Of a DNA stretch of 64,000 nucleotides, positions 1-64,000 are shown one piece after another; the stretch's first letter is position 1, and each line of letters starts with the position of its first letter. The translations under genes were made by a program, and so were the position numbers. The notes beneath the pieces are model-generated. The model was not told where the DNA came from and searched no databases. It saw only the letters and a program-made list of their open reading frames with translations. Source of the stretch: Isoetes taiwanensis (taxonomy: Eukaryota; Streptophyta; Lycopodiopsida; Isoetales; Isoetaceae); the NCBI GenBank assembly GCA_021234155.1, contig JAJEKV010000168.1:248001-312000 (forward strand), read 5' to 3'.

Positions 1-2499
1 TTGAGCCCGCAGAGCTTTTAGAGACGAAGATAAACAGATTTTTTGCCACAAAATATATGCGGAGCCCTGTCCCAAAATTGCTTTTTCAGGCTGGCTCTGT
101 TGGTTCCTGAAGGATAACGTAGCCGTAGGTCTGTTAGAATTAATCACAGGCACAAAACCCATCCGCAAGTCCATGCTAATCTGGACATCAACCTATAAGC
201 CTGAAGTCAAATAGCCAAACTAGAGCAATAGTTTGTGTGCAACAATATATTTACTGAAGGACATCAGGCTTACCTGAGGGCATGTTTTGGATAAGACAAT
301 AGAATCTGAAGTGAACAGTCTTTTGAGACAGGGAGAATTAAATTCCTCATTAGTTTAGCATTTTTGCATGCAGCTGCTATAGTATTCGGGCTTGAAACCC
401 TAAGCAATGTTTCTATAAAGAACCCTAAATCAATCTAGGGATTACACCTATTTAAAAAAGCCCAACTGCAAAAATCAATAGCTTGGAGACCAAAACGACC
501 TTTCTGCCATTATTATCTGCCATAATTTCCAAGATAATTTCTATCCATTACTAGGTCCTGCCTTTAATTGCCCAGCAATTGTATGCTGCTTTTGGCCATG
601 AGAGCTGCTCCAACTAGCTTGGAATAAAGCTACTATCTCTTCTAGTGTGATTTTGAAAAATATGGATTAAACTCAAGATATAGAATGGTCAATAGCATCT
701 TCAACTGTGAATCGATGTTAAGGGCAGATTGTAGATGTATTTCACCACCAAATATGACCTAACATGCCCCACTACTATTGAACCATCCAATGTATATGTC
801 TTCTAGGCTTGCTTTGTCAAGAAGTGAGGACTTCCTAACAATTATAACCTCTCGTTCAACGCCTAAATTTGAATTTAGAAACATCCAGCAGAAGGATGAG
901 TTGCAAACATCTCAACCTTCTAGTTGCATACAAAATTGCAACACATGTTCTAGACTTCCTATTTCATTACAAAAGCAAGTTGCTAAAATAAGTAAAGTGC
1001 AGAATTGGCAAATTATTAGAACTTCAAAACTTCATGCACAATGATTATGAATTATAGGTATGCTACAACATGTTATGAGGAGAGGAGTTCTAACCTTATA
1101 TCAAAAAGGATCAGAACATCTATAGAAAAGGAAATCTAGTGAAAGAAGACCTTATAAAGAAATGGTGGGGTTCCCAATAAATGAGTGGCACCATATTAGC
1201 GCAACATGTATAGACAGAGAGATCTTTTCAAGTTTTACTGACAACATAAATTGCAAAAACCCTATTCTAATCTCATTTGCAGTTTAGAGCATTTTCGAAA
1301 TTACTAAGAGCTTAACTACTGGGCAACACTTGCCTATGCACTGACAAATAGGTAAAGCTTTGTAGAGTATTTATAAGTTTTGTTAATCAATTTTAATAGT
1401 AGAACATGGATCATTTTCAAGATCGAGATGTTAAAATCCTCAATATCAAGAGAAAGCCAAGTTATTTGTACAGTACATGTCATGCAGAAATCTCGAGATC
1501 ATATACACAACTCCACTCATCAAAACATGCATGCTCATATTTGTGCCAAATGTAAAAATGAATATGATCTTATTCTATATTGTTGTGAGCGATGTAAGGC
1601 AATAATTCCCATGAATGTGAATTATTCTTTGTCCTCCAAATAAAATGCAAGTTTTGCAACGCACCCATGACACATGCGCTCGCTTCGCCAGCGCTAAATT
1701 CTTGTATATATAAAATTAAGTTTACAAAAATTACTTTTTATAGAGAAGTATAACCCAAGTGTTGACTAGATATAGAATAAGAAAAAGTAAATAGCTTAGT
1801 TCTGATATGGAGGTACTCAGTTCTATTGTATGAAGTTGATCTTTAAAACTTTAATGTTTCTCCTCTACAATTGGTCACTACAAAGATCTTCCAATGATCA
1901 AATTATGTACTTATTTAAAGAAGTTGTTGTCTGGTTTGAAATTTGTAACTTGCTATTTAACTTATTAGCTATTACGAAAATCTTTGAAATTGGTAAGTTA
2001 TTTGTTGCTGTATAGTTCATTTTATGTTATGTTTGTGCCTAATTGTGTCCATACATGCAAATGAGAAAGTGATTATTCTCAAAGTAGCAAAATAGTGCTT
2101 TAATTCTCATTGTCACAAGGGGTAGAAAACCAATACTCAGAAAATCTAGCATGATGCAACAATTCTGTAATTCCATTGTCCATAACAAATCTGGAATGTA
2201 ACAAAGAAAAACAAAATCATCAAATACCTCCACTTTTGCATCCAGAAGAATGTATCCTCAAAGTCTTATGCTTTAGCCTTTGATAGTATAGAAATATGGC
2301 CAATGAATAGATCTGTGTATGATCATAACAAGTATAAGCTATGGTGATATGACTTCTGCTTTGTGCTCCCGGTGATAAAATTACAGCTGATTCCATGGCC
2401 TTGTCAAAACTTATAGTATACTCAAGATGCAATACCATCCTTTGACCTGGAATTCACAAAAACCTGACCAACCATGGCTGTTTGAATCAACTGTTATTT
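1..2499. other. No gene recognised (left flank)
   Basis: This stretch is AT-rich and I see no gene in it. The short open frames (for example 778-1044, 1380-1643, 1830-2015) have no recognisable domain, no codon bias and no splice context I would trust. It may hold the 3' untranslated region of the LRR gene at its right edge, since that gene ends at 2500 on the minus strand. Confidence 0.5.
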
Positions 2500-4035
2500 C
2501 TACTCCTTGGTTTCCCTCCATCTACACCATTTGGACATTCCCACAACAATGAGAATAAACAGCAAAATTGCACCAAGTGATGTGGCCACCACCCACACTA
2601 TTTTCTTTGGTCCACTTTTGTGACTATGTTGAGCTACATCTGGTTCTGACAGTGGAGCAAAACTATCTCCGGGGGATGAAGCAGGACTCCCTGACTCCCC
2701 TCCGGTCACCACAGGATTCCCATACTCGTCGCAGCGTGGCAACCCTGGAACAACCTTCCCTGAAGTTATGGTTTTGTCATAGCACAGGCCAGGATTACCC
2801 GAGACCTTAAATGTGTTGAACTTGCTAACAAAAGATGTATTGAAAGGAAGAATGCCTTTGAGATCATTATTTCTCAAATCCAGATATCTCAGAGCACTCA
2901 AGGATGCAAGTGCATCCGGAATAGAGCCATTTAGCCTGTTGTTGCTAAGATCAAGATATGTCAGCTTTGTCAAGTTCACAAACGTATCTGGTATAGGTCC
3001 CCACATTGCATTTCGTGCCATTGCCAATTTCTGCAGACTTTTGAGCCTTCCAAGTGATCCTGGCAGATGCCCAGTAATATTGTTGTTTGACAAATCCCAG
3101 GACTCCAAATGCTGAAGCTCTCCAAAGAATGAAGGCAGGGGACCTTGAACCAGATTGTTGGAGAGATCCATGGTGGTGAGGTTGCCAGGCCAGTGCTTTG
3201 GCAAGCGCCCTTTCATAGTTGTATTGGAAATTGTAAGACTATGAAGTTTTGTCATGTTTGATAAGACCACTGCTACACTGGAAGCATTCACTCCCACATC
3301 CTTCACCACAAGTTCTTGCAGATTATGCATCTTGCCAAGCCACATACCCAAAATTGGAGCGGCATCTTGATTGCCATCTGCTAGTCCCAAGCTTGCAATG
3401 CAGCTGAAACTACTGAGGGATTCAGAAAGTTCTAATGGCATTGGAACTGCCTTTACAGGGCAATGATCAAAGCCAAGGCTTTTGAGAGTGGCTAGACTGG
3501 CTAAGGAATCCTTTGTCAAAACTGCATCAATGGGGCAATATTTCAATTGAAGGTAGATCAGATGTCTATAAGGAGAAGCTTCATCACAGATCATGATATC
3601 ATGATTGCCAGAGCAAGGATCAGTTCCTACGACGACACCAAGCGAGCCAAGTGCTGTCATTTGGGTTGGATCTAGGGTTCCATTGCCTGATGTAGGAGTG
3701 ATGGGGCTAGAAGAGGAGGGAGGTGTTTGTGGAGAACTCACAGGGGGGGATTTCACTGGTGGAGATGGAGGCTGGTTAGGATTAGATGGCGCAGACGATG
3801 GAGAAGGCGAGGGCGAGGGCGATGGCGAAGGCGAAGGAGATGGAGAAGGAGCTGGAACAGGGGCATGAGAAAGAGATGGAGCTGGAACTGAAACAGGGGA
3901 TGGTGCCAACTTGGGTGAACTTGCATGGATTGAGGCATTGGCCGGAGTAGAGGTATTTGATGGAGCAGGAGGTGGAGCCTTCTGTGCAAAGATAGGTAAT
4001 AAAAAAAGTAGCAGCAACCACAGTGCTTTCATCAT
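2500..4035 (-). CDS. LRR receptor-like protein with Pro/Ser-rich ectodomain
   Basis: A complete, apparently intronless 511-residue frame for a plasma-membrane receptor-like protein without a kinase. Residues 1-18 form a signal peptide rich in leucine. Residues 19-117 are Pro/Ser/Ala-rich, extensin-like, with an (SP)n run. A Cys-containing cap with the pattern DPCSGNHDIMIC follows. Five clear plant-type LRRs of the form LxxLxLSxNxLxGxIP occur at about residues 280-400, then a second Cys cap (NPGLCYD...LPRC). One transmembrane helix spans about 479-500, followed by a short basic tail. Layout and the LDPTQMTALGSLGV segment before the first Cys resemble the RLP51/SNC2 and RLP55 group known from Arabidopsis; that assignment is from memory. 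Two adjacent Met codons (4035, 4032) start the frame, directly before the signal peptide. Lacking a kinase, it would need partner kinases to signal. Confidence 0.9.
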   Translation of the reverse strand: MMKALWLLLLFLLPIFAQKAPPPAPSNTSTPANASIHASSPKLAPSPVSVPAPSLSHAPVPAPSPSPSPSPSPSPSPSPSSAPSNPNQPPSPPVKSPPVSSPQTPPSSSSPITPTSGNGTLDPTQMTALGSLGVVVGTDPCSGNHDIMICDEASPYRHLIYLQLKYCPIDAVLTKDSLASLATLKSLGFDHCPVKAVPMPLELSESLSSFSCIASLGLADGNQDAAPILGMWLGKMHNLQELVVKDVGVNASSVAVVLSNMTKLHSLTISNTTMKGRLPKHWPGNLTTMDLSNNLVQGPLPSFFGELQHLESWDLSNNNITGHLPGSLGRLKSLQKLAMARNAMWGPIPDTFVNLTKLTYLDLSNNRLNGSIPDALASLSALRYLDLRNNDLKGILPFNTSFVSKFNTFKVSGNPGLCYDKTITSGKVVPGLPRCDEYGNPVVTGGESGSPASSPGDSFAPLSEPDVAQHSHKSGPKKIVWVVATSLGAILLFILIVVGMSKWCRWRETKE

Positions 4036-5052
4036 ATTTCTCTGTTTCTGAAGAAATACAACACTAATCTCACCTTATGCTTCTTGAATGGAGTAAACAC
4101 ATGAATCTGCTTTAAAAAAAACCCAGAAAAACGAACACCCGAACCTGCATTGATGATCTTTAATAACGCTTCTTGAAACCAAGCTCCGGCAACTCCAGTT
4201 CGTTAAGGATCTTCAGCTACATAAAGGATGGAAGTAAAAAGGGATTAGATTTAGGGATTGCGCCATGTAGCAGCTCCAAAAAGAGCTATGGAGTAAACGG
4301 GCTAGAAGAAGAACATGGCGGAAGGTTCTAACCGGAGCCGTTCTGGCGAATCCTGACCACCCAAAAGAGCCGTTTGCATGCCCAAGTGGGCGATTCCGAC
4401 ATTTCTTTTCTTCTTCTTGTAGCGCACCATCACTGCGAAATGGAAAATGGAAACAATAATCAACAAAATGAAAACCAGCAGGGCCGAAAGGACAAGGGTA
4501 AAAAACTGATGGTGCAGAGTCAGCTGTGTCAGAGCACTGAGGACAACAATCTTGAGACAGAATTACAGTGCATGACCAACAGAATCTCTCCTTGCTCTCC
4601 TACGCCACAAACTTAGCTAGCATTCCTGCATTTATTTGTCAGATGCCACATGAACTACCATATTTATTCTGTGCATTGTAGAGTAGAGTGTTGTGGTTAA
4701 GCAAAAAATAAAATTCACATTGCAACTTCCAATCATCACAAAGCTTTGAATAACAATCTAGCTTTTGAACAAAAGTAAATGGCACATTAGGTGGAAAGAA
4801 AACGAGGCATCGCTTTAGTACCACTCCTAGTACTATCTACTTAAAAAATGTAGATACAAACACTTAACAATTCCAAGTACCAAAACGATTAAAGAACGCA
4901 GACTTCATCTCAGTTCTAAGTTCTATTTTTCTCCATGACTTGAATGAGCTCTCTATATATAGACTTCGTTTACAGCCCCCATCTAGCGTTCTAATGTGGC
5001 ATATATCTCAGCCCTTGATTTGCAGATTGCCTAGTCTGGATATGTGCAGGGC
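4036..5052. other. Intergenic / 5' region of the LRR gene
   Basis: No recognisable gene. The part next to 4036 should hold the 5' untranslated region and promoter of the minus-strand LRR gene. An open stretch at about 4440-4616 on the plus strand (a 58-residue Asn/Gln-rich peptide) has no known domain and could be a first exon or chance. The right end abuts the copia LTR. Confidence 0.4.
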
Positions 5053-5294
5053 TGTAAAACAAGGTGTCCCGCTGAGGGTGGCAAAGCTTGCAATAGACAG
5101 ATGCAAAAGCACAAGAATTGGACGAATTGTATTGAGAATCCTAAGATGTTAAATACAACGAGCTCCTGAATTTAAGGAATTAATTCAGGGAAAAACAATA
5201 AATGTAACAACTGCCTTCAACAGCTAGTTGGTGCCGAATCCTGCCAGGTGTGGATGGCAGAGAATCTAGGTGTCAGAGCTTGAATGCTCCATCA
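5053..5294 (-). repeat. Copia 3' LTR (inner edge firm, outer edge tentative)
   Basis: On the minus strand a polypurine tract (TTGAAGGGGGAG) is followed by TGATGGAGC at 5294, the classic LTR start. The outer edge at 5053, ending in ACA, is a guess because the partner LTR is not in the window and no duplication can be tested. Confidence 0.5.
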
Positions 5295-5459
5295 CTCCCC
5301 CTTCAAGCTTGACATCAGATTCGTGAATGTTGAGAGCTGCTCGGTGATGTTGAAACACATCTCGGGGCAATGCCTTTGTGAATGTGTCTGCTAGCATGGC
5401 TTTGGTGGGTAGATAGTGGAGCTGGAGAAAACCAGTGTCAACTTGTTCTCGGACATAAT

Positions 5460-6655
5460 TATTATTATTATTATATTATATTATGTCTATTGCTCTCTTG
5501 GGCCTCGAGAGACCATGGAGCACAAGAACAACAATCTTTACAGCAGTAAAAAGGAACGGTGTACATCCACCGCCTTAATATATGGTCCTAATGTTTTTGG
5601 TGGCATATGGAACAATGAGTGCAAATCTGTGACCTGTATTCCAAAATTGAGCCTGATATGTGTATATTCTGTACGAAGTAGAAAAACATGGTGTTCATCT
5701 TCGATGTTTCCAGATTTGCATATCTTACACAAACGGTCCTCCACCGGAGTCTTTGACCATCTTCCTGTCTCGATTTCTAGCTTATGTGCGCCAGTTCTGT
5801 ACTTCGCTATCAACTGTTTTTGATTCCTTGGTATACTTGCATGTAAATAACCTTGACATTCGTAGGTATCTAAGTGATTGAAACAAGTTTGATACTGTAG
5901 CATTCTTTTCCCCGGTTCTGCCCATAAGCGGTCTACTACTAGTTTATCCAGTAGATCTCTTGTTTCCTGTTTATCCTTTGGCCAATTTGATTCATGTACA
6001 CCCCATCTATTCGCCCATGTCATAAGGTTTCTTTTCCAACCTGCCTCTGCGTTCCCCATAGCCCGCTGGGATAGACGGTTTGGGTGATGCTCACTGACTC
6101 TATTAAAGTAGTTTATTGCTTGATATAAGCCTTCAAGTTCTAGCGGGAGCATGCCTACTTCAGCCAGCATTATTGCATATGGGATCTGGGATCTAATCCC
6201 AAGTTCTTCTCTCAAAAACATTTTTTGAACCGCTTCAATCTGTTTCCACATGCGAGGTGAGATGCCAGGTCCCCAAATGGGAACACCATATAGTGTCACT
6301 GTTTGAACCAGAGTTTTGAATAAGATTCTTTTTAATCCCCAATCAGTAAGAGAGGCCCTGTTGCATTTTGCCAACATGCTATACAAAGCCGCTTTCCCAC
6401 CTGAGGCTCTCCTGTTGAGACATTTTTTCCAACTATAGTTTGAGGTAATATCAATCCCAAGATATTTGTAGCTCTCTACAATTTCCATAACCTGATTCTT
6501 GTATATAAAATTCGGTCTGTCTCTGGTGCCGAATATCATGATTTTGGATTTGGCTAGATTTACACTCATCTTTTTTGTTTCACAGAAAGCCTCCAAACTG
6601 TTTAGATGCTCCTGTAATGTTTTTGGTTTACTTGCTAGCAAGACTACATCATCAG
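5460..6655 (-). mobile_element. 5'-truncated LINE (I/Jockey-like) inside copia RNase H
   Basis: A 1196-bp LINE 3' fragment. Coding on the minus strand begins abruptly at the RT catalytic YADDVVLL motif, runs through the RT thumb and ends near 5538 after a Cys/His motif (CKICKSGNIEDEHH) typical of the C-terminus of Jockey/I-like LINEs. The 3' tail at 5460-5487 is a TAA/ATA microsatellite rather than poly(A), as in I-type LINEs. It is flanked by the 6-bp direct repeat cataat (plus strand 5454-5459 and 6656-6661). The 5' truncation falls inside the YADD codons, with TATG shared between target and element. One open frame therefore runs from copia RNase H into LINE RT. Its sequence differs from the second LINE at 29641 onward. 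Confidence 0.85.
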
Positions 6656-7234
6656 CATAATGAAAGTGAACATGAATATGATTTGTGCGATAGCGATGAG
6701 CAGGGTTTTCAGCAAGATTGATGGCAGACTGATTGTCGATGTGAACATTAATTAATGGGAAGAGTAGATGGAACAGTAGCAAATTCAAGAAGGTTGGCAT
6801 AGGAAACAAGATCTCTGGTGCCATGGGATAATGCAAGATATTCAGCTTCAGCAGATGATCGGGCTATGGTGGACTGTTTCTTTGATGTCCAACCAATGAG
6901 GCCTCCATGAAAAAGATAGGCACAACCTGTGGTAGATGCATCTTTAACATTTGTGCCATGGCTAGCATCAACCATAAGCGTGAGTTCTGGGAATGAGCTG
7001 GGCGAGTAGGTGATGCCAAGACTTTGAGTGCCACAGAGGTATCGAAGAAGGCGTTTAGCAAGGGCCCAATGAGTAGAAGTGAAGCGGTCATTGAATTGGC
7101 TGAGAGTTATGACAGGGAAGCAAAGATCAGGGCGAGTGCAAAGCATGAGATACATCAGAGAGCCAATAAGTGATCTATAAGGGAGATTGGGTGGAGGATC
7201 AGTGGGTGCGGGTTCATCAAAGAGACGCAGATTG
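6656..7234 (-). pseudogene. Copia RT end / RNase H piece (fossil)
   Basis: Minus-strand coding typical of Ty1/copia. It has the YRSLIGSLMYL...RPDL segment after the RT, the RNase H core (SSAEAEYLAL) and DNQSAINLAENP near 6700. It is bounded on the right by the DNA transposon and on the left by the LINE. Confidence 0.85.
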
Positions 7235-7259
7235 AAGCACGATTTAATTAATTAGAGAA
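7235..7259 (+). repeat. Left terminal inverted repeat of the DNA transposon
   Basis: Begins AAGCACGATTTAATTAATTA. It matches the reverse complement of 29096-29120 with two mismatches over 25 bp and is preceded by the duplicated ATTG. Confidence 0.8.
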
Positions 7260-7566
7260 TTTCGCAATTCTCGTTTAGCATGAAATAGGTTCTTGGTTGT
7301 CTATAAAACACCGCAAATGGTTGCAGCAGAGTAAAAGTTGACGTTTTTTCCGCTGTTTTTTGGTCACAACCAGCGATGTATCCGACTTTGACATGTATAA
7401 GGCTATCCCAAGCTCCTTTGTGAGTAAGAGCGGTCCACAAGAAAGAGTGAAAATACTCAGCAGGATCGCCACGGCGAAGATTTGAAGCTGCCTAGCCAGC
7501 CCATGGATGTAATATTACAATTTCGTTAAGCTCTACACATGGATAAAAAGAAATGAAATTGATAAT
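7260..7566. other. Left arm of the DNA transposon
   Basis: This joins to 19198 once the gypsy is discounted. Open frames at 7252-7440 and 7275-7472 (minus) have no recognisable domain. At 7463-7480 there is a degenerate copy of the transposon's palindrome (GGATCGC-CACG-GCGAAGAT), and a half-like copy lies just across the gypsy at 19204. It would be the 3' flank of the ParB-MTase gene. Confidence 0.45.
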
Positions 7567-8147
7567 TGTTTGGGATCTGGGTTCGGGAACTCCTGGAAGA
7601 CAGCCCTCTGTGAGGACCCATGGATCTAACAGGAGAGTCCGGGGGACTATGTCACGCGGGATTTGCAAGAAGAGAACAAGAAGAAGAAAACAGAACAAAA
7701 AGAACAATGAGAGGAAAATGATAAGCTTCCTTGATATCAATGATGAACATACATGAGCTCTCGCAATCGAGAGAAAACTGAAACAAGACAAGACTCAAAA
7801 CTCATCTAGCCTTCATGTGCTAGCTCTAATCATATATATAGTACAATGGCCTTTGGCTCAATATAGACACTGGATCGATCTCTGGGTGCGACTCGGAAGG
7901 AGGCCCGATTTGCGCAGGAATGTTGGCGGTGCCTCTTGAAGTGCCTAGAATCACGCCCGACGACGGCGGTGGCCATCACTTGTCCGGAAGGCGCCTCTTT
8001 ATAGCGACCCGTGTTTTGACCGCGTGGTCTGCTGCTTGGTCTTCTCATTGGCCTTTGATGGCTGACCCGTGGATCGGCGGGATCCTTGAGCTTGACCTCG
8101 TCCGTCGTGTGCATGAATAGTCCCGAACCGGAGGCACAGGACTAACA
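7567..8147 (-). repeat. Gypsy 1 3' LTR
   Basis: 581 bp. On the element strand it runs from TGTTAGTCC to AAACA and is preceded by the polypurine tract GGTGGGGAAG. About 318 bp (7567-7884) differ from the other LTR at only about four positions, whereas the rest is strongly diverged. Confidence 0.9.
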
Positions 8148-8806
8148 CTTCCCCACCAAACGACACTCACCAAGAAAAGGAGGAATGGCTTCCGAGGGCG
8201 GGAAACCAAGCCGGGAAAGTGATCCTCACTGAATGAGGCCCACGCCATTATGGTAATGAGCAATGAGGTCCCGGGCGTGTTTGAAGAGCTTCGGGGTGTT
8301 GAGCCCCAGGCGTGATGGGCCTCAATGAGAAAATGAGAGCGCACCATGTCTTCCGTGGCGGCAAAGATGGGCGGCCGGGAACAAACCGCACTCCATGAGA
8401 AGGCGGGTTTGGAGACCGAAGGCACCGACAACCGGCATTCGGATTGCGTTGAAAGATTGACGCCGCCGATTTAAAGAGCTGACCAGATGCATTTGAGAGC
8501 CGCATTTAAAACCAACTTGTTTGGACCAAGGGTTCCGTGAGATGGCAAAGATTCTCAAAGAAGGTATCAAGACCATGCAAGGCATCGGCAGGCTTTTGCC
8601 AACCACGCCAAGCACCGATATAAATCCAATTTTCAGTAGTGTCCAAAGTGGCATTATCCTCCCGCTTGAGCGCCGACAAATCGGGATCCCACCGGAGATT
8701 CGTGGAGATCCGAGGCGAGTCGACCAAATAAGTGGCCATCCATGACCTTCGGCCCAAAAGGGAAGACGCCAAATCGAGAAAAAGGAACCGTATGGGAGGG
8801 GGGCTC

Positions 8807-11139
8807 CTAAGGAAGCATATGGAGAGGGAAGCATGCCCGTGTCGTGGGTTGCAGAGCCATGTCCCGAAATGCTTGAACAAGATGTTGATCAAGAGCACGA
8901 CACCAATGGTCCCATTCTGAAGTAGAGAGTAATTGATAGACGGGAGGATTGACCCAACCCGTGGGGATGGTCTTGCTTTCCAGAAGCCCACGGAGTTGAT
9001 TGTAGCCTCCCAAGTGCTGCATATAAATCTGGGCAAATTCGAGATCATCAGGTTGTGCCAGATTTTTGTTGACCTGTTCCAACGTTTCAGCCTGCCACAG
9101 AGGTAAGTGCTGAGCCAGTTCAGGCATGTACTCCTGTTCAAAAGTCTGAGACTGAGCAGGATCCTTGAAATATTGGTTGGTGGTTGATAACAACCAAGCA
9201 GCATTGGAGTTGCCTCTAAAAACACGATGGGCCTCATCCCGGAATTTATCCTGGAGATCCGCCAGGTAGAAGTCATGAAAAACATATGCCATGGGCTGAA
9301 CCACTCGGAAGATGACTAATTCAGGATCTTCAACCGAAGTTGATCAAAGACTAAGAGTGCACAAAATAAACCCTTATCTTCTATAGAAAAATCCGGCCAG
9401 ATCCGAAGGAAGTCCACACTGTTGAGTGGCGGTTGATGAACTTGGCTATTGGCCGTGTACCACTTCAAAAGAAAGAGGTGCCGTCGGGCCACCACATAGT
9501 CAAGTAGCTGGAAGGAGTAGAGAAGTCCACCGGGATGTTTGTAGCAATTTCAAGATATCCGTCCTGTTTGTTTTGGGCTTCCTCAGCAGATTGAACTGCT
9601 TGCTGGAGCTGATGTTCAAGGTCACGGATCCGATGCTCCATTTCTAACAAAAGACGGGACTGATCCCGGACCCGTTTCCCAGGAAGCGTGGCATGTGAAG
9701 AGGATTGCCCAGGAGTTTGGAGGCGAAGTGTGGCAATCTCCGCATCATCGATGACCTTTTGTTTCTGAACCTCCAACAGCTGAGTCTGGAGGGACGTTAA
9801 CTGAGTGGTGAGCGTGGAAAGCTGAGCTTCAAGGGAGGTGAGTCGAGTTTCATGCTCAGTGAGGTTTTGAACTTGAGTGCTGTAATTGTCACAAAGCTCT
9901 GTGTACAAGGCGTCGAGCTTAGCAATGTGTTTCTCCTTTTCACCCAGGAGAGTATCTTTGGACTTGTTTTGTTCCAGTAAGTCCTGAATTTGTGTTTGGA
10001 GCTGAGCTTGCTGATCTGTAAGTAGGCTGGTCTGATCCTTGAGATCTATAAGGGCCTGTAATAGAGCCGCGTGCTTTTCTTGAAGTTGGGCCTCCAAAGT
10101 TTGAATATGGGTAGTGGCAGTTTGAAGGTCTCTTTGAACAGCATCGGAAGCCTCCAGGGACGCCTGAACACCAGTCATGAGAGCCTCCTGGGATGCATGT
10201 AGCTGCATGGCAGCGGCTTGAACATCTTGCTGGAATTGGTACAGGAGCTGTCGAGGATGGGGAGGTTCAGGGCCCTGTGGCTGCCTTGTCTGAGATTGTT
10301 GAGAGGGATGACGGGAATTCGTAGGCGTGGCCTCAGAGGAGGAAGAGGATGGTAACATGCACGGGCTGAGGTTGCACAGGATGAGGGGAGGTCTGGCGTG
10401 AAGGTACAGCTTGTTGAGTTTGACGCTGGGAATGCAGAGAGCGCTGAGTGGAGTTATGGGAAGTGGAAGGGCTCTCAAGAACAGGAAGATAATGACGAAT
10501 GAGGGCCTGAAGATGGCCTCCCACGGAAATTTCAGAGACAGAGGAGGGAGTAGCCCGGATGCGGTCTACTTCTTGAAGAAGGCGGTAGAATAAGAGCTGT
10601 GGCCAATCAATATGCAGATTGGAGTGGATGGCAGTGATGACCATATTGTAAAACGGCTTATTGATGTGGGTGTTCTTAATGGAATGCCCAAGCATTTTTC
10701 GCCACAGAAACTTTACAAAAGTCTCATGTGGTTTGGCAATATTTGTGAGGCGATGCTGGTTTGCTTGATAAGCAGGAGCGCCAAACTGAGTGACGTCCAT
10801 GTCCTGTAAAGCAGCCCAAGAAACAGAAGGTTTTTGCAAAGGGATGCGGAATACCTCAGAAATCAAATGCTGAGTAAGTAAAATGGTGGTGCCATCGACC
10901 ACCGTAGCAAATCCTTCCGGGCTGTTGACGATGTGCGCGATGAACTGCTGCAATTGCTCCGGATTTGGGGCCGGGAGCTCTATTTGTGAAAATTCACAAA
11001 GCTGGTGGCGTTCCGCAACTTCCCGACTCAGACCAACAAGGGCCTCTCGAAAGGTGGGCGTCGAGAAAGACACAGACCCGAAAAGAGTCGCATCCCTTGG
11101 AGCAGAAGCTTGAAGTGTAGAAAGTTTGGGGGCTGCCAT
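8807..11139 (-). pseudogene. Gypsy 1 extra sense coding region (N-domain plus coiled coil; fossil)
   Basis: Downstream of integrase on the element's own strand. The first part (about 10333-11139) starts MAAPKLSTLQASAPRD and resembles the 'putative plant transposon protein' type of domain (weak, from pattern). The second part (about 9465-10300) is a long Gln/Leu-rich heptad coiled coil. The last part (8807-9304) starts MVQPMAYVFHDFYLADL and is unknown. The same three parts occur in the same order in gypsy 2, so they belong to the family. Such additional ORFs are known for Tat/Athila elements; their function is unclear. Broken. Confidence 0.65.
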
Positions 11140-11603
11140 GGCGAAAAGCGTCTGAACAGAAGGAACTGTGTGAAGAAGGCGGAGAGCGGAGAACTGAGGA
11201 CGAAGGACGAAGGCGCAGAGAGACGAAAAGGTTTAGGGCGCGCAATTGGAGGCGAAGGGGTATGATGAGGGCGAAACTGTAACCGTTGATGGTGCCAGGT
11301 GTCGAAAGATGCCAAGGATGGGATTGAGAGGCAAAAATTTGGCTAAGTCCCAGAACAACAAAGGGAGAAGCAATGAACGGTGAAGATGAGACGTGAGAGA
11401 ATGATCGGATGTGACAGGTGGTCAAAGGACACATATTAATGTTTGACGGGTATGAAAAGAAGCAATGGCATTTAATGCTGGCAACTCAAAGTGGGATATC
11501 ATTAAAACGAATGTGTCAGAGGGTACCCTTGCTAGATATGCGGCGGGAGAAAAGATTCTCAGTTTAGAAAGAGCCTTGCATTGCAAACACGTTGGCGAAT
11601 TTC

Positions 11604-11648
11604 TGATTGGTCCACGTCGACTAGTAGTTCCTCGGTTGGCTATATAAG
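11604..11648 (+). promoter_or_regulatory. Putative antisense promoter of gypsy 1
   Basis: An 18-bp block TGATTGGTCCACGTCGAC (11604-11621; inverted CCAAT plus ACGT core) lies 19 bp before TATATAAG (11641-11648), itself 29 bp before an ATG. The same block, spacing and GGCTATATAAGACGA box occur in gypsy 2 at 44341-44389 on the other strand. It points opposite to gag-pol. Confidence 0.6.
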
Positions 11649-11677
11649 ACGAACCGGGAGTGAAGCGAAGACATTCG

Positions 11678-11944
11678 ATGGCGCTTAGCATGGCAGCTGC
11701 TGGTTTGAACGAGAACTGCACAATGCCGACAAACTGTCAAGAGTGGATCACCTGTAAAATGAATTGTCTGGATCTCTGGCGCTGCCACAACCGTGGCCTG
11801 CGAATGGATGGCTGGTGTTCCGGGATGGCTGAACATCCCGACCCTCATACCAACGGGATGGAGGTGGTTCTGCACCTTCGCTGGGACCCTGAGCAGAACC
11901 TCTACCATCTCCTCCGCATCACCTCTGCTCTGAACCCGGAGTAG
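11678..11944 (+). CDS. Antisense six-cysteine ORF of the gypsy family (copy 1)
   Basis: An 88-codon open frame on the strand opposite to gag-pol, between integrase and the extra sense region. Residues about 5-58 hold six Cys in the order C-x5-C-x5-C-x3-C-x5-C-x10-C (MPTNCQEW, MDGWCSGMAEHPDP). No signal peptide or known domain is evident. Over 54 codons shared with the gypsy 2 copy I count 15 codons that differ without changing the residue and 5 that change it. That pattern is expected only if this frame has been selected as protein. Antisense ORFs are known in some plant LTR elements (for example maize Grande); I know no function for this one. It is part of a fossil element. Confidence 0.6.
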   Translation: MALSMAAAGLNENCTMPTNCQEWITCKMNCLDLWRCHNRGLRMDGWCSGMAEHPDPHTNGMEVVLHLRWDPEQNLYHLLRITSALNPE

Positions 11945-12083
11945 AGGGTTTTTCTTCGTAGGTTTTTAGTAGATAGGGCTCTGAGCCCGTTTTTGTATAT
12001 AGGGCAGTGCCCATAGCGGAAATAGTTGGGCTGTGCCCGCATTTTGTAAAAAATATCCACCTATAATATAATATGCCGGCGTT

Positions 12084-15000
12084 TTAGTCACTTTCTGTGG
12101 TGTTTGCTTCTTGAACAGCATCTGTTTGTTGATTTTCGCTTCCTGTGTGATGAAATGTTTTGAGGCGAAAGCCATTAACCAGTGTAGGTAATGGAGTGCC
12201 ATCTAACTCAGCCAGTTGGAAAACGCTGGGTCGAACCACTTGAACAATTTGATAAGGGCCAAGCCAACGAAACTTAAGTTTACCCGGAAAATTTTTGTAC
12301 CGAGAATCATAAAGAAGAACCAAATCTCCTTCTTTGAATGTTTTTGTCTTCAGACGTTTGTCATGTAAAGATTTTTGCAACTGTTGTCCATGAAGAACAC
12401 GAATATAAGCATCCCTTCTAAGTTCATCCAACTGTTCCAATTGATAGACCCTTTCTTTGAGTGCAGCAGGCAGATTATGGGCAGTAGCCAGTTGAAAACG
12501 GAGTGTTGGAAGGATGTATTCAAACGGCATGAGAGCTTCCTGACCATAAACCAATTTGAAAGGAGTGTGACCTGTAGCTATTTTGAAACAAGTATTGTAG
12601 GCCCAAAGAACAGTAGGAAGTTTTGTTTGCCAGTCTGTGCGTGAAGCGTCACAAATTTTCTTGAGAATGGTGACCAGAGTTTTGTTGGTGCTTTCCGCCA
12701 AATCATTACCTTGAGGATAGTAAGGTGTGCTCTTGTGATGATGTATCAGTAGATAATCCGTCCGCTCCTTGATGGTATGATTGATAAAATGGACACCACG
12801 ATCACTGACCAGCTCCGTGGGGCAGCCGAATCGCGTGATGATTTGTTGATAGAGGACCTTGGCTGTGCTTGCCGCAGTGTTGTCTGGAAGTGCGCAAGCT
12901 TCCGCCCATTTAGTAGCGTAGTCAGTGAGAACCGGAATGTAGCGGGCACGGGTGTGCCGCGCAGGAGGGTCGATGGGCCCCACAAAATCCATTCCCCATT
13001 TGCTGAAGGGAAGTGGCGTGGCAACCGGCGTCAAGGGAAGAGCGTCACGGGCCGTCGGCCGTCCCTCACGCTGGCAAGCATCACACGTGCGGGCATGGGC
13101 GTGAGCGTCTTTGAAGAGCGTGGGCCAAAAATACCCAGCTAGAAGGATTTTGCGTGCCGTGGTGTCACCATGAAAATGACCACCACCTAGCCCTTGATGA
13201 GCTTCTCGAACAATATCTGGAACTTCATGAGGTAGAACACAGCGTCGAAGGATGGTATCCTTACCCTTTTTGTAGAGATGTCCTGCAACCATGGTGTAGT
13301 CACGGACCTCGCGGAGAAATTGATGTCGACGGGGCCTGGCAGGAGAAAGTGTCTCGTCTTCAGGTGGAAGAGCACCTGTGAGGAGGTACTGCTGAAAATC
13401 ATGGAACCAATGTGGTGTTGCCGTGACTAAAAAGAGTTGAGCGTCAGGAAAGGCGTCTGAGACTCCAGTTGAGGGATCATCTGTGTGAATGTGTGAAAGA
13501 TAATCCGGGACCACATGATATTTGCCGGCCTTGTGAACAATTTCAAAAGGGGCAAATTCTTGGAGAAGAAGGACCCAACGAGCAATGCGGCCCGTGGGCG
13601 TGGATTTGTTGATCAAATAAAGGAGTGCTTGATGGTCAACAAAGAACTTGATTTGACTGCCCAAAAGGTAGTGACGGAAGCGTTGGACACAGAAAATGAG
13701 ACCCAAAGCTTCACGCTCTGTGGCAGAATAGTTGCGCTCAGCAGAATTGAGTTTTTGGCTGGCGTATCGATTTGGTTTGTCAGTGTGCGCATCATATTCT
13801 TGAGAAAGAACAGCTCCAATAGCAAACGCCGAGACATCGACATGAACATGAAAGGGTTTGTCCCATTGAGGAGGAACAAGAACCGGGGCCTGAGTAAGCA
13901 AAAGCTTCAACTGTTGAAAAGCAGCATCCGCCTGGGAATTTTAAGCCCAGGTGGATTCATCACCCGTGAGTTTATGAATGGGATCTGCAATGGCTGCTAG
14001 TCCAGGAATGAAGGTGGAGTAATAATTGACCTTACCCAGGAAAGAGCGTGTCTCCTTGATATTGGCTGGTGCTTGAGCCTTGAGCACACAACTGATTTTG
14101 GCAGGATCTGTGGTGATACCTGCTTTGCTGACAACGTGGCCTAACAGAACTCCTGAGGTGACGCAAAAGGTGCATTTCTTCGGATTGAGACTAATGCCAG
14201 ACTCATCACATTTCTGAAAGACGAGTTCTAATTTATCCAAATGGTCAGCCATGGAACTGTAGGCAGAGAAGTCATCTTGAAAAATTTGTAAGAAGGGATT
14301 TTCCTTCATGAAATCATGAAAAACTGAGAGCATGATTCGTTGAAACGTGGATGGAGAGTTTGATAAGCCAAAAGGAACCACCTTGTAGGCAAAAGTGCCC
14401 CACGGGATGGTGAAGGTAGTCTTGAGTTGGTCAGATTCTTTGATTGAGATCTGATTGTAGCCAGAAAAACCATCCATGAAGGAGTACATCTCATGTCCAG
14501 CGACCTCTTCCAGAACCTGGTCTGTGAAGGGAAGTGGAAAATGATCACGCTCCATGGCCTGATTGAGTTTTTGGTAGTCCACACAGACGCGGATCTTACC
14601 ATTGTGTTTGAGTGCAATGACAATGGGGCTCACCCATTCAGAATGTTTGATCTCATAGATCAAGCCTGCAGCAAGGAGCTTGTCAATTTCTGCCTTGACG
14701 CGATCACGGTAATTGGGGTTGAGCCGGTACTGTCGTTGCTAAACTGGACGTGCATCAGATTTGGTAGGAATTGTGAGTTCCCCCAAGCTTTTGTTGATTC
14801 CCCGAAGATCTCTGTAACTCCAGGCGAAAATGTGTTTGAACTTTTTGAAGAGTTTGACAGCCCTGTTACGATAGGGGGTCGGAAGATTTTCAACAAGTCG
14901 GACAGGCTGATTGTTGCCAACGTCCACGATCTCGACTTCTGGAGTCTGAATATGGGGTATCACTTTAGTGTCCTTAATGTGTGCAGGAGGTTGGAGCATA

Positions 15001-15707
15001 ACAGGATGCGTGGCACTCTGCGTGGTGAAAAAGAGAGGTTGTTGAGTTTCATCAAGCAGAGGTTGCTTCATGACAGCGTGGACATCTACAGGAGCTGCAG
15101 GAGATTCCTCATCTGAAAAGTGATCAACCCGTTGAATTCGATTGCAAGGAGCCAGGTAGGGGTCAAGCAAAGCCGCCACCGCCTGGTCCTGATCAAGAGT
15201 CATTTCACCCCAAGGATCAGCATATTCGGGGTAGGATGACAGAGGCAGACTCGCAGGTGGAGCCTGAACTTGATAGATATTCTGAGCTTCCTCAGAATCT
15301 GTGTCGGAGAGAGAGGGTTCAGCATGTTCAACAGAAATGATCTTGCCTGTTTCCAAGTCCATGGTGGCATTGAGGTGACCATCAGTGATGACTAACTGAT
15401 CCGTGGCCCAGTAATGGATACTCTTGGCCTGGGGGAGAAAAGGTCGGCCAACCAACATTTCATAATCGCTGGGATCTTCCCCAGCCTTCCAAACTCCAAA
15501 TTCCAAAGGGAATCGGAGGTCACCAATGTTGATGTGAAGAAGAGGCGTGACGCCTTGAGGTCTCGTGATATGGCCATTAGCCAATTTGATGTCATAGGGG
15601 GCATGATAAAGTTCTTTGATGCCCATTTGTTTGCGGAGTTTATCCGTGATGAGATTAACTGCGCTACCTCCGTCTATTTGAACATGGTTGACTTGCTGAT
15701 TACCCAC
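12084..15707 (-). pseudogene. Gypsy 1 pol region (protease, RT, RNase H, integrase; fossil)
   Basis: Reading on the minus strand: protease around VQIDGGSAVNLITD (near 15680); RT with the FQDDFSAYS box (near 14270); RNase H with DYLSHIHTDD at its end; integrase with an HHCC zinc motif (near 13190-13060) and the catalytic core around MDFVGPIDPP. No chromodomain follows. Typical Ty3/gypsy order. Broken as part of a fossil. Confidence 0.9.
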
Positions 15708-15789
15708 CGTGGCATGGACCGTGGGTGTAGAGGTAGCAACACGTAGAGGTCCTTGAGAGCAGGACAGAGTTTCAAAATGGTTGCCAAAC

Positions 15790-18557
15790 TTAAGGGGATT
15801 TTGATTTTTGCCAGCTCCTCTTGGAGTTCCAAAGGCACATGAGAAAAGGATCTGCTGGTTCCACGGGTGCTAGAGTGCGTGGTAATGAAGCAGCAACTTC
15901 TTTGAGTAAGTCAACCTCTGCAGCAATATTGGGATATGTCTGAGAGCGTGGAGGTTGAGATGTGGAAGGTGTATCTTGTCTTTGTTGAGCTCTGGTGGTG
16001 GCATGAACATTTGCCAACGTGCGGCCTTCTGCAGCTTGCATAAGGTTCAAAATGCTTTGGCGAACTTTAGGCATGACATGCGGCATGAGTTTCTCCAAGT
16101 CAGGTGCAAAGTGAACCTTTTTTTCTTCGTCATGAGGAATGGTGTCGACTGCAAAGGCAGGCTGCGTGCCATTAGGGATAATGGTCAAGGGGCGTGACAC
16201 CCTGGTCTGGCGTGAAACCAAACCAACCCAATTTGATGACTGGACTGGAGGATTAAGAGCCTGGAAAATTTCTTCCTGTGCTTGTTGATCCATCTGAGGT
16301 TGATTGGCAGGAGCAGGTTGATAACGTGATTGCTGAGGCGTGCGAGGTGGCTTCTTAAGAACAGGACGCGGGCCTTGTTTGCCATTAGCAATCCAGAGTT
16401 GGTAAGCCGTGAGGCGGACCGATGTGGTCTGATTGGTGCCAGGAAGCTGTACCTGAACTTGTGGAAGTTGAGGACACGCCGTGGTGGTATGACCCCATTC
16501 TTGACAGTGATAACACTGAGCTTTAGAAGGATCAAAAGGAGGACGTGGGTTGGGTCCCCGTTGTTGCTCCTGTTGCTGATAAAGTTGATTGGGTTGCGCC
16601 TGCAGTGGCGGCTGCTGATAGTGCGATTGTTGCTGAGGTGTGGTTTGCACTTGATAAACCAGTTTGTTGCAGAAAGGTGTGGGATGAGTGCGAGTGCACT
16701 CTTCCGTGGCATGATTGCACATGTTGCATCTCTTGCAATGAGGCGGGCCATTGGTGGAGTTGCACTCATTTGCCAAGTGGCTTCGTATTTGCAGATATGG
16801 CACCAGATCTGACTGCGCTGTGGATTGGCGTGTTGAGGCTGGACAGCCATCTATGGAACCATGACAGGTGGAATGAAAGGGAGCTCCTGAAGAGCCACGC
16901 CACGGGAGGAAACATTGACTGAGTGATTGACAAGGTCGATAGCCTGCTTCAAAGTCTTGGGACGCAGGTATTCAGTCATGAGTCGAATAGCTAGAGGAAG
17001 TCCTTGGAGAAACCAGACCGAGATCTGGCTCTGTGTTGGGTACTCCTTGAGTTTACTGAGCAGAATGTGAAGTCGATCTGCAAAATCCCGGGCAGACTCC
17101 GTGGGCTCTTGTTGAAGTTCATTGAGTTGCTTGAGATGAAGTTGATCATCATCCGTGGTCCCATAATGAGAAAGAAAAGCAGTTCGCATTTCGGACCAAT
17201 CTTGTTTCCAGTGGCTTTTGTTGGACATGAGCCATTGATGTGGAGAGCCACGCAGGGTGGTAGAAAAGATGTGGAATTTCAGTTGAGGTTGCGCATGACC
17301 ATTTAGGACAGCTAGAGCCTCAAATTCTTCCATGTGGGCCTGAGCACTTTGGTCTAAGGGTTTGCCTTTCGTGTTGCCAAAGGTGGGATAAGTCAGTTTC
17401 AGAGTCTGAAAGGCATTAGAGGTAATTTGAGATCTCATTTTGTCCCATTAAGGGATACTTAAAAAGCCACATCAGCTTTTTAAACTGTCCAATAAGAGAA
17501 GAGGTCCAGTGTATTTTATTCCAGTATTATGTGGCAGCAGTAATTAATGCAGTTCTAACTAACTTTTGCAGTGTCATTTTTCTACTATAACTTTTGATCA
17601 AAAACTCCGATTCGAACACTATTTGTGGCAATGGATTCGTCTCCTCAAGATCTTTCTAATGACAACCCATTGTTATATCTTTTGGGATGTAAATATATAA
17701 GAAAAGAGCAAAAAACCATATTTTTTAAGGTTAACACATATGGCTTGTATTGAAATACATCATAACCATATATCACTTGAAAGATCTTTTCATTCTGCAT
17801 CTAATGCAACAAACGCCGCAGCATTTTCATGAGTAGATCAAAAGTTATAGGGAAAAAACGATAGCAATGAAGTTGTTAATGCTGCATTAATTGCAGTTTG
17901 ATGTAGAGTACTCATTCTATTGGAGGATTCTTATGGGGACAAAAGGAGATCTCAAATTACCTCTAATGTAGATGTGAAAGTGCTTGGCTGGACAGGAACA
18001 GTATAGTGAGGATATTGAGGTGGAGTTGGAGGTGGCATGGTGCCTGAAGGACCCTGATGAAGGGGTGACTGCGGTTGAGGAACTGAAGGTGCCTGAGCAT
18101 TGGTTTTGAGGTCTGTAAGGTTGTAAACAGGAAGAGCAGTGGGAAATGTAGGGAAAGGAAATTCCTGGGTAGGCGCAAAAGAGACCTGTGGATATCCCTG
18201 CCCACCCGGGGGAGATGATGGTTGTGAAGGAAGAGGCGTATGGCCTGAAGAATGATGAATGTAGGCATGATCAGGGGTATGAAAGTAAGGTTGAGAAGGT
18301 TGAGCCTGATAGGGCTCCTGATAGTGATGAGGTGACTGAGGCTGTGAGCAGTGTTTGCACGCTTGGGGCGGGGAACTGGGACGAGACAGGACACGAGGGG
18401 TGGGTGGCGCCGACTGAACCCTAGACTGAAGGTGGCCTCCCTCAATGTCATAAGCATATCCATACATGTCGCGAACAGTTTCCCGACGATGATGACGCTC
18501 CAAGCGAGATGCCGTCTGAGAAAGGAGTTCTTCTGGCGTGAAATTTCGGACAGACAT
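15790..18557 (-). pseudogene. Gypsy 1 gag region (fossil)
   Basis: Starts MSVRNFTPEELLSQTASRLE near 18557. It is Pro/Gln-rich, has the capsid-type retrotransposon gag segment near 17380-16860 and a CCHC zinc knuckle (CYHCQEWGHTTTAC) near 16500. It is interrupted by the palindromic MITE at 17419-17963. The same proteins are recognisable in gypsy 2. Confidence 0.85.
17419..17963. mobile_element. 545-bp palindromic MITE in gypsy 1 gag
   Basis: Terminal inverted repeats of 28 bp (GAGGTAATTTGAGATCTC then M TTTTGTCCC; one mismatch) flanked by TA on both sides, which fits a Tc1/mariner-type target duplication. The rest is a long imperfect inverted repeat: an AATTAATGCAG block and CTATAACTTTTGATC both recur inverted in the right half. 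No coding capacity. Its core resembles the foldback at 51279-51561. Confidence 0.7.
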
Positions 18558-18604
18558 GACGACAGAAGAAATGAGGATCGAATCAGACCCGGCAGCGGCG
18601 ACAG

Positions 18605-19197
18605 TGTTTGGGGTCTGGGTTCGGGAACTCCTGGAAGACAGCCCTCTGTGAGGACCCGTGGATCTAACAGGAGAGTCCGGGGGACTATGTCACGCGGGAT
18701 TTGCAAGAAGAGAACAAGAAGAAGAAAACAGAACAAAAAGAACAATGAGAGGAAAATGATAAGCTTCCTTGATATCAATGATGAACATACATGAGCTCTC
18801 GCAATCGAGAGAAAACTGAAACGAGACAAGACTCAAAACTCATCTAGCCTTCATGTGCTAGCTCTAATCATATATATAGTACAATGGCCTTTGGCCCAAT
18901 ATAGACACTCTGACTGATCTCGGTGCCGACTCCTAGAAGGAGGCCTGATTTGCAGGAATGTTGGCGGTGCCTCTTGAAGTGCCTAGAATGACGCTGACGC
19001 TGACGCGGGCGGTGGCGGGCCATCACTTGTCTGAGTGGCGCCTCTTGATAGCAGACCCAGGTTTTGACTGCGTGGTCTGCTGCTTGGTCTTCTGTTGGGC
19101 CTTTGATGGCTGACCCGTGGCTGACTGTGGATCCTTGAGCTTGACCTGGTCCGTCGTGTGCATGAATAGTCCTGAACCAGGAGGCACAGGACTAACA
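18605..19197 (-). repeat. Gypsy 1 5' LTR
   Basis: 593 bp, the TG...CA partner of 7567-8147. It is followed on the element strand by a tRNA-Asp-like primer site. A TATATATA box lies near 18873-18881. Its U3 half is closer to the LTR of gypsy 2 than to its own partner. Confidence 0.9.
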
Positions 19198-19345
19198 ATA
19201 ATGAGGATCGCGGTGGCAAACATTGTGAGTTGTCGTGTCAAGGAAAGTTTAGACAAAAAACAAAACTGAAATAGTAAACTCAAAGCATTGTAATTTTTAT
19301 TCCTCAAACATTTCAATCTACATTACTTTGCCATATGGGCAGAAA

Positions 19346-19960
19346 TTAGTCCATCTGGGTTTCCGATACTGTCTCAGATACAACACCTATCTCAGCAGCT
19401 ATCCTAACTACATGTTCCTGCCCCCTTTGTAGAACATCTTCTGTGTCCATCTCAGTATAGCCTGTTTTATCTGGGATTTCTACAGACATGGCCTGCGCAA
19501 GGAGTTGGACATGTGGATCGGGTCCTTCAGTGTCAGTATCCATGGGGGTCCCTTCGACATATGCGCCACTCTGCTCAGCACATGCGATATCGGGTGCATG
19601 GAAGAGTTTGGTTTTTTTCATTGCTGGAACCTGATGCTCTTGTGTGCCTGATAGCTCACCCTCTTGATCCGCAGGGTCCACGACCATGCCTACGTATTCG
19701 AAACTCGACCCGCCTGTCAAGAAAGGCATGTAGGCATCAAATTTTTCATTTAAAGCCCCCAATTTTTGAAACACGGGCTCTAGCGCAGTAATACCTTTCT
19801 CAGTAGCCTCCAGAAGTCTTTTCGTTTCCTGCATTCTTTCCTCGTAGCTTTTCTCATCCATTTGATCCAAGATTGAATCAATGTTAGATATATCTGTTCC
19901 TTGGGTAATTTTTAAATTGATCGTATTAGGATCATTCAGGCTCTGCCTTATCCTCTTCAT
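19346..19960 (-). CDS. 204-residue acidic ORF overlapping the MTase-like frame
   Basis: Open frame starting MKRIRQSLNDPNTINLKI that overlaps the last 29 nt of the methyltransferase-like frame in another phase. It contains a helical Glu/Leu segment (residues about 25-75, possibly coiled coil) and an acidic tail rich in Asp/Glu/Thr. No domain is recognised. Because it lies directly downstream with no intergenic gap, it could be the C-terminal part of the same protein, reached by a frameshift or by a mutation in this copy, or a separate small protein. Confidence 0.5.
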   Translation of the reverse strand: MKRIRQSLNDPNTINLKITQGTDISNIDSILDQMDEKSYEERMQETKRLLEATEKGITALEPVFQKLGALNEKFDAYMPFLTGGSSFEYVGMVVDPADQEGELSGTQEHQVPAMKKTKLFHAPDIACAEQSGAYVEGTPMDTDTEGPDPHVQLLAQAMSVEIPDKTGYTEMDTEDVLQRGQEHVVRIAAEIGVVSETVSETQMD

Positions 19961-21317
19961 CTGTCTCCCCAGTGCCCTGTCTGACCAGATTTTCGAGCTT
20001 ATCCAGGAAAGCCCTCAGAAATCGGCACACTTTACCCTGGCTTTCGAAAGCAATACTCTTCTTTCCCTGGATTAAGGCGACACGAGAAGCAGTACCTACT
20101 GAGAAGAAATCAAGAACACAACCATCCTTGGGCACAAGCTTGTCAACCAGGTAGTAAGCATATGATGTCTTCAACTGGCACTTCAGCACGTGGTCACCTT
20201 TCATTCCGACAAACTTGTACCTGGGTTTACCCGTGAAATATGTCTGCCATTTCTTCTTCATTTTCTCATCAGTATCTTCGTCACCACTGACAGGCATTGG
20301 TGGCGAGGGCGTCTTCTGTGGTGCAGTGCTCACCTGTGTCAAACGAAGCTCCAGCTCCGGCATTATCGCCTTTACCCCGGAGTCGCTTCTGTTAATGCAC
20401 ATATGGGTGATGTAATACTGACTTTTCTTCACCCTTTTCTTGTTCACCCATCCCGGCTCGTCATATGTACCTACAGAAATATGGGACCCGCCTTGAATCT
20501 GTTTTTGGCTGTACAAGCAATCTGGCAAGTTCGCAGACCGCATCAGAATCACAAGGTGATAAATGTTAGCAGTTGTCATGCTGGATATTCTTGTGAAGAG
20601 TTCCATATATTTCTTGCACGTCCATAATGCAGAGAATCCTCTAATGTCTATGAACACCATAGTTGCATTCTCAGATACTGGAGTGGAGGTAGGAATCCCT
20701 TCCTTTGTTACAGCATGTACAACATTTTTCTTCTCCTTGATCTTGATAGCCTCTTCAGGTTTCAAAATCGATCTAATGGGTTCTAGAAATGCAACGGGCA
20801 AATTACCCACAACATGTTCCTTATTGTAATTTGCTTTCACGTACTCTGTATCCGAATCAGATATATCCAGAATCCACTGTTCCGTGAAAGCAGGAAATTC
20901 AGAAAGCAACTCTTCCCAAAAAGTGTATTCTTTTTGAAGCAGCGTGGAAGCGTATGACAAAATCTCTTTCCGCATGAAGCTCAGGCTTCTAATATCAATG
21001 GCGCGCTGCTGGCAATTAAACCTGCCATGATATCCGCTTTGCACCTTAATGTATGTCTTTCCTTCCAAAATCTCATCGCGAAGCTGAGAAACCTCTGCAT
21101 TAGACATGCCTCGAAGGTATCTTAACCAGGTTTTGTTGAAGAAGTCCTTCGAGGGCTTACCAGGAAAATCTCCATGCTCATCACAGATCTTCTTGTTGAC
21201 CCATCTGTTGGCCACTTCCATTAACTTTTTGAACACCCACTCCTCCATAAAAATAAATTGCTTCTCGTCCTTTAGCTCCTTCACCTTCAACGTTGTGGTA
21301 GCTATCTCGTGGAAGTC
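19932..21317 (-). CDS. Exon 4: beta-class DNA amino-methyltransferase-like domain
   Basis: A 461-codon open exon. Numbering from the Leu-Lys-Val-Lys at 21290, a SAM-binding motif I is clear at residues 393-400 (VLDFFSVGTAS, then a VALIQGKKSIAFES strand). The usual form in N4/N6 methylases is VLDxFxGSGTT. The segment VFIDIRGF at 212-219 stands where the catalytic [DNS]PP[YFW] motif IV should be. The order IV-then-I is that of the beta class. The catalytic Pro-Pro-Tyr is absent, so I expect DNA or SAM binding rather than catalysis, or loss in this copy. The first 200 residues are helical and unknown; residues 320-345 are a Pro/Glu-rich linker. Confidence 0.6.
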   Translation of the reverse strand, partial: DFHEIATTTLKVKELKDEKQFIFMEEWVFKKLMEVANRWVNKKICDEHGDFPGKPSKDFFNKTWLRYLRGMSNAEVSQLRDEILEGKTYIKVQSGYHGRFNCQQRAIDIRSLSFMRKEILSYASTLLQKEYTFWEELLSEFPAFTEQWILDISDSDTEYVKANYNKEHVVGNLPVAFLEPIRSILKPEEAIKIKEKKNVVHAVTKEGIPTSTPVSENATMVFIDIRGFSALWTCKKYMELFTRISSMTTANIYHLVILMRSANLPDCLYSQKQIQGGSHISVGTYDEPGWVNKKRVKKSQYYITHMCINRSDSGVKAIMPELELRLTQVSTAPQKTPSPPMPVSGDEDTDEKMKKKWQTYFTGKPRYKFVGMKGDHVLKCQLKTSYAYYLVDKLVPKDGCVLDFFSVGTASRVALIQGKKSIAFESQGKVCRFLRAFLDKLENLVRQGTGETDEEDKAEPE

Positions 21318-21340
21318 CTACAAAACAAATGGTCAGGGAA

Positions 21341-21354
21341 ATCGCGGCCGCGAT
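21341..21354. promoter_or_regulatory. Palindromic site ATCGC-GGCC-GCGAT in a 64-bp intron
   Basis: Perfect half-sites with a 4-bp centre, followed after 6 bp by GAGC as at other sites. It occupies more than a fifth of the 64-bp intron between exons 3 and 4. Confidence 0.7.
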
Positions 21355-21381
21355 GTCATTGAGCTGGGCTAATAAAAATAC

Positions 21382-21730
21382 CTTCCATGCGGAGGTGGTG
21401 GCAGTGCCAATGGGACCTTGAGGAGGACATCCATACGCTTTATGTTGATGCCGCAGCTGTTGGAGCTTCTCTAACAATGGCTCTCTATATACAGTGTTAG
21501 CGATTACTTCATTTCACTGAATGCTCAACTCAATGTATTCTCTATCTGTCAAGTTTCCATTAAGCACTCTTGTTCTTCTCCTCGCGTAGGCTTTAGCAAA
21601 CTCCAGCCGTTGTTCGAGCTCTCCAACAAGACAGCACAGCAACTGAGCTGCACATATACTGTGGTTACCAGATATTATCCAAAATTTTTTGCCCTTCAGG
21701 TCAGCCTCTGTACTCCACGTGATCTTTTTC
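21382..21730 (-). CDS. Exon 3: ParB-like core
   Basis: This exon carries the segment KKFWIISGNHSICAAQ, which matches the nucleotide-binding loop of ParB/sulfiredoxin-like domains (Dxx[HR]RxxAAK, GERRxxA). An RVLNGNLTDREYIELSIQ-NEV stretch corresponds to 'v.dLsdeEAlelaiiEN'. The start of the domain (PTEVLTPADVVPFDP) is at the end of exon 2. One in-frame TGA (21514-21516) interrupts it. Flanking introns of 65 and 64 bp have clean GTGATT..CAG and GTATTT..TAG ends. Confidence 0.6.
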
Positions 21731-21795
21731 CTGATATAACGTGTACTTGTAAGTTAAGAAGCCACAAACCAAAAATCATGAACAATAACAATCAC

Positions 21796-22921
21796 CTGGT
21801 AATGGGGTCGAATGGGACAACATCGGCTGGCGTGAGCACCTCCGTAGGATACGTTTTGAAACTCTTCACGAGAGTCTGCACGTGGTCATTAGAACGCATT
21901 CGATGCGTGAGGTTAGCAGGAGCTGGTTCGAAATCGAATATGGAGACCTTCATAAACCAGTTCACACCAAGCGGGTAGAACCGTTTGAATTGTTCAAGCT
22001 TCTGTGCAGTTTATTCTGCCAATTTGCGTTCTTCTTCAGGATTGAATTTGAGCTCGGTCGGCAGTTCAGAAGCAAGAGGAAATGCTAGCCTCTTGGACGA
22101 TGCAACACCTGAGACGGAAGGGGGGGTGTTGGAAGAAGAAGGTTCTGCGCTATCAGAAGTATTGAGTTTGCCGAGTTTGATTGTGAACTTTGGGATAGTA
22201 GTATCTTTAGGCATAGTAGGGGGAGCACAAATAGCCAGAGGTTGAGCAGGATCTATAACAGCAGATGGTTGGGCAGTGGAAACAGGCTCCACGGAGAGGG
22301 CTCTGGGTTCGGTAGAGGCCTCTGCTAGAGATACGGGCTTCACATGTTTTTTCTTCGCCTGAGCTCTTAACCAGTTCGTGTCCATTACAGAAGGCATCTT
22401 CTCATCTCTTTTAGCTTTCAGTGCAATGCTAGGCGGTTTCTTATCTGCTTGCAAACCTTTTCTGCATGTCGAGAAGCCAGATAATATATCCCTATTGCCA
22501 GTTATTCCGGACAGAGACAGAGATTCATAGGACTGCAGCTGCCAGCCGTATCCTTTCGCACTGGTCGGAACATTCTTTCCAGTGGCCGGCTTGTTTGACT
22601 TGCTAGCTGCCATGAGCGAGGGATCATAGTTTGTCCATTTAAGGACATATTCAATGAACTGCAAATTCTGTGTGTCCTCTACGCTGCATATAATAGCGTC
22701 TTGCACATTGTTTTTTGTTCCTTCCCACATAGCGATTGCAATTCCTATCTGCTGTATGTCATCGGCTTTCTTGCCAGTCCTGAGGAACAAGCAAAGGTCT
22801 TTACGGCGGTCGCCTTTCGTCTGTGGAATTGCTTGTGCAATTTCAATGCACCACTTTCTTTCATTTGAAGGTGTGATGATCTTAGTGGGTTCAACGTCTG
22901 GACCGCGAAACAAATCCAGAG
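21796..22921 (-). CDS. Exon 2: N-terminal region of the ParB-MTase-like protein
   Basis: Starts ALDLFRGPDVEPTKI after the acceptor TTCCTTGCAG. The first about 110 residues look globular; a Lys-rich, Ser/Pro-rich linker follows (residues about 110-300). After an in-frame TAA at 22011-22013 the same frame continues for about 70 codons into the ParB-like domain. I do not recognise the N-terminal fold. Confidence 0.55.
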
Positions 22922-22982
22922 CTGCAAGGAAGAGGTGTGTCAGTATTCCCTAATGCACACATCCTTCAGTAATGTCAACAAC

Positions 22983-23188
22983 ATCGCGGTCGCGATCCTC
23001 ATAAGAGCTTACGACGATCCGTCCGACCACTCACCAGGATCGCGAACGCGATGCTATAGAGCAGTCAACAGGATCGCGGACGCGATCCGTCCGACCACTC
23101 ACCAGGATCGCGGCCGCGATGCTACCGAGCAGTCAGCAGGATCGCCGACGCGATCCGTCCGAGCACTCACCAGGATCGCGGCCGCGAT
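22983..23188. repeat. Iteron-like array of ATCGC-N4-GCGAT palindromes in intron 1
   Basis: Six sites: 22983, 23039, 23073, 23107, 23141 and 23175 (start of ATCGC). The last five are spaced exactly 34 bp. The extended unit is itself near-palindromic: GCTCANNAGGATCGC, four free bases, GCGATCYTNNTGAGC. Units alternate between two flank types (GCTAYMGAGCAGTCA and CCGTCCGASCACTCA), which suggests duplication of a 68-bp pair. The array lies inside intron 1 of the ParB-like gene. Most units carry GATC at one or both ends of the core. Confidence 0.8.
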
Positions 23189-23266
23189 CCTGTTGAGTTC
23201 CAAACCTTATCATGACTACATTACGAAAAGGTGAACAATATAATTAAACATCCACTATGGAAGGAA

Positions 23267-23280
23267 ATCGCGCCCGCGAT
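23267..23280. promoter_or_regulatory. Palindromic site ATCGC-GCCC-GCGAT near the intron 1 donor
   Basis: Perfect half-sites located 29 bp inside intron 1, followed by CTTCTTGAGCTGAG, the symmetrical GAGC extension. Confidence 0.7.
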
Positions 23281-23385
23281 CTTCTTGAGCTGAGGGGGTT
23301 AGAACTAACCTTCTCGGAGGTGCGCTTTTGGTGCCATGGATCGCTGGCGCCGGAAAATTTCGGAAAACGGGTACGCTTGCGGTTG

Positions 23386-23916
23386 AAGGCGCTCGGAGGA
23401 GGCAAAAGCGCTGGGAATCGCGGAAGGCGCTCGTCGAAGGCGCTGGGCGGAATGAAAGTCGAAGGAATCGCGAGAATAAATAATGGTCGCGGCAGCCGGA
23501 TTAATTTATTCCGGCACGTGCAGGACCTGACGCGCAATAAATGCCAGCCATTAATACGGCCGGGATTCATAATTACCCACCATAAATGCAGCCGTCCTTA
23601 TTAATGGACACCCAACAACTTTATTGTAAATGTGGCACCTTCCGGACAAGAGGTACTTTTGGTCGTGCACCTCTAAATTTAAAATGTGTACGTAAAGTGG
23701 GAACCAAAATAAAGACCCCTCTCGAGCGCGGTTGAAGGACTGAAAAAGACAACTGATTTTAAATTTTGAACCTGAATTTCGCGCTCGATCAAGAAGGTGG
23801 CATTTCCAGTTTGTAATCGAGCAGGGCGCTCGTTCTTCTCGTCTGGGCGCTCGTTGGGTTTTTGGAGGCGCTCGATCTGTTCTTCAGGGCTCTAGGTCTC
23901 ATCTTGAAGGCGCTCG
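23386..23916. promoter_or_regulatory. GGCGCTCG motif cluster upstream of the ParB-like gene
   Basis: At least eight copies of (A)GGCGCTCG or its close form CGCGCTCGA: near 23386, 23424, 23437 (GGCGCTGG), 23720 (inverted), 23781, 23825, 23846, 23867 and 23909. The cluster lies immediately upstream of the start codon at 23337 and does not overlap the ATCGC palindromes. It could be a promoter element or transposase binding site. Confidence 0.5.
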
Positions 23917-24372
23917 CCTACTTTAAGCTACCGGTGTGCAAAATCCTAATGCCTTACTGTTTATCCAGCTAGAAGTTATCGAATTCAGGAGTGATTTTGG
24001 ATTTGTTGTTTATGTATAGGTTATAATAGTGTGTTGACAACCATAATGTAATTCACTGTATTGGCACCATCTCTTTCTTGGTATATGCTGTTCAGGGATC
24101 TGTATAATCTGGTTAGCGAGGCCCAATTGAATTGTTTATTTCCCGGACTAATTGATAGTGAGGGAATATGACGGTAACATAATGGTTCTGCTAATGGTTC
24201 TGCTCCCAGGTGTTCATTTCACGACAAATCTCCATTGTAATTAACTGAAAGGCAATTTTCGTTGTGGAAATAACAGCTGCAATTAATATTCACATAAACA
24301 TTTGATTTGCGACACTTACTCAAATATCTATTTTTTGATTAGTTGGACCTGTTCGGATCTCTGCCTGAAAGA

Positions 24373-24761
24373 ATCGCGACTGCGTTCATCCGGAGCTTAG
24401 CACTTATAACGCGACGTGAAATTACATCGAATTAATCGCGATTGCGATCTTGTGGAGGTAAGTCCAGTAGATAAGTGCTTTTTAAATGGTCAGAGAAAAT
24501 AGTTTGAGTTAAATAAGGTTAGTTAAATTAGAGAAAGATTCTAGGTAGATTTGAAGGATTCAAGATGTCCACCATAGAGGTCCGAAGGATCGCCGTCGCG
24601 ATCTCCCCGTCCCATCTGTGTCTTGTGCTTGTGTCATTTATACCCATGTGCTCAAGAGGATCGCCTTCGCGATCTTCCTGAGGTATTATGTCGTCCCTTC
24701 TGGCCTTTGAGTATTGTGCATTTTTTTCTACTTATGAGGTCGAGCGGATCGCCATCGCGAT
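24373..24761. promoter_or_regulatory. Five dispersed ATCGC-N4-GCGAT sites before the plus-strand genes
   Basis: Sites start at 24373 (one mismatch, GCGTT), 24435, 24589, 24660 and 24748, with centres GACT, GATT, CGTC, CTTC and CATC. The 24660 site has the full extended symmetry, GCTCAAGAGGATCGC then CTTC then GCGATCTTCCTGAGG. They mirror the array on the other side of the divergent region. Confidence 0.75.
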
Positions 24762-24790
24762 GTTGACAAGCAGTGTTGACTTTCTTTAGG

Positions 24791-25267
24791 ATGGAAGCTC
24801 TACAGTCATTCTACATGTTGGGGAAGAAGGTGGCTGAGGGCAGAGTGCATAACTTCAAAAATCACCACAACGTCCTCGTGCCAGACGAATTGATAGTAGT
24901 TTCTCTTGTCGTTGTCTTTGATGGGCAGATACCACTGCCGTTTCCAGAACCGGAATTGAACCACCTAGGGGAAGCTGTCGGTAGCTTCGTTCTTTGGTCC
25001 AAAAGCGACGTTCAGAATGAAATCACTCCAGCACCCGATGTTAGCACACCACCTAGTCAGATCAAACGGATAAATTGGCAAGTTCCAGTAAATGCCTGTG
25101 AAGGAAACAGTGAACCAATTGAATTGCAGGGGATTTGCAGGGATAAACTAGTGGAAAAGACATGTGAGTTCTTGCCGAAAGTCTTTGCAAAACGCCTTTT
25201 ATGGTACAAAATATCATCGTTTTTCGCAGATCCAAACGATGCCGATATCCGACATGAAGTTGGGTGA
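24791..25267 (+). CDS. DUF8039-like exon of the DNA transposon
   Basis: Follows an acceptor-like TTTCTTTAG and starts MEALQSFYMLGKKVAEGRVH. The pattern GKKVAEGRV...VPDELIVVSLVVVFDGQIPLPFPEPE...GEAVGSFVLW resembles a domain (DUF8039-like) found in proteins of plant En/Spm-type transposons (V-A-x-G-x-V ... L-P ... dA-G-xxV-xW). That identification is from memory and moderate. It ends at a TGA at 25265-25267; coding-like sequence in other frames continues to about 25400, so this copy may be frameshifted. It is probably part of the transposase transcript downstream. Confidence 0.5.
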   Translation: MEALQSFYMLGKKVAEGRVHNFKNHHNVLVPDELIVVSLVVVFDGQIPLPFPEPELNHLGEAVGSFVLWSKSDVQNEITPAPDVSTPPSQIKRINWQVPVNACEGNSEPIELQGICRDKLVEKTCEFLPKVFAKRLLWYKISSFFADPNDADIRHEVG

Positions 25268-25694
25268 AGCATGGATAGGGTTTACTGTTATGAATTTGTT
25301 GCCAATGCCCTAGAAGATTTCTATGCTCGCTTGGGCTTGTGCCCGCAGATGCATGACTTGGTGAGATGGCCAATAGCATTGGTTCTCGTGATGATTCCGT
25401 TTCTAGCCTAGTTACGGCCGTGAAGGAGAGACCGAGGGTCGAGAAGGAAGCTTATGCCATCAGGTAGGAGCTGGAGTAACAAAAAAAACAAGCATTACCA
25501 CATGGTGAACGTGAAGGCGAGAGGACGCCGACCCCAAAAAAAAAAGGTGAAAGGAAAACCACACCGAAGCTATCTTGCGCTTCAGTTCTCGATGTCTTTG
25601 CTTGAGGAGATGTTGTGCTAATTTCACAGCTTAAGGAGGTATCCGCCATGAGGACCTTCTCTTCGAACATGAAAAGCTCGAACGCATTTGACTT

Positions 25695-27919
25695 TTGCAT
25701 TACAACATGCTAGATCTTTGTTCAGAGAATGGAAGTGTGAAAAAGCTAATGCTGAACAACAGGCAAGTCTGTGTGAAGGCATGGCATACTGCATACGGTA
25801 TACCAGTTTCTACATTTTACAAATGGAGGAAGCTTTTTATGGACGGGCACAGGATTGCGGAGCACGGAAACTCCGGGTCCATGAAGCCAAGGTCTCATAC
25901 ACTGGCCGGAGGTGCTGTGCTATCTATGTACATAGATGAAAATGCTGAAACTATGCCACACCGCTCAAAGGTTACGAGTGGGGGAACTAGAGAAAATGTG
26001 AAGAGATTACCTTCCATTTTGACTAAAAAGGACATACATCAAGAGGTAGATATAACCGTCCACGAGATGACAGAAAAACATGTTTCTCAGTCGTCCTTCT
26101 TGTCAATGTGGAAGGAGAACCACTCTGAGGTAGCAATCACCAAAAGGATAGCATTTTCTAAGTGTAATACCTGTATTGTGATAAAGGAGAAACTTGCCAA
26201 GACTAGAGATCCAAGAGAAAGAAGAGAGCTTGCCGTGGAAAGGAAATCTCACATGACAGCCCAACTTTCCTGCAGGAGTCTCTACTGGTCATGGAGATCT
26301 TTGTCTCATCGATCTCCTGAACATGCCTTAACCATTATACATGATAAAATGGATCAGAATAAGACAATGGTTCCTCGTCTGGAGAAGCTAGCAAAATCTG
26401 TATGGAGGGGTGAACGGTTGAAGGTGAGTCTTACTGGTGCTCTCATGCATGGGCATGGTGTAGGTGCCTTGGGCCACTTCTCGCTGGACCTCTGGCCTGA
26501 TGATTCGAATTTTCATGTGGGATCTTTAAATCATACCTTGAAAACACTAGAGAATCAATCTGAGGACAACTGGGGTCATTTGAGAAATACCGATCATCCA
26601 GGAAGCTGCTGGGGTGGAGCAATTTTGAACACGGAAGCCCTTAGGACAAAAATGGTGAATGGCACTAGAAATGATTTTACGCCTCCTATCAAGGGCCCTC
26701 TAATACCGAAGAAGTTGCCTAGGAGGCTTTACTTGCAGCTAGACAATTGCTCAGGACAAAACAAGAACAGGTATCTTTTCTCTTACTTGTCATACTTGGT
26801 CTGGTTAGGTGTCTTCGATCAAAAGCAACCGATTCATGATGGTTGGACACACCCACGATGACATAGATGCCCTCTTTGGAAACTACTCTACTCTATTGAA
26901 AAGATCAGATGCATTGACTATTCCGGAGCTTATGCAACTCTTCAGGCAGTGTAGTTCAAAGTCTCCTACGCCCTACCTTGTGTCTGAGGTTCCCAACTGG
27001 AAAGAATTCGTGAAAGGTTTTATCCCTGATAAGAAGGACCGTTTATGTGGTCATTTGGAACCTCTACTCTTCAAGTTCTGCATGAATGATGGATGGCCAC
27101 TAATGTTCTACAAGATGAGGCCAGGGCATAGGGAGTGGCTACCTGAAAAGGGAATTAAAATGTGGAAGGAGGATGCCCAAGGCTTACCTATGATTCCTAG
27201 AGGGTCACCTAAGGTCGTGCAGCCATATCAGAGCTTGACAGATATAGGTGCCTTGAGAGCTTCAATTGTCAAGTACATGATGCAATTGGGCAGCTATTTC
27301 TAGAGCCGGGCGATAACTCATGGTCTAACACATATATGAATGAAGTTATTGACTACTTGGTCCACCTTGTTGCGAGTGCTTGGGGACGTTCAGCCCTAGA
27401 GAGAACTGCTATTCGTGATTTCGCCCAAAGACGAGACAAACTGCATTAGAAGAACCCGACAACTTATTGGTGGATGAAAGCATTGGTGCATCTCATTATG
27501 TCGGGCCTTTCTCTGGTAGACCCAAGAACCCTGTTGAAATATTCGACCCCTACCAAGATGTGAAGAAAGGAATGCTCTTGCTGATCAGGCCACATGATAA
27601 CTGCCCGACGTGGATGGCCTTTGCGGAAGAGGACCCAGTAGAGGACCCTAATCTCCCTCACTATGAAGAGGTGTTTGTTTCTTGGTTTGAGCCTGTTGCC
27701 CGAAAGGGTACCTCATATGCAATGCAGTATAGGGATTGTTGGAGCAAGAATTGGAGACCGAATCCTAATGACCCGCCACGCTACCAACATTTGAAAACGA
27801 TAGACTATGGTTGGGCCGTAGGGACCAGGCCGTTGTCAGCGGTGATCCCCAGTGGTGTGGGGGCTCAGTTGCAAGAATTAGTGGCTAAAGAAGCTAACGA
27901 CGAGGATGATAACTCTTGA
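25695..27919 (+). pseudogene. DDE-type transposase (LDNC..NKN / GHTHDDID family), decayed
   Basis: Coding spread over three frames: 25695-26861, 26809-27303 and 27467-27919, with the linker 27304-27440 readable in a further frame, so there are about three frameshifts. In the first 388 residues: an N-terminal VCVKAWHTAYGI helix block, a CxxC motif (SKCNTC, 155-160) after a W-K-E-N-H-S-E-V segment, a candidate first Asp in HDKMDQ (216-221) and the LQLDNCSGQNKN block (347-358). The second frame supplies MMVGHTHDDIDALFG. The three blocks fit an RNase-H-like DDD catalytic core of the type annotated as DUF7869 in plants and other eukaryotes. The C-terminal part (VGPFSGRPKNPVEIFDPY...WYR-like W-F-E-P) resembles a small chromatin-binding-type beta domain. 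It lies divergent to the ParB-like gene. Confidence 0.7.
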
Positions 27920-28057
27920 GGTATGCAATGTTCTTTTACATAATTACTATATCATACATGACATGCAACTTACAATAGACTAGTTATTATTCATTAGGCT
28001 TTGTGTTTTTCATCTCAACACAAGAGCTCTTACATTATACAATGCCAAACAGGTGAT

Positions 28058-28243
28058 TCATTCAGGATCTGTAGTAGTGATCCCTGATATCTCATAGCTC
28101 ATGCGCTCAGGAAGCCAGATCAGATGGGTCATAACACGAATTGACGCAGGGCAATGAATCTCAGCGCCCAAAGTTTTTCTTCGCAGGTAGGGATCAAGAA
28201 GAAGATGTCTGTCTAGGCAACCAACAAGATCTGAGTGGCTCAT
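28058..28243 (-). CDS. Small gene A near the transposon right end
   Basis: 61 residues from MSHSDLVGC; an in-frame ATG 51 bp upstream at 28294 would give 78. It shares about 39% identity with small gene B over its whole length: MS-x-x-DL, C, LDPxL, K..G, C, RV, H..WLP, YE..GIT. No known domain; acidic C-terminus. A TATA box at 28331-28337 is upstream on the same strand. Tandem arrangement with B shows a duplication of gene plus promoter, with the protein better kept than the surrounding DNA. Confidence 0.5.
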   Translation of the reverse strand: MSHSDLVGCLDRHLLLDPYLRRKTLGAEIHCPASIRVMTHLIWLPERMSYEISGITTTDPE

Positions 28244-28330
28244 TGAGCACTTGATCGCCTCAATGTGATGAACTGAAGAAGGTGAGAAATCCATGGGGGA
28301 TGAATGAAATTTAGCCCCGAAGTGAGAAGC

Positions 28331-28337
28331 TTTTATA
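28331..28337 (-). promoter_or_regulatory. TATA box of small gene A
   Basis: TATAAAA on the minus strand within CACTATAAAAGC. The context TTCACTATAAAA and the AATTATT downstream flank are shared with small gene B. Confidence 0.45.
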
Positions 28338-28654
28338 GTGAAGTTGAATGATTGAGGTGAATTATTGGGGTAGACTTCACCACCATTATTGAACGTGTAT
28401 CAGACTGTTGTATACATACAAGAATAATACTTATTTCATACTAATATGCGTATGTTTGAAAACATGTTTGCTTGACGAATTTAGCTATGATTGAATTCAA
28501 TGACAGCTTGCAGAAAAAGTGGAGGTGGGATAGCACATCGTTACAATATACTCAGTTAAGGTAATTCATATTACATCCTTAATCAGAATGCTATTACATC
28601 CTTACTTAGTTATTAGGTACCCATGTCATTATTGCATTATTAGCAGGTGCAGAT

Positions 28655-28846
28655 TCACTCGTCATCAACATCAAAGCTCGTGATGCCATTCAGCTCATAG
28701 ATCTCCTGATCAGGAAGCCAGTAAATGTGGACTTTAACACGAGTGAGCTTCCTGCAAGCACTAGCAGGTCCATCAGCTTTAGATAAGAGCCATGGATCAA
28801 GCTTAACGCCATTTCTAGCGCATTCGCCCAGATCGTTGTAGCTCAA
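28655..28846 (-). CDS. Small gene B near the transposon right end
   Basis: 63 residues, MSYNDLGECARNGVKLDPWL, a paralogue of gene A with conserved Cys9 and Cys31-32 region, the LDPWL core, WLPDQEIYELNGIT and an acidic tail (DVDDE). A TATA box lies at 28877-28883, about 31 bp before the ATG. No function known. Compact size and hydrophobic core suggest a small folded protein. Retention of two copies within the element suggests a role for it. Confidence 0.5.
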   Translation of the reverse strand: MSYNDLGECARNGVKLDPWLLSKADGPASACRKLTRVKVHIYWLPDQEIYELNGITSFDVDDE

Positions 28847-28876
28847 TGAATGGCCTCTACCCCCTCGTCAAGCCGT

Positions 28877-28883
28877 TTTTATA
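28877..28883 (-). promoter_or_regulatory. TATA box of small gene B
   Basis: TATAAAA on the minus strand in TTCACTATAAAAAC, matching the promoter context of small gene A about 545 bp away. Confidence 0.45.
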
Positions 28884-29095
28884 GTGAAGTAAAATTATTG
28901 ATGTGAATTATTGGTGTACAATGTAGGGCCATTATTGAGCTTCTATGAGTGTCATGTACACGTACAAGTATAACACAAAATTTGTATGTATATGTGTATG
29001 TTAATCACCTCATATTTCTTGTGCTCGAGAAGTAGGTGAAAGTATTCGTGCTAGAGCAAATTAGGTGTGCTTAAAATTCTCAAAATGGGCTTATT

Positions 29096-29120
29096 TTCTC
29101 CAATTAATGAAATCGTGCTT
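29096..29120 (-). repeat. Right terminal inverted repeat of the DNA transposon
   Basis: The reverse complement begins AAGCACGATTTCATTAATTG. It is followed outward by the duplicated ATTG and then copia RT coding. Confidence 0.8.
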
Positions 29121-29640
29121 ATTGGGTTCCATAGGTGTGGCAGTGGGGTTGGCATTGAGCATGTCAAATTGATGAAGGATTTCAGCAGTGTATTGGTGCT
29201 GGTTAAGATGCAAAGTATGAGCTGATCGAGAGCGGGTAATATGAAGTCCAAGGAAGAAACTGGCATTGCCCATGAATGTCATGGAGAAGTGTTGGCAGAG
29301 ATGAGCATGAAGCTGATTCAGCTGGTGGAGATTATTCCCCGTAAGTAGCATATCGTCAACATACAGCAAAAGAAGGATGATCTGAGTGGAAGCTTGCTGA
29401 ATATACACCGTGGGATCAATATCTGAGGGTCGGAATTGCATCTGACGAAGAACCGGATCAAACTTGTGGTACCAAGCACGGGAGGCTTGGCGGAGGCCAT
29501 AAATTGCCTTGCCAGCCTGCATACATGATGAGGAAACTGAGAACTTTCAAATCTGGGTGGCTGGCGCATATATATCTCCTCATGGAGGTCACCGTGAAGA
29601 AAGGCTGTTTGAACATCAAGTTGTAAGATTTCCCAACCCT
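29121..29640 (-). pseudogene. Copia RT core piece (fossil)
   Basis: Minus-strand copia reverse transcriptase with LDVQTAFLHGDLHEEIYM, YGLRQASRAW and the catalytic LLYVDDMLLTG. Bounded by the DNA transposon on its 3' side and by LINE 2 on its 5' side, near 29640. Confidence 0.9.
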
Positions 29641-31859
29641 ACTTGTGGAACCGCATAGGGTGGAATATTGTCATGTACCATGTTCCAAATTCGCTTATCT
29701 CGCGTTTTCAAGTTAAATTTAAATTCCCTCTGGAATGACTCCCAGGAACGTTGTACACCGCATCGATACAAATCTCCAATGCAAGGTAAACCTGCCCCAA
29801 TCCATCTGTTTTGAGTTCTTTTGTTCACCATCGAGAAAAGTGACACACGACCTCTGTTGGTTTCCACTTGCAACCACCACAAAGGCATGGACACAGAGGT
29901 ACAATTTTTGATATCCAGGCGCCACAGAACTTTTACTATCTCCCAAGCTCTTAATAATCCTTTAAGAAATGGTGAGGCTCCTGCATACGGTCTCAATTTA
30001 TAAAAGAGGGCCCAGGGCAGATGTGCTTTATGAAATGGTTTTCCACAAGGTGTACAATGAATTAGAGATTGTTTGAGAAGCTCAAGGCTCGAAGATTTCG
30101 AATCCTGCTGGAGGATTTCCCACATGAATTTGCAAACAAGGATCTTACTGTATAACTTGAAGTCGAGCATTCCTAGTCCCCCGTGAGATTTGGATCTCAA
30201 ACACTTTCTCCATGCTACTTTGACATTTGCGCCCTCCTCATTTCCACCTCATATAAAATTTCACACCATTTTTTATAACTCTGCTAGTTTTGATTTAGGA
30301 GCCAACAATACCAATGCAGCATAAATATGAGTACTGCTAAGTACTGACTTGGCTACAACAATTCTTCCTGCCATGGAGAGCTTACTAACCCTCCACCATC
30401 TCAAATGTTGAGCAATATCTCATCCCATATATTCGAAGATGAGGTGCATACTCCGATTGGAACGCCAAGCAACTTTGATGAAGACCCAACAGGTATTATG
30501 GTCCAAGGGAAAGCGGTAACATGAGTTGGAAGAGGCTCATCTAATGGCCAAACAGCTGCACATTTGTTCCAATTGAAAAAACAATCTGATGCTATAGAGA
30601 AAGAATCCAATAGCTGCTTTGCATTCAAGAGATTATCTTCCGAGGCTTCTAAGAACAGGAAAGTATCATCGGCGTATTGATTACAAATTTATTGAGATCC
30701 ATCCGTCATCTGCAGCCCTGTTATAACCATATCTTCCACTGATGCCAGTAACACTTGAGATAGTCCTTCTGCGGCAATGTTAAAAAGAAAAGGCGCCAGG
30801 GGACACCTTTGTCTAATACCCCTGCGTATGTCAAAAATAGGGGAGGTCTCTCCCAGAACTAACAGCGACGCATACGATGATTTCAATAGTTTTGCAACAA
30901 TATTGGTAAACTCTTGTCGACACAAAAGCAAGCAACATCTTATCCAAAAAGGACCAGTTCACACTGTCATATGCCTTCTTAAAGTCAAGCTTTAAATAAA
31001 GCACCTTTTGACGTGTCTTTCTTGCCCAGTGTATGCCTTCAAAAGCAGCCGCAATATTACTGAGAATACTTCTGCCTGGAATAAATCCTAACTGAACATC
31101 AGATATATGATCCACCAGAATAGGTTTTATTTTTTCCGCATAGCCTTTTGCTATAATTTTGTAAAAGGTTGGCAACAATGTAATAGGTTTCCAGTCCCCT
31201 ATGGACTTCGGTTCCTTCACCTTTGGGATTAAGATGATACATCCAGTGTTTGGTTTGCTATCAAGCTTATCTGCTTGTAGAAAGTCCTGATAAGCACTGT
31301 ACACGATAGGCTGTACCCGTTCCCAATACTCCTGAAAGAATTCTGCTGGAATGCCATCTAGACCTGGGCATTTGTTTTTGGCCAGTGAGTAGGCGACCTC
31401 ACGCATCTCTTCAACAGACAGTGGTCGTCTGAGCTATTCTCTTTGCATAGCGGATACTTTAAATACAACTTTGGAAAGAATTAACTCCTCAAAGCAGTCT
31501 TGAAAATTTATATTCTTCTTCTTAAAGAAATCTTCAAAATGTTTAGAAACAAACTCCTTCACCCGTTGTGGGTTCCAGATAATGAATCCATCCTCTACCT
31601 GTACTGGGGACAATGTGGCTGCTTGTTTCCTCTGCTTTGCAATTCTAAAAAAGAAACCAGTACATTGGTCACCTTCTTTGATCCACGTACCTTAGCTTGT
31701 TGAATTTTCATTTGTTCTAGTCTCTTAATTTTTCCTAAAACTATTTTTTTCCTTTCGCCTAAGCTAGTATCAATTCTTCTAAGTTCTATCAATTCTTTGT
31801 AAAGTGACTCCAACAAAGCATTTTCCTCGACTACCCTATTACGACCCCAAGTCTTAGCA
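29641..31859 (-). pseudogene. LINE 2 RT and C-terminal coding
   Basis: RT begins near 31406 (AKNKCPGLDGIPAEFF), then IILIPKVKEPKSIGDWKPI, DFKKAYDSVNW, RGIRQRCPLAPFLF and QYADDTFLFLEA. The thumb/linker follows to 29641. Upstream, 31595-31840 codes a helical linker (ALLESLYKELIEL) that normally joins endonuclease and RT. Multiple frames are needed, so it is dead. Confidence 0.8.
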
Positions 31860-32250
31860 AACACACAAACCATTACATCCAATACTCTAAAATTAAATTC
31901 CCCTTCAAACCCCCTTTGGTTTGGGTGCATATTCACACGGGGGGTGACTCCGGGCAACGAGAGCTGTTGGATAGGCATATTTATCCCTTATTGCGAAATC
32001 TACACCGTACACAAAGTTCCTCATTTGTGGGGTATGGATGTATGGAATTTGCTATACTGTATAACAAGATTTGCAAAATACTCTAAGATTTGAGGTAATA
32101 TACTATATGGTGTTGATTTTGTACGTGCAAAACATAATTATAGGGGCTCTCGCTGCCCTACGTCACCCCTCGTGTGAATATGCACCCAAACCAAAGGGGG
32201 TTTGAAGGGGGATTTAATTTTAGAGTATTGGATGTAATGGTTTGTGTGTT
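31860..32250. mobile_element. 391-bp foldback/MITE with about 105-bp inverted arms
   Basis: The left arm 31860-31964 (AACACACAAACCATTACATC...) is repeated inverted at 32146-32250 with a few mismatches. The interior is AT-rich and non-coding. The left arm abuts LINE 2 coding (KTWGRN). No convincing target duplication is visible. It may be the left end of a larger insert that reaches 35040, or an element inserted at that junction. A strong hairpin (CCCAAAAATTTTTGGG) lies just outside the right arm. Confidence 0.6.
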
Positions 32251-32949
32251 AACCCAAAAATTTTTGGGCCCCTTCGGGGCCCTAAGAATTGATGAATGAA
32301 CTAGAAAACATTTGTAATTATATGTGTCATATGTGTTATATGTTGTTGTATAAAAAACATATTTAGGCCCGAATTGTAATGATGTCGTAGATATGTTTAA
32401 ATAGGCATTTCTATGATACAATGTATAATAAGCAAGTAGATCAAATAATTAAAGTCATTGTGAGGGTGACATTAGAATACAAAGGAAACCCTGAAATATT
32501 TAGAGAATAATAGTGCATTTGAACTTCATAGCTTGCATCAGACATGCCATTAAATAGTTCATGCATCATTAAATAGTTCATGCATCAGGGCAACTTCATA
32601 GTTCAAATTATAATGGCTAACAAATAATCTGGCTATCATGCCATTAGGGCAACTTCATAGTTCAAATAATATTATGGTCTATCTACTATAATAAATATTT
32701 AAACTAAATTTAGAGAAAACATACACTGGTTCCATATCCAGCATAGGTCTTAAGCCATAAATATGCATTTACAGATGCATGGAAGTTCTGTTTACTATAT
32801 TTGCTTTCTAGGAAGCAGTATCAGCATAAATAAAATAGTGGATAACATCATACTCGATATAGTTCGTAGCCATTCTATGGCTTTAAAATAGTGGATAACA
32901 TCATACTCGATATAGTTCGTAGCCATTCTATGGCTTTGAAGCATGTAAC
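32251..32949. other. Left part of the chimeric insert, no gene
   Basis: AT-rich, non-coding. It contains local direct duplications: ATTAAATAGTTCATGCATC twice near 32550-32590, GGGCAACTTCATAGTTCAAA twice near 32587 and 32645, and an exact 53-bp tandem pair at 32832-32937. Confidence 0.5.
32832..32937. repeat. Exact 53-bp tandem duplication
   Basis: Two identical consecutive units (32832-32884, 32885-32937), beginning AAAATAGTGGATAACATCAT. Perfect identity implies a recent slippage or repair event. Confidence 0.85.
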
Positions 32950-33378
32950 AGCACATCTTGTAAACAAACTCAAAAGATAATAAAATTGAATTAGCAATTT
33001 TTTTAATCATTTTTCTCAAGGATCTGCGAAGAACCTCATATACGAAGACACTCCAATCATATTTCTGTCCATTCCAACAGTTCACTGTCACATTTCCATC
33101 TGCTTCTAATCTCAAAAAAGTTGCATATGGAACTGCTTCTAGATCTTGAAATGCTTGAATTCTTCTATGTACAGGATTAAGATTTTGGCATTTGGTTGCA
33201 TTGAGGATGTCCCATTTGTTGAGAAGAGTCTTTGCTGGGTCGGGATTATGAAGCCTAAGATCTAAACTATAGTTTCCAGTCCTATTGTCCAAACAAAGTG
33301 CAAAAAATATAGTGCCAGATGATATGTTTTTTGCTACAGAAGCTGTATCATCCATGTGAGAATAGCTCCACATCCAAT
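32950..33378 (-). pseudogene. Captured fragment resembling a bulb-type lectin / EP1-like protein
   Basis: Minus-strand frame with MDDTASVAKNISSGTIFFAL, LDNRTGNYSLDLRL and YATFLRLEADGNVTVNCW followed by WSVF. The (F/Y)LRLxxDGNxxVYxW...W pattern is typical of the second half of plant B-type lectin domains in S-locus-like or EP1-like proteins; assignment moderate to weak. It joins the translocase fragment at about 33378 within one long open frame, so two unrelated genes are fused. It is truncated at both ends. Confidence 0.35.
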
Positions 33379-34640
33379 AAGGTTGTGACATCCAAGGGAA
33401 TATATGCCATCTCTTTGCATGGATCAAACAAACTATATTTGGCACTTTTGCTGAAGATGTTTTGCAAAGCCCCTACATAGACAGCTGCTAGAAGTGGAGT
33501 AAGGCCGACGCTTCCAAGGAAAGGAGTCAGAGGACCACTGAATAACACTAATGCAAAGAAGGCAACTCCAGTTATGAGCAACACAGTTGGAGTAATGGTG
33601 GCAGCCACACCCCATCCATACTTTCTGAATATAACGCGACTCAAGAGCATCATTGTGAAGGTTGCAATCCCAGTGTGTGTTGAGAAATCTCCCATAAATG
33701 CAGAGTACTCATTTGGGCTTGGAAACTGCTCCACAAACATATAATCTTTACTATTTTACAACATGACCGCTTGAAAAAATTCTGAACAATACTTACTTGA
33801 GCTTTTGGTTTTCCTTTCCATGTCACCTCTACCGATTAATGCTTATGCCATATGCCACCACCGTAGTAGCCGTGTCTCTCGATATATCTTGAGCTCAATA
33901 AAAATTTCGCACTTTCCACCATAGTTAGCTTGGGCTTATCCTTCCTCAGAAATTCCCACATATTTCATCAAAAAATTTCATCAAAAATACACGTGTTCGT
34001 CATCACCGAGATTTAGCGATGGGAAAAAAAAACAATTTCATTCGGTAACTTACCTTCTTTCTAGCTTCAACTTTGTTTTGGGTAGAGGGGATCGTTGAGG
34101 ACAAACTTGTTCACCCACCAATAAATACCACAGATACCGGACCTAGCATTACCACCAGCCCCATCATTCCTTTTAGAGACATGGCCCATCCGTCTACACC
34201 AGGACCCAACTGGACTCTAAGTCGTAAAAAATATTTCACTGTTCTACCAGAGAAGACCAGAGCAATATTGGCCCCCAATCCAAACAGAGGGTAAAATTGT
34301 TTTGCTTCATCAACAGTGGTAATCTGCGGGAGAATTCTTCAGAAATTAAAAAAAAAAATCTCTCTAAATCTCCAGATAGTCAATTGTACTACTTACCTGA
34401 TTTGCAAAACCCCAGAAAAGAACGGAAACCACAACACTGCCCCAAAGCTCTGCCATTACATAGAACAATGCAAATGACCAGATCCGAAGAATGGCTATAG
34501 GACCTAAAAATCGAGGACCCAGAGTCTGTAACAATGAATCTACTAGGGCATGGGTACAATAAAAAGGCAAATGCGTCGAAGAAGCCAATGAAAGGAAAAA
34601 TGCATGCATAAGTACTAAGGACCCTCTGTCTGTCAATCAG
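33370..34640 (-). pseudogene. Captured plastid ATP/ADP translocase (NTT-type) gene fragment
   Basis: Three exon-like blocks of a nucleotide transporter of the TLC/NTT family. Block A (34640-34397): LGPRFLGPIAILRIWSF, YVMAELWGSVVVSVLFWGFA. Block B (34323-34054): VDEAKQFYPLFGLGANIAL, GVDGWAMSLKGMM. Block C (33745-33370): FPSPNEYSAFMGDFSTHTGI, KYGWGVAATITPTVLL, YVGALQNIFSKSAKYSLFDP. Introns are retained: 34324-34396 (73 bp, GTAAGT..GCAG) and 33746-34053. It was therefore copied from genomic DNA, not from mRNA. Frames are disrupted in blocks A and B, residues expected between B and C are missing, and C ends abruptly at the lectin-like junction. The intact protein exchanges ATP for ADP across the plastid inner envelope; this fragment cannot. 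Confidence 0.85.
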
Positions 34641-35031
34641 ATCTCCTGCACATCCTTGCTTGCAGAATTTGTAGACCAGATTACTGATCCTTAGTCGAGA
34701 AGGACTAAATCTCCATCAGATTTGAAATGTACCATGCACTGTGTATCTCTCCTCTGAATCCCCTTCACTCAAAATCCCCTTCACTCACGAACCCTAAAGT
34801 TGAATGCCTCGTTGCTTGCATGGCCTTCATAAAATTAAATTAATTAAGTTTTTAAGGAACAAAAACATGCAAGGCAAAAACCATTGCAAAACCATTGATA
34901 AAATGCCATTCAAATATATGAATCCAGTGTGCACTCTAGATATACTAATTAGTATGCCTCGTGTAATACGCCCATGAAATCATATAAAAACCATGCCAAA
35001 AAACGTATAAAATCACAAAAACATCCCTCTG
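34641..35031. other. Right part of the chimeric insert
   Basis: AT-rich and without coding signal. The border with LINE 2 lies near 35032-35042. No clear terminal repeat or target duplication could be read between this border and the left one near 31860, so the insert type is unassigned. Confidence 0.4.
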
Positions 35032-36571
35032 TTATAATGCTACATATTTAACCGCTGCTAGAGATGCAATCATTGCTTCCATGCCCCGTTTATCTCTACT
35101 AGCCACTGTCCAAATCTGCTTACATTGATCTTTGAAATCTGCATCCTTAAGAAATCTAGGGTTCAACCTGAAAACTGTCTTTAATAGTTTAGAAGTACTA
35201 ACTTTAGAAGAGCATATAATCTGCGGATCATGATCTGAAATAAAGTTCTCTAGGAGATTATGATGGTACAGTGATATATTCTTTTCTTGCAAGACCTGAG
35301 AGCTTACATAGCACCTGTCGTGCCCCGTGATGATTTTAGGGGCGAAATTTTGCAAAATAGCAAAATTTTAGGAATTTCAAAAATAATGCCACGATGGTGA
35401 AGTAGGTTTTGTATAGTCCAAGAAAAGAAAATTTTCGCCCTACTTTTATGGAAGTCTTTCCGGCGTCTTCCGCCATCGCCAATTACTGACTTCTTTCCAA
35501 AGAGTTCATCGCCTTCAATTTTTCCTATTCGTTATAGAATGAAGAATATGTCGCCCTCATGCATGAGACTGTTGTGTAGGTTGCCTAATGCAGCCGTATT
35601 CTAAAGATTCAACACGATCTTTTGCTGCATCAATCCTTTATCTTTCAAGAAATGGTATTTTTTAATCATAGAAGTGGTCTTTGGCATTTTGTCCCCAAGT
35701 GTTGTTAAGTACCATTTATAAAGGTTGCTCTGCTCAATTGATATATCAAGCATACTTATATTAAAATTTGCCTTACTACATAGACACCTTTGCCATGTGA
35801 CATCCATTACTTTTGGATACAACACCGTTATAAAACTATACTAGCTAGCATTGGCATTTCTCTCTATAACAATGTTGATAACATTGCCATAAGTAGTACA
35901 TAAAACTTTAGTGGGCAAAAATTATCGCCATGTGTTCTACACAAATCTTTGAGTGGCTGAATTTTATCGCCTTTCAAAATTTTTATAATTCTCTAATGTT
36001 CGCCACAAAAGTTATAGTCACTTGCTGATAGAATGCCACTAAAATCATCACTGGTCGTGCCGTGCATATGCCCTACCATCTCCAATCCAACCATTGCACC
36101 ACGTGAAGCCTGGGTCTTCCTGTAGTTCTATGAATCCTAATTCATTAAGCATGCTCACCCACTGATCCCTTTCGAATCCATGCACAACATCGATCCCACC
36201 CCCATATCTATCACAACTACTTTCTACCATATTAAAGTCCCCAACCATAATCCATCGTGTATCTCTGTCAAAGTTTTTCAGTCTGTTCTTCACACTGGCC
36301 CATAAGAAGGCTCTTTGTCTGGCTTGATTATGTGCATAAATATTTATTACTCCCCACTTTTTACTATGAGCATACCAGGTTACTATTGTGCACCTCCCAC
36401 AAGTTTCAACTGTTTTCTCCAGGCAATAAATGTTCCTGCACTAGAACTTCCACTGGACGACATGATGCCCACATAATCCTTTCCTAGTAAATTAAGCAGA
36501 ATCCCAACTTCTTCCTTCTTACATTTATGCTCCTGTAAACAAACAATATCTGGGAAAAAAAATTTCACCAC
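35032..36571 (-). pseudogene. LINE 2 endonuclease coding (split by the hAT-like element)
   Basis: Apurinic-type endonuclease. Blocks in order: DIVCLQEHKCKKEEV (36571-36383), WIMVGDFNMVESSCDRYGG and FTWCNGWIGDGRAYARHD (36293-36062), then after the insert RCYVSSQVLQ and ISDHDPQI (35324-35200), the SDH catalytic box. Typical of plant L1/I-like LINEs. Confidence 0.8.
35325..36053. mobile_element. 729-bp non-autonomous hAT-like transposon
   Basis: Inserted in the LINE 2 endonuclease. Perfect 8-bp duplication GTCGTGCC (35317-35324 and 36054-36061). 19-bp terminal inverted repeats CMGTGATGATTTTAGKGGC with two mismatches (35325-35343 and 36035-36053). A CAGTG start and 8-bp duplication are hAT hallmarks. 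No transposase frame. A short motif TCGCC (often TATCGCC or TTCGCC) recurs about seven times, mostly near the ends, as expected of subterminal transposase sites. Confidence 0.85.
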
Positions 36572-36627
36572 TGCCTGCTGCCTTTGGCCTCAGAAGATTT
36601 TACCCCCCGATGTTCCAGCTAAGGATT

Positions 36628-38068
36628 TTATGCTCCATTAGAGAACCCATTCGACAATTTGGGTGATGTCGTCTCATAGCATTGTTCACCAAATCTTGGT
36701 ATAACTCTCTTTTTTCTTGGCATTCCATCATCCAGATCCTCTATATTTTCATCCATTGGTAAATCCGCCCATCTGTTATTATGCACTGGAAACTCCTCAT
36801 TAGCAGCTTGATATTCTATTGCCATATACTCGATTGGTGCTTCCTCACTGTGATTCCCTATTGTAGATTGCGCATTGGGACAGTTATGCCCTGTGAGATT
36901 TTTTGTGGTGCCTCCCAAGTTAGGCAACTTTTTTCGCATCTGATTTTTAATTCTGCCACCATTTCTGTACTGTACCATGGCCCACCCATCCTCGTTTGCC
37001 TGTTCCTTTCTATTTTCTATGTTTGCCCCTCGCTCTTGCCTTTTTGTCCAATTCTGGATTTCCTTTATGTGGTGGAATAACTTCACATTCTATTTCCCCT
37101 GAGTTTAGATGATCCTTCCCTTTTTTTCCCCCTTTAGCTCTGTTACCTTTTCACCTGCTACTTTGAATTGTCGTGCAACTGTGTAACCTTTTCTCCTGCA
37201 ACTTTAACATTGCCCTGTGATTCTCTCCTGAACACAAAACAATCTTCTAGACCCTTAATTTCCAATGTAGGGAACATTCTTCTAATCTCCCATCCGTTTA
37301 TGAGTCTTAACTTGAACAAGGAGTAGTATGTTCCACTTCGCACAAGAGTGAACTGTGGAATACCCTCCGTTGTTGTAATGCCCACACAAATCCTTGGCCC
37401 TTTTGCAATCGAATGGGTTATATATGTCCCCAGGCTCTTTGCTATGGCAGTTAAAAATTCTAAGTCGAGCATGTCCATTGGCAGCTGTTCTATCTCAAGC
37501 CAATAGGGAAGTTTAAGAGCAGGAAATTTATCTGGGGTGAAACCTGGGGTAGGGTAAAAGCATGCTACGGTGTACCACTTTTGGAACCCTCAAAAGTACC
37601 TACACTGGGTACTTTTAAAACTGATACTTTCTGTTTTTTCTTTCCATTAAAATCAATAGGATTTTTTTGAATTGAAGATCAATAACATGTCAATCTATAG
37701 TAATAGATGATAACAATACTATTAGAGACTAAAATAAATCAATTAACTCTCAAACTTATTATTTATTGTGGCATTTATGCAAGTTCCCAGTACCCAGTGT
37801 TGGGTACTTTTCTGGGTAGTTTCTCACTCCCTAAAAAGTACTTTAGATGGTACACCCTAGCATGCTTTCACCCGGTATGGTACTGGTATAACACAAATTC
37901 CCCCGCGAAGCGGTCTACTCCTTCGGAGATTAACTTTTCCACCGCTTTCTCATCATCAAATAGTATTAGGAAAAAGTTACTCCCAATAGCTTTGATGCTC
38001 AGAAATTGCGGCATATTCAAGGCGTCAAGATGCCTGGTGAGCCAATTTTGCAGCTTTTTGTAGTCCAA
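36628..38068 (-). pseudogene. LINE 2 ORF1 (DUF4283-like), split by a MITE
   Basis: Blocks: LQNWLTRHLDALNMPQFL and FDDEKAVEKLISEGVDRF (38068-37868); after the MITE, LPMDMLDLEFLTAIAKSLGT and GWEIRRMFPTLEIKGL (37478-37158); then a basic/acidic linker (37086-36628). The pattern 'W...L......F...F...A...L.G', then 'P...W..E.L..IA..LG', is that of the nucleic-acid-binding DUF4283 domain of plant LINE ORF1. Decayed. Confidence 0.7.
37567..37858. mobile_element. 292-bp MITE in LINE 2 ORF1
   Basis: Flanked by the 8-bp repeat AGCATGCT (37559-37566 and 37859-37866). The terminal inverted repeat ASGGTGTACCA and inner GTACC(C)-rich subterminal repeats (GGGTACTTTT) recur at both ends. Because the target is itself palindromic, the duplication could be 6 or 8 bp. 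An 8-bp duplication would fit hAT. Confidence 0.75.
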
Positions 38069-38078
38069 GAAACCTCCC

Positions 38079-38679
38079 TGTTAGTCATGTACGTCTTGGT
38101 ACAGGACTATTCATGCACACGACGGATCAGGTCAAGGCCAAGGATCCACAATCAGGCACGGGTCAGTCGTCAAAGGCCCCACAGAAGACCAAGCCGCCGT
38201 AGACCACGCAGTCAAAGCCCGTGACCGGGACCAAGAGGAGACGCTCAGACAAGTGACGGGCCATCACCGCCTGCGTCAGCGTCAGCGTGACTTTAGGCAC
38301 CTAAAGAGGCACCGTCAGTATTCCTGTAAATCAGGCCTCCTTCCAGGAGTCGGCACCGAAATCAGTCAGAGTGTCTATATTGGGCCAAAGGCCATTGTAC
38401 TATATATATGAGTAGAGCTAGCCTTCATAGGTTAGATGAGTTTTGAGTCTTGTCTCACTTCTGTTTTCTCTCGATTGCGAGAGTTCATGTATCCTCATTG
38501 ACATCAAGGAGTTGTTTTCATCATTGTCATCTTATTGTTCTTTTCTGTTTTTCTCTTTTCTTTTTTTCCTTGTTTCTTTTGCAAATCCCGCGTGACACAG
38601 CTACCGGATTCTCCTGTTTGATCCACGGGTCCTCACAGAGGGCTGTCTTACAGGAGTTCCCGAACCCAGACCCCAAACA
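38079..38679 (+). repeat. Gypsy 2 5' LTR
   Basis: 601 bp, TGTTAGTCATG to CCCCAAACA, followed by the primer site TGTCGCCGCTGCCGGG. TATATATATGAG lies near 38400. Confidence 0.9.
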
Positions 38680-38726
38680 CTGTCGCCGCTGCCGGGTCTG
38701 ATCCTTCTTTTTCCTTTCTTTCCATC

Positions 38727-40960
38727 ATGTCGGCTCGAGCTTTCACTCCTGAAGAACTTCTTTGCCAAACGGCGGCTCGACTGGAGCGCCATCAACGACG
38801 CGAGGTTGTTCGGGATATGTATAATACTGCTTATGACATTGAGGGTGGTCGTGTCTGCTCCAGAGCTCAGTCGACACCTCCTACCCCTCGTGCTCATTCT
38901 AGACCAGGGTCTCCCCCTGTGTGTCGGCATTGTTCTCAACCTCAATCTCCACAACATACCCCTGTTCAGCCCACGCCTCACTATTTCCAGACTCCTGAAA
39001 GCACCTATATTCATATCCCTTCAGGCCACACCCCTCAGCCGTCACAACCTTCTTCACCTCCTGCTGGGATGGGCTACCCTCATGTGTCTTTTGGCCCTCC
39101 CCATGTTCATAACATTCAGTCTTCACCATCTTTTCATCACGCTCTTCCTGTTTACCAAACCACTGATCTAAAGTCTAATGAGGAGGGCTCTCATGATCCT
39201 TCCCCACCTGATGCTACTTTCTTTGGACCACCCAGTTTTTCAGTCCCACCCCCTTTCTCTCCATCCCAGGCTGTTCCACCTCTCTATGCTTCTGCATATC
39301 CTCCACTGAATCCACCTGTCTATGCGCAAGTTCCGTCTTCATCTCCAACTCATAATCTGAAGCTGACTTATCCAACCTTTGGCAACACTAAAGGCAAACC
39401 TCTGGATCAGAGTGCTCAAGCGCATGAAGGAATTTGAAGCCTTGGCCATTCTGAATGGTCATGCGCAACTGCAACTCAAATTTCATATCTTTTCGACCAT
39501 GCTCAGAGGCGCCCCTCATTAGTGGTTAATGGCCAACAAAAGCCACTGGAAGCAAAGATGGCATGAAATGAAAATAGCATTCCTGTCTCATTACGACACC
39601 ATAGACGATGATCAATTACTACTCAAGCAACTCAATGATCTGCAGCAACAACCAACAGAGTCTGCACGCGATTTTGCCGACCGTCTTCACATTCTCATCA
39701 GTAAACTCCAGGAGTACCCCAAGCAAAGCCAAATTCTCGTCTGGTTTCTGCAAGGCCTTCCTCCTGCCATTCGACTCATGACAGAATACCTGCGTCCAAA
39801 GTCTCTGGAGCAAGCCATTGAATTGGTCAATCACTCAGTCAATGTTTCTTCTAGAGGTGTTGCTCTCACGGAACTCCCTTTCATACCCCCCGTCATGGTT
39901 CCTCAGAATGTCGTCCAGCCTCAGCAAACACATCCACAACACTCACAGATCTGGTGTCACATTTGTAAATATCAAGGCCATTTGGCAAATGAACCTCAAA
40001 TGAACGCAACTCCTCAAATGAACCTCCTCACTGTAAAAGATGCAATATGTGCAATCACGCCACGGAGGAATGCACTTGCTCTCATCCTACACCTTTCAGG
40101 AATAAGATGGTTTTTCAAGTCCAGACCACACCTCAGCAACAACAGTCATATCCGTCTCAGCAGTATCAAAATCAACAACCTCAGCAGTATCAGCAAATAC
40201 AGCAATCTCAGCAGTCACGGGGCCAAGGCAACCGTCCTCCCTTTGATCCTTCAAAAGCGCAATGTTATCATTGTCATGAATGGGGTCACACCACCACGGC
40301 GTGTCCTCAACTTCCCCAAGTTCAAGTCCAACTTTCAGGATCCAATCAACCAGCTTCAGTACGCCTCACGGCTTATCAACTATGGGTGGCCAATGGCAAA
40401 CAAGGCCCCCGTCCTGTTTTGAGGAAGCCCCCTCGGCCGCCTCAACAACAGCGACCTCAGCAAGTTGCGTCTACCTCCAATCTGATGGATCAACAAGCTC
40501 AAGAGGAGATTTATCAGGCTCTCAACCCTCCAGTCCAGCAAGCAAATTGGGTTGGTCTGCTCTCACGTCAGACACGGGCTTCACACCCCTTGACAATCAT
40601 CCCTCACGACACACTACCAGCCTTTGCTGTAGAGACAGTCCCTCATGAAGATGATAAAAAAGTTCATTTCGCGCCTGATCTTGACAGACTCATGCCTCAC
40701 GTCATGCCTAAAGTGAGACAAAGTATTCTTAAACTCATGCGGGCCACGGAAGGTCGCACACTGGCCAATGTTCATGCCACTACTAGAGCTCAGCAGCGTC
40801 AGGAAGCGCCATCATCCTCCACCAGCACACGCTCTCAGCCGTACCCAAATATTGCTGCGGAGGTGGAGCTTCTCAAAGAAGTTCCAGCTTCTCTACCGCA
40901 TACTCCTGCTCCTTTGGATCCTGCTGATCCCTTTTCTCATGTTCCTTTGGAACTTCAAGA
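38727..40960 (+). pseudogene. Gypsy 2 gag region (fossil)
   Basis: Starts MSARAFTPEELLCQTAARLE. It has a Pro-rich stretch, a capsid-type segment (KSHWKQRWHEMKIAFLSHYD) and a CCHC knuckle (CYHCHEWGHTTTAC) near 40270. Same order as gypsy 1. Broken. Confidence 0.85.
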
Positions 40961-43933
40961 AGAACTTGCCAAGATCAAGATTCCCTTGAGTCTGGCCACC
41001 ATTTTGAAACTCTGTCCAGCTCTCAAAGATCAGTTACCTCTTCCAACTGTTCTGGTTGGCGCTGTCGCGACCTCAACACCCATGGTACATGTCACGGTGG
41101 GCAATCAGCATATCAATCATGTTCAGATTGATGGTGGTAGTGCCGTCAATCTTATTACTGATAAGCTCCGGAAGCAATTGGGGATCAAACAGTTATATCG
41201 TGCCCCCTATGACATCAAGTTGGCCAATGGCTATATCACACGCCCCCAAGGAGTCACTCCTCTTCTCCATATCAGCATTGGTGATCTCAAATTCCCCTTG
41301 GGTGATTATGAAATGCTGGTTGGTAGACCTTTTCTCCGCCAGGCTAAGAGTATTCATTACTGGGCCACGGACCAACTTGTCATCATAGATGGACATCTCA
41401 AGGCCACTATGGATTTGGAAATTGGCAAATTGATCTCTGTCGAGAATGCTGAACCTTCCATCTCCGACACTGACTCTGAAGAAGCACAAAATATTTATCA
41501 TGTTCAAGCTCCACCCGTGGGTCTGCCTCTCTCGTCTTATCCGGAGTATGCTGATCCTTGGGGTGAGATGACGCTGGATCAGGACCAGGCTGTGGCTGCT
41601 CTCCTGGACCCTTACCTGGCTTCCTGTAATTGCATACAATGTCTTGATCATTTTTCAGACTCAACCTCTTCTTTGGAGACTGTCGATGTTCATGCCGTCA
41701 TGAAGCAATCTTTGCTTGATGACACTCAGCAGCCTCTTTTCTTCACCACTCAAAATGCTGCTCCTCCTGTCATGCTTCAACCTCCTGCTCATCAAGTTCA
41801 GGACACGGAGGTTGTTCCTCATATTCAAACTCCTGAAGTCAACACCGTGGACATTGGTAACAATCAACCCGTCCGTTTAGCTGCTAATCTTCCATCCACT
41901 TATAAAGCACGCGATGTGACGTTGTTCAAGAAGTTCAAACATATTTTTACTTGGAGCTATAAAGACCTTAGAGGTATCAAAAAAGAGTTGGGGGAACTCA
42001 CCATTCCTACCAAACCTGATGCATGCCCAATCTAGCAATGACAGTACAGGCTCAACCCAAATTACCGTGACCGCGTCAAGGCCAAAATTGACAAACTCTT
42101 AGCTGCTGGCCTGATTTATGAGGTTAAACACTCTGAATGGGTGAGCCCCATCGTCATTGCTCTCAAACACAATGGTAAGATCCGCGTTTGCGTGGACTAC
42201 AGAAAACTCAATCAAGCTACGAAGCGTGATCACTTTCTGCTTCCCTTCACTGACCAGGTTCTTGAAGAAGTTGCTGGTCATGAGATGTACTCTTTCATGG
42301 ATGGTTTCTTTGGGTACAATCAAATTTCTATCAAGAAAGAAGATCAACTCAAAACTACTTTCACCACCCCATGGGGCACTTTTGCCTACAAGGTGGTCCC
42401 TTTTGGTTTATCAAACTCTCCTTCAACCTTTCAGCGCATCATGCTCTCTGTCTTTCAAGACTATATGAAGGATAAACCTTTTCTCCAGATCTTTCAAGAT
42501 GATTTTTCAGCCTACAGCTCCATGGATGATCACTTGAAGAAATTAGAGCTCGTCTTTCAAAAGTGTGATGAATCCGGTATTAGTGTCAATCCTGAGAAGT
42601 GCACTTTCTGCGTCACCTCAGGGGCTCTTTTGGGTCATGTGGTTAGTAAAGATGGAATCACCATGGATCCTGCTAAAATCAGTTGTGTACTGAAGGCTCA
42701 AGCACCATCAAATGTCAAAGAGACGCGTTCCTTCCTGGGTAAGGTTAATTACTATTCCACCTTGATTCCTGGACTTGCACCTATCGCTGATCCCATTCAT
42801 ACACGGATGATGAATCCGCTTGGGCTTGGAATCCCCAAGCGGAAGCTGCTTTTCAGAAGTTGAAGCTGTTACTTACTCAGGCCGCGGTACTTGTTCCTCC
42901 TCAATGGGACAAGCCCTTCCACGTTCATGTTGATGTCTCTGCTTTTGCCATTGGTGCTGTTCTTTCTCAGGCCTATGATGAACACACGGATAAACCGATC
43001 CGCTATGCCAGCCGGAAACTCAATCCTGCTGAGCGCGACTATTTTGCCACAGAACGGGAAGCCTTGGGCTTAGTTTTCTGTGTCCAACGTTTCCGTCATT
43101 ATTTGTTGGGCAGCCAGATCAAGTTCTTTGTTGATCATCAAGCTCTTCTTTATTTAATCAACAAAGCCACGCCCACGGGTAGAATTGCTCGTTGGGTCCT
43201 TCTTCTGCAAGAATTCGCTCCGTTCGAAATTGTTCATAAGGCAGACAAGTCTCATGTGGTGCCTGATTATCTGTCACGCATCCACACGGATGATCTCTCC
43301 ACGGGTATTTCTGACGCCTTTCCAGATGCTCAATTGTTCCTGGTCACTGTTCTCAAGAAAATTTGTGATGCTTCTCGCACAGATTGGCAAGACAAGTTGC
43401 CTACTGTTCTTTGGGCTTACAACACCAATTTCAAAATTGCCACTGGCCACACTCCTTTCAAATTGGTTTATGGTCAAGAAGCTCTCATGCCCTTTGAATA
43501 TATTCTTCCGACTCTCCGTTTCCAACTTGCTACAGCACATAATCCACCTGCTGCACTCAAGGAACGGGTTTATCAATTGGAATGGTTAGATGAACTTCGG
43601 AGAGATGCTTACATTCGTGTTCTTCATGGTCAACAGTTGCAGAAGTCCTTGCATGACAAACATCTTAAGACAAAAACATTCAAAGAAGGTGATTTGGTTC
43701 TTCTTTATGATTCTCGTTACAAAACTTTTCCGGACAAGTTAAAATTCAGATGGCGTGGTCCTTATCAAATTATTCAAGTTGTTCAACCCAGTGTTTTCAA
43801 GCTGGCCGAGTTAGATGGCACTCCATTACCTACTTTGGTTAATGGCTTTCGCCTCAAACAATTTCATACAGACGCTACCGACGGTTCTACACATGAAGCA
43901 CAACCAAGTTCAGACTCCACAGATAGTGACTAA
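40961..43933 (+). pseudogene. Gypsy 2 pol region (fossil)
   Basis: Protease VQIDGGSAVNLITDKLRK near 41120, RT with IFQDDFSAYS near 42490, RNase H (VDHQALLYLI) near 43130, and integrase C-terminal coding to 43933. Close match to the pol of gypsy 1. Broken. Confidence 0.85.
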
Positions 43934-44047
43934 AAGCGACATATTTATATTTATCGTAGAGGCAAATTACAAAATGTGAGCATTGCCCACTTACTTCTGC
44001 TATGAGCAGAGCTCTATGGGCAGTGCCCTATTTACAAAATCCTAAGA

Positions 44048-44305
44048 TTAAAACCCCTCTACTCCGGGTTGGGAGCAGAGGTTATGCGGAGGATATGGTA
44101 GTAGTTCTGCTCCGGATCCCAGCGCAGATGCACCACTGGTCAGAGGGTCGGGATGCTCAGCCATCCCACTGCACCAACCATCCATAGGGATGCCACGATT
44201 GTGGCATTTCCAGAGATCCAGACAGTTCATCTTGCAGATGATCCATTCCTGACAATTCGTAGGCATCGTGCAGTTCTCGTTCAAACCAGCCGCTGCCATA
44301 CTCAT
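44048..44305 (-). CDS. Antisense six-cysteine ORF of the gypsy family (copy 2)
   Basis: Opposite to gag-pol, in the same place as in gypsy 1. From the ATG at 44305 (MSMAAAGLNENCTMPTNCQE) the first about 54 residues match copy 1 at 49 positions, including all six Cys. Similarity is less clear towards the end. Promoter-like boxes lie at 44341-44389. The neighbouring sense strand is non-coding, so conservation here is best explained by the antisense protein. Part of a fossil element. Confidence 0.6.
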   Translation of the reverse strand: MSMAAAGLNENCTMPTNCQEWIICKMNCLDLWKCHNRGIPMDGWCSGMAEHPDPLTSGASALGSGAELLPYPPHNLCSQPGVEGF

Positions 44306-44340
44306 GGTCGCCAAAGGGTGTCTCAGCTTCACCCACTGCT

Positions 44341-44389
44341 CGTCTTATATAGCCCCACCGCTTGGAACTCTGTCGACGTGGACCAATCA
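44341..44389 (-). promoter_or_regulatory. Putative antisense promoter of gypsy 2
   Basis: On the minus strand: TGATTGGTCCACGTCGAC (44389-44372), 20 bp, TATATAAGACG (44351-44341), then the ATG at 44305. The 18-bp block is identical to that of gypsy 1 and the spacing matches within one base. Confidence 0.6.
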
Positions 44390-44836
44390 AACATCGGCTA
44401 ACGTGGTGCAAGGCCGTTTCTAAATGAGGAATCTTTTCTCCCGCCGCATATCTAGCCATGGTACCTTCTGACACTTTCGTTTTAATGATATTCCACCTCG
44501 AGTTGCCCGCATTAAATGACATTCCTTCCTTTCACGCCCGTCGGACATTAATGTTTGTACCTTCGCCAGCTGTCACCTCTGATTGTTCATTCCGGTCTCA
44601 TCTCCACCGTCCATTGCTTCTCCCTTAACTGCTTGGGGACTTAGCCAAATTTTTGCCTTCCAATCTACTCCTTAGCATCTATCGCCACCTGGCATCATCC
44701 ACAGTTGCCGTTTCATTCTCATCACGCCCCTTCGACACAACTTGTAAGCCCTAAAACCTTTTCGTCTCTCTTCATTTTCGTCTTCTGCTCTCCACCCTCC
44801 GGCTTCTCCAGACAGATCTTCCTTCTGACGCTCTTC

Positions 44837-47215
44837 GCCATGGCTGCTTCACCCAAATTTCCTCAGCTTCAAGCTTCTGCTCCATGGGATCCGGCTCTTT
44901 TTGAGTCCGTGACCTTCTCAACACCCATCTTTCGCGAAGCCCTAGTTGGTCTGAGTCGTGACGTAGCGGAGCGCCATGGGCTTTATGAATTCTCTCAACA
45001 GGACCTCCCTGCACCAAATCCGGAGCAATTGAAGCAATTTGTCGCTCATATAATCAACAGCCCGGAAGGATACGCTACCACGGTCGATGGCACCACCATT
45101 TTGCTTACTCAGGTTCTAATTTCTGAGGTATTCCACATTCCTCTTAAAAGACCTTCTTTATCTTGGGCTGCCTTACAAGACCAGGATGTCACTCAGTATG
45201 GCGCAGCTGCTTATCAAGCCAACATGCATCGTCTCACAAATATTGCCAAGCCCCACGACACTTTTGTCAAGTTTTTGTGGCAAAAATTCCTTGGGTATTC
45301 CATCAAGAACACCCATATCAATAAACAGTTCTATAATGTTGTCATCATGGCTATCCACTCTCCTCACCATATTGATTGGCCACAAATAATGTTCTTCCGA
45401 CTTCTTCATGAAGTAGATCGTATAAGGGCCGCCCCTTCTTCTGGCTTTGAAGCCTCAGTGGGTGCCCATCTTCAAGCCATCATCCGTCATTACCTTCCTC
45501 TCCCTGGGTCCCCTTCCGCTTCTCTTGCCTCCACTCAGCAATCCTTTCATTCCCTTCCGCACAACCAACAGGCTGAAACTTCACGCCCACTTTCTCTTGG
45601 TAATGTTCAACATAACACCACGCATGTTACTGTCTCTTTTTCCTCCACAGAATCCATGCCTTCCACTTCTCATCATGTCTCTCAGACGTCATAGACGAGG
45701 CAACAACAGGGCCCTGCACCTCTTCCTCCCAGGCAGGCCCTCTATCAATATCAACAGGATGTTCAAGCCGTTGTCCTCAAGTTACAAGACTCCCAAGAAG
45801 TTTTCATGAATGGAGTTCAAGCGTACCTGGAGGCATCGAAAGCTGTTCACAAGGACCTTCAAGCTGCCACCACGCAAGTTCAAATCCTGGAAGAAAAAGT
45901 TCAACAGAAGCACGAGGCTCTTTTACGGGCCCGTGAGGATCTCAAGAATGCCAACGATCAGACCAGCTTGCTTGCTGATCAACAGGCTCAGTTACAATCC
46001 ACCATTCAGGAATTGCTGGAACAGGTCAAGGCCAAGGATAACCTCCTGGGCGACAAGGATAAAGACCTTGCCAAACTTAACACCCTGTATACAGAGCTCT
46101 CTCAAAGTTACACCAATCAAGTCCACGCCCTTACTGAGCGCGATGTTCGAATCACCTCCTTAGAAGCTCAGCTTTCCACGCTGACCAGTCAGCTCACGCC
46201 TCTCCAGGATCAATTTACAAAGGCTCAGAAGCAGAAGATCCTTGATGACGCAGAGATTGCCACGCTTCGACTCCATACTCCTAGGCAATCCTCTTCACAT
46301 GGCACGCTCTCTCATAAAAGGTTCCGTGATCACTCCCGTCTCCTGCTTGAAAAGGAAAATCAGATCCGTAACCTTGACCATCAACTTCAGGAAGCTGTTC
46401 AATCTGCTGAAGATGCACAACATAAACAGGAGGGTTACATTAATATAGCTCTCCACATTCCTGTGGATTTCGCTCCTCCGTCCAGTTACCTGGATTATGT
46501 GGTTGCCCGATGCCACCTCTTTCTTCTGAAGTGGTACACGGCAGACGGCCAGGTTAATGCACAGCTATGCAGTGAGGATTTTCTCAGGATTTGGCCGGAC
46601 CTTTCCGTCAAAGACAAAGGCTTACTCTGTGCCCTCTTAGTTTTCGACCTAATCCACTGTGAAGATCCTGATTTGATCACCTTCTGAGTTGTTCAGTCGA
46701 TGGTGTATATCTTTCATGACTTCTATCTGGCTCATACACATCACAAATTCAGAGGCGAGCCACATCGCAATTTTCCTGGCAACCCTGACGCTCACTGGTT
46801 GTTAATGGATAACAACCCTTATTTAAAGGATCATGATCGCTCTCACACTCTTGGCCAGGAGTACATGCCTGAGCTTACTCATCACTTACCCTTGTGGCAA
46901 GCCGAAACACTTGAACAAGTGCGGAAGTGTTTAGCGCATCATGAGGACCTTCAGTTTGCACAAGTTTATATGCATCACTTGGCAGGCTATAATCTTCCAG
47001 CCTCTACCTCGCCTCTCGCCTGCACGGGACCGCTGGTGCCGCGGCTCTTGGTCAAGACCTTGCTCGTGGAATTCAGGAGTTGCATGCCAGCCTCACGCCC
47101 CCACGCATGGTCCTCTCCATATGCTTCAATCGAGTCCCTCTCCACACCCCAAAGCTTCTACCCTCCGGACCGGGCGCCTTCCCCTTTGACCAAAAACTCG
47201 AAGGCCACGTACTGA
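44837..47215 (+). pseudogene. Gypsy 2 extra sense coding region (fossil)
   Basis: Starts MAASPKFPQLQASAPWDPAL (44840). The same three parts as in gypsy 1: N-domain (to about 45690), long coiled coil (about 45806-46440) and a tail with MVYIFHDFYLAHTH (46700 onward). Sense to gag-pol, beyond integrase. Broken. Confidence 0.65.
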
Positions 47216-47778
47216 CTTAGGACTCTCCCTCGTGATTTCCACTCACCTCCGCCGGACCCATGGTCGACGCTCCAATTGGGAGAGGATGGTGCCACCTGGA
47301 CTACAATGAAAATTGATATATATAGCCAATGAGCATGTGGTTGAGACGCATTCATGCCGGGCCCCACGGTCTTGATACCTTTTTGCGTATCGCGCCCACT
47401 CACTGCATCTTCACCCACCGCTGCCGGCCGGTGGCTGCTCTAAAGTGCCTCTCGCTAAGCCCTCACTGACCTAAGTAGCCATCTCGACCCATTATTGTAA
47501 CCAATGCCAGTTTGCCTTCGACCAGACTACTTTCCCCATGGAATGCCAGTCATCCTCCCTTCGAGGCACATGCGTCACTTCCTAGAAGACATGGTATCAC
47601 CTGTAGATTTTATTGATGCGCATCCCGTGACTTGGCCAACACTCGGCGCTCTTTTCAAACACGCCAGATCTCATGGCTCGGCCTCATTCCCGCGGAGAGG
47701 ATCACTTTCAAATCATTGGGTTCCTCGCCATCAGAATACTTCCTCCCTTCACCCTCGAAAGTGTCGCTTGCGGGGAGA

Positions 47779-48381
47779 CATCCCGTGACGCCCCGTACGT
47801 GACTATTCATGCAATAATGCACCTGGACGCCGGGCGCTGGCGCATCCACAACTGTGCACGGCCGGGCCGCCGGGGCAAGGTTCCATTGTAAGACCAAGCC
47901 AGACCACGTGAGGTCAAGCCTGCGGATTGGGATTCAAGAGGAGTATTTTTCTAGACAAGTGATCGCCGCTACCGTCAAGAAGGCCAACAAGACTTTAGGC
48001 ACTCAAAGAGGCACCGCGATTCCTCAAGTAGAATCCCTTCCGTGAGTCGGCAATCAAATACCGTAGTGTCTTATATTGGGCCAAAGGCCATTGTACTCAT
48101 ATATATGAGTAGAGCTAGCCTCTCATGGGTTAGATGAGTTTCTTTGAGTCTTGTCCTCACTCTCGCTTCTCTCCCTCGACTTCTGCAGAGTTCATGTATC
48201 CTCACTGACATCATCAAGGAGTTGTTTCTATCATTGTCATCTTATTGTTCTCGCTTTTCTTTTTTTTCCTTGTTTCTTTTGCAAACTCAAGGTGGACACA
48301 GCCTAATGATTCTCCCCGCTTGATCCACGGGTCCTCACAGAGGTCGCTTGGCAGGAGTTCCCAACCTGCACTCCCAAAACA
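47779..48381 (+). repeat. Gypsy 2 3' LTR
   Basis: About 603 bp. The start is inferred from the polypurine-like tract and matching length; the end (CCCAAAACA) is confirmed by the CTCCC duplication. It differs from the 5' LTR by many substitutions and small indels, more in U3 than in R-U5. Confidence 0.8.
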
Positions 48382-48386
48382 CTCCC

Positions 48387-48480
48387 ATAAAAAAATCCTG
48401 CACTAACGCCTCTTTAGATATTAAAATTTGCTATTCCCCTCGATATGCCTAGAATGGTTTATCTCCTCAAGTATTTTAAG
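48387..48480 (-). mobile_element. Continuation of LINE 2 beyond gypsy 2
   Basis: Minus-strand coding ILISKEALVQDFFMGG here abuts the CTCCC duplication and fits the start of the LINE 2 ORF1 domain that resumes at 38073. How far the LINE extends to the right is unclear. Confidence 0.5.
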
Positions 48481-51278
48481 ATTATCATGTTCGCTTGATA
48501 CATGCCGTATTGCAAAAAGCCGCTCTAGATTGGTACAAGTTTTTAGAAGAAATAGAGTTCAAAGCCTCTTCTATCACGCTTATGGGATTCATTTGAACTC
48601 CTTTCTTAATCCATCTCGAAAACCTCGGTCTATAATTCTTTCTAAAATATTGCCCTATTTCCACCGATTAGATCTTTTGGGTTCCTTATCATTTCACAGT
48701 TGGAGTCCTGTGCTCTCTACCTAAGCCTTTTCAAATTCTTCTTGCTTACTACATCAACTCCTCCTCGTACGATTATTTCTCACCCATAGCGTACTCATCA
48801 CAAATGTGTGTCCGGGGTAATACTCATATCCGGGCAGGTCCTCGCGGGAGCCCCATTTTCATACCAGGCCCTTGAGTTTTCCCTCGCTTCCCATTAACAT
48901 AGTTTGTTGCTTCAAATTCTTCATATCATCCTTCCTCGCTAGCCTCGTAAACCCTGCAAATGCAAGCTTGGAAAGCAAAGAATTGCTTGAGACTTCACCT
49001 AATAGGTCCAGATTGCCTCCCATACCATAATCTTGGTGTACCTCGTGGTGAGGGAGCCTAAAAGCCCAAATCTGTAGTCGTTTAGAGTGGCCATTTTCCA
49101 CATTTTGATGCTTTCTCCATTACCCTTTGCCGAATCCGGGTCGCTTCAGAGGAAATCAATGAGCCCCGCCCCATTGCTTCTATCCGCTCGATGGCCAGTT
49201 CACTGGCGGCCGCCGCCAGCCTACCGCCACAAATTTTAACGCCCCTTCGGCCCATTTTTGCAAAATGTTTCGTTAGTTCTCTTTTTAGCAGGCTTGCCTT
49301 TTTTGAAGTACAAGGATTGCTATAATTCTCGCCTACCTACGTAGGTTGCCACCTCATCTACAATTGTGATTGTAATTTTTTTAGCAGGCTTGCCTTTTAG
49401 GAGGTATAAGGATGCTACAATTCTAGCCTGTCTACATAGTTGTCACCTCATCTACAATTGTTTTATGCCGTTGAATCTCCAAAATTTTGCATCAAGAACT
49501 AGTAAAACTAGAAAACCTCATGAAAATTTTCCTTCATTTCCTTCTCAAAAATATATCCTTAAACTCCTAGAAAAATTGCCTTCTCTCAAGTTCTTCTTTC
49601 CCTCTTCAAGGCTCCTTTTAGGATGCTTTAGAATAATTTTTTTCTTTGTATTCAACTCAGTGCGAAGCAACTCTTAGTTATGCGTCTTATTTTGTGCCTC
49701 ATGTTCTAAATCTTTTATAGCTTATCCTTCAGACAAGACCTTAGTTCAAGATCATGACATGGCTAACTTTTACGATGACTAGAGATATGAAGATACCATA
49801 GCCAATTGTTGTAAGGTACATTGCATCATCTTGCAAAATTTCTGTCATTCTTTCTGTTTTATGAAGTCTGTAACATTTAAGTGTAAAATTTAAGGAAAAA
49901 AAGGTAACATTATAATTCCATGCAATAACTCTTCTTGCCATTCTAATGATTATGCAGCAAAGAGATGTAGAAAGTTAAATAACATCTTTGCCAGGCTAGA
50001 AAATGTGGAACATAAAGAGGGTGTAGATTCCAATTAAATTTAAAATGGGGTTGTGATTGCCATGATACTATACAGGATATGGTTATAATATGAGGACATT
50101 TTGGTCTTATTGGAGCCTCTGGTATTTTTGTTTGAGAGTATACACTTTGACTTCATTTGGCAGTTATGCCAGCATTAGCTTCAAATAAAAATCTCTAGGA
50201 CCATTATATCATTAGCTTTCAATGGAGAAAGCTCTAGAACCATTATATTTTTCCTAATCAAGGATTCTTTTGTGTAGTAGCACATAGATATTTTACCAAC
50301 TAGGTATTATTGATATCAGATACATAGAATTGAGATGATATATTTAGCACCTCAATACAATAATGTTGTAGTAAGCTTAAGTCTTCTATAAATACTTTCA
50401 GCTAGTAAGCTAGTAAATACCTTTCAGGCAGTAAGATTGTGTCTTTGCAAAGGATTGAATACCAGATAGCAGTTGTTTAAAATCTCCTACTGAGCTATTT
50501 TGTATGTTATGCATTATCATTTTTTATTTTGTCTTGTGAATAGTTTATTTTGATGGAGAAATTTGCAACTGTAAGAAATGGGTTAAAGCTTTTACATGAG
50601 AGTCCACAAGATGGAATCGAAATTTTTTTGAGTTTTTTTTTATGTGCTTTATTAATGTTGAACAATATTATAGTCGTATTAGAGCAGACTGTTCTATTTT
50701 TGGGGTCCAACATTCATCTAGGCAATATATATGTTCATGTTTTCACTTACAAATTTATTTGTTTCCAAATGGGCAGACCATTCTGCAGATTACTGATTTG
50801 CAAAAATTCTTGCAAAATAGATGATTTGAGGTGGAAAAATGCAAGTTCTATATAGTCAAGGTCTTTCTTAGGCTACTTTTTCCACTATATCAGAAGGATG
50901 TACTATCAGCTCAGACATGATTTAGCAAATACAAAAATGTCATGATGGTATCATGACTATAAATGCCTACACTTTGTGCCAGATTGCTTATATTCTAGGC
51001 CAAAGCTCTGCCATCTGAAGGTTTGTCGTTTCTTGAGGATAACAGTGTTGCAGAAGCATGATAGAATGTGTGGGTTCCTATATGATATATCTAGTCATAT
51101 TGGCTAGTTTCATACGTTTCCAAGTATAAACACATTAGACTAACAGCTTGGAATAAGGCTAACATTAGAGGAGGCTTTCTTGTTTATGATAAGGAAAAAC
51201 TCTGAAATACCCTTATGTTTTGCTAAAATTGACAAAACGCCCCTAGTTTTTAGGGTATTTTTATAGAAATGACCGTAA
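48481..51278. other. No gene recognised
   Basis: 48481-49260 contains low-quality or strongly decayed sequence with short frames (a possible LINE or gag relic). 49282-49465 is a tandem duplication. 49466-51278 is AT-rich with no coding signal. Confidence 0.45.
49282..49465. repeat. 96-bp-period tandem duplication
   Basis: Two units (49282-49377 and 49378-49465) share TTTTTAGCAGGCTTGCCTTT and CACCTCATCTACAATTGT with scattered differences, so it is an older duplication. Confidence 0.75.
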
Positions 51279-51561
51279 CTTTTTTGGGCTAATCCAAATG
51301 AGAATGTGTCTTTCAGATATATTATAAAAGAGGCTGAGATCTTTCCTGAAAAGTTAAGATCTCCTGAATCGGATTCCGAAATCTCAAGTTATGGTCTCGT
51401 AAATCCCTCTAAAATTTCTACAATTTTCTTGTGTATTAAAAATACTATAACTTGTGATTTAAGACTCCGATTTATTTGATCTTATCTTTGATGGAAAGAT
51501 CTCATCCTCCTTCGCAAGAGCTCTGAAAGACACATTCTCATTTGGATTAGCCCAAAAAAGT
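51279..51561. mobile_element. 283-bp foldback element with perfect 40-bp arms
   Basis: The left arm 51279-51318 (ACTTTTTTGGGCTAATCCAA...) is the exact reverse complement of 51522-51561. The interior also folds imperfectly (CAAGTTATGG / CTATAACTTG and AATCGGA / TCCGATT blocks). It has TACTATAACTT...ACTCCGATT in common with the MITE in gypsy 1. No coding. Confidence 0.75.
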
Positions 51562-52296
51562 CTCTATTCTATTCTATTAATCAACAATTTAATTGATGGA
51601 AATCGATGTTCAAGGCCTTATCATATTATTACAAAAATTCTATTCGACATCTTTGTGGTATCTTTACCAAAATGCTTTAAAATAAAACACATATTGGTTA
51701 TCTTTTGCATGTATCCAAAATAACTACATTTTCAAAATTTAAAACCGTGACTAAATGTGACACATTAAGACCCCATACATTAGTACCCCACTCTTCATGT
51801 ATAATCACAACAAATGCCCACAGAAATGGAGGATAGACCATAAATTAGATCGAATAACTAGTCATAACATAAGGATGGATTAAAATGGATTTCGAGACCT
51901 ATCATGATACAAGACATGCTTGAGAAGGCAAAGCTGACACGTTCTTAGATGAAAGACCGTAAAATATTTTTATGTTTTGACGATTTGCATGTTAATGATT
52001 TGCAACCTTGTGATGATTTCTACCAGCATGCATTTCAATAGATACTATGTTCAAGCTAATATATGGACACAGACTGTTTTAATGAGGCTTCTTGTTAGCA
52101 CTTTCATGAATTTCATTTAAATGCTGGATCACACTTTTCCACTTGAAAGCCTGAAAGATTACACACCATCAAGCATGTCAGTGCACCTCCAAGACCTATA
52201 GATTAGTTAAAACATAATAATATATGAACCATTCATACATCAATTTCCAACTTGCTCCTACATCTGCCAAAATTGATCATACAATAAAGGAATAAA
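51562..52296. other. No gene recognised; 3' flank of the trihelix gene
   Basis: AT-rich. The right end should contain the 3' untranslated region of the minus-strand trihelix gene that stops at 52297. Confidence 0.45.
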
Positions 52297-55019
52297 TCAG
52301 CTATCCAGAAGTCCTGCTCGCTGATAAACACTCATTTCAGTTAAGTCAGCTATACATTCGATATCCTGAAAGCCACCTACTTCACGAAGTGCAGACCAAC
52401 CACGCCGAGCCAAGAAGTCACGGAATTCATCATCTAAATAGAATGTTCGTTCTTCCGTAGCACCAGTAATGTGATCAGATCCATCATATATACATATTTT
52501 GATCGTCACACCTGTCAACAAGCAGAAAGGAACTAAGGCTGACATTATTTGCAGATAAATAAAAAACGATTTGTTGTCCATGGCCTGCTACTACCTTTGT
52601 CCACATTGAGGATATAAATACCAGCTGGCATATCCCGATCTATGCTCCATATAACACCATCTTCATCCTCTAGCCAGAATGCTCGCCTTGTCCGCAGTCC
52701 AAAAGCTGCTCTTATCGCATCTTTGATAGCCTCATATGAACCATCAATACCGATCCTTCTTGTCACATTCTCATACCTCACTATAATGATTTTACCACCT
52801 GGAAGTGCAGGCCGATTTCCTCCTGAGAATAATATAATAATAAACTTAGGCACACCTCCTACACTATCAAGTACTGTGAATCTGCTTACGATTAAATACT
52901 GGAAAAGAAAAAGAGCAACTAAAGTTTTAAGTGGCTAATCTTGGATAGCATATAGTTATTGTAAGTTCTATAAATGAAGTAAAAGATGATCAATGCAATT
53001 TCATATTTATATTGCTCTACGGCCTGTGAAATTGAAAACTTACTTGAAAACACATCACAAGAAAAGCCATTTCATTGAATGGCTTAGCATTACCAGTTAG
53101 AAAAGGAACAGTTAAATAAACAAACTTCAAGATGCAGCAAACTTTTTCATTCTATTCACTAAGACCTTAAACTTCCCTGCTGAGATGTTATATCAGGATT
53201 TCACAAACTTACCACCCACTACTCTCATCCCTCGTCCTTCCTATGTCCACTATCAAATCTTTCTGCATCCCAACATGGTCTTGCTGAAGGTATGCTTTTC
53301 TGCCCCCACTATTTAATAATTAGAATTTCCTCAAATCTATGATTTTTTCTACTCCAGCATATAAATTATATATTTGTTTGGGGCTGCACATTGAGCTCAG
53401 ATCCTTAAATTGACCAAATATAGCATTAATAAACATGACAAAGTCTCATCCACTCCTTCCAGATATAAATGGATGTGATCTTAAGCATGACTCAAGAATT
53501 GGCACACTTGATACCTATTGTAATTTTATAACAAAGTCAGGGTCAATATATGCACGATTTGACTGCACAATTCCATCATAAACAAGCCTAAATTTATCTT
53601 TCAAGTACATTTCACGAGTGCCAGAATAGTGAAGAATTGCTTGCCAAGAAGGAACAAGGACCTCGTGAATTTCACCATATGCATTCCTGTTGGTTCACAT
53701 GGCTGGAAAACTATATAGTCAAGTTAAGGGGGTTATGGAAATTGATATTAGCCATATGGCATGTGTCAATAGATCTGTTCTTAGCTACAAATGTGCGAGA
53801 CTGTGGTTATTTCCCTAGTAGATCTTGCATGTTCCTTCCAACCCAATTTCCTCGTAAGGACAAAACCCTAGCAACAATCTTCAACTCATCATGTACCATT
53901 TCATGAGGGTAGATTAATATTTTTAGAACGTCACTCAGAATTCCAAGCTGAAGTAATCTATATGGAGGCCAGCACTGCATTATCCAGAAAAGTCACAATA
54001 CTTAACCTAAGGTCACATAGAAAAGAAATTACCACTGGAAAATGAATCTCTCCAGTTCCATGGGCTTAACCCACTACCAACAGCTGCATCACTTGATTGA
54101 AGTGGCGTTGGATTTCCATCTTGCTCAAATCTGCGTTCAAGGCTTGACTGACTTCTTCCTATGACTGAAAAATAACATAAAGGATCATAAAGGTGATAGA
54201 ACTTCCCAGGTTTTTACATAAATATGTAATTTACAGGGTTAGTTCCTTATACAGTCTATGTAAGTAAGATGCTATCCTAGTAAGATGCTACTCAAGAGAT
54301 ATTTATGAAGCCTATGTAATCTTACAGGCTGTTTTTATGACCGTGCCCCATATCCCATTTATATGGGTGATATTCTTTTGGGCTTTATCCGGTGTCTTAA
54401 CACTTTCAGTAGAATTACTCCAAGTAAACTTTAGATGTAATTTCTTTATGCAAATATAAAAGTAACTGCTCTAATGGAACAAAAACCGTGGCCTTTTTGG
54501 GAAATGAGGTAAGTGGTGTTGATAGGGAACGCTTATATAAATTCCAGCTTATCAGCATAAAACAGTTTAATATATCATACCTTTAGGTGATAGATCAAAC
54601 TTGGCAGGACTCCTATATGGTGTTAGCCTGGCCCTATCTCCAAGGAGCTCTTCAAGTTCCCGATACCAGCTCATCTTACTGGCTGCTCCTTTGTCATGGT
54701 GCTTTGCCTTCTTGTATTCCTTTAGCAAATTCCTCCACTTATCAATACACATGGTAGGAGATCTTTCAAAGCCCCTATCCTTCATTTTAGCAGAAATCAT
54801 TTCCCACAGATGCTTATTCGATTTGGTAGTGTTAAATAGACTGTCGACTTCTCTTCTAAAAGCTATCAATGCCTTGATTTCCTCCTGAACCCATGTTTCA
54901 GCCCTCTTTTTTGGAGCCTTTAGGTCATTATCGTCCCCAATGTTTTCAGATAGAAGGCCATGAGCAGAAGGGGGCGTTAAATGTGAAGCCAAGACACCAT
55001 TAGTCATGCCTTGAATCAT
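52297..55019 (-). CDS. Trihelix transcription factor, GT-1/GT-4 type
   Basis: Four exons: 54581-55019, 54033-54164, 52595-52822, 52297-52511. All introns are GT..AG and phases close to give 337 residues. A stop codon in frame just upstream supports the ATG at 55019. Exon 1 holds the trihelix DNA-binding domain (about residues 40-127) with the three signature Trp (W43, W72, W95): [55 protein letters not shown]. Exons 3-4 encode the C-terminal region typical of GT-1: [20 protein letters not shown] and [19 protein letters not shown]. Family members bind GT elements of light-regulated promoters in the nucleus. The frame is intact throughout, so it is likely functional. It is somewhat shorter than the roughly 370-400 residues I recall for Arabidopsis members. 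Confidence 0.92.
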
Positions 55020-57732
55020 GGCAACCAGTATATCCTAAACCCTAATGTTTCATAAGGTAATATGATTCTATTCAGCGCTCTGTTTACAGTTCTGAGAAAC
55101 CCAAATCAAGAGGCATGCAACCAAATGCTATTAAAACCCCAAGAAAGTTCTTATCTTCCAATCCATGGTACTAACCTGGATTGAGCTGCTTCCAACGTTT
55201 CATAATGACCCAAGACAATGTTCATCCTGTAGAGGCTTGGTTGATCGAAGTATATCATCTCTGTATGCAAGGCAAATAAGTAGATAGAATACGCAAGGAT
55301 CAAGGGCCGGACTGGTCATGACTGGCGCGTTTTCGTCTGATCCGAAGAAACAAGAATCCACGCGAAATGGGTGGCCTCTACTCCTAAGAAAAATGTTTTT
55401 AGGTGTCAAAAGGGGTGATGATCGAATCCACGAGAGCAACGAAACTGTGATCCTTCATCCTAATTTAGGGACCACCTGTTATTAATTCCCTTCCGTCGAA
55501 AATGTTTTTCTTTCGTGGAGTTGCCTGATAGGTAGATTGCTCTAGGGAAATTTACTAAAATAACCTTAATTATTTTCCAAATTGCCCGTAGAGTTTGGTC
55601 GCCATGTTTCGCGCACTTAAGAGGCAAACAACGTACTGACCCCCATGCTGCCTCGGATCCATTCCGCCTTTTACCTTTTGGATACCTCTTCGTGAAAAGA
55701 CATCCACATCAAAAATGCGACTAGAAAGTTATGGCGTAAATTCTCAAAGTGGCCTTAGCTCCATCGCCGCCATGTTCCTAACCACATCGCGGGTACTCGT
55801 GGCCAGAGTTCGCAGGTGTGGGATTAATGTTTATAAGTGCTACTCTATCGCGCGCGACTTGGAGTGGAATCAGACCATACCAACAACTGCCACATCTTAT
55901 TAATATCACCACGCCTACCGCGGACCGCCTAGATGCCATCTACGACCTGCCACCATCGATACTTATGCCGCCAAATTTATCGAGGTACTCCACTAACTGG
56001 CCACCGCTAAGCATTCTAACTTCCTTCGCCAAAATTCGGTTTCGCTAATTTTTCTTCGTGTAATCCTAACTGCTTATCTACTACATCTAAATTGGTCCCT
56101 AACATTCTCCTCAGCCCCCAACCGCTGAAAGGTAATTTGAGTATTAAAGGTCGTGATTTTTGAAATCCCGAATCCACTCTGTATCGGGCATCATTCCAAA
56201 TATCCGCTTAAATTGAGTGCGTCTGGATCATCCTCTTGCCGGGCCAATCCTCCTGGACGCCTGCCGCCGCAGTAAGCCCCATCAAGCTGTTGTGCATTTG
56301 GTGATCACCACATTTACGCTTCCATGGCGTGCATGAGAAGAATCATGGATTACCTCGAGGAGACCAAGCTATCCCCGGTCGGGTTCTCAATGGATGTTGT
56401 TAGAGGAAGTGCCCACTCCTAACAGGGTAGCTAGCCCTACCGGGCCGAAAGCAATCCACCATCACCTACAAGCCTCCTACTGGCGACTTGGCTAATAGAT
56501 CTTCAAGATCCTAAATCGCATGATGACTTAGCCGAGGTTACAACCGGGCCACGGCCATCTCAGAACGGGAGGTTTCACCGAGATTGTGTCCCAAGTTGAG
56601 TACCGACAAAGTCCTAAAACCAATCTCATGCATTGCCATATTGTAGTTAGAGAAGGAGATCATGCCTTTCCAGAGCCCTAGTTGGTTGATCGACCAAGGG
56701 CCCTTTGTATGTATGGCCCATTCCTCGGATTTGATCCTCTCCTCCCTTCCTTTGGTTTCACACTGTAGGCCACCACCGCGGCTACAACTCATACAAATGG
56801 GGTTCTTTTCTAGAAAAGCCTTAATTTTGTATAATCAAAACACTGCATTGATCTTCTCGGCCCCGTGGCCGTACTGGGTCTCTTTATTTGGTTGTGTTGA
56901 TTATTTAGCTGTGCGGGAATGATGGCCAATTCTAGCAGGTTTATGCTAGTCTGATATTGGTATAGCATTGTGGAATTTAGTTGCAAATAATAACTTTATG
57001 TACAATGAGTCTACCTTTAATTTAGAGTCTTATGGATAATTTTAATTTTCTTGGGTTTCCATCGTAGTCTTCGTGAGCATCTGTGCATGGTATCTCATAG
57101 GGAAATATGCTAAATGTAACTTAAAATCAAGAATGCTAGGTAAACAAGCATACTTGGACTCACGCTGGGTGTAGAAGCTAAGTGAATGAGGTCCCTCCCA
57201 AACCTTGAAGCATGGTTTCACTCAATTAGAGAAATTTCTGCTTTCTCGCTTGGACAAATCCTAAATAGGTCAGTGGGTCACCCCGGATGTGTAAGAAATG
57301 ATTCCTCCCCAACCAAAAACAAAGCGCCAATAATCCTAAGTTCACTTTGAAAAATAACACGCTACCATGATTTGACACTGTGCCCGTGAGCCTCCAAAGT
57401 CGCCATGACAAAGAATCCCAGGGGTTTGAGCAAATGTAGCTAATGTTGTTTCAAATGTAGTGCAAATATCGATGCTTGTTTTTGCTTGTGGCAATCCTTT
57501 ATGGATTTATAATTTAATAGATAAAGGTGCAATAAAATGACTTTATGTTGGAAATTTGAGAAGGTGACTCGAAATTTAAGGATCTATTTGGAGATAGGTG
57601 ATATTAGCAGTGCTTACATAGGTGGTATTGGGTGGTTTTGTTTTATAATTGAATGTTTGCATATATATAACGGTACATCTCTAGAGAAATTAGAATATTT
57701 ATAATGAAAAATCGTGGAAAATCTTAGGTAAA
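55020..57732. other. No gene recognised; promoter side of the trihelix gene
   Basis: The part near 55020 should be 5' untranslated region and promoter of the trihelix gene. Beyond about 55450 there are only short frames without domains. Base composition changes around 55600-56500 (more GC) but I cannot assign it. Confidence 0.4.
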
Positions 57733-57880
57733 AAAAAAAAACCTTTAAACCTCGTTTCAAGACTCCTTTGAGACTATCCTCCCGTGATTTCTAACATTTT
57801 GTGACTCAAGTGATCTAATCAAGCATAATTGGCAACCCTATACATAAAATCAGTGTACTTTATGTACAAAAGTAAGTAGA
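57733..57880. repeat. Left member of a 6.1-kb-spaced direct repeat
   Basis: Shares with 63861-64000 the blocks GACTATCCT..ATTTCTAACATTTT and ATAATTGGCAACCCTATACA, in the same order and orientation, with indels between. It could be a decayed LTR pair around 57733-64000 or two copies of a dispersed repeat. Confidence 0.5.
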
Positions 57881-60800
57881 TCCTGGGCCTCGATTTTCCG
57901 TAGAAATGCTATATATTACTCAAAAAGAATAGTGTAACAATATATAAAACCAAATCACACAAATATGATTTCATAATAAATAAGTAATATAATCCTTTTA
58001 CAAGTAATCCAAATCTCATGGAACTATAATTGGTTATGTGTGCTTATCAGATTTTTACTTTTGATTCTACATAAAAACCTCGTATACAAAACCATATAAC
58101 TTTGGAATCGAAAGCTTCAAGTACGATATATAAGTATCTTCCTAAATATCCTTTTCATTTGCATCATGTAAATAAGGAAAAACATTAGTAGGAGCAGAAA
58201 TTCTTCAAGTACTGCACTCACAAAACAAAAAACAAGCATTAATATGGTTGTTAAGTGTAATGCGGGTAGCAGTGTCATAAGAATTTTCGGGTTTATGGCT
58301 CCTTCACCGCCATGTTCCTCACAAAATGTAAATTGATAGCGTAAAATTACAATCATATATCTTATTGTTAGCCATTTACCTTGTCCCTTTAATGGATCTA
58401 TATACTAGCTTAACAAAATAAATATTTCAAAAGGTCGTGGATCTTCACTAATCTACTAGATCTTTATATCCGCTTAGATCTGTGCAATATCTCATATTCA
58501 TTAGAGTCCTGCCATTATTTGGGACTTAAATCCATGTTCTTACACTCATACTAACTCCTCTCGCATCCCTTTTAAAAGCTGTAAATCAGGATCTCAGATA
58601 TTAGGATCATTTCTATGTCTATTTATTATAGATCACCTAGCAATTATAAAGCATTGAATCTACTCTATCTTTATCCTTTAAAATCAGGTATATAGGAATA
58701 TCTATTAATGCTACAAAAATTAAAAAAAAAAAAAACTGTATGGCTCGAGTAGGAATGTTTGACTCTTTGATCACCTTCCATAGTTGCTTTCCTTTTAACT
58801 GCATTTATGCTATGTTGCACTTTTGATCAAAGAAAACCTATAACTCCAGCTTGAAGCCTGTGATGGCCCTCATGGGTTGCTCTATCCTTTCTCCTTTGGC
58901 AATCAGACTCCTCATTGTAAGAGAGAATCACCCATAATAGTATTTTCTTCTTACATGTGCCTCAAAGTACCACTCAAAGGCAAGGCAAAGCTTGTGGAAT
59001 TGGAACAACATTTTCTTCCCTTCCTTTTGCTGCTTATTTTTCTCATCCTCGTTTTCCTTTTCGCGGTGGATCATATTCAGACTTTTCTCACTATATGGGC
59101 ATGCATGGGTTCACACTAGCCTAGCAACTGCAATCTGTAAGTATGCATTTCATACCAGATCTTCCTTTATATAGCCACAATTGAATTTAGGTTCGTAAGA
59201 GATAAGATCGTAAGACCTATTTGGAAGACTCCATCCGGACCGCAGATCTTGATGAATATGATCGGCCTGGGCCTCTCGCGGCAGCTTCTTGTCGGCTTTA
59301 CTCACCACACTTCGGCCTGCTTCCATCCACCTTACGCACTCATAGCATGTTTATTTTTGCCCTAATATTTTGTTGCTCTTAAGCATACCATAGGTTCTAA
59401 AACCATTAGTATTAGATGTGTTTAAAAATTGTGGAGACAAACCATCATATGGAAAACCTTTGTAACACACCATCATCGTGGTTTCATTGTCAGATCCTCC
59501 TCTACAAAAAGCATGACTTATTTAAACAAACTCATTGCCCAACTTAATAATAAAAAATCCTCCCCTCCAAAATTCTCGAGGTTAAGGAGGCCTCATGGTT
59601 AGTTATCATCAGATATTTATGTATAAACCCTTAGAATACAAATAAGGGGTGCAAGGCCTTTACTGCATTGCAGCTGCCTTGGGTAAACCCCAATCTTAAA
59701 CTTTAGCACTACAAAACCATTTCAAATAGTAGATAATGTAACCTTCACATGAGTGTTTTCAAAGATGTTTACCATGCTTCACAGTCGTGATAGAAGTCCT
59801 CCGGTAATCCTCCTTGTGTAAAGTCGCTAAAAATATTTTTGCGTGATGTCCTTTTTAGCAAAACCCATTTGCACAAAAGGCTTTGTATTAATGCCGCAAT
59901 ATCTAGGCTGCATTGTTGGCACTTGAATGTGGAATAGAGATATGGCATTATTTGAGATATGATTACCTTCGGGCTCGCCCATAAGGCTCCATGTACTGGC
60001 CGGGCTCTTTGTGAGTAATTTGTTAACTTTTAAAATGGAAGCTTCCTCGTCTTTGTCATATCTTCTCATTCTAAATATGCCTCTATATTACGATCACTTT
60101 ACTTGTATGGTAGTGTTGAGAAAGCTGCATATAGCCCAAGTATTTCACTCGGCTCCTTCGCTCCTCGCTATATAATCGCTTCTGGTATCTTTTATGCCCA
60201 GTGTTCCATGTTATACAATCAGATTTCGTAATCTTTCGAAAAATCCTGTAAGTTACTACCTATTGAGCAAGGCTACGAGGTCATCTATGTACCTTTAAGT
60301 TGCATGTTGAATCAGAAATGTCATTGAATCTTCCCTTTATAGGCCAGCCATAATAAATCTTAGCCTATACCAAGATAAATATAGAATGCACCAGTCGGGC
60401 TACATGAAAAGCCCATTGGTACCTCTTTTCTTTGTTCCATATTTCTCAGCCATTTGAGAAAGCAAATGAGTGACTCAACCAAGTATTCATTTCCTTTAAT
60501 CTTGTCTCTAGAAACAGCCTTCCAACTATTATGTTCTTTTATCTTTATGGTTTCTTACCCATTTTACCGTAAATATGTCATTCTTTTTTCTTTGAGTATC
60601 GTGTCAAACATCTTGCACTCCACCAAAGATGTATTCCCATACCATATCCGCTACATCATTAATGATTTCCTGCATCCTTCTTCCCCCGTATAGGGAATAT
60701 TCTCATAATATCCGTAATGTCTCAAAGAAAGACATTATATATTTTGCAGGGAAGATTAAGAACTATATCATACACACGTAATCAATTCATCCAAAGATGC

Positions 60801-63800
60801 ATTGGATCTTGTTGGGATTCCACATTCAATCCTAGTCGCTGGTTCATGGCATACTTTTGGCCATTTCCATGAAATTATTGAGTATGCTAGCTTACTATTT
60901 TAGCTATTTCCCGTAAAATATCAGACATTGGTACTGGTAAGTCATCCTCAGATTCCTTCTTCTTGTGGGCCTTATGGTATGTGTGGCCATAAGATATGGT
61001 AGTTTTACGCTTGTGGACCAAGATCCCCTCGTAAGGTCGTACTTTATTTTATCTCCTCAAGCAGTGAAGTTTTATGACTCAGTGTTTCCCATTAAGCACT
61101 TTTCTCAAGTCCTCACTAGATAATCTTTGAATGGCCATCTCATAAACGGTTGTTGGTGCATATGAATGCTGCTGCTATTGCCAGCCTTTATCAAGTCCCG
61201 TAATGAATGATTTATTAAGCCATTCTAGGTTCTTCCTTACCTCCAAGTCTTCCATAAAAAATCTCTTTGGGAAGAGTGTATTCTTAATTTCATAAGTTCC
61301 ATGTGTGCATATTGCTCAATCAGTCGCAGATAGACCATGAATATCATCTTCATCATATCCAATAGATCGTGATTTTAGCAGAGGAAGAATTGTGCGTACA
61401 AATTAGATACATCCTCCATAACCTCGCTGTAATATTAAGACCGGCTATCCGGGGATAGTTATGGTTCGTAATTCATTTGTGAATGCATTCCTCGGCTTGA
61501 TACTATGTGTATATAACTGTAGCTCCGCTGGTTCAGATATGCCCAATGTCCCGCCTATGAATTGCGCCAGTTTGGTATTTTGTATTGGGTATCCGGCAAG
61601 AAGGTTTCAAAGAAAAACCCAAAAGGTTTATATATCTTTTGCTTTATTTGCTCAGATATCTCCATGCAAAGATAGTAATTGTCCAGTAAGCTCATCACTA
61701 CGATCCTCATAAGGCTCATACGTATCAATCTTTTAAAGATCTTCCTTTCTTTATGTTAAATTTTTTCTGTGGCTTTGGAGGAAAAGGCAAGGTGTAGATG
61801 TACAATGTGTTCCCCTTTTTCCTCCTTCTTAGTAACGTGTGCTTTTTCCGCTTATGTCTTTTGATGATTGTTCGGGCTACTTCCTACATTGTGATTACCA
61901 TGTGAGTTAGTTTTGTATACTATGTGCGTAAATTATGCAATGATCCTAAAGCTCAAATACACAAAGTTGCAAGAACCAAACCTAAAATGGGAAAACTTTT
62001 ATTGTTTGTAGCATCGCTTTTTTTAAAATTTGTATGATAAATCCAATCGCTGGGGAAACTCATACATGAAACCTACAAATGTTTGGCATATGTTATGCTA
62101 ATCAAAAAGAGATATTATGCTTAGTTTTAGATCCGTACCCATGAATCAGCTGTCAGAGGTGCAAAGTGTCATCATGATGATACGGCTCTCCTTTAGTAAT
62201 GGAATATTCATCACCACATCCCCGTGACAAGCATAATTGTTGTCTTGCTTTCCTGTGAGTAGCAGTCAGATTTCAACACTTCCGCACCTTTTGATCACTT
62301 GTGATCCTTGGAGGTACCCTTGTCAAGTTAAGATAAAGAGTAGTGATTGCTACTTTGCTATTAGTAGAGTATGATTTAGCAAAAAGTAGGTCGCTCCCCG
62401 GTATACTCATTTTTCATATAAAATCAATGGGTTTGATCATTTTCTCGTAGTAATATCACCAATTTGTCATTTCCAAAAAGGGTCTTGAGGTTTGCTTCAA
62501 GATTCATGGCAAATGATTCTCAAGGCTATTTCAAAGAGTACCTTTCCTCAATTTAAATAAGATATGTGTAGGCCAAAGACAAACAGGTCGTGACAGCTTC
62601 TTTGTGGAGGAAATCCTGGTCATGGATACCATTTTCATCATGGGGTGTAGTGTTTGGAAAGATGTCCTCAAGGTGGTTCTACTCATGAAACTGTATGCCC
62701 CTCATCAAAACCATATGTTATGCCACTCTTGCACAAGTCATCTTCTTTTGCCATACTTATTTTTGTCACACTTTACACCGGCGTATGCAATGACCTCCCG
62801 TAATCGCTTCGTGTAGAAATCATCTCGCTCTCATTAGGAAATGCCATATATGCCCTTCCGCTTATCTCAGGTGCCAAGATTCCCTCTCGCCTTTACATGG
62901 CATCCCAAAAGAAATCCATAGTAAAAGGAATATCATGATCCAAATTTTATTAAAGTATTTCTCCCGCTGTGGTTTTACTCATGGGCCCGTCTCAGCTCTT
63001 TGGTAATTCCTGCTCTAGTGCAATCCATGTATCAAGATCCATTGGAGAATTGCCCCAAAAATTCTCAAGGCTTTCCATATGGCATTGTCATATGTGGTTC
63101 CATAGCATTCCAATCGCTTGTTCAATGATATTAGGAAAAAATGTGTCGAATTGGCCAAAGTCGATTAAAACATTATCTTCCGAAAGTATTTAAAACCCTG
63201 CTGTAAGGCAAGGCACCTCTTCAACAATGTTGTTATTCACATTCCTCAATATTCCGAAGTCACGCTAGTGAAGGCTATTTCTTTGTAAAACAAACATTGC
63301 CGCATCTCTTTTTGCTTCTCTACCTTCCCCTCGGTATTGCCAAAAAGAGCTGTGCGGGTATAATCTTTATTAGCTTCCTCGGTTTCATGAGGCCAAATCC
63401 ATGAATTCCCTTGCTTTTGTGTCCCTCAATACATGTCCTATTATATGTGGATTGAATCCATATTATTGTAAGTACAGTTTTAATGTCTTTGCATTTGTTG
63501 AAGCTCTAAATTGGTCTTCTTCATTTGTTCAAACACTTTGAACCATGCACTAAAACCAAGAAAGGCAAGAGGAGACTTTATCATATATGCTCATCTCTTT
63601 GAGAATTATGAACCTCGCGGATTTCTGTCATGTAATGCAAAGGCGATTAATCGCAGACGTATAGTTGGGGGCTTTGAGCATTGCAATCGATCAAGTAATT
63701 GAGAGCTTGAAGTTCCCTCGACCCAATCGGACCATTATCATGTGTAGTAATTTGTGCTATCCCTGCAATATAGCAAAGATGCAAATGTTGAGTATATTAT

Positions 63801-63860
63801 CATCACCGCTATAAGACTGTAATCACCGGCCACCGTAAGACCAATGAGTTGGAGTAAACA
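57881..63860. other. Unassigned, possible decayed retroelement interior
   Basis: No gene can be annotated. On the minus strand near 60275-60292 a YIDDL pentapeptide (RYIDDLVALLN) is read, as in the catalytic box of some reverse transcriptases. A short KYLGYMQLSQ follows downstream, and an 80-codon open frame lies at 59827-60069. Signals are scattered and weak. If real, this is a very old, heavily broken element. Confidence 0.25.
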
Positions 63861-64000
63861 TAAAAAACCTTTTAAACCTGTTCAAGACCTTTAGGACTAT
63901 CCTGCATTTCTAACATTTTAGACCTTTAAGATCTAATTGCTATAATTGGCAACCCTATACATAAAATGTGTACTTATGTATGCGTAGATCCGCCCCTCTC
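63861..64000. repeat. Right member of the 6.1-kb-spaced direct repeat (runs off the window)
   Basis: See the left member at 57733-57880. It extends beyond the window, so its length and ends cannot be set. Confidence 0.5.

Follow-up and report, generated by a model that had tools for sequence, protein, structure and literature searches.

What kind of sequence is a palindrome, ATCGCN4GCGAT, that recurs within a short part of one Isoetes taiwanensis contig (JAJEKV010000168.1, GCA_021234155.1), and which protein, if any, reads it? The window analyzed is a stretch of 64,000 nt (positions 248,001-312,000 of the forward strand), in which the original prediction placed thirteen palindromes within introns and the divergent region of a transposon, described them as iteron-like and proposed that a ParB-like protein encoded beside them loads on them as on parS. 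All thirteen coordinates are correct: twelve sites are exact and the one at 24373 has one mismatch. No further exact copy occurs anywhere in the window (0.04 predicted from base composition), and among spacers of N0-N12, N4 alone occurs; with up to two mismatches there are 30 matches, versus 13.6 in shuffles (largest shuffle, 23). The exact 34-bp spacing of five sites (23039-23175) was also found, with a half-site centered at 23011, one further 34-bp step from the array; the term iteron-like fits this spacing and nothing beyond it.

The half-site is CGCGATCYTNNYGASC, and the symmetry does extend outward: a symmetric 34-bp matrix, derived from the same 15 element sites that it scores, gives them 23-47, versus 2.9 for the next-best place in the window and a maximum of 4.3 in the reversed window. 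The total of 15 palindromes in the element includes two degenerate ones, at 7465 and 19207, that had been overlooked because the host element is interrupted by an LTR retrotransposon of 11.6 kb (see table).

The host is a DNA transposon of 10,250 bp (10.25 kb), discounting the nested LTR element and its target site duplication (TSD). Its terminal inverted repeats (TIRs; AAGCACGATTTNATTAATTNGAGA), at 7235-7264 and 29091-29120, are 24/30 identical, and other copies have the same ends; a 4-bp TSD is present in both of the copies examined at both ends, ATTG in the window and ATAT in the C44 copy (from the flanks of L084 and L065). The element appears to be Sola-like, with a predicted DUF7869/DDE-like transposase and a second, divergent gene, here called gene B. 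The likeness to Sola is one of described features: the available part of the published account (PMC10741241) has a DDD-type transposase, a 4-bp TSD, the size range and Sola in a moss, whereas an accessory gene and palindrome arrays go unmentioned in that part. The transposase has 47 homologs and RNase-H-type matches, and its reading frame is interrupted in several places in the window copy; a search of the literature available returned no paper with DUF7869.

Features of the transposon in the window (E, E-value;., no strand)
Feature	Position	Strand	Remarks
Whole DNA transposon	7235..29120	.	TIRs and 4-bp TSD (ATTG)
Nested LTR retrotransposon	7567..19197	-	LTRs 7567-8147 and 18605-19197; TSD ATAAT; no part of the finding; splits the element
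Palindrome, degenerate, outer member of 3′ pair	7465..7478	.	1 mismatch
Palindrome, degenerate, inner member of 3′ pair	19207..19220	.	2 mismatches
Gene B C-terminal part, other frame	19346..20014	-	Frameshift in window copy
Gene B exon 4, as open in window copy	19932..21317	-	VLDFFSVGTASRVAL (methyltransferase motif I-like); IDIRGF at motif IV position
Gene B intron 3	21318..21381	-	64 bp; holds palindrome 21341
Palindrome in gene B intron 3	21341..21354	.	
Gene B exon 3	21382..21745	-	In-frame TGA in window copy
Gene B exon 2	21796..22921	-	In-frame TAA in window copy
Gene B intron 1	22922..23309	-	Seven palindromes
Palindrome in gene B intron 1	22983..22996	.	
Array of five palindromes at 34-bp steps	23039..23188	.	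23039, 23073, 23107, 23141, 23175
Palindrome in gene B intron 1	23267..23280	.	
Gene B exon 1	23310..23337	-	28 nt; start codon
Divergent promoter region	23338..24372	.	No full palindromes; six GGCGCTCG boxes
Palindrome 5′ of transposase gene	24373..24386	.	1 mismatch
Palindrome directly before splice donor	24435..24448	.	GTAAGT donor at 24458
Proposed 5′ intron of transposase gene	24458..24789	+	Splice consensus only
Palindromes in proposed 5′ intron of transposase gene	24589, 24660, 24748		
Transposase gene, DUF7869	24791..27919	+	PF25273, E 1.4e-17 and 5e-18

Gene B is damaged in the window copy, but its C-terminal part is open through in other copies (657-aa open frames; also L087 and L088), and in two relatives gene B is still open and has the same introns. 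Of the 96 gene-B matches listed, at least 21 are accompanied by a divergent match to the transposase no more than about 9 kb away. A search of 5.8 billion proteins, covering word-based candidates, returned no homolog; no gene B was seen from other species, and all comparison is therefore between copies within one genome. Gene B has no Pfam match above a cut-off and no recognized DNA-binding domain.

Mapping of the 15 sites bears out their placement in introns and in the divergent region. Seven lie in intron 1 of the minus-strand gene B, one in its intron 3 and two 3′ of it; the other five are in the 5′ non-coding part of the plus-strand transposase gene. The transposase itself, the DUF7869 protein, could bind them as subterminal repeats that help to build the transpososome: it appears DDE-like, with a weak HTH_23 match (E 0.016), the left end has a site at a distance of about 230 bp, and the pair 3′ of gene B (about 106 bp apart in the window, by arithmetic, after removal of the LTR element) recurs at 107 bp in 6 of 14 other copies, the sequence of L086-L088 having fallen short of that region. 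However, the window holds no site from the transposase start to the right end, and the 5′ non-coding DNA of the two genes, far from the ends, holds 12 of the 15 sites; we consider this role unlikely.

The 1.66-Gb genome contains 5982 exact sites, versus 518 for the reversed pattern, which agrees with the claim that the motif is not due to chance; a control with an N5 spacer gave 611 sites, and its reversal 240. The original prediction had named two outcomes that would speak against it, a motif equally frequent outside the transposon family and other copies that lack it; neither is borne out here: other copies carry the motif, and 44 of the first 50 genome sites listed are in element copies or remnants, with six outside (the 44 include L067:8323, which is under the matrix threshold and sits between gene B and the element end; L073 is counted as outside, with a matrix hit of 13 elsewhere in its stretch). 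The motif belongs to the transposon. Capture of host transcription factor sites, to serve the divergent promoter as enhancer or insulator, would agree with the position of the sites on either side of the promoter of both genes, and their strong conservation would suit a stable host factor; but many host sites would then be expected outside the element, and the 3′ pair is far from the promoter, leaving this origin rather improbable. A motif scan of viral contigs yielded 51 stretches with the pattern at a single place in each, which were treated as chance.

The comparison of copies covered 14 others (L066 and L070-L085 excluded), and gene B is present in the fetched stretch of all of them, a co-occurrence partly built in, with 11 copies chosen by motif and 3 by gene B. 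Coding matches contain none of the 108 matrix hits in these copies, though they cover 59% of the spans (a count that treats related sites as independent). The same half-site was recovered from their 216 halves, all from hits selected with the window's matrix, and the outer A is present in 195 of them. Exon 4 has diverged to about 60% identity while the palindrome motif changed little; exon 3 of L058 contains a stop and was omitted from alignment A3. In intron 3, the core is 88% identical in six chosen subfamily copies, versus 50% for the remaining intron, and 71% versus 54% over all 13 copies; decayed, shifted or near-duplicate rows were dropped, 5 of 13 in a first comparison and 7 of 13 in a second. 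Intron 1 of the window matches that of L058, L059, L060, L062, L087, and L088 over only 28-52 bp (best match per pair), always over a palindrome; some subfamily pairs share more of the intron than the palindrome (L058-L062: 181 bp at 66%). The array period is mostly 34 bp in the window and L086, and mostly 61-65 bp in the same six copies. The sites are element-borne, non-coding, symmetric, spacer-specific and conserved across diverged copies, and their identity as the element's own target sites is well supported.

Selection might instead act on a hairpin or cruciform, in RNA or DNA, with a role in splicing, as a small-RNA source or in recombination; many of the sites are in introns, and their cores form inverted repeats. 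Across 123 related sites, arm agreement at columns 8-13 is 0.489, versus 0.404 when shuffled within loci (z 5.6), and the 38-bp perfect palindromes of L058 and L060 differ by changes matched in both arms. However, agreement at these columns in the window alone is 36/90, against 35.5 expected, and sampling a single site per cluster (21 clusters) gives z 1.6 (P about 0.09), the clusters being coarse, with 83 of the 123 sites in one of them; columns 8-10 alone, again with one site per cluster, give z 2.3 (P about 0.02). Letters are fixed, and do not covary, in the core and the outer GA, and a structural role of this kind has a low probability.

ParB-parS systems have palindromic sites in clusters, and the clustered palindromic sites next to gene B are what recommends the parS proposal, in which a ParB protein would load on them. 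A ParB-like string (HRMRSNDHVQTLVKSFK, then SGNHS..AAQ) is also visible by eye in exons 2-3 and is conserved, although it finds no support from any tool. No ParB/Srx domain was detected in the window's gene, in two full-length relatives or with small alignments by sequence-profile searches (Pfam, NCBIfam, PHROGs, PDB); a PF02195 search of the genome returned nothing, where the same search gives matches in 10 of 14 control genomes, and there was no Pfam match to ParA in the nine element pieces scanned. The host, moreover, is a eukaryotic transposon. The ParB-like domain of the original prediction and the parS function built on it are thus not supported, and ParB loading is very improbable. The better of two phage matches (Peetri, E 0.7; the second, E 6) is to a protein without a Pfam family, and its aligned stretch ends before the SGNHS motif; this match was rejected.

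Gene B could also be read as an active adenine or cytosine-N4 methyltransferase, with the palindromes as its marks (self-methylation). PF01555 matches exon 4 of the window with an E-value of 0.029, both PDB matches of the A2 profile are to the RsrI N6A methyltransferase at motif I (E 0.99), and five weak phage matches include two records of one phage's RsrI-type gene (E 3). This is a weak pointer only, because other families reach similar or better E-values (DUF5496, 0.043 in the window; Cas9_PI, 0.0022, and Fe_dep_repress, 0.02, in two full-length relatives, which PF01555 does not match) and because PDB searches with exon 4 alone and the full-length profile A1 yield unrelated chains, with no methyltransferase for A1. 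The catalytic motif IV of beta-class amino-methyltransferases is (D/N/S)PP(Y/F/W). It is not present in gene B: the three A2 rows covering the position read D[MI]R[SG][FM], and the other copies inspected vary, none with DPPY. Gene B may share with RsrI and the beta-class DNA N6A/N4C enzymes a motif I-like segment on its C-terminal side, but it scores no better than other families at chance level and lacks motif IV; the possible resemblance between its C-terminus and a SAM-binding motif is too weak to carry the claim, and an active enzyme is highly doubtful.

The reading that we prefer, to which we give an even chance, is that the palindromes are sites of a transposon-encoded dimeric DNA-binding protein, most likely gene B, that would act like the VANC anti-silencing factors. 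Each monomer would read CGCGATCYT near the center and YGASC about one helical turn outward, and the bound protein would mark the element as "self." Binding may keep the two divergent first introns and the promoter open against host silencing, or otherwise serve autoregulation, as VANC does in Arabidopsis VANDALs. Points that count against this reading are gene B's want of a recognized DNA-binding domain, the six sampled sites outside the element and the ways, described below, in which the motif departs from those of VANC; the transposase might be the binder in its place.

A more specific possibility, plausible but on balance doubtful, is that a Sola-like transposon evolved its own self-recognition and anti-silencing independently of VANDAL/VANC. 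Gene B, possibly in part a catalytically dead amino-methyltransferase scaffold, would read the conserved 34-bp two-block palindrome throughout the non-coding DNA of the element, and CpG methylation at these sites would act as the host's switch for blinding gene B; each palindrome half has one or two CpGs. If gene B binds the sites, another transposon lineage would have a self-recognition code. In contrast to the quickly diverging target repeats of VANC, that code would be long and conserved, with thousands of copies in a single genome. It would then be testable whether element-encoded anti-silencing is a general survival route for large plant DNA transposons, and what binds the site would be a DNA-binding module with no recognized relative. 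An incomplete literature search, over titles and the beginnings of abstracts, returned no report of either palindrome arrays or a ParB-like protein for a plant transposon.

Two known systems offer a comparison for gene B as the binder. TnpA of En/Spm binds 12-bp subterminal repeats, and its sites are needed for transposition. Like TnpA, gene B would be a regulator that is encoded by a transposon and binds short sites repeated within that transposon; unlike the subterminal TnpA sites, those in Isoetes are mostly 5′ non-coding and are absent from the right end. VANDALs are Mutator-like, and the Isoetes element is another transposon type. As in VANC-type systems, its non-coding parts carry many copies of an element-specific motif, some of them in tandem arrays, and it has an accessory gene separate from the transposase, here divergent. 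In the available parts of the published accounts (PMC5735166, PMC10398659), VANC21 motifs are in introns, intergenic and terminal non-coding DNA, where they form tandem repeats, and VANDALs have an accessory gene beside the transposase and short element-specific non-coding motifs, often in tandem arrays that differ between families. As written in those parts, the VANC motifs are short and not palindromic, and the target repeats diverge fast; the palindrome described here is long, has two proposed contact blocks in each half and has been kept across diverged copies.

The thirteen copies of the palindrome ATCGC-N4-GCGAT reported in the original prediction were recovered in the window, and two degenerate palindromes bring the total to 15, every one within a DNA transposon whose ends the original prediction did not give (see the table). 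A symmetric 34-bp matrix built from the window's own element sites gives these sites scores of at least 23, and the best score elsewhere in the window is 2.9. The placement in introns and the divergent region also holds: intron 1 of gene B, an accessory minus-strand gene of four exons, contains seven sites and its 64-bp intron 3 a single one; the divergent transposase gene (DUF7869, plus strand) has five in its 5′ non-coding part, and two lie 3′ of gene B. The matrix scan found no full site in the ~1-kb region from the first gene-B exon to 24373. The divergent promoter has a second motif, four of whose six copies are stepped by 21, 21 and 42 bp (21 bp being two helical turns); GGCGCT recurs in the 21/21/42 pattern in L086 and L061, and L058 has the 21/42 portion (L-numbered stretches come from the same genome and are other copies or remnants of the transposon, or sampled site loci). 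The transposon is 10,250 bp long without its nested LTR retrotransposon, and a copy on contig C44 has the same ends and a TSD of ATAT. The window has the look of plant DNA: it contains nested LTR elements, and the named matches to DUF7869 include relatives from the moss Ceratodon.

Features of the transposon and its surroundings (window positions)
Feature	Position	Length	Details
Terminal inverted repeats of DNA transposon	7235 and 29120		AAGCACGATTTNATTAATTNGAGA; flanking 4-bp duplication ATTG
LTR retrotransposon inside transposon	7567-19197	11,631 bp	LTRs 91.5% identical; TSD ATAAT
Related LTR retrotransposon	38079-48383		~77-79% identity to the nested one; opposite strand
Degenerate palindromes	7465 and 19207		
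Second motif	23388-23909		GGCGCTCG; 6/6 copies on plus strand
Direct repeat near transposon right end	28300-28456 and 28846-29002	157 nt	70% identical; without palindromes
Copia-like pol halves	6690-7234 and 29121-29640		seem to flank transposon; putative insertion target (by eye)
Short inverted repeat	31880-31950 and 32170-32240		around AAACCCCCTTTGGTTTGGGTGCATATTCACACG (by eye)
Putative plastid ATP/ADP translocase gene pieces	33300-34700		minus strand; reading frames, by eye

The 1.66-Gb genome contains 5982 exact sites (both 5-bp half-sites perfect) versus 518 for the reversed control pattern; a pattern with a 5-bp spacer occurs 611 times and its reversed control 240 times. The first 50 sites listed, in contig order, were each examined in their surrounding DNA: 43 are in loci with element coding matches, and one (L072) is ~230 bp from an element end. 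Six (L066 twice, L070, L071, L073, and L074) have no element by tblastn or blastn within 1 kb; the chance expectation from the reversed control is ~4 in 50. These counts, with 44 of 50 sites in the element, are at odds with a motif equally frequent outside the transposon, or with copies that lack it.

At a matrix threshold of 12, 14 other copies carry 108 sites, none inside coding matches, which make up 59% of the spans; this is nominally very improbable, with the caveat that these are mutually related sites. Their 216 halves yield the half-site CGCGATCYTNNYGASC, in which G3, C4, G5, T7, and the outer A15 vary least. Within a half, ~10 bp separate the two blocks, and the two cores are spaced similarly, so a dimer could read the palindrome from one face of the helix. 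Departures at half-site columns 3-5 are mostly (29/34) the transitions expected of methylated-CpG decay, which suggests that sites in dead copies are CG-methylated. Perfect 38-bp palindromes with the variant core AACGCGGCCGCGTT occur at L058:3880 and L060:3554; the positions at which they differ are altered in both arms, as if by arm-to-arm correction.

The intron-3 palindrome keeps its position and is exact in four of 13 copies (window, L058, L063, and L087), altered but recognisable in six, a remnant in two, and deleted in one (L061). Among six subfamily representatives, picked because their site is readable, identity is 88% in the core and 50% in the remainder of the intron; across all 13 copies the values are 71% and 54%. 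The window's intron 1 aligns best with those of L058, L059, L060, L062, L087, and L088 over 28-52 bp covering a palindrome, and with that of its near relative L086 along the whole length; some other intron-1 pairs have up to 181 bp in common (66-73% identity). Most array steps measure 34 bp in the window and in L086, and 61-65 bp in the former six; other copies (e.g., L061) have longer ones. Six copies have a 107-bp-spaced site pair 3′ of gene B; its window counterpart is split by the LTR retrotransposon.

The accompanying proposal of a ParB-like neighbouring gene acting on parS-like palindromes is not supported: no profile or database search made returned a ParB match for gene B. Weak matches to PF01555 (window exon 4, E 0.029), to RsrI at motif I (the sole PDB molecule matched by gene-B profile A2, E 0.99), and to one phage's RsrI-type gene (two records out of five weak phage matches) are a weak pointer to kinship with beta-class amino-methyltransferases. 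PF01555 is absent in both full-length gene-B relatives searched, the full-length profile (A1) matched no methyltransferase in PDB, and unrelated families score similarly or better (Cas9_PI, E 0.0022, L087; DUF5496, E 0.043, window). Because the catalytic methyltransferase motif is replaced in every gene-B row seen, gene B, if it has this fold, is probably a dead enzyme. Its N-terminal 300 residues are conserved and matched no Pfam family.

The palindromes show element specificity, non-coding placement, symmetry, a fixed spacer, and conservation, and they are very probably protein target sites belonging to the element. A transposon-encoded protein would dock on them as a dimer, mainly where the two genes carry arrays in their 5′ non-coding DNA, and the element would thereby recognise its own copies. 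The chances are roughly even that this protein is the gene-B product, binding as a dimer for self-recognition, anti-silencing, or autoregulation. The palindrome system would resemble Spm TnpA in its mode of working. It would also work like VANC, to which it is likened in mode of working and not by sequence homology, hence no membership is claimed. Gene B is proposed as the agent of anti-silencing or autoregulation by analogy with VANC21: the VANC21 motif forms tandem repeats in introns and in non-coding DNA between genes and at the element's ends, and DNA methylation is lost when VANC21 is present (PMC5735166, PMC10398659). The transposon itself agrees with Sola in TSD and may also do so in catalytic residues, a likeness to the published description (PMC10741241) and not to sequence.
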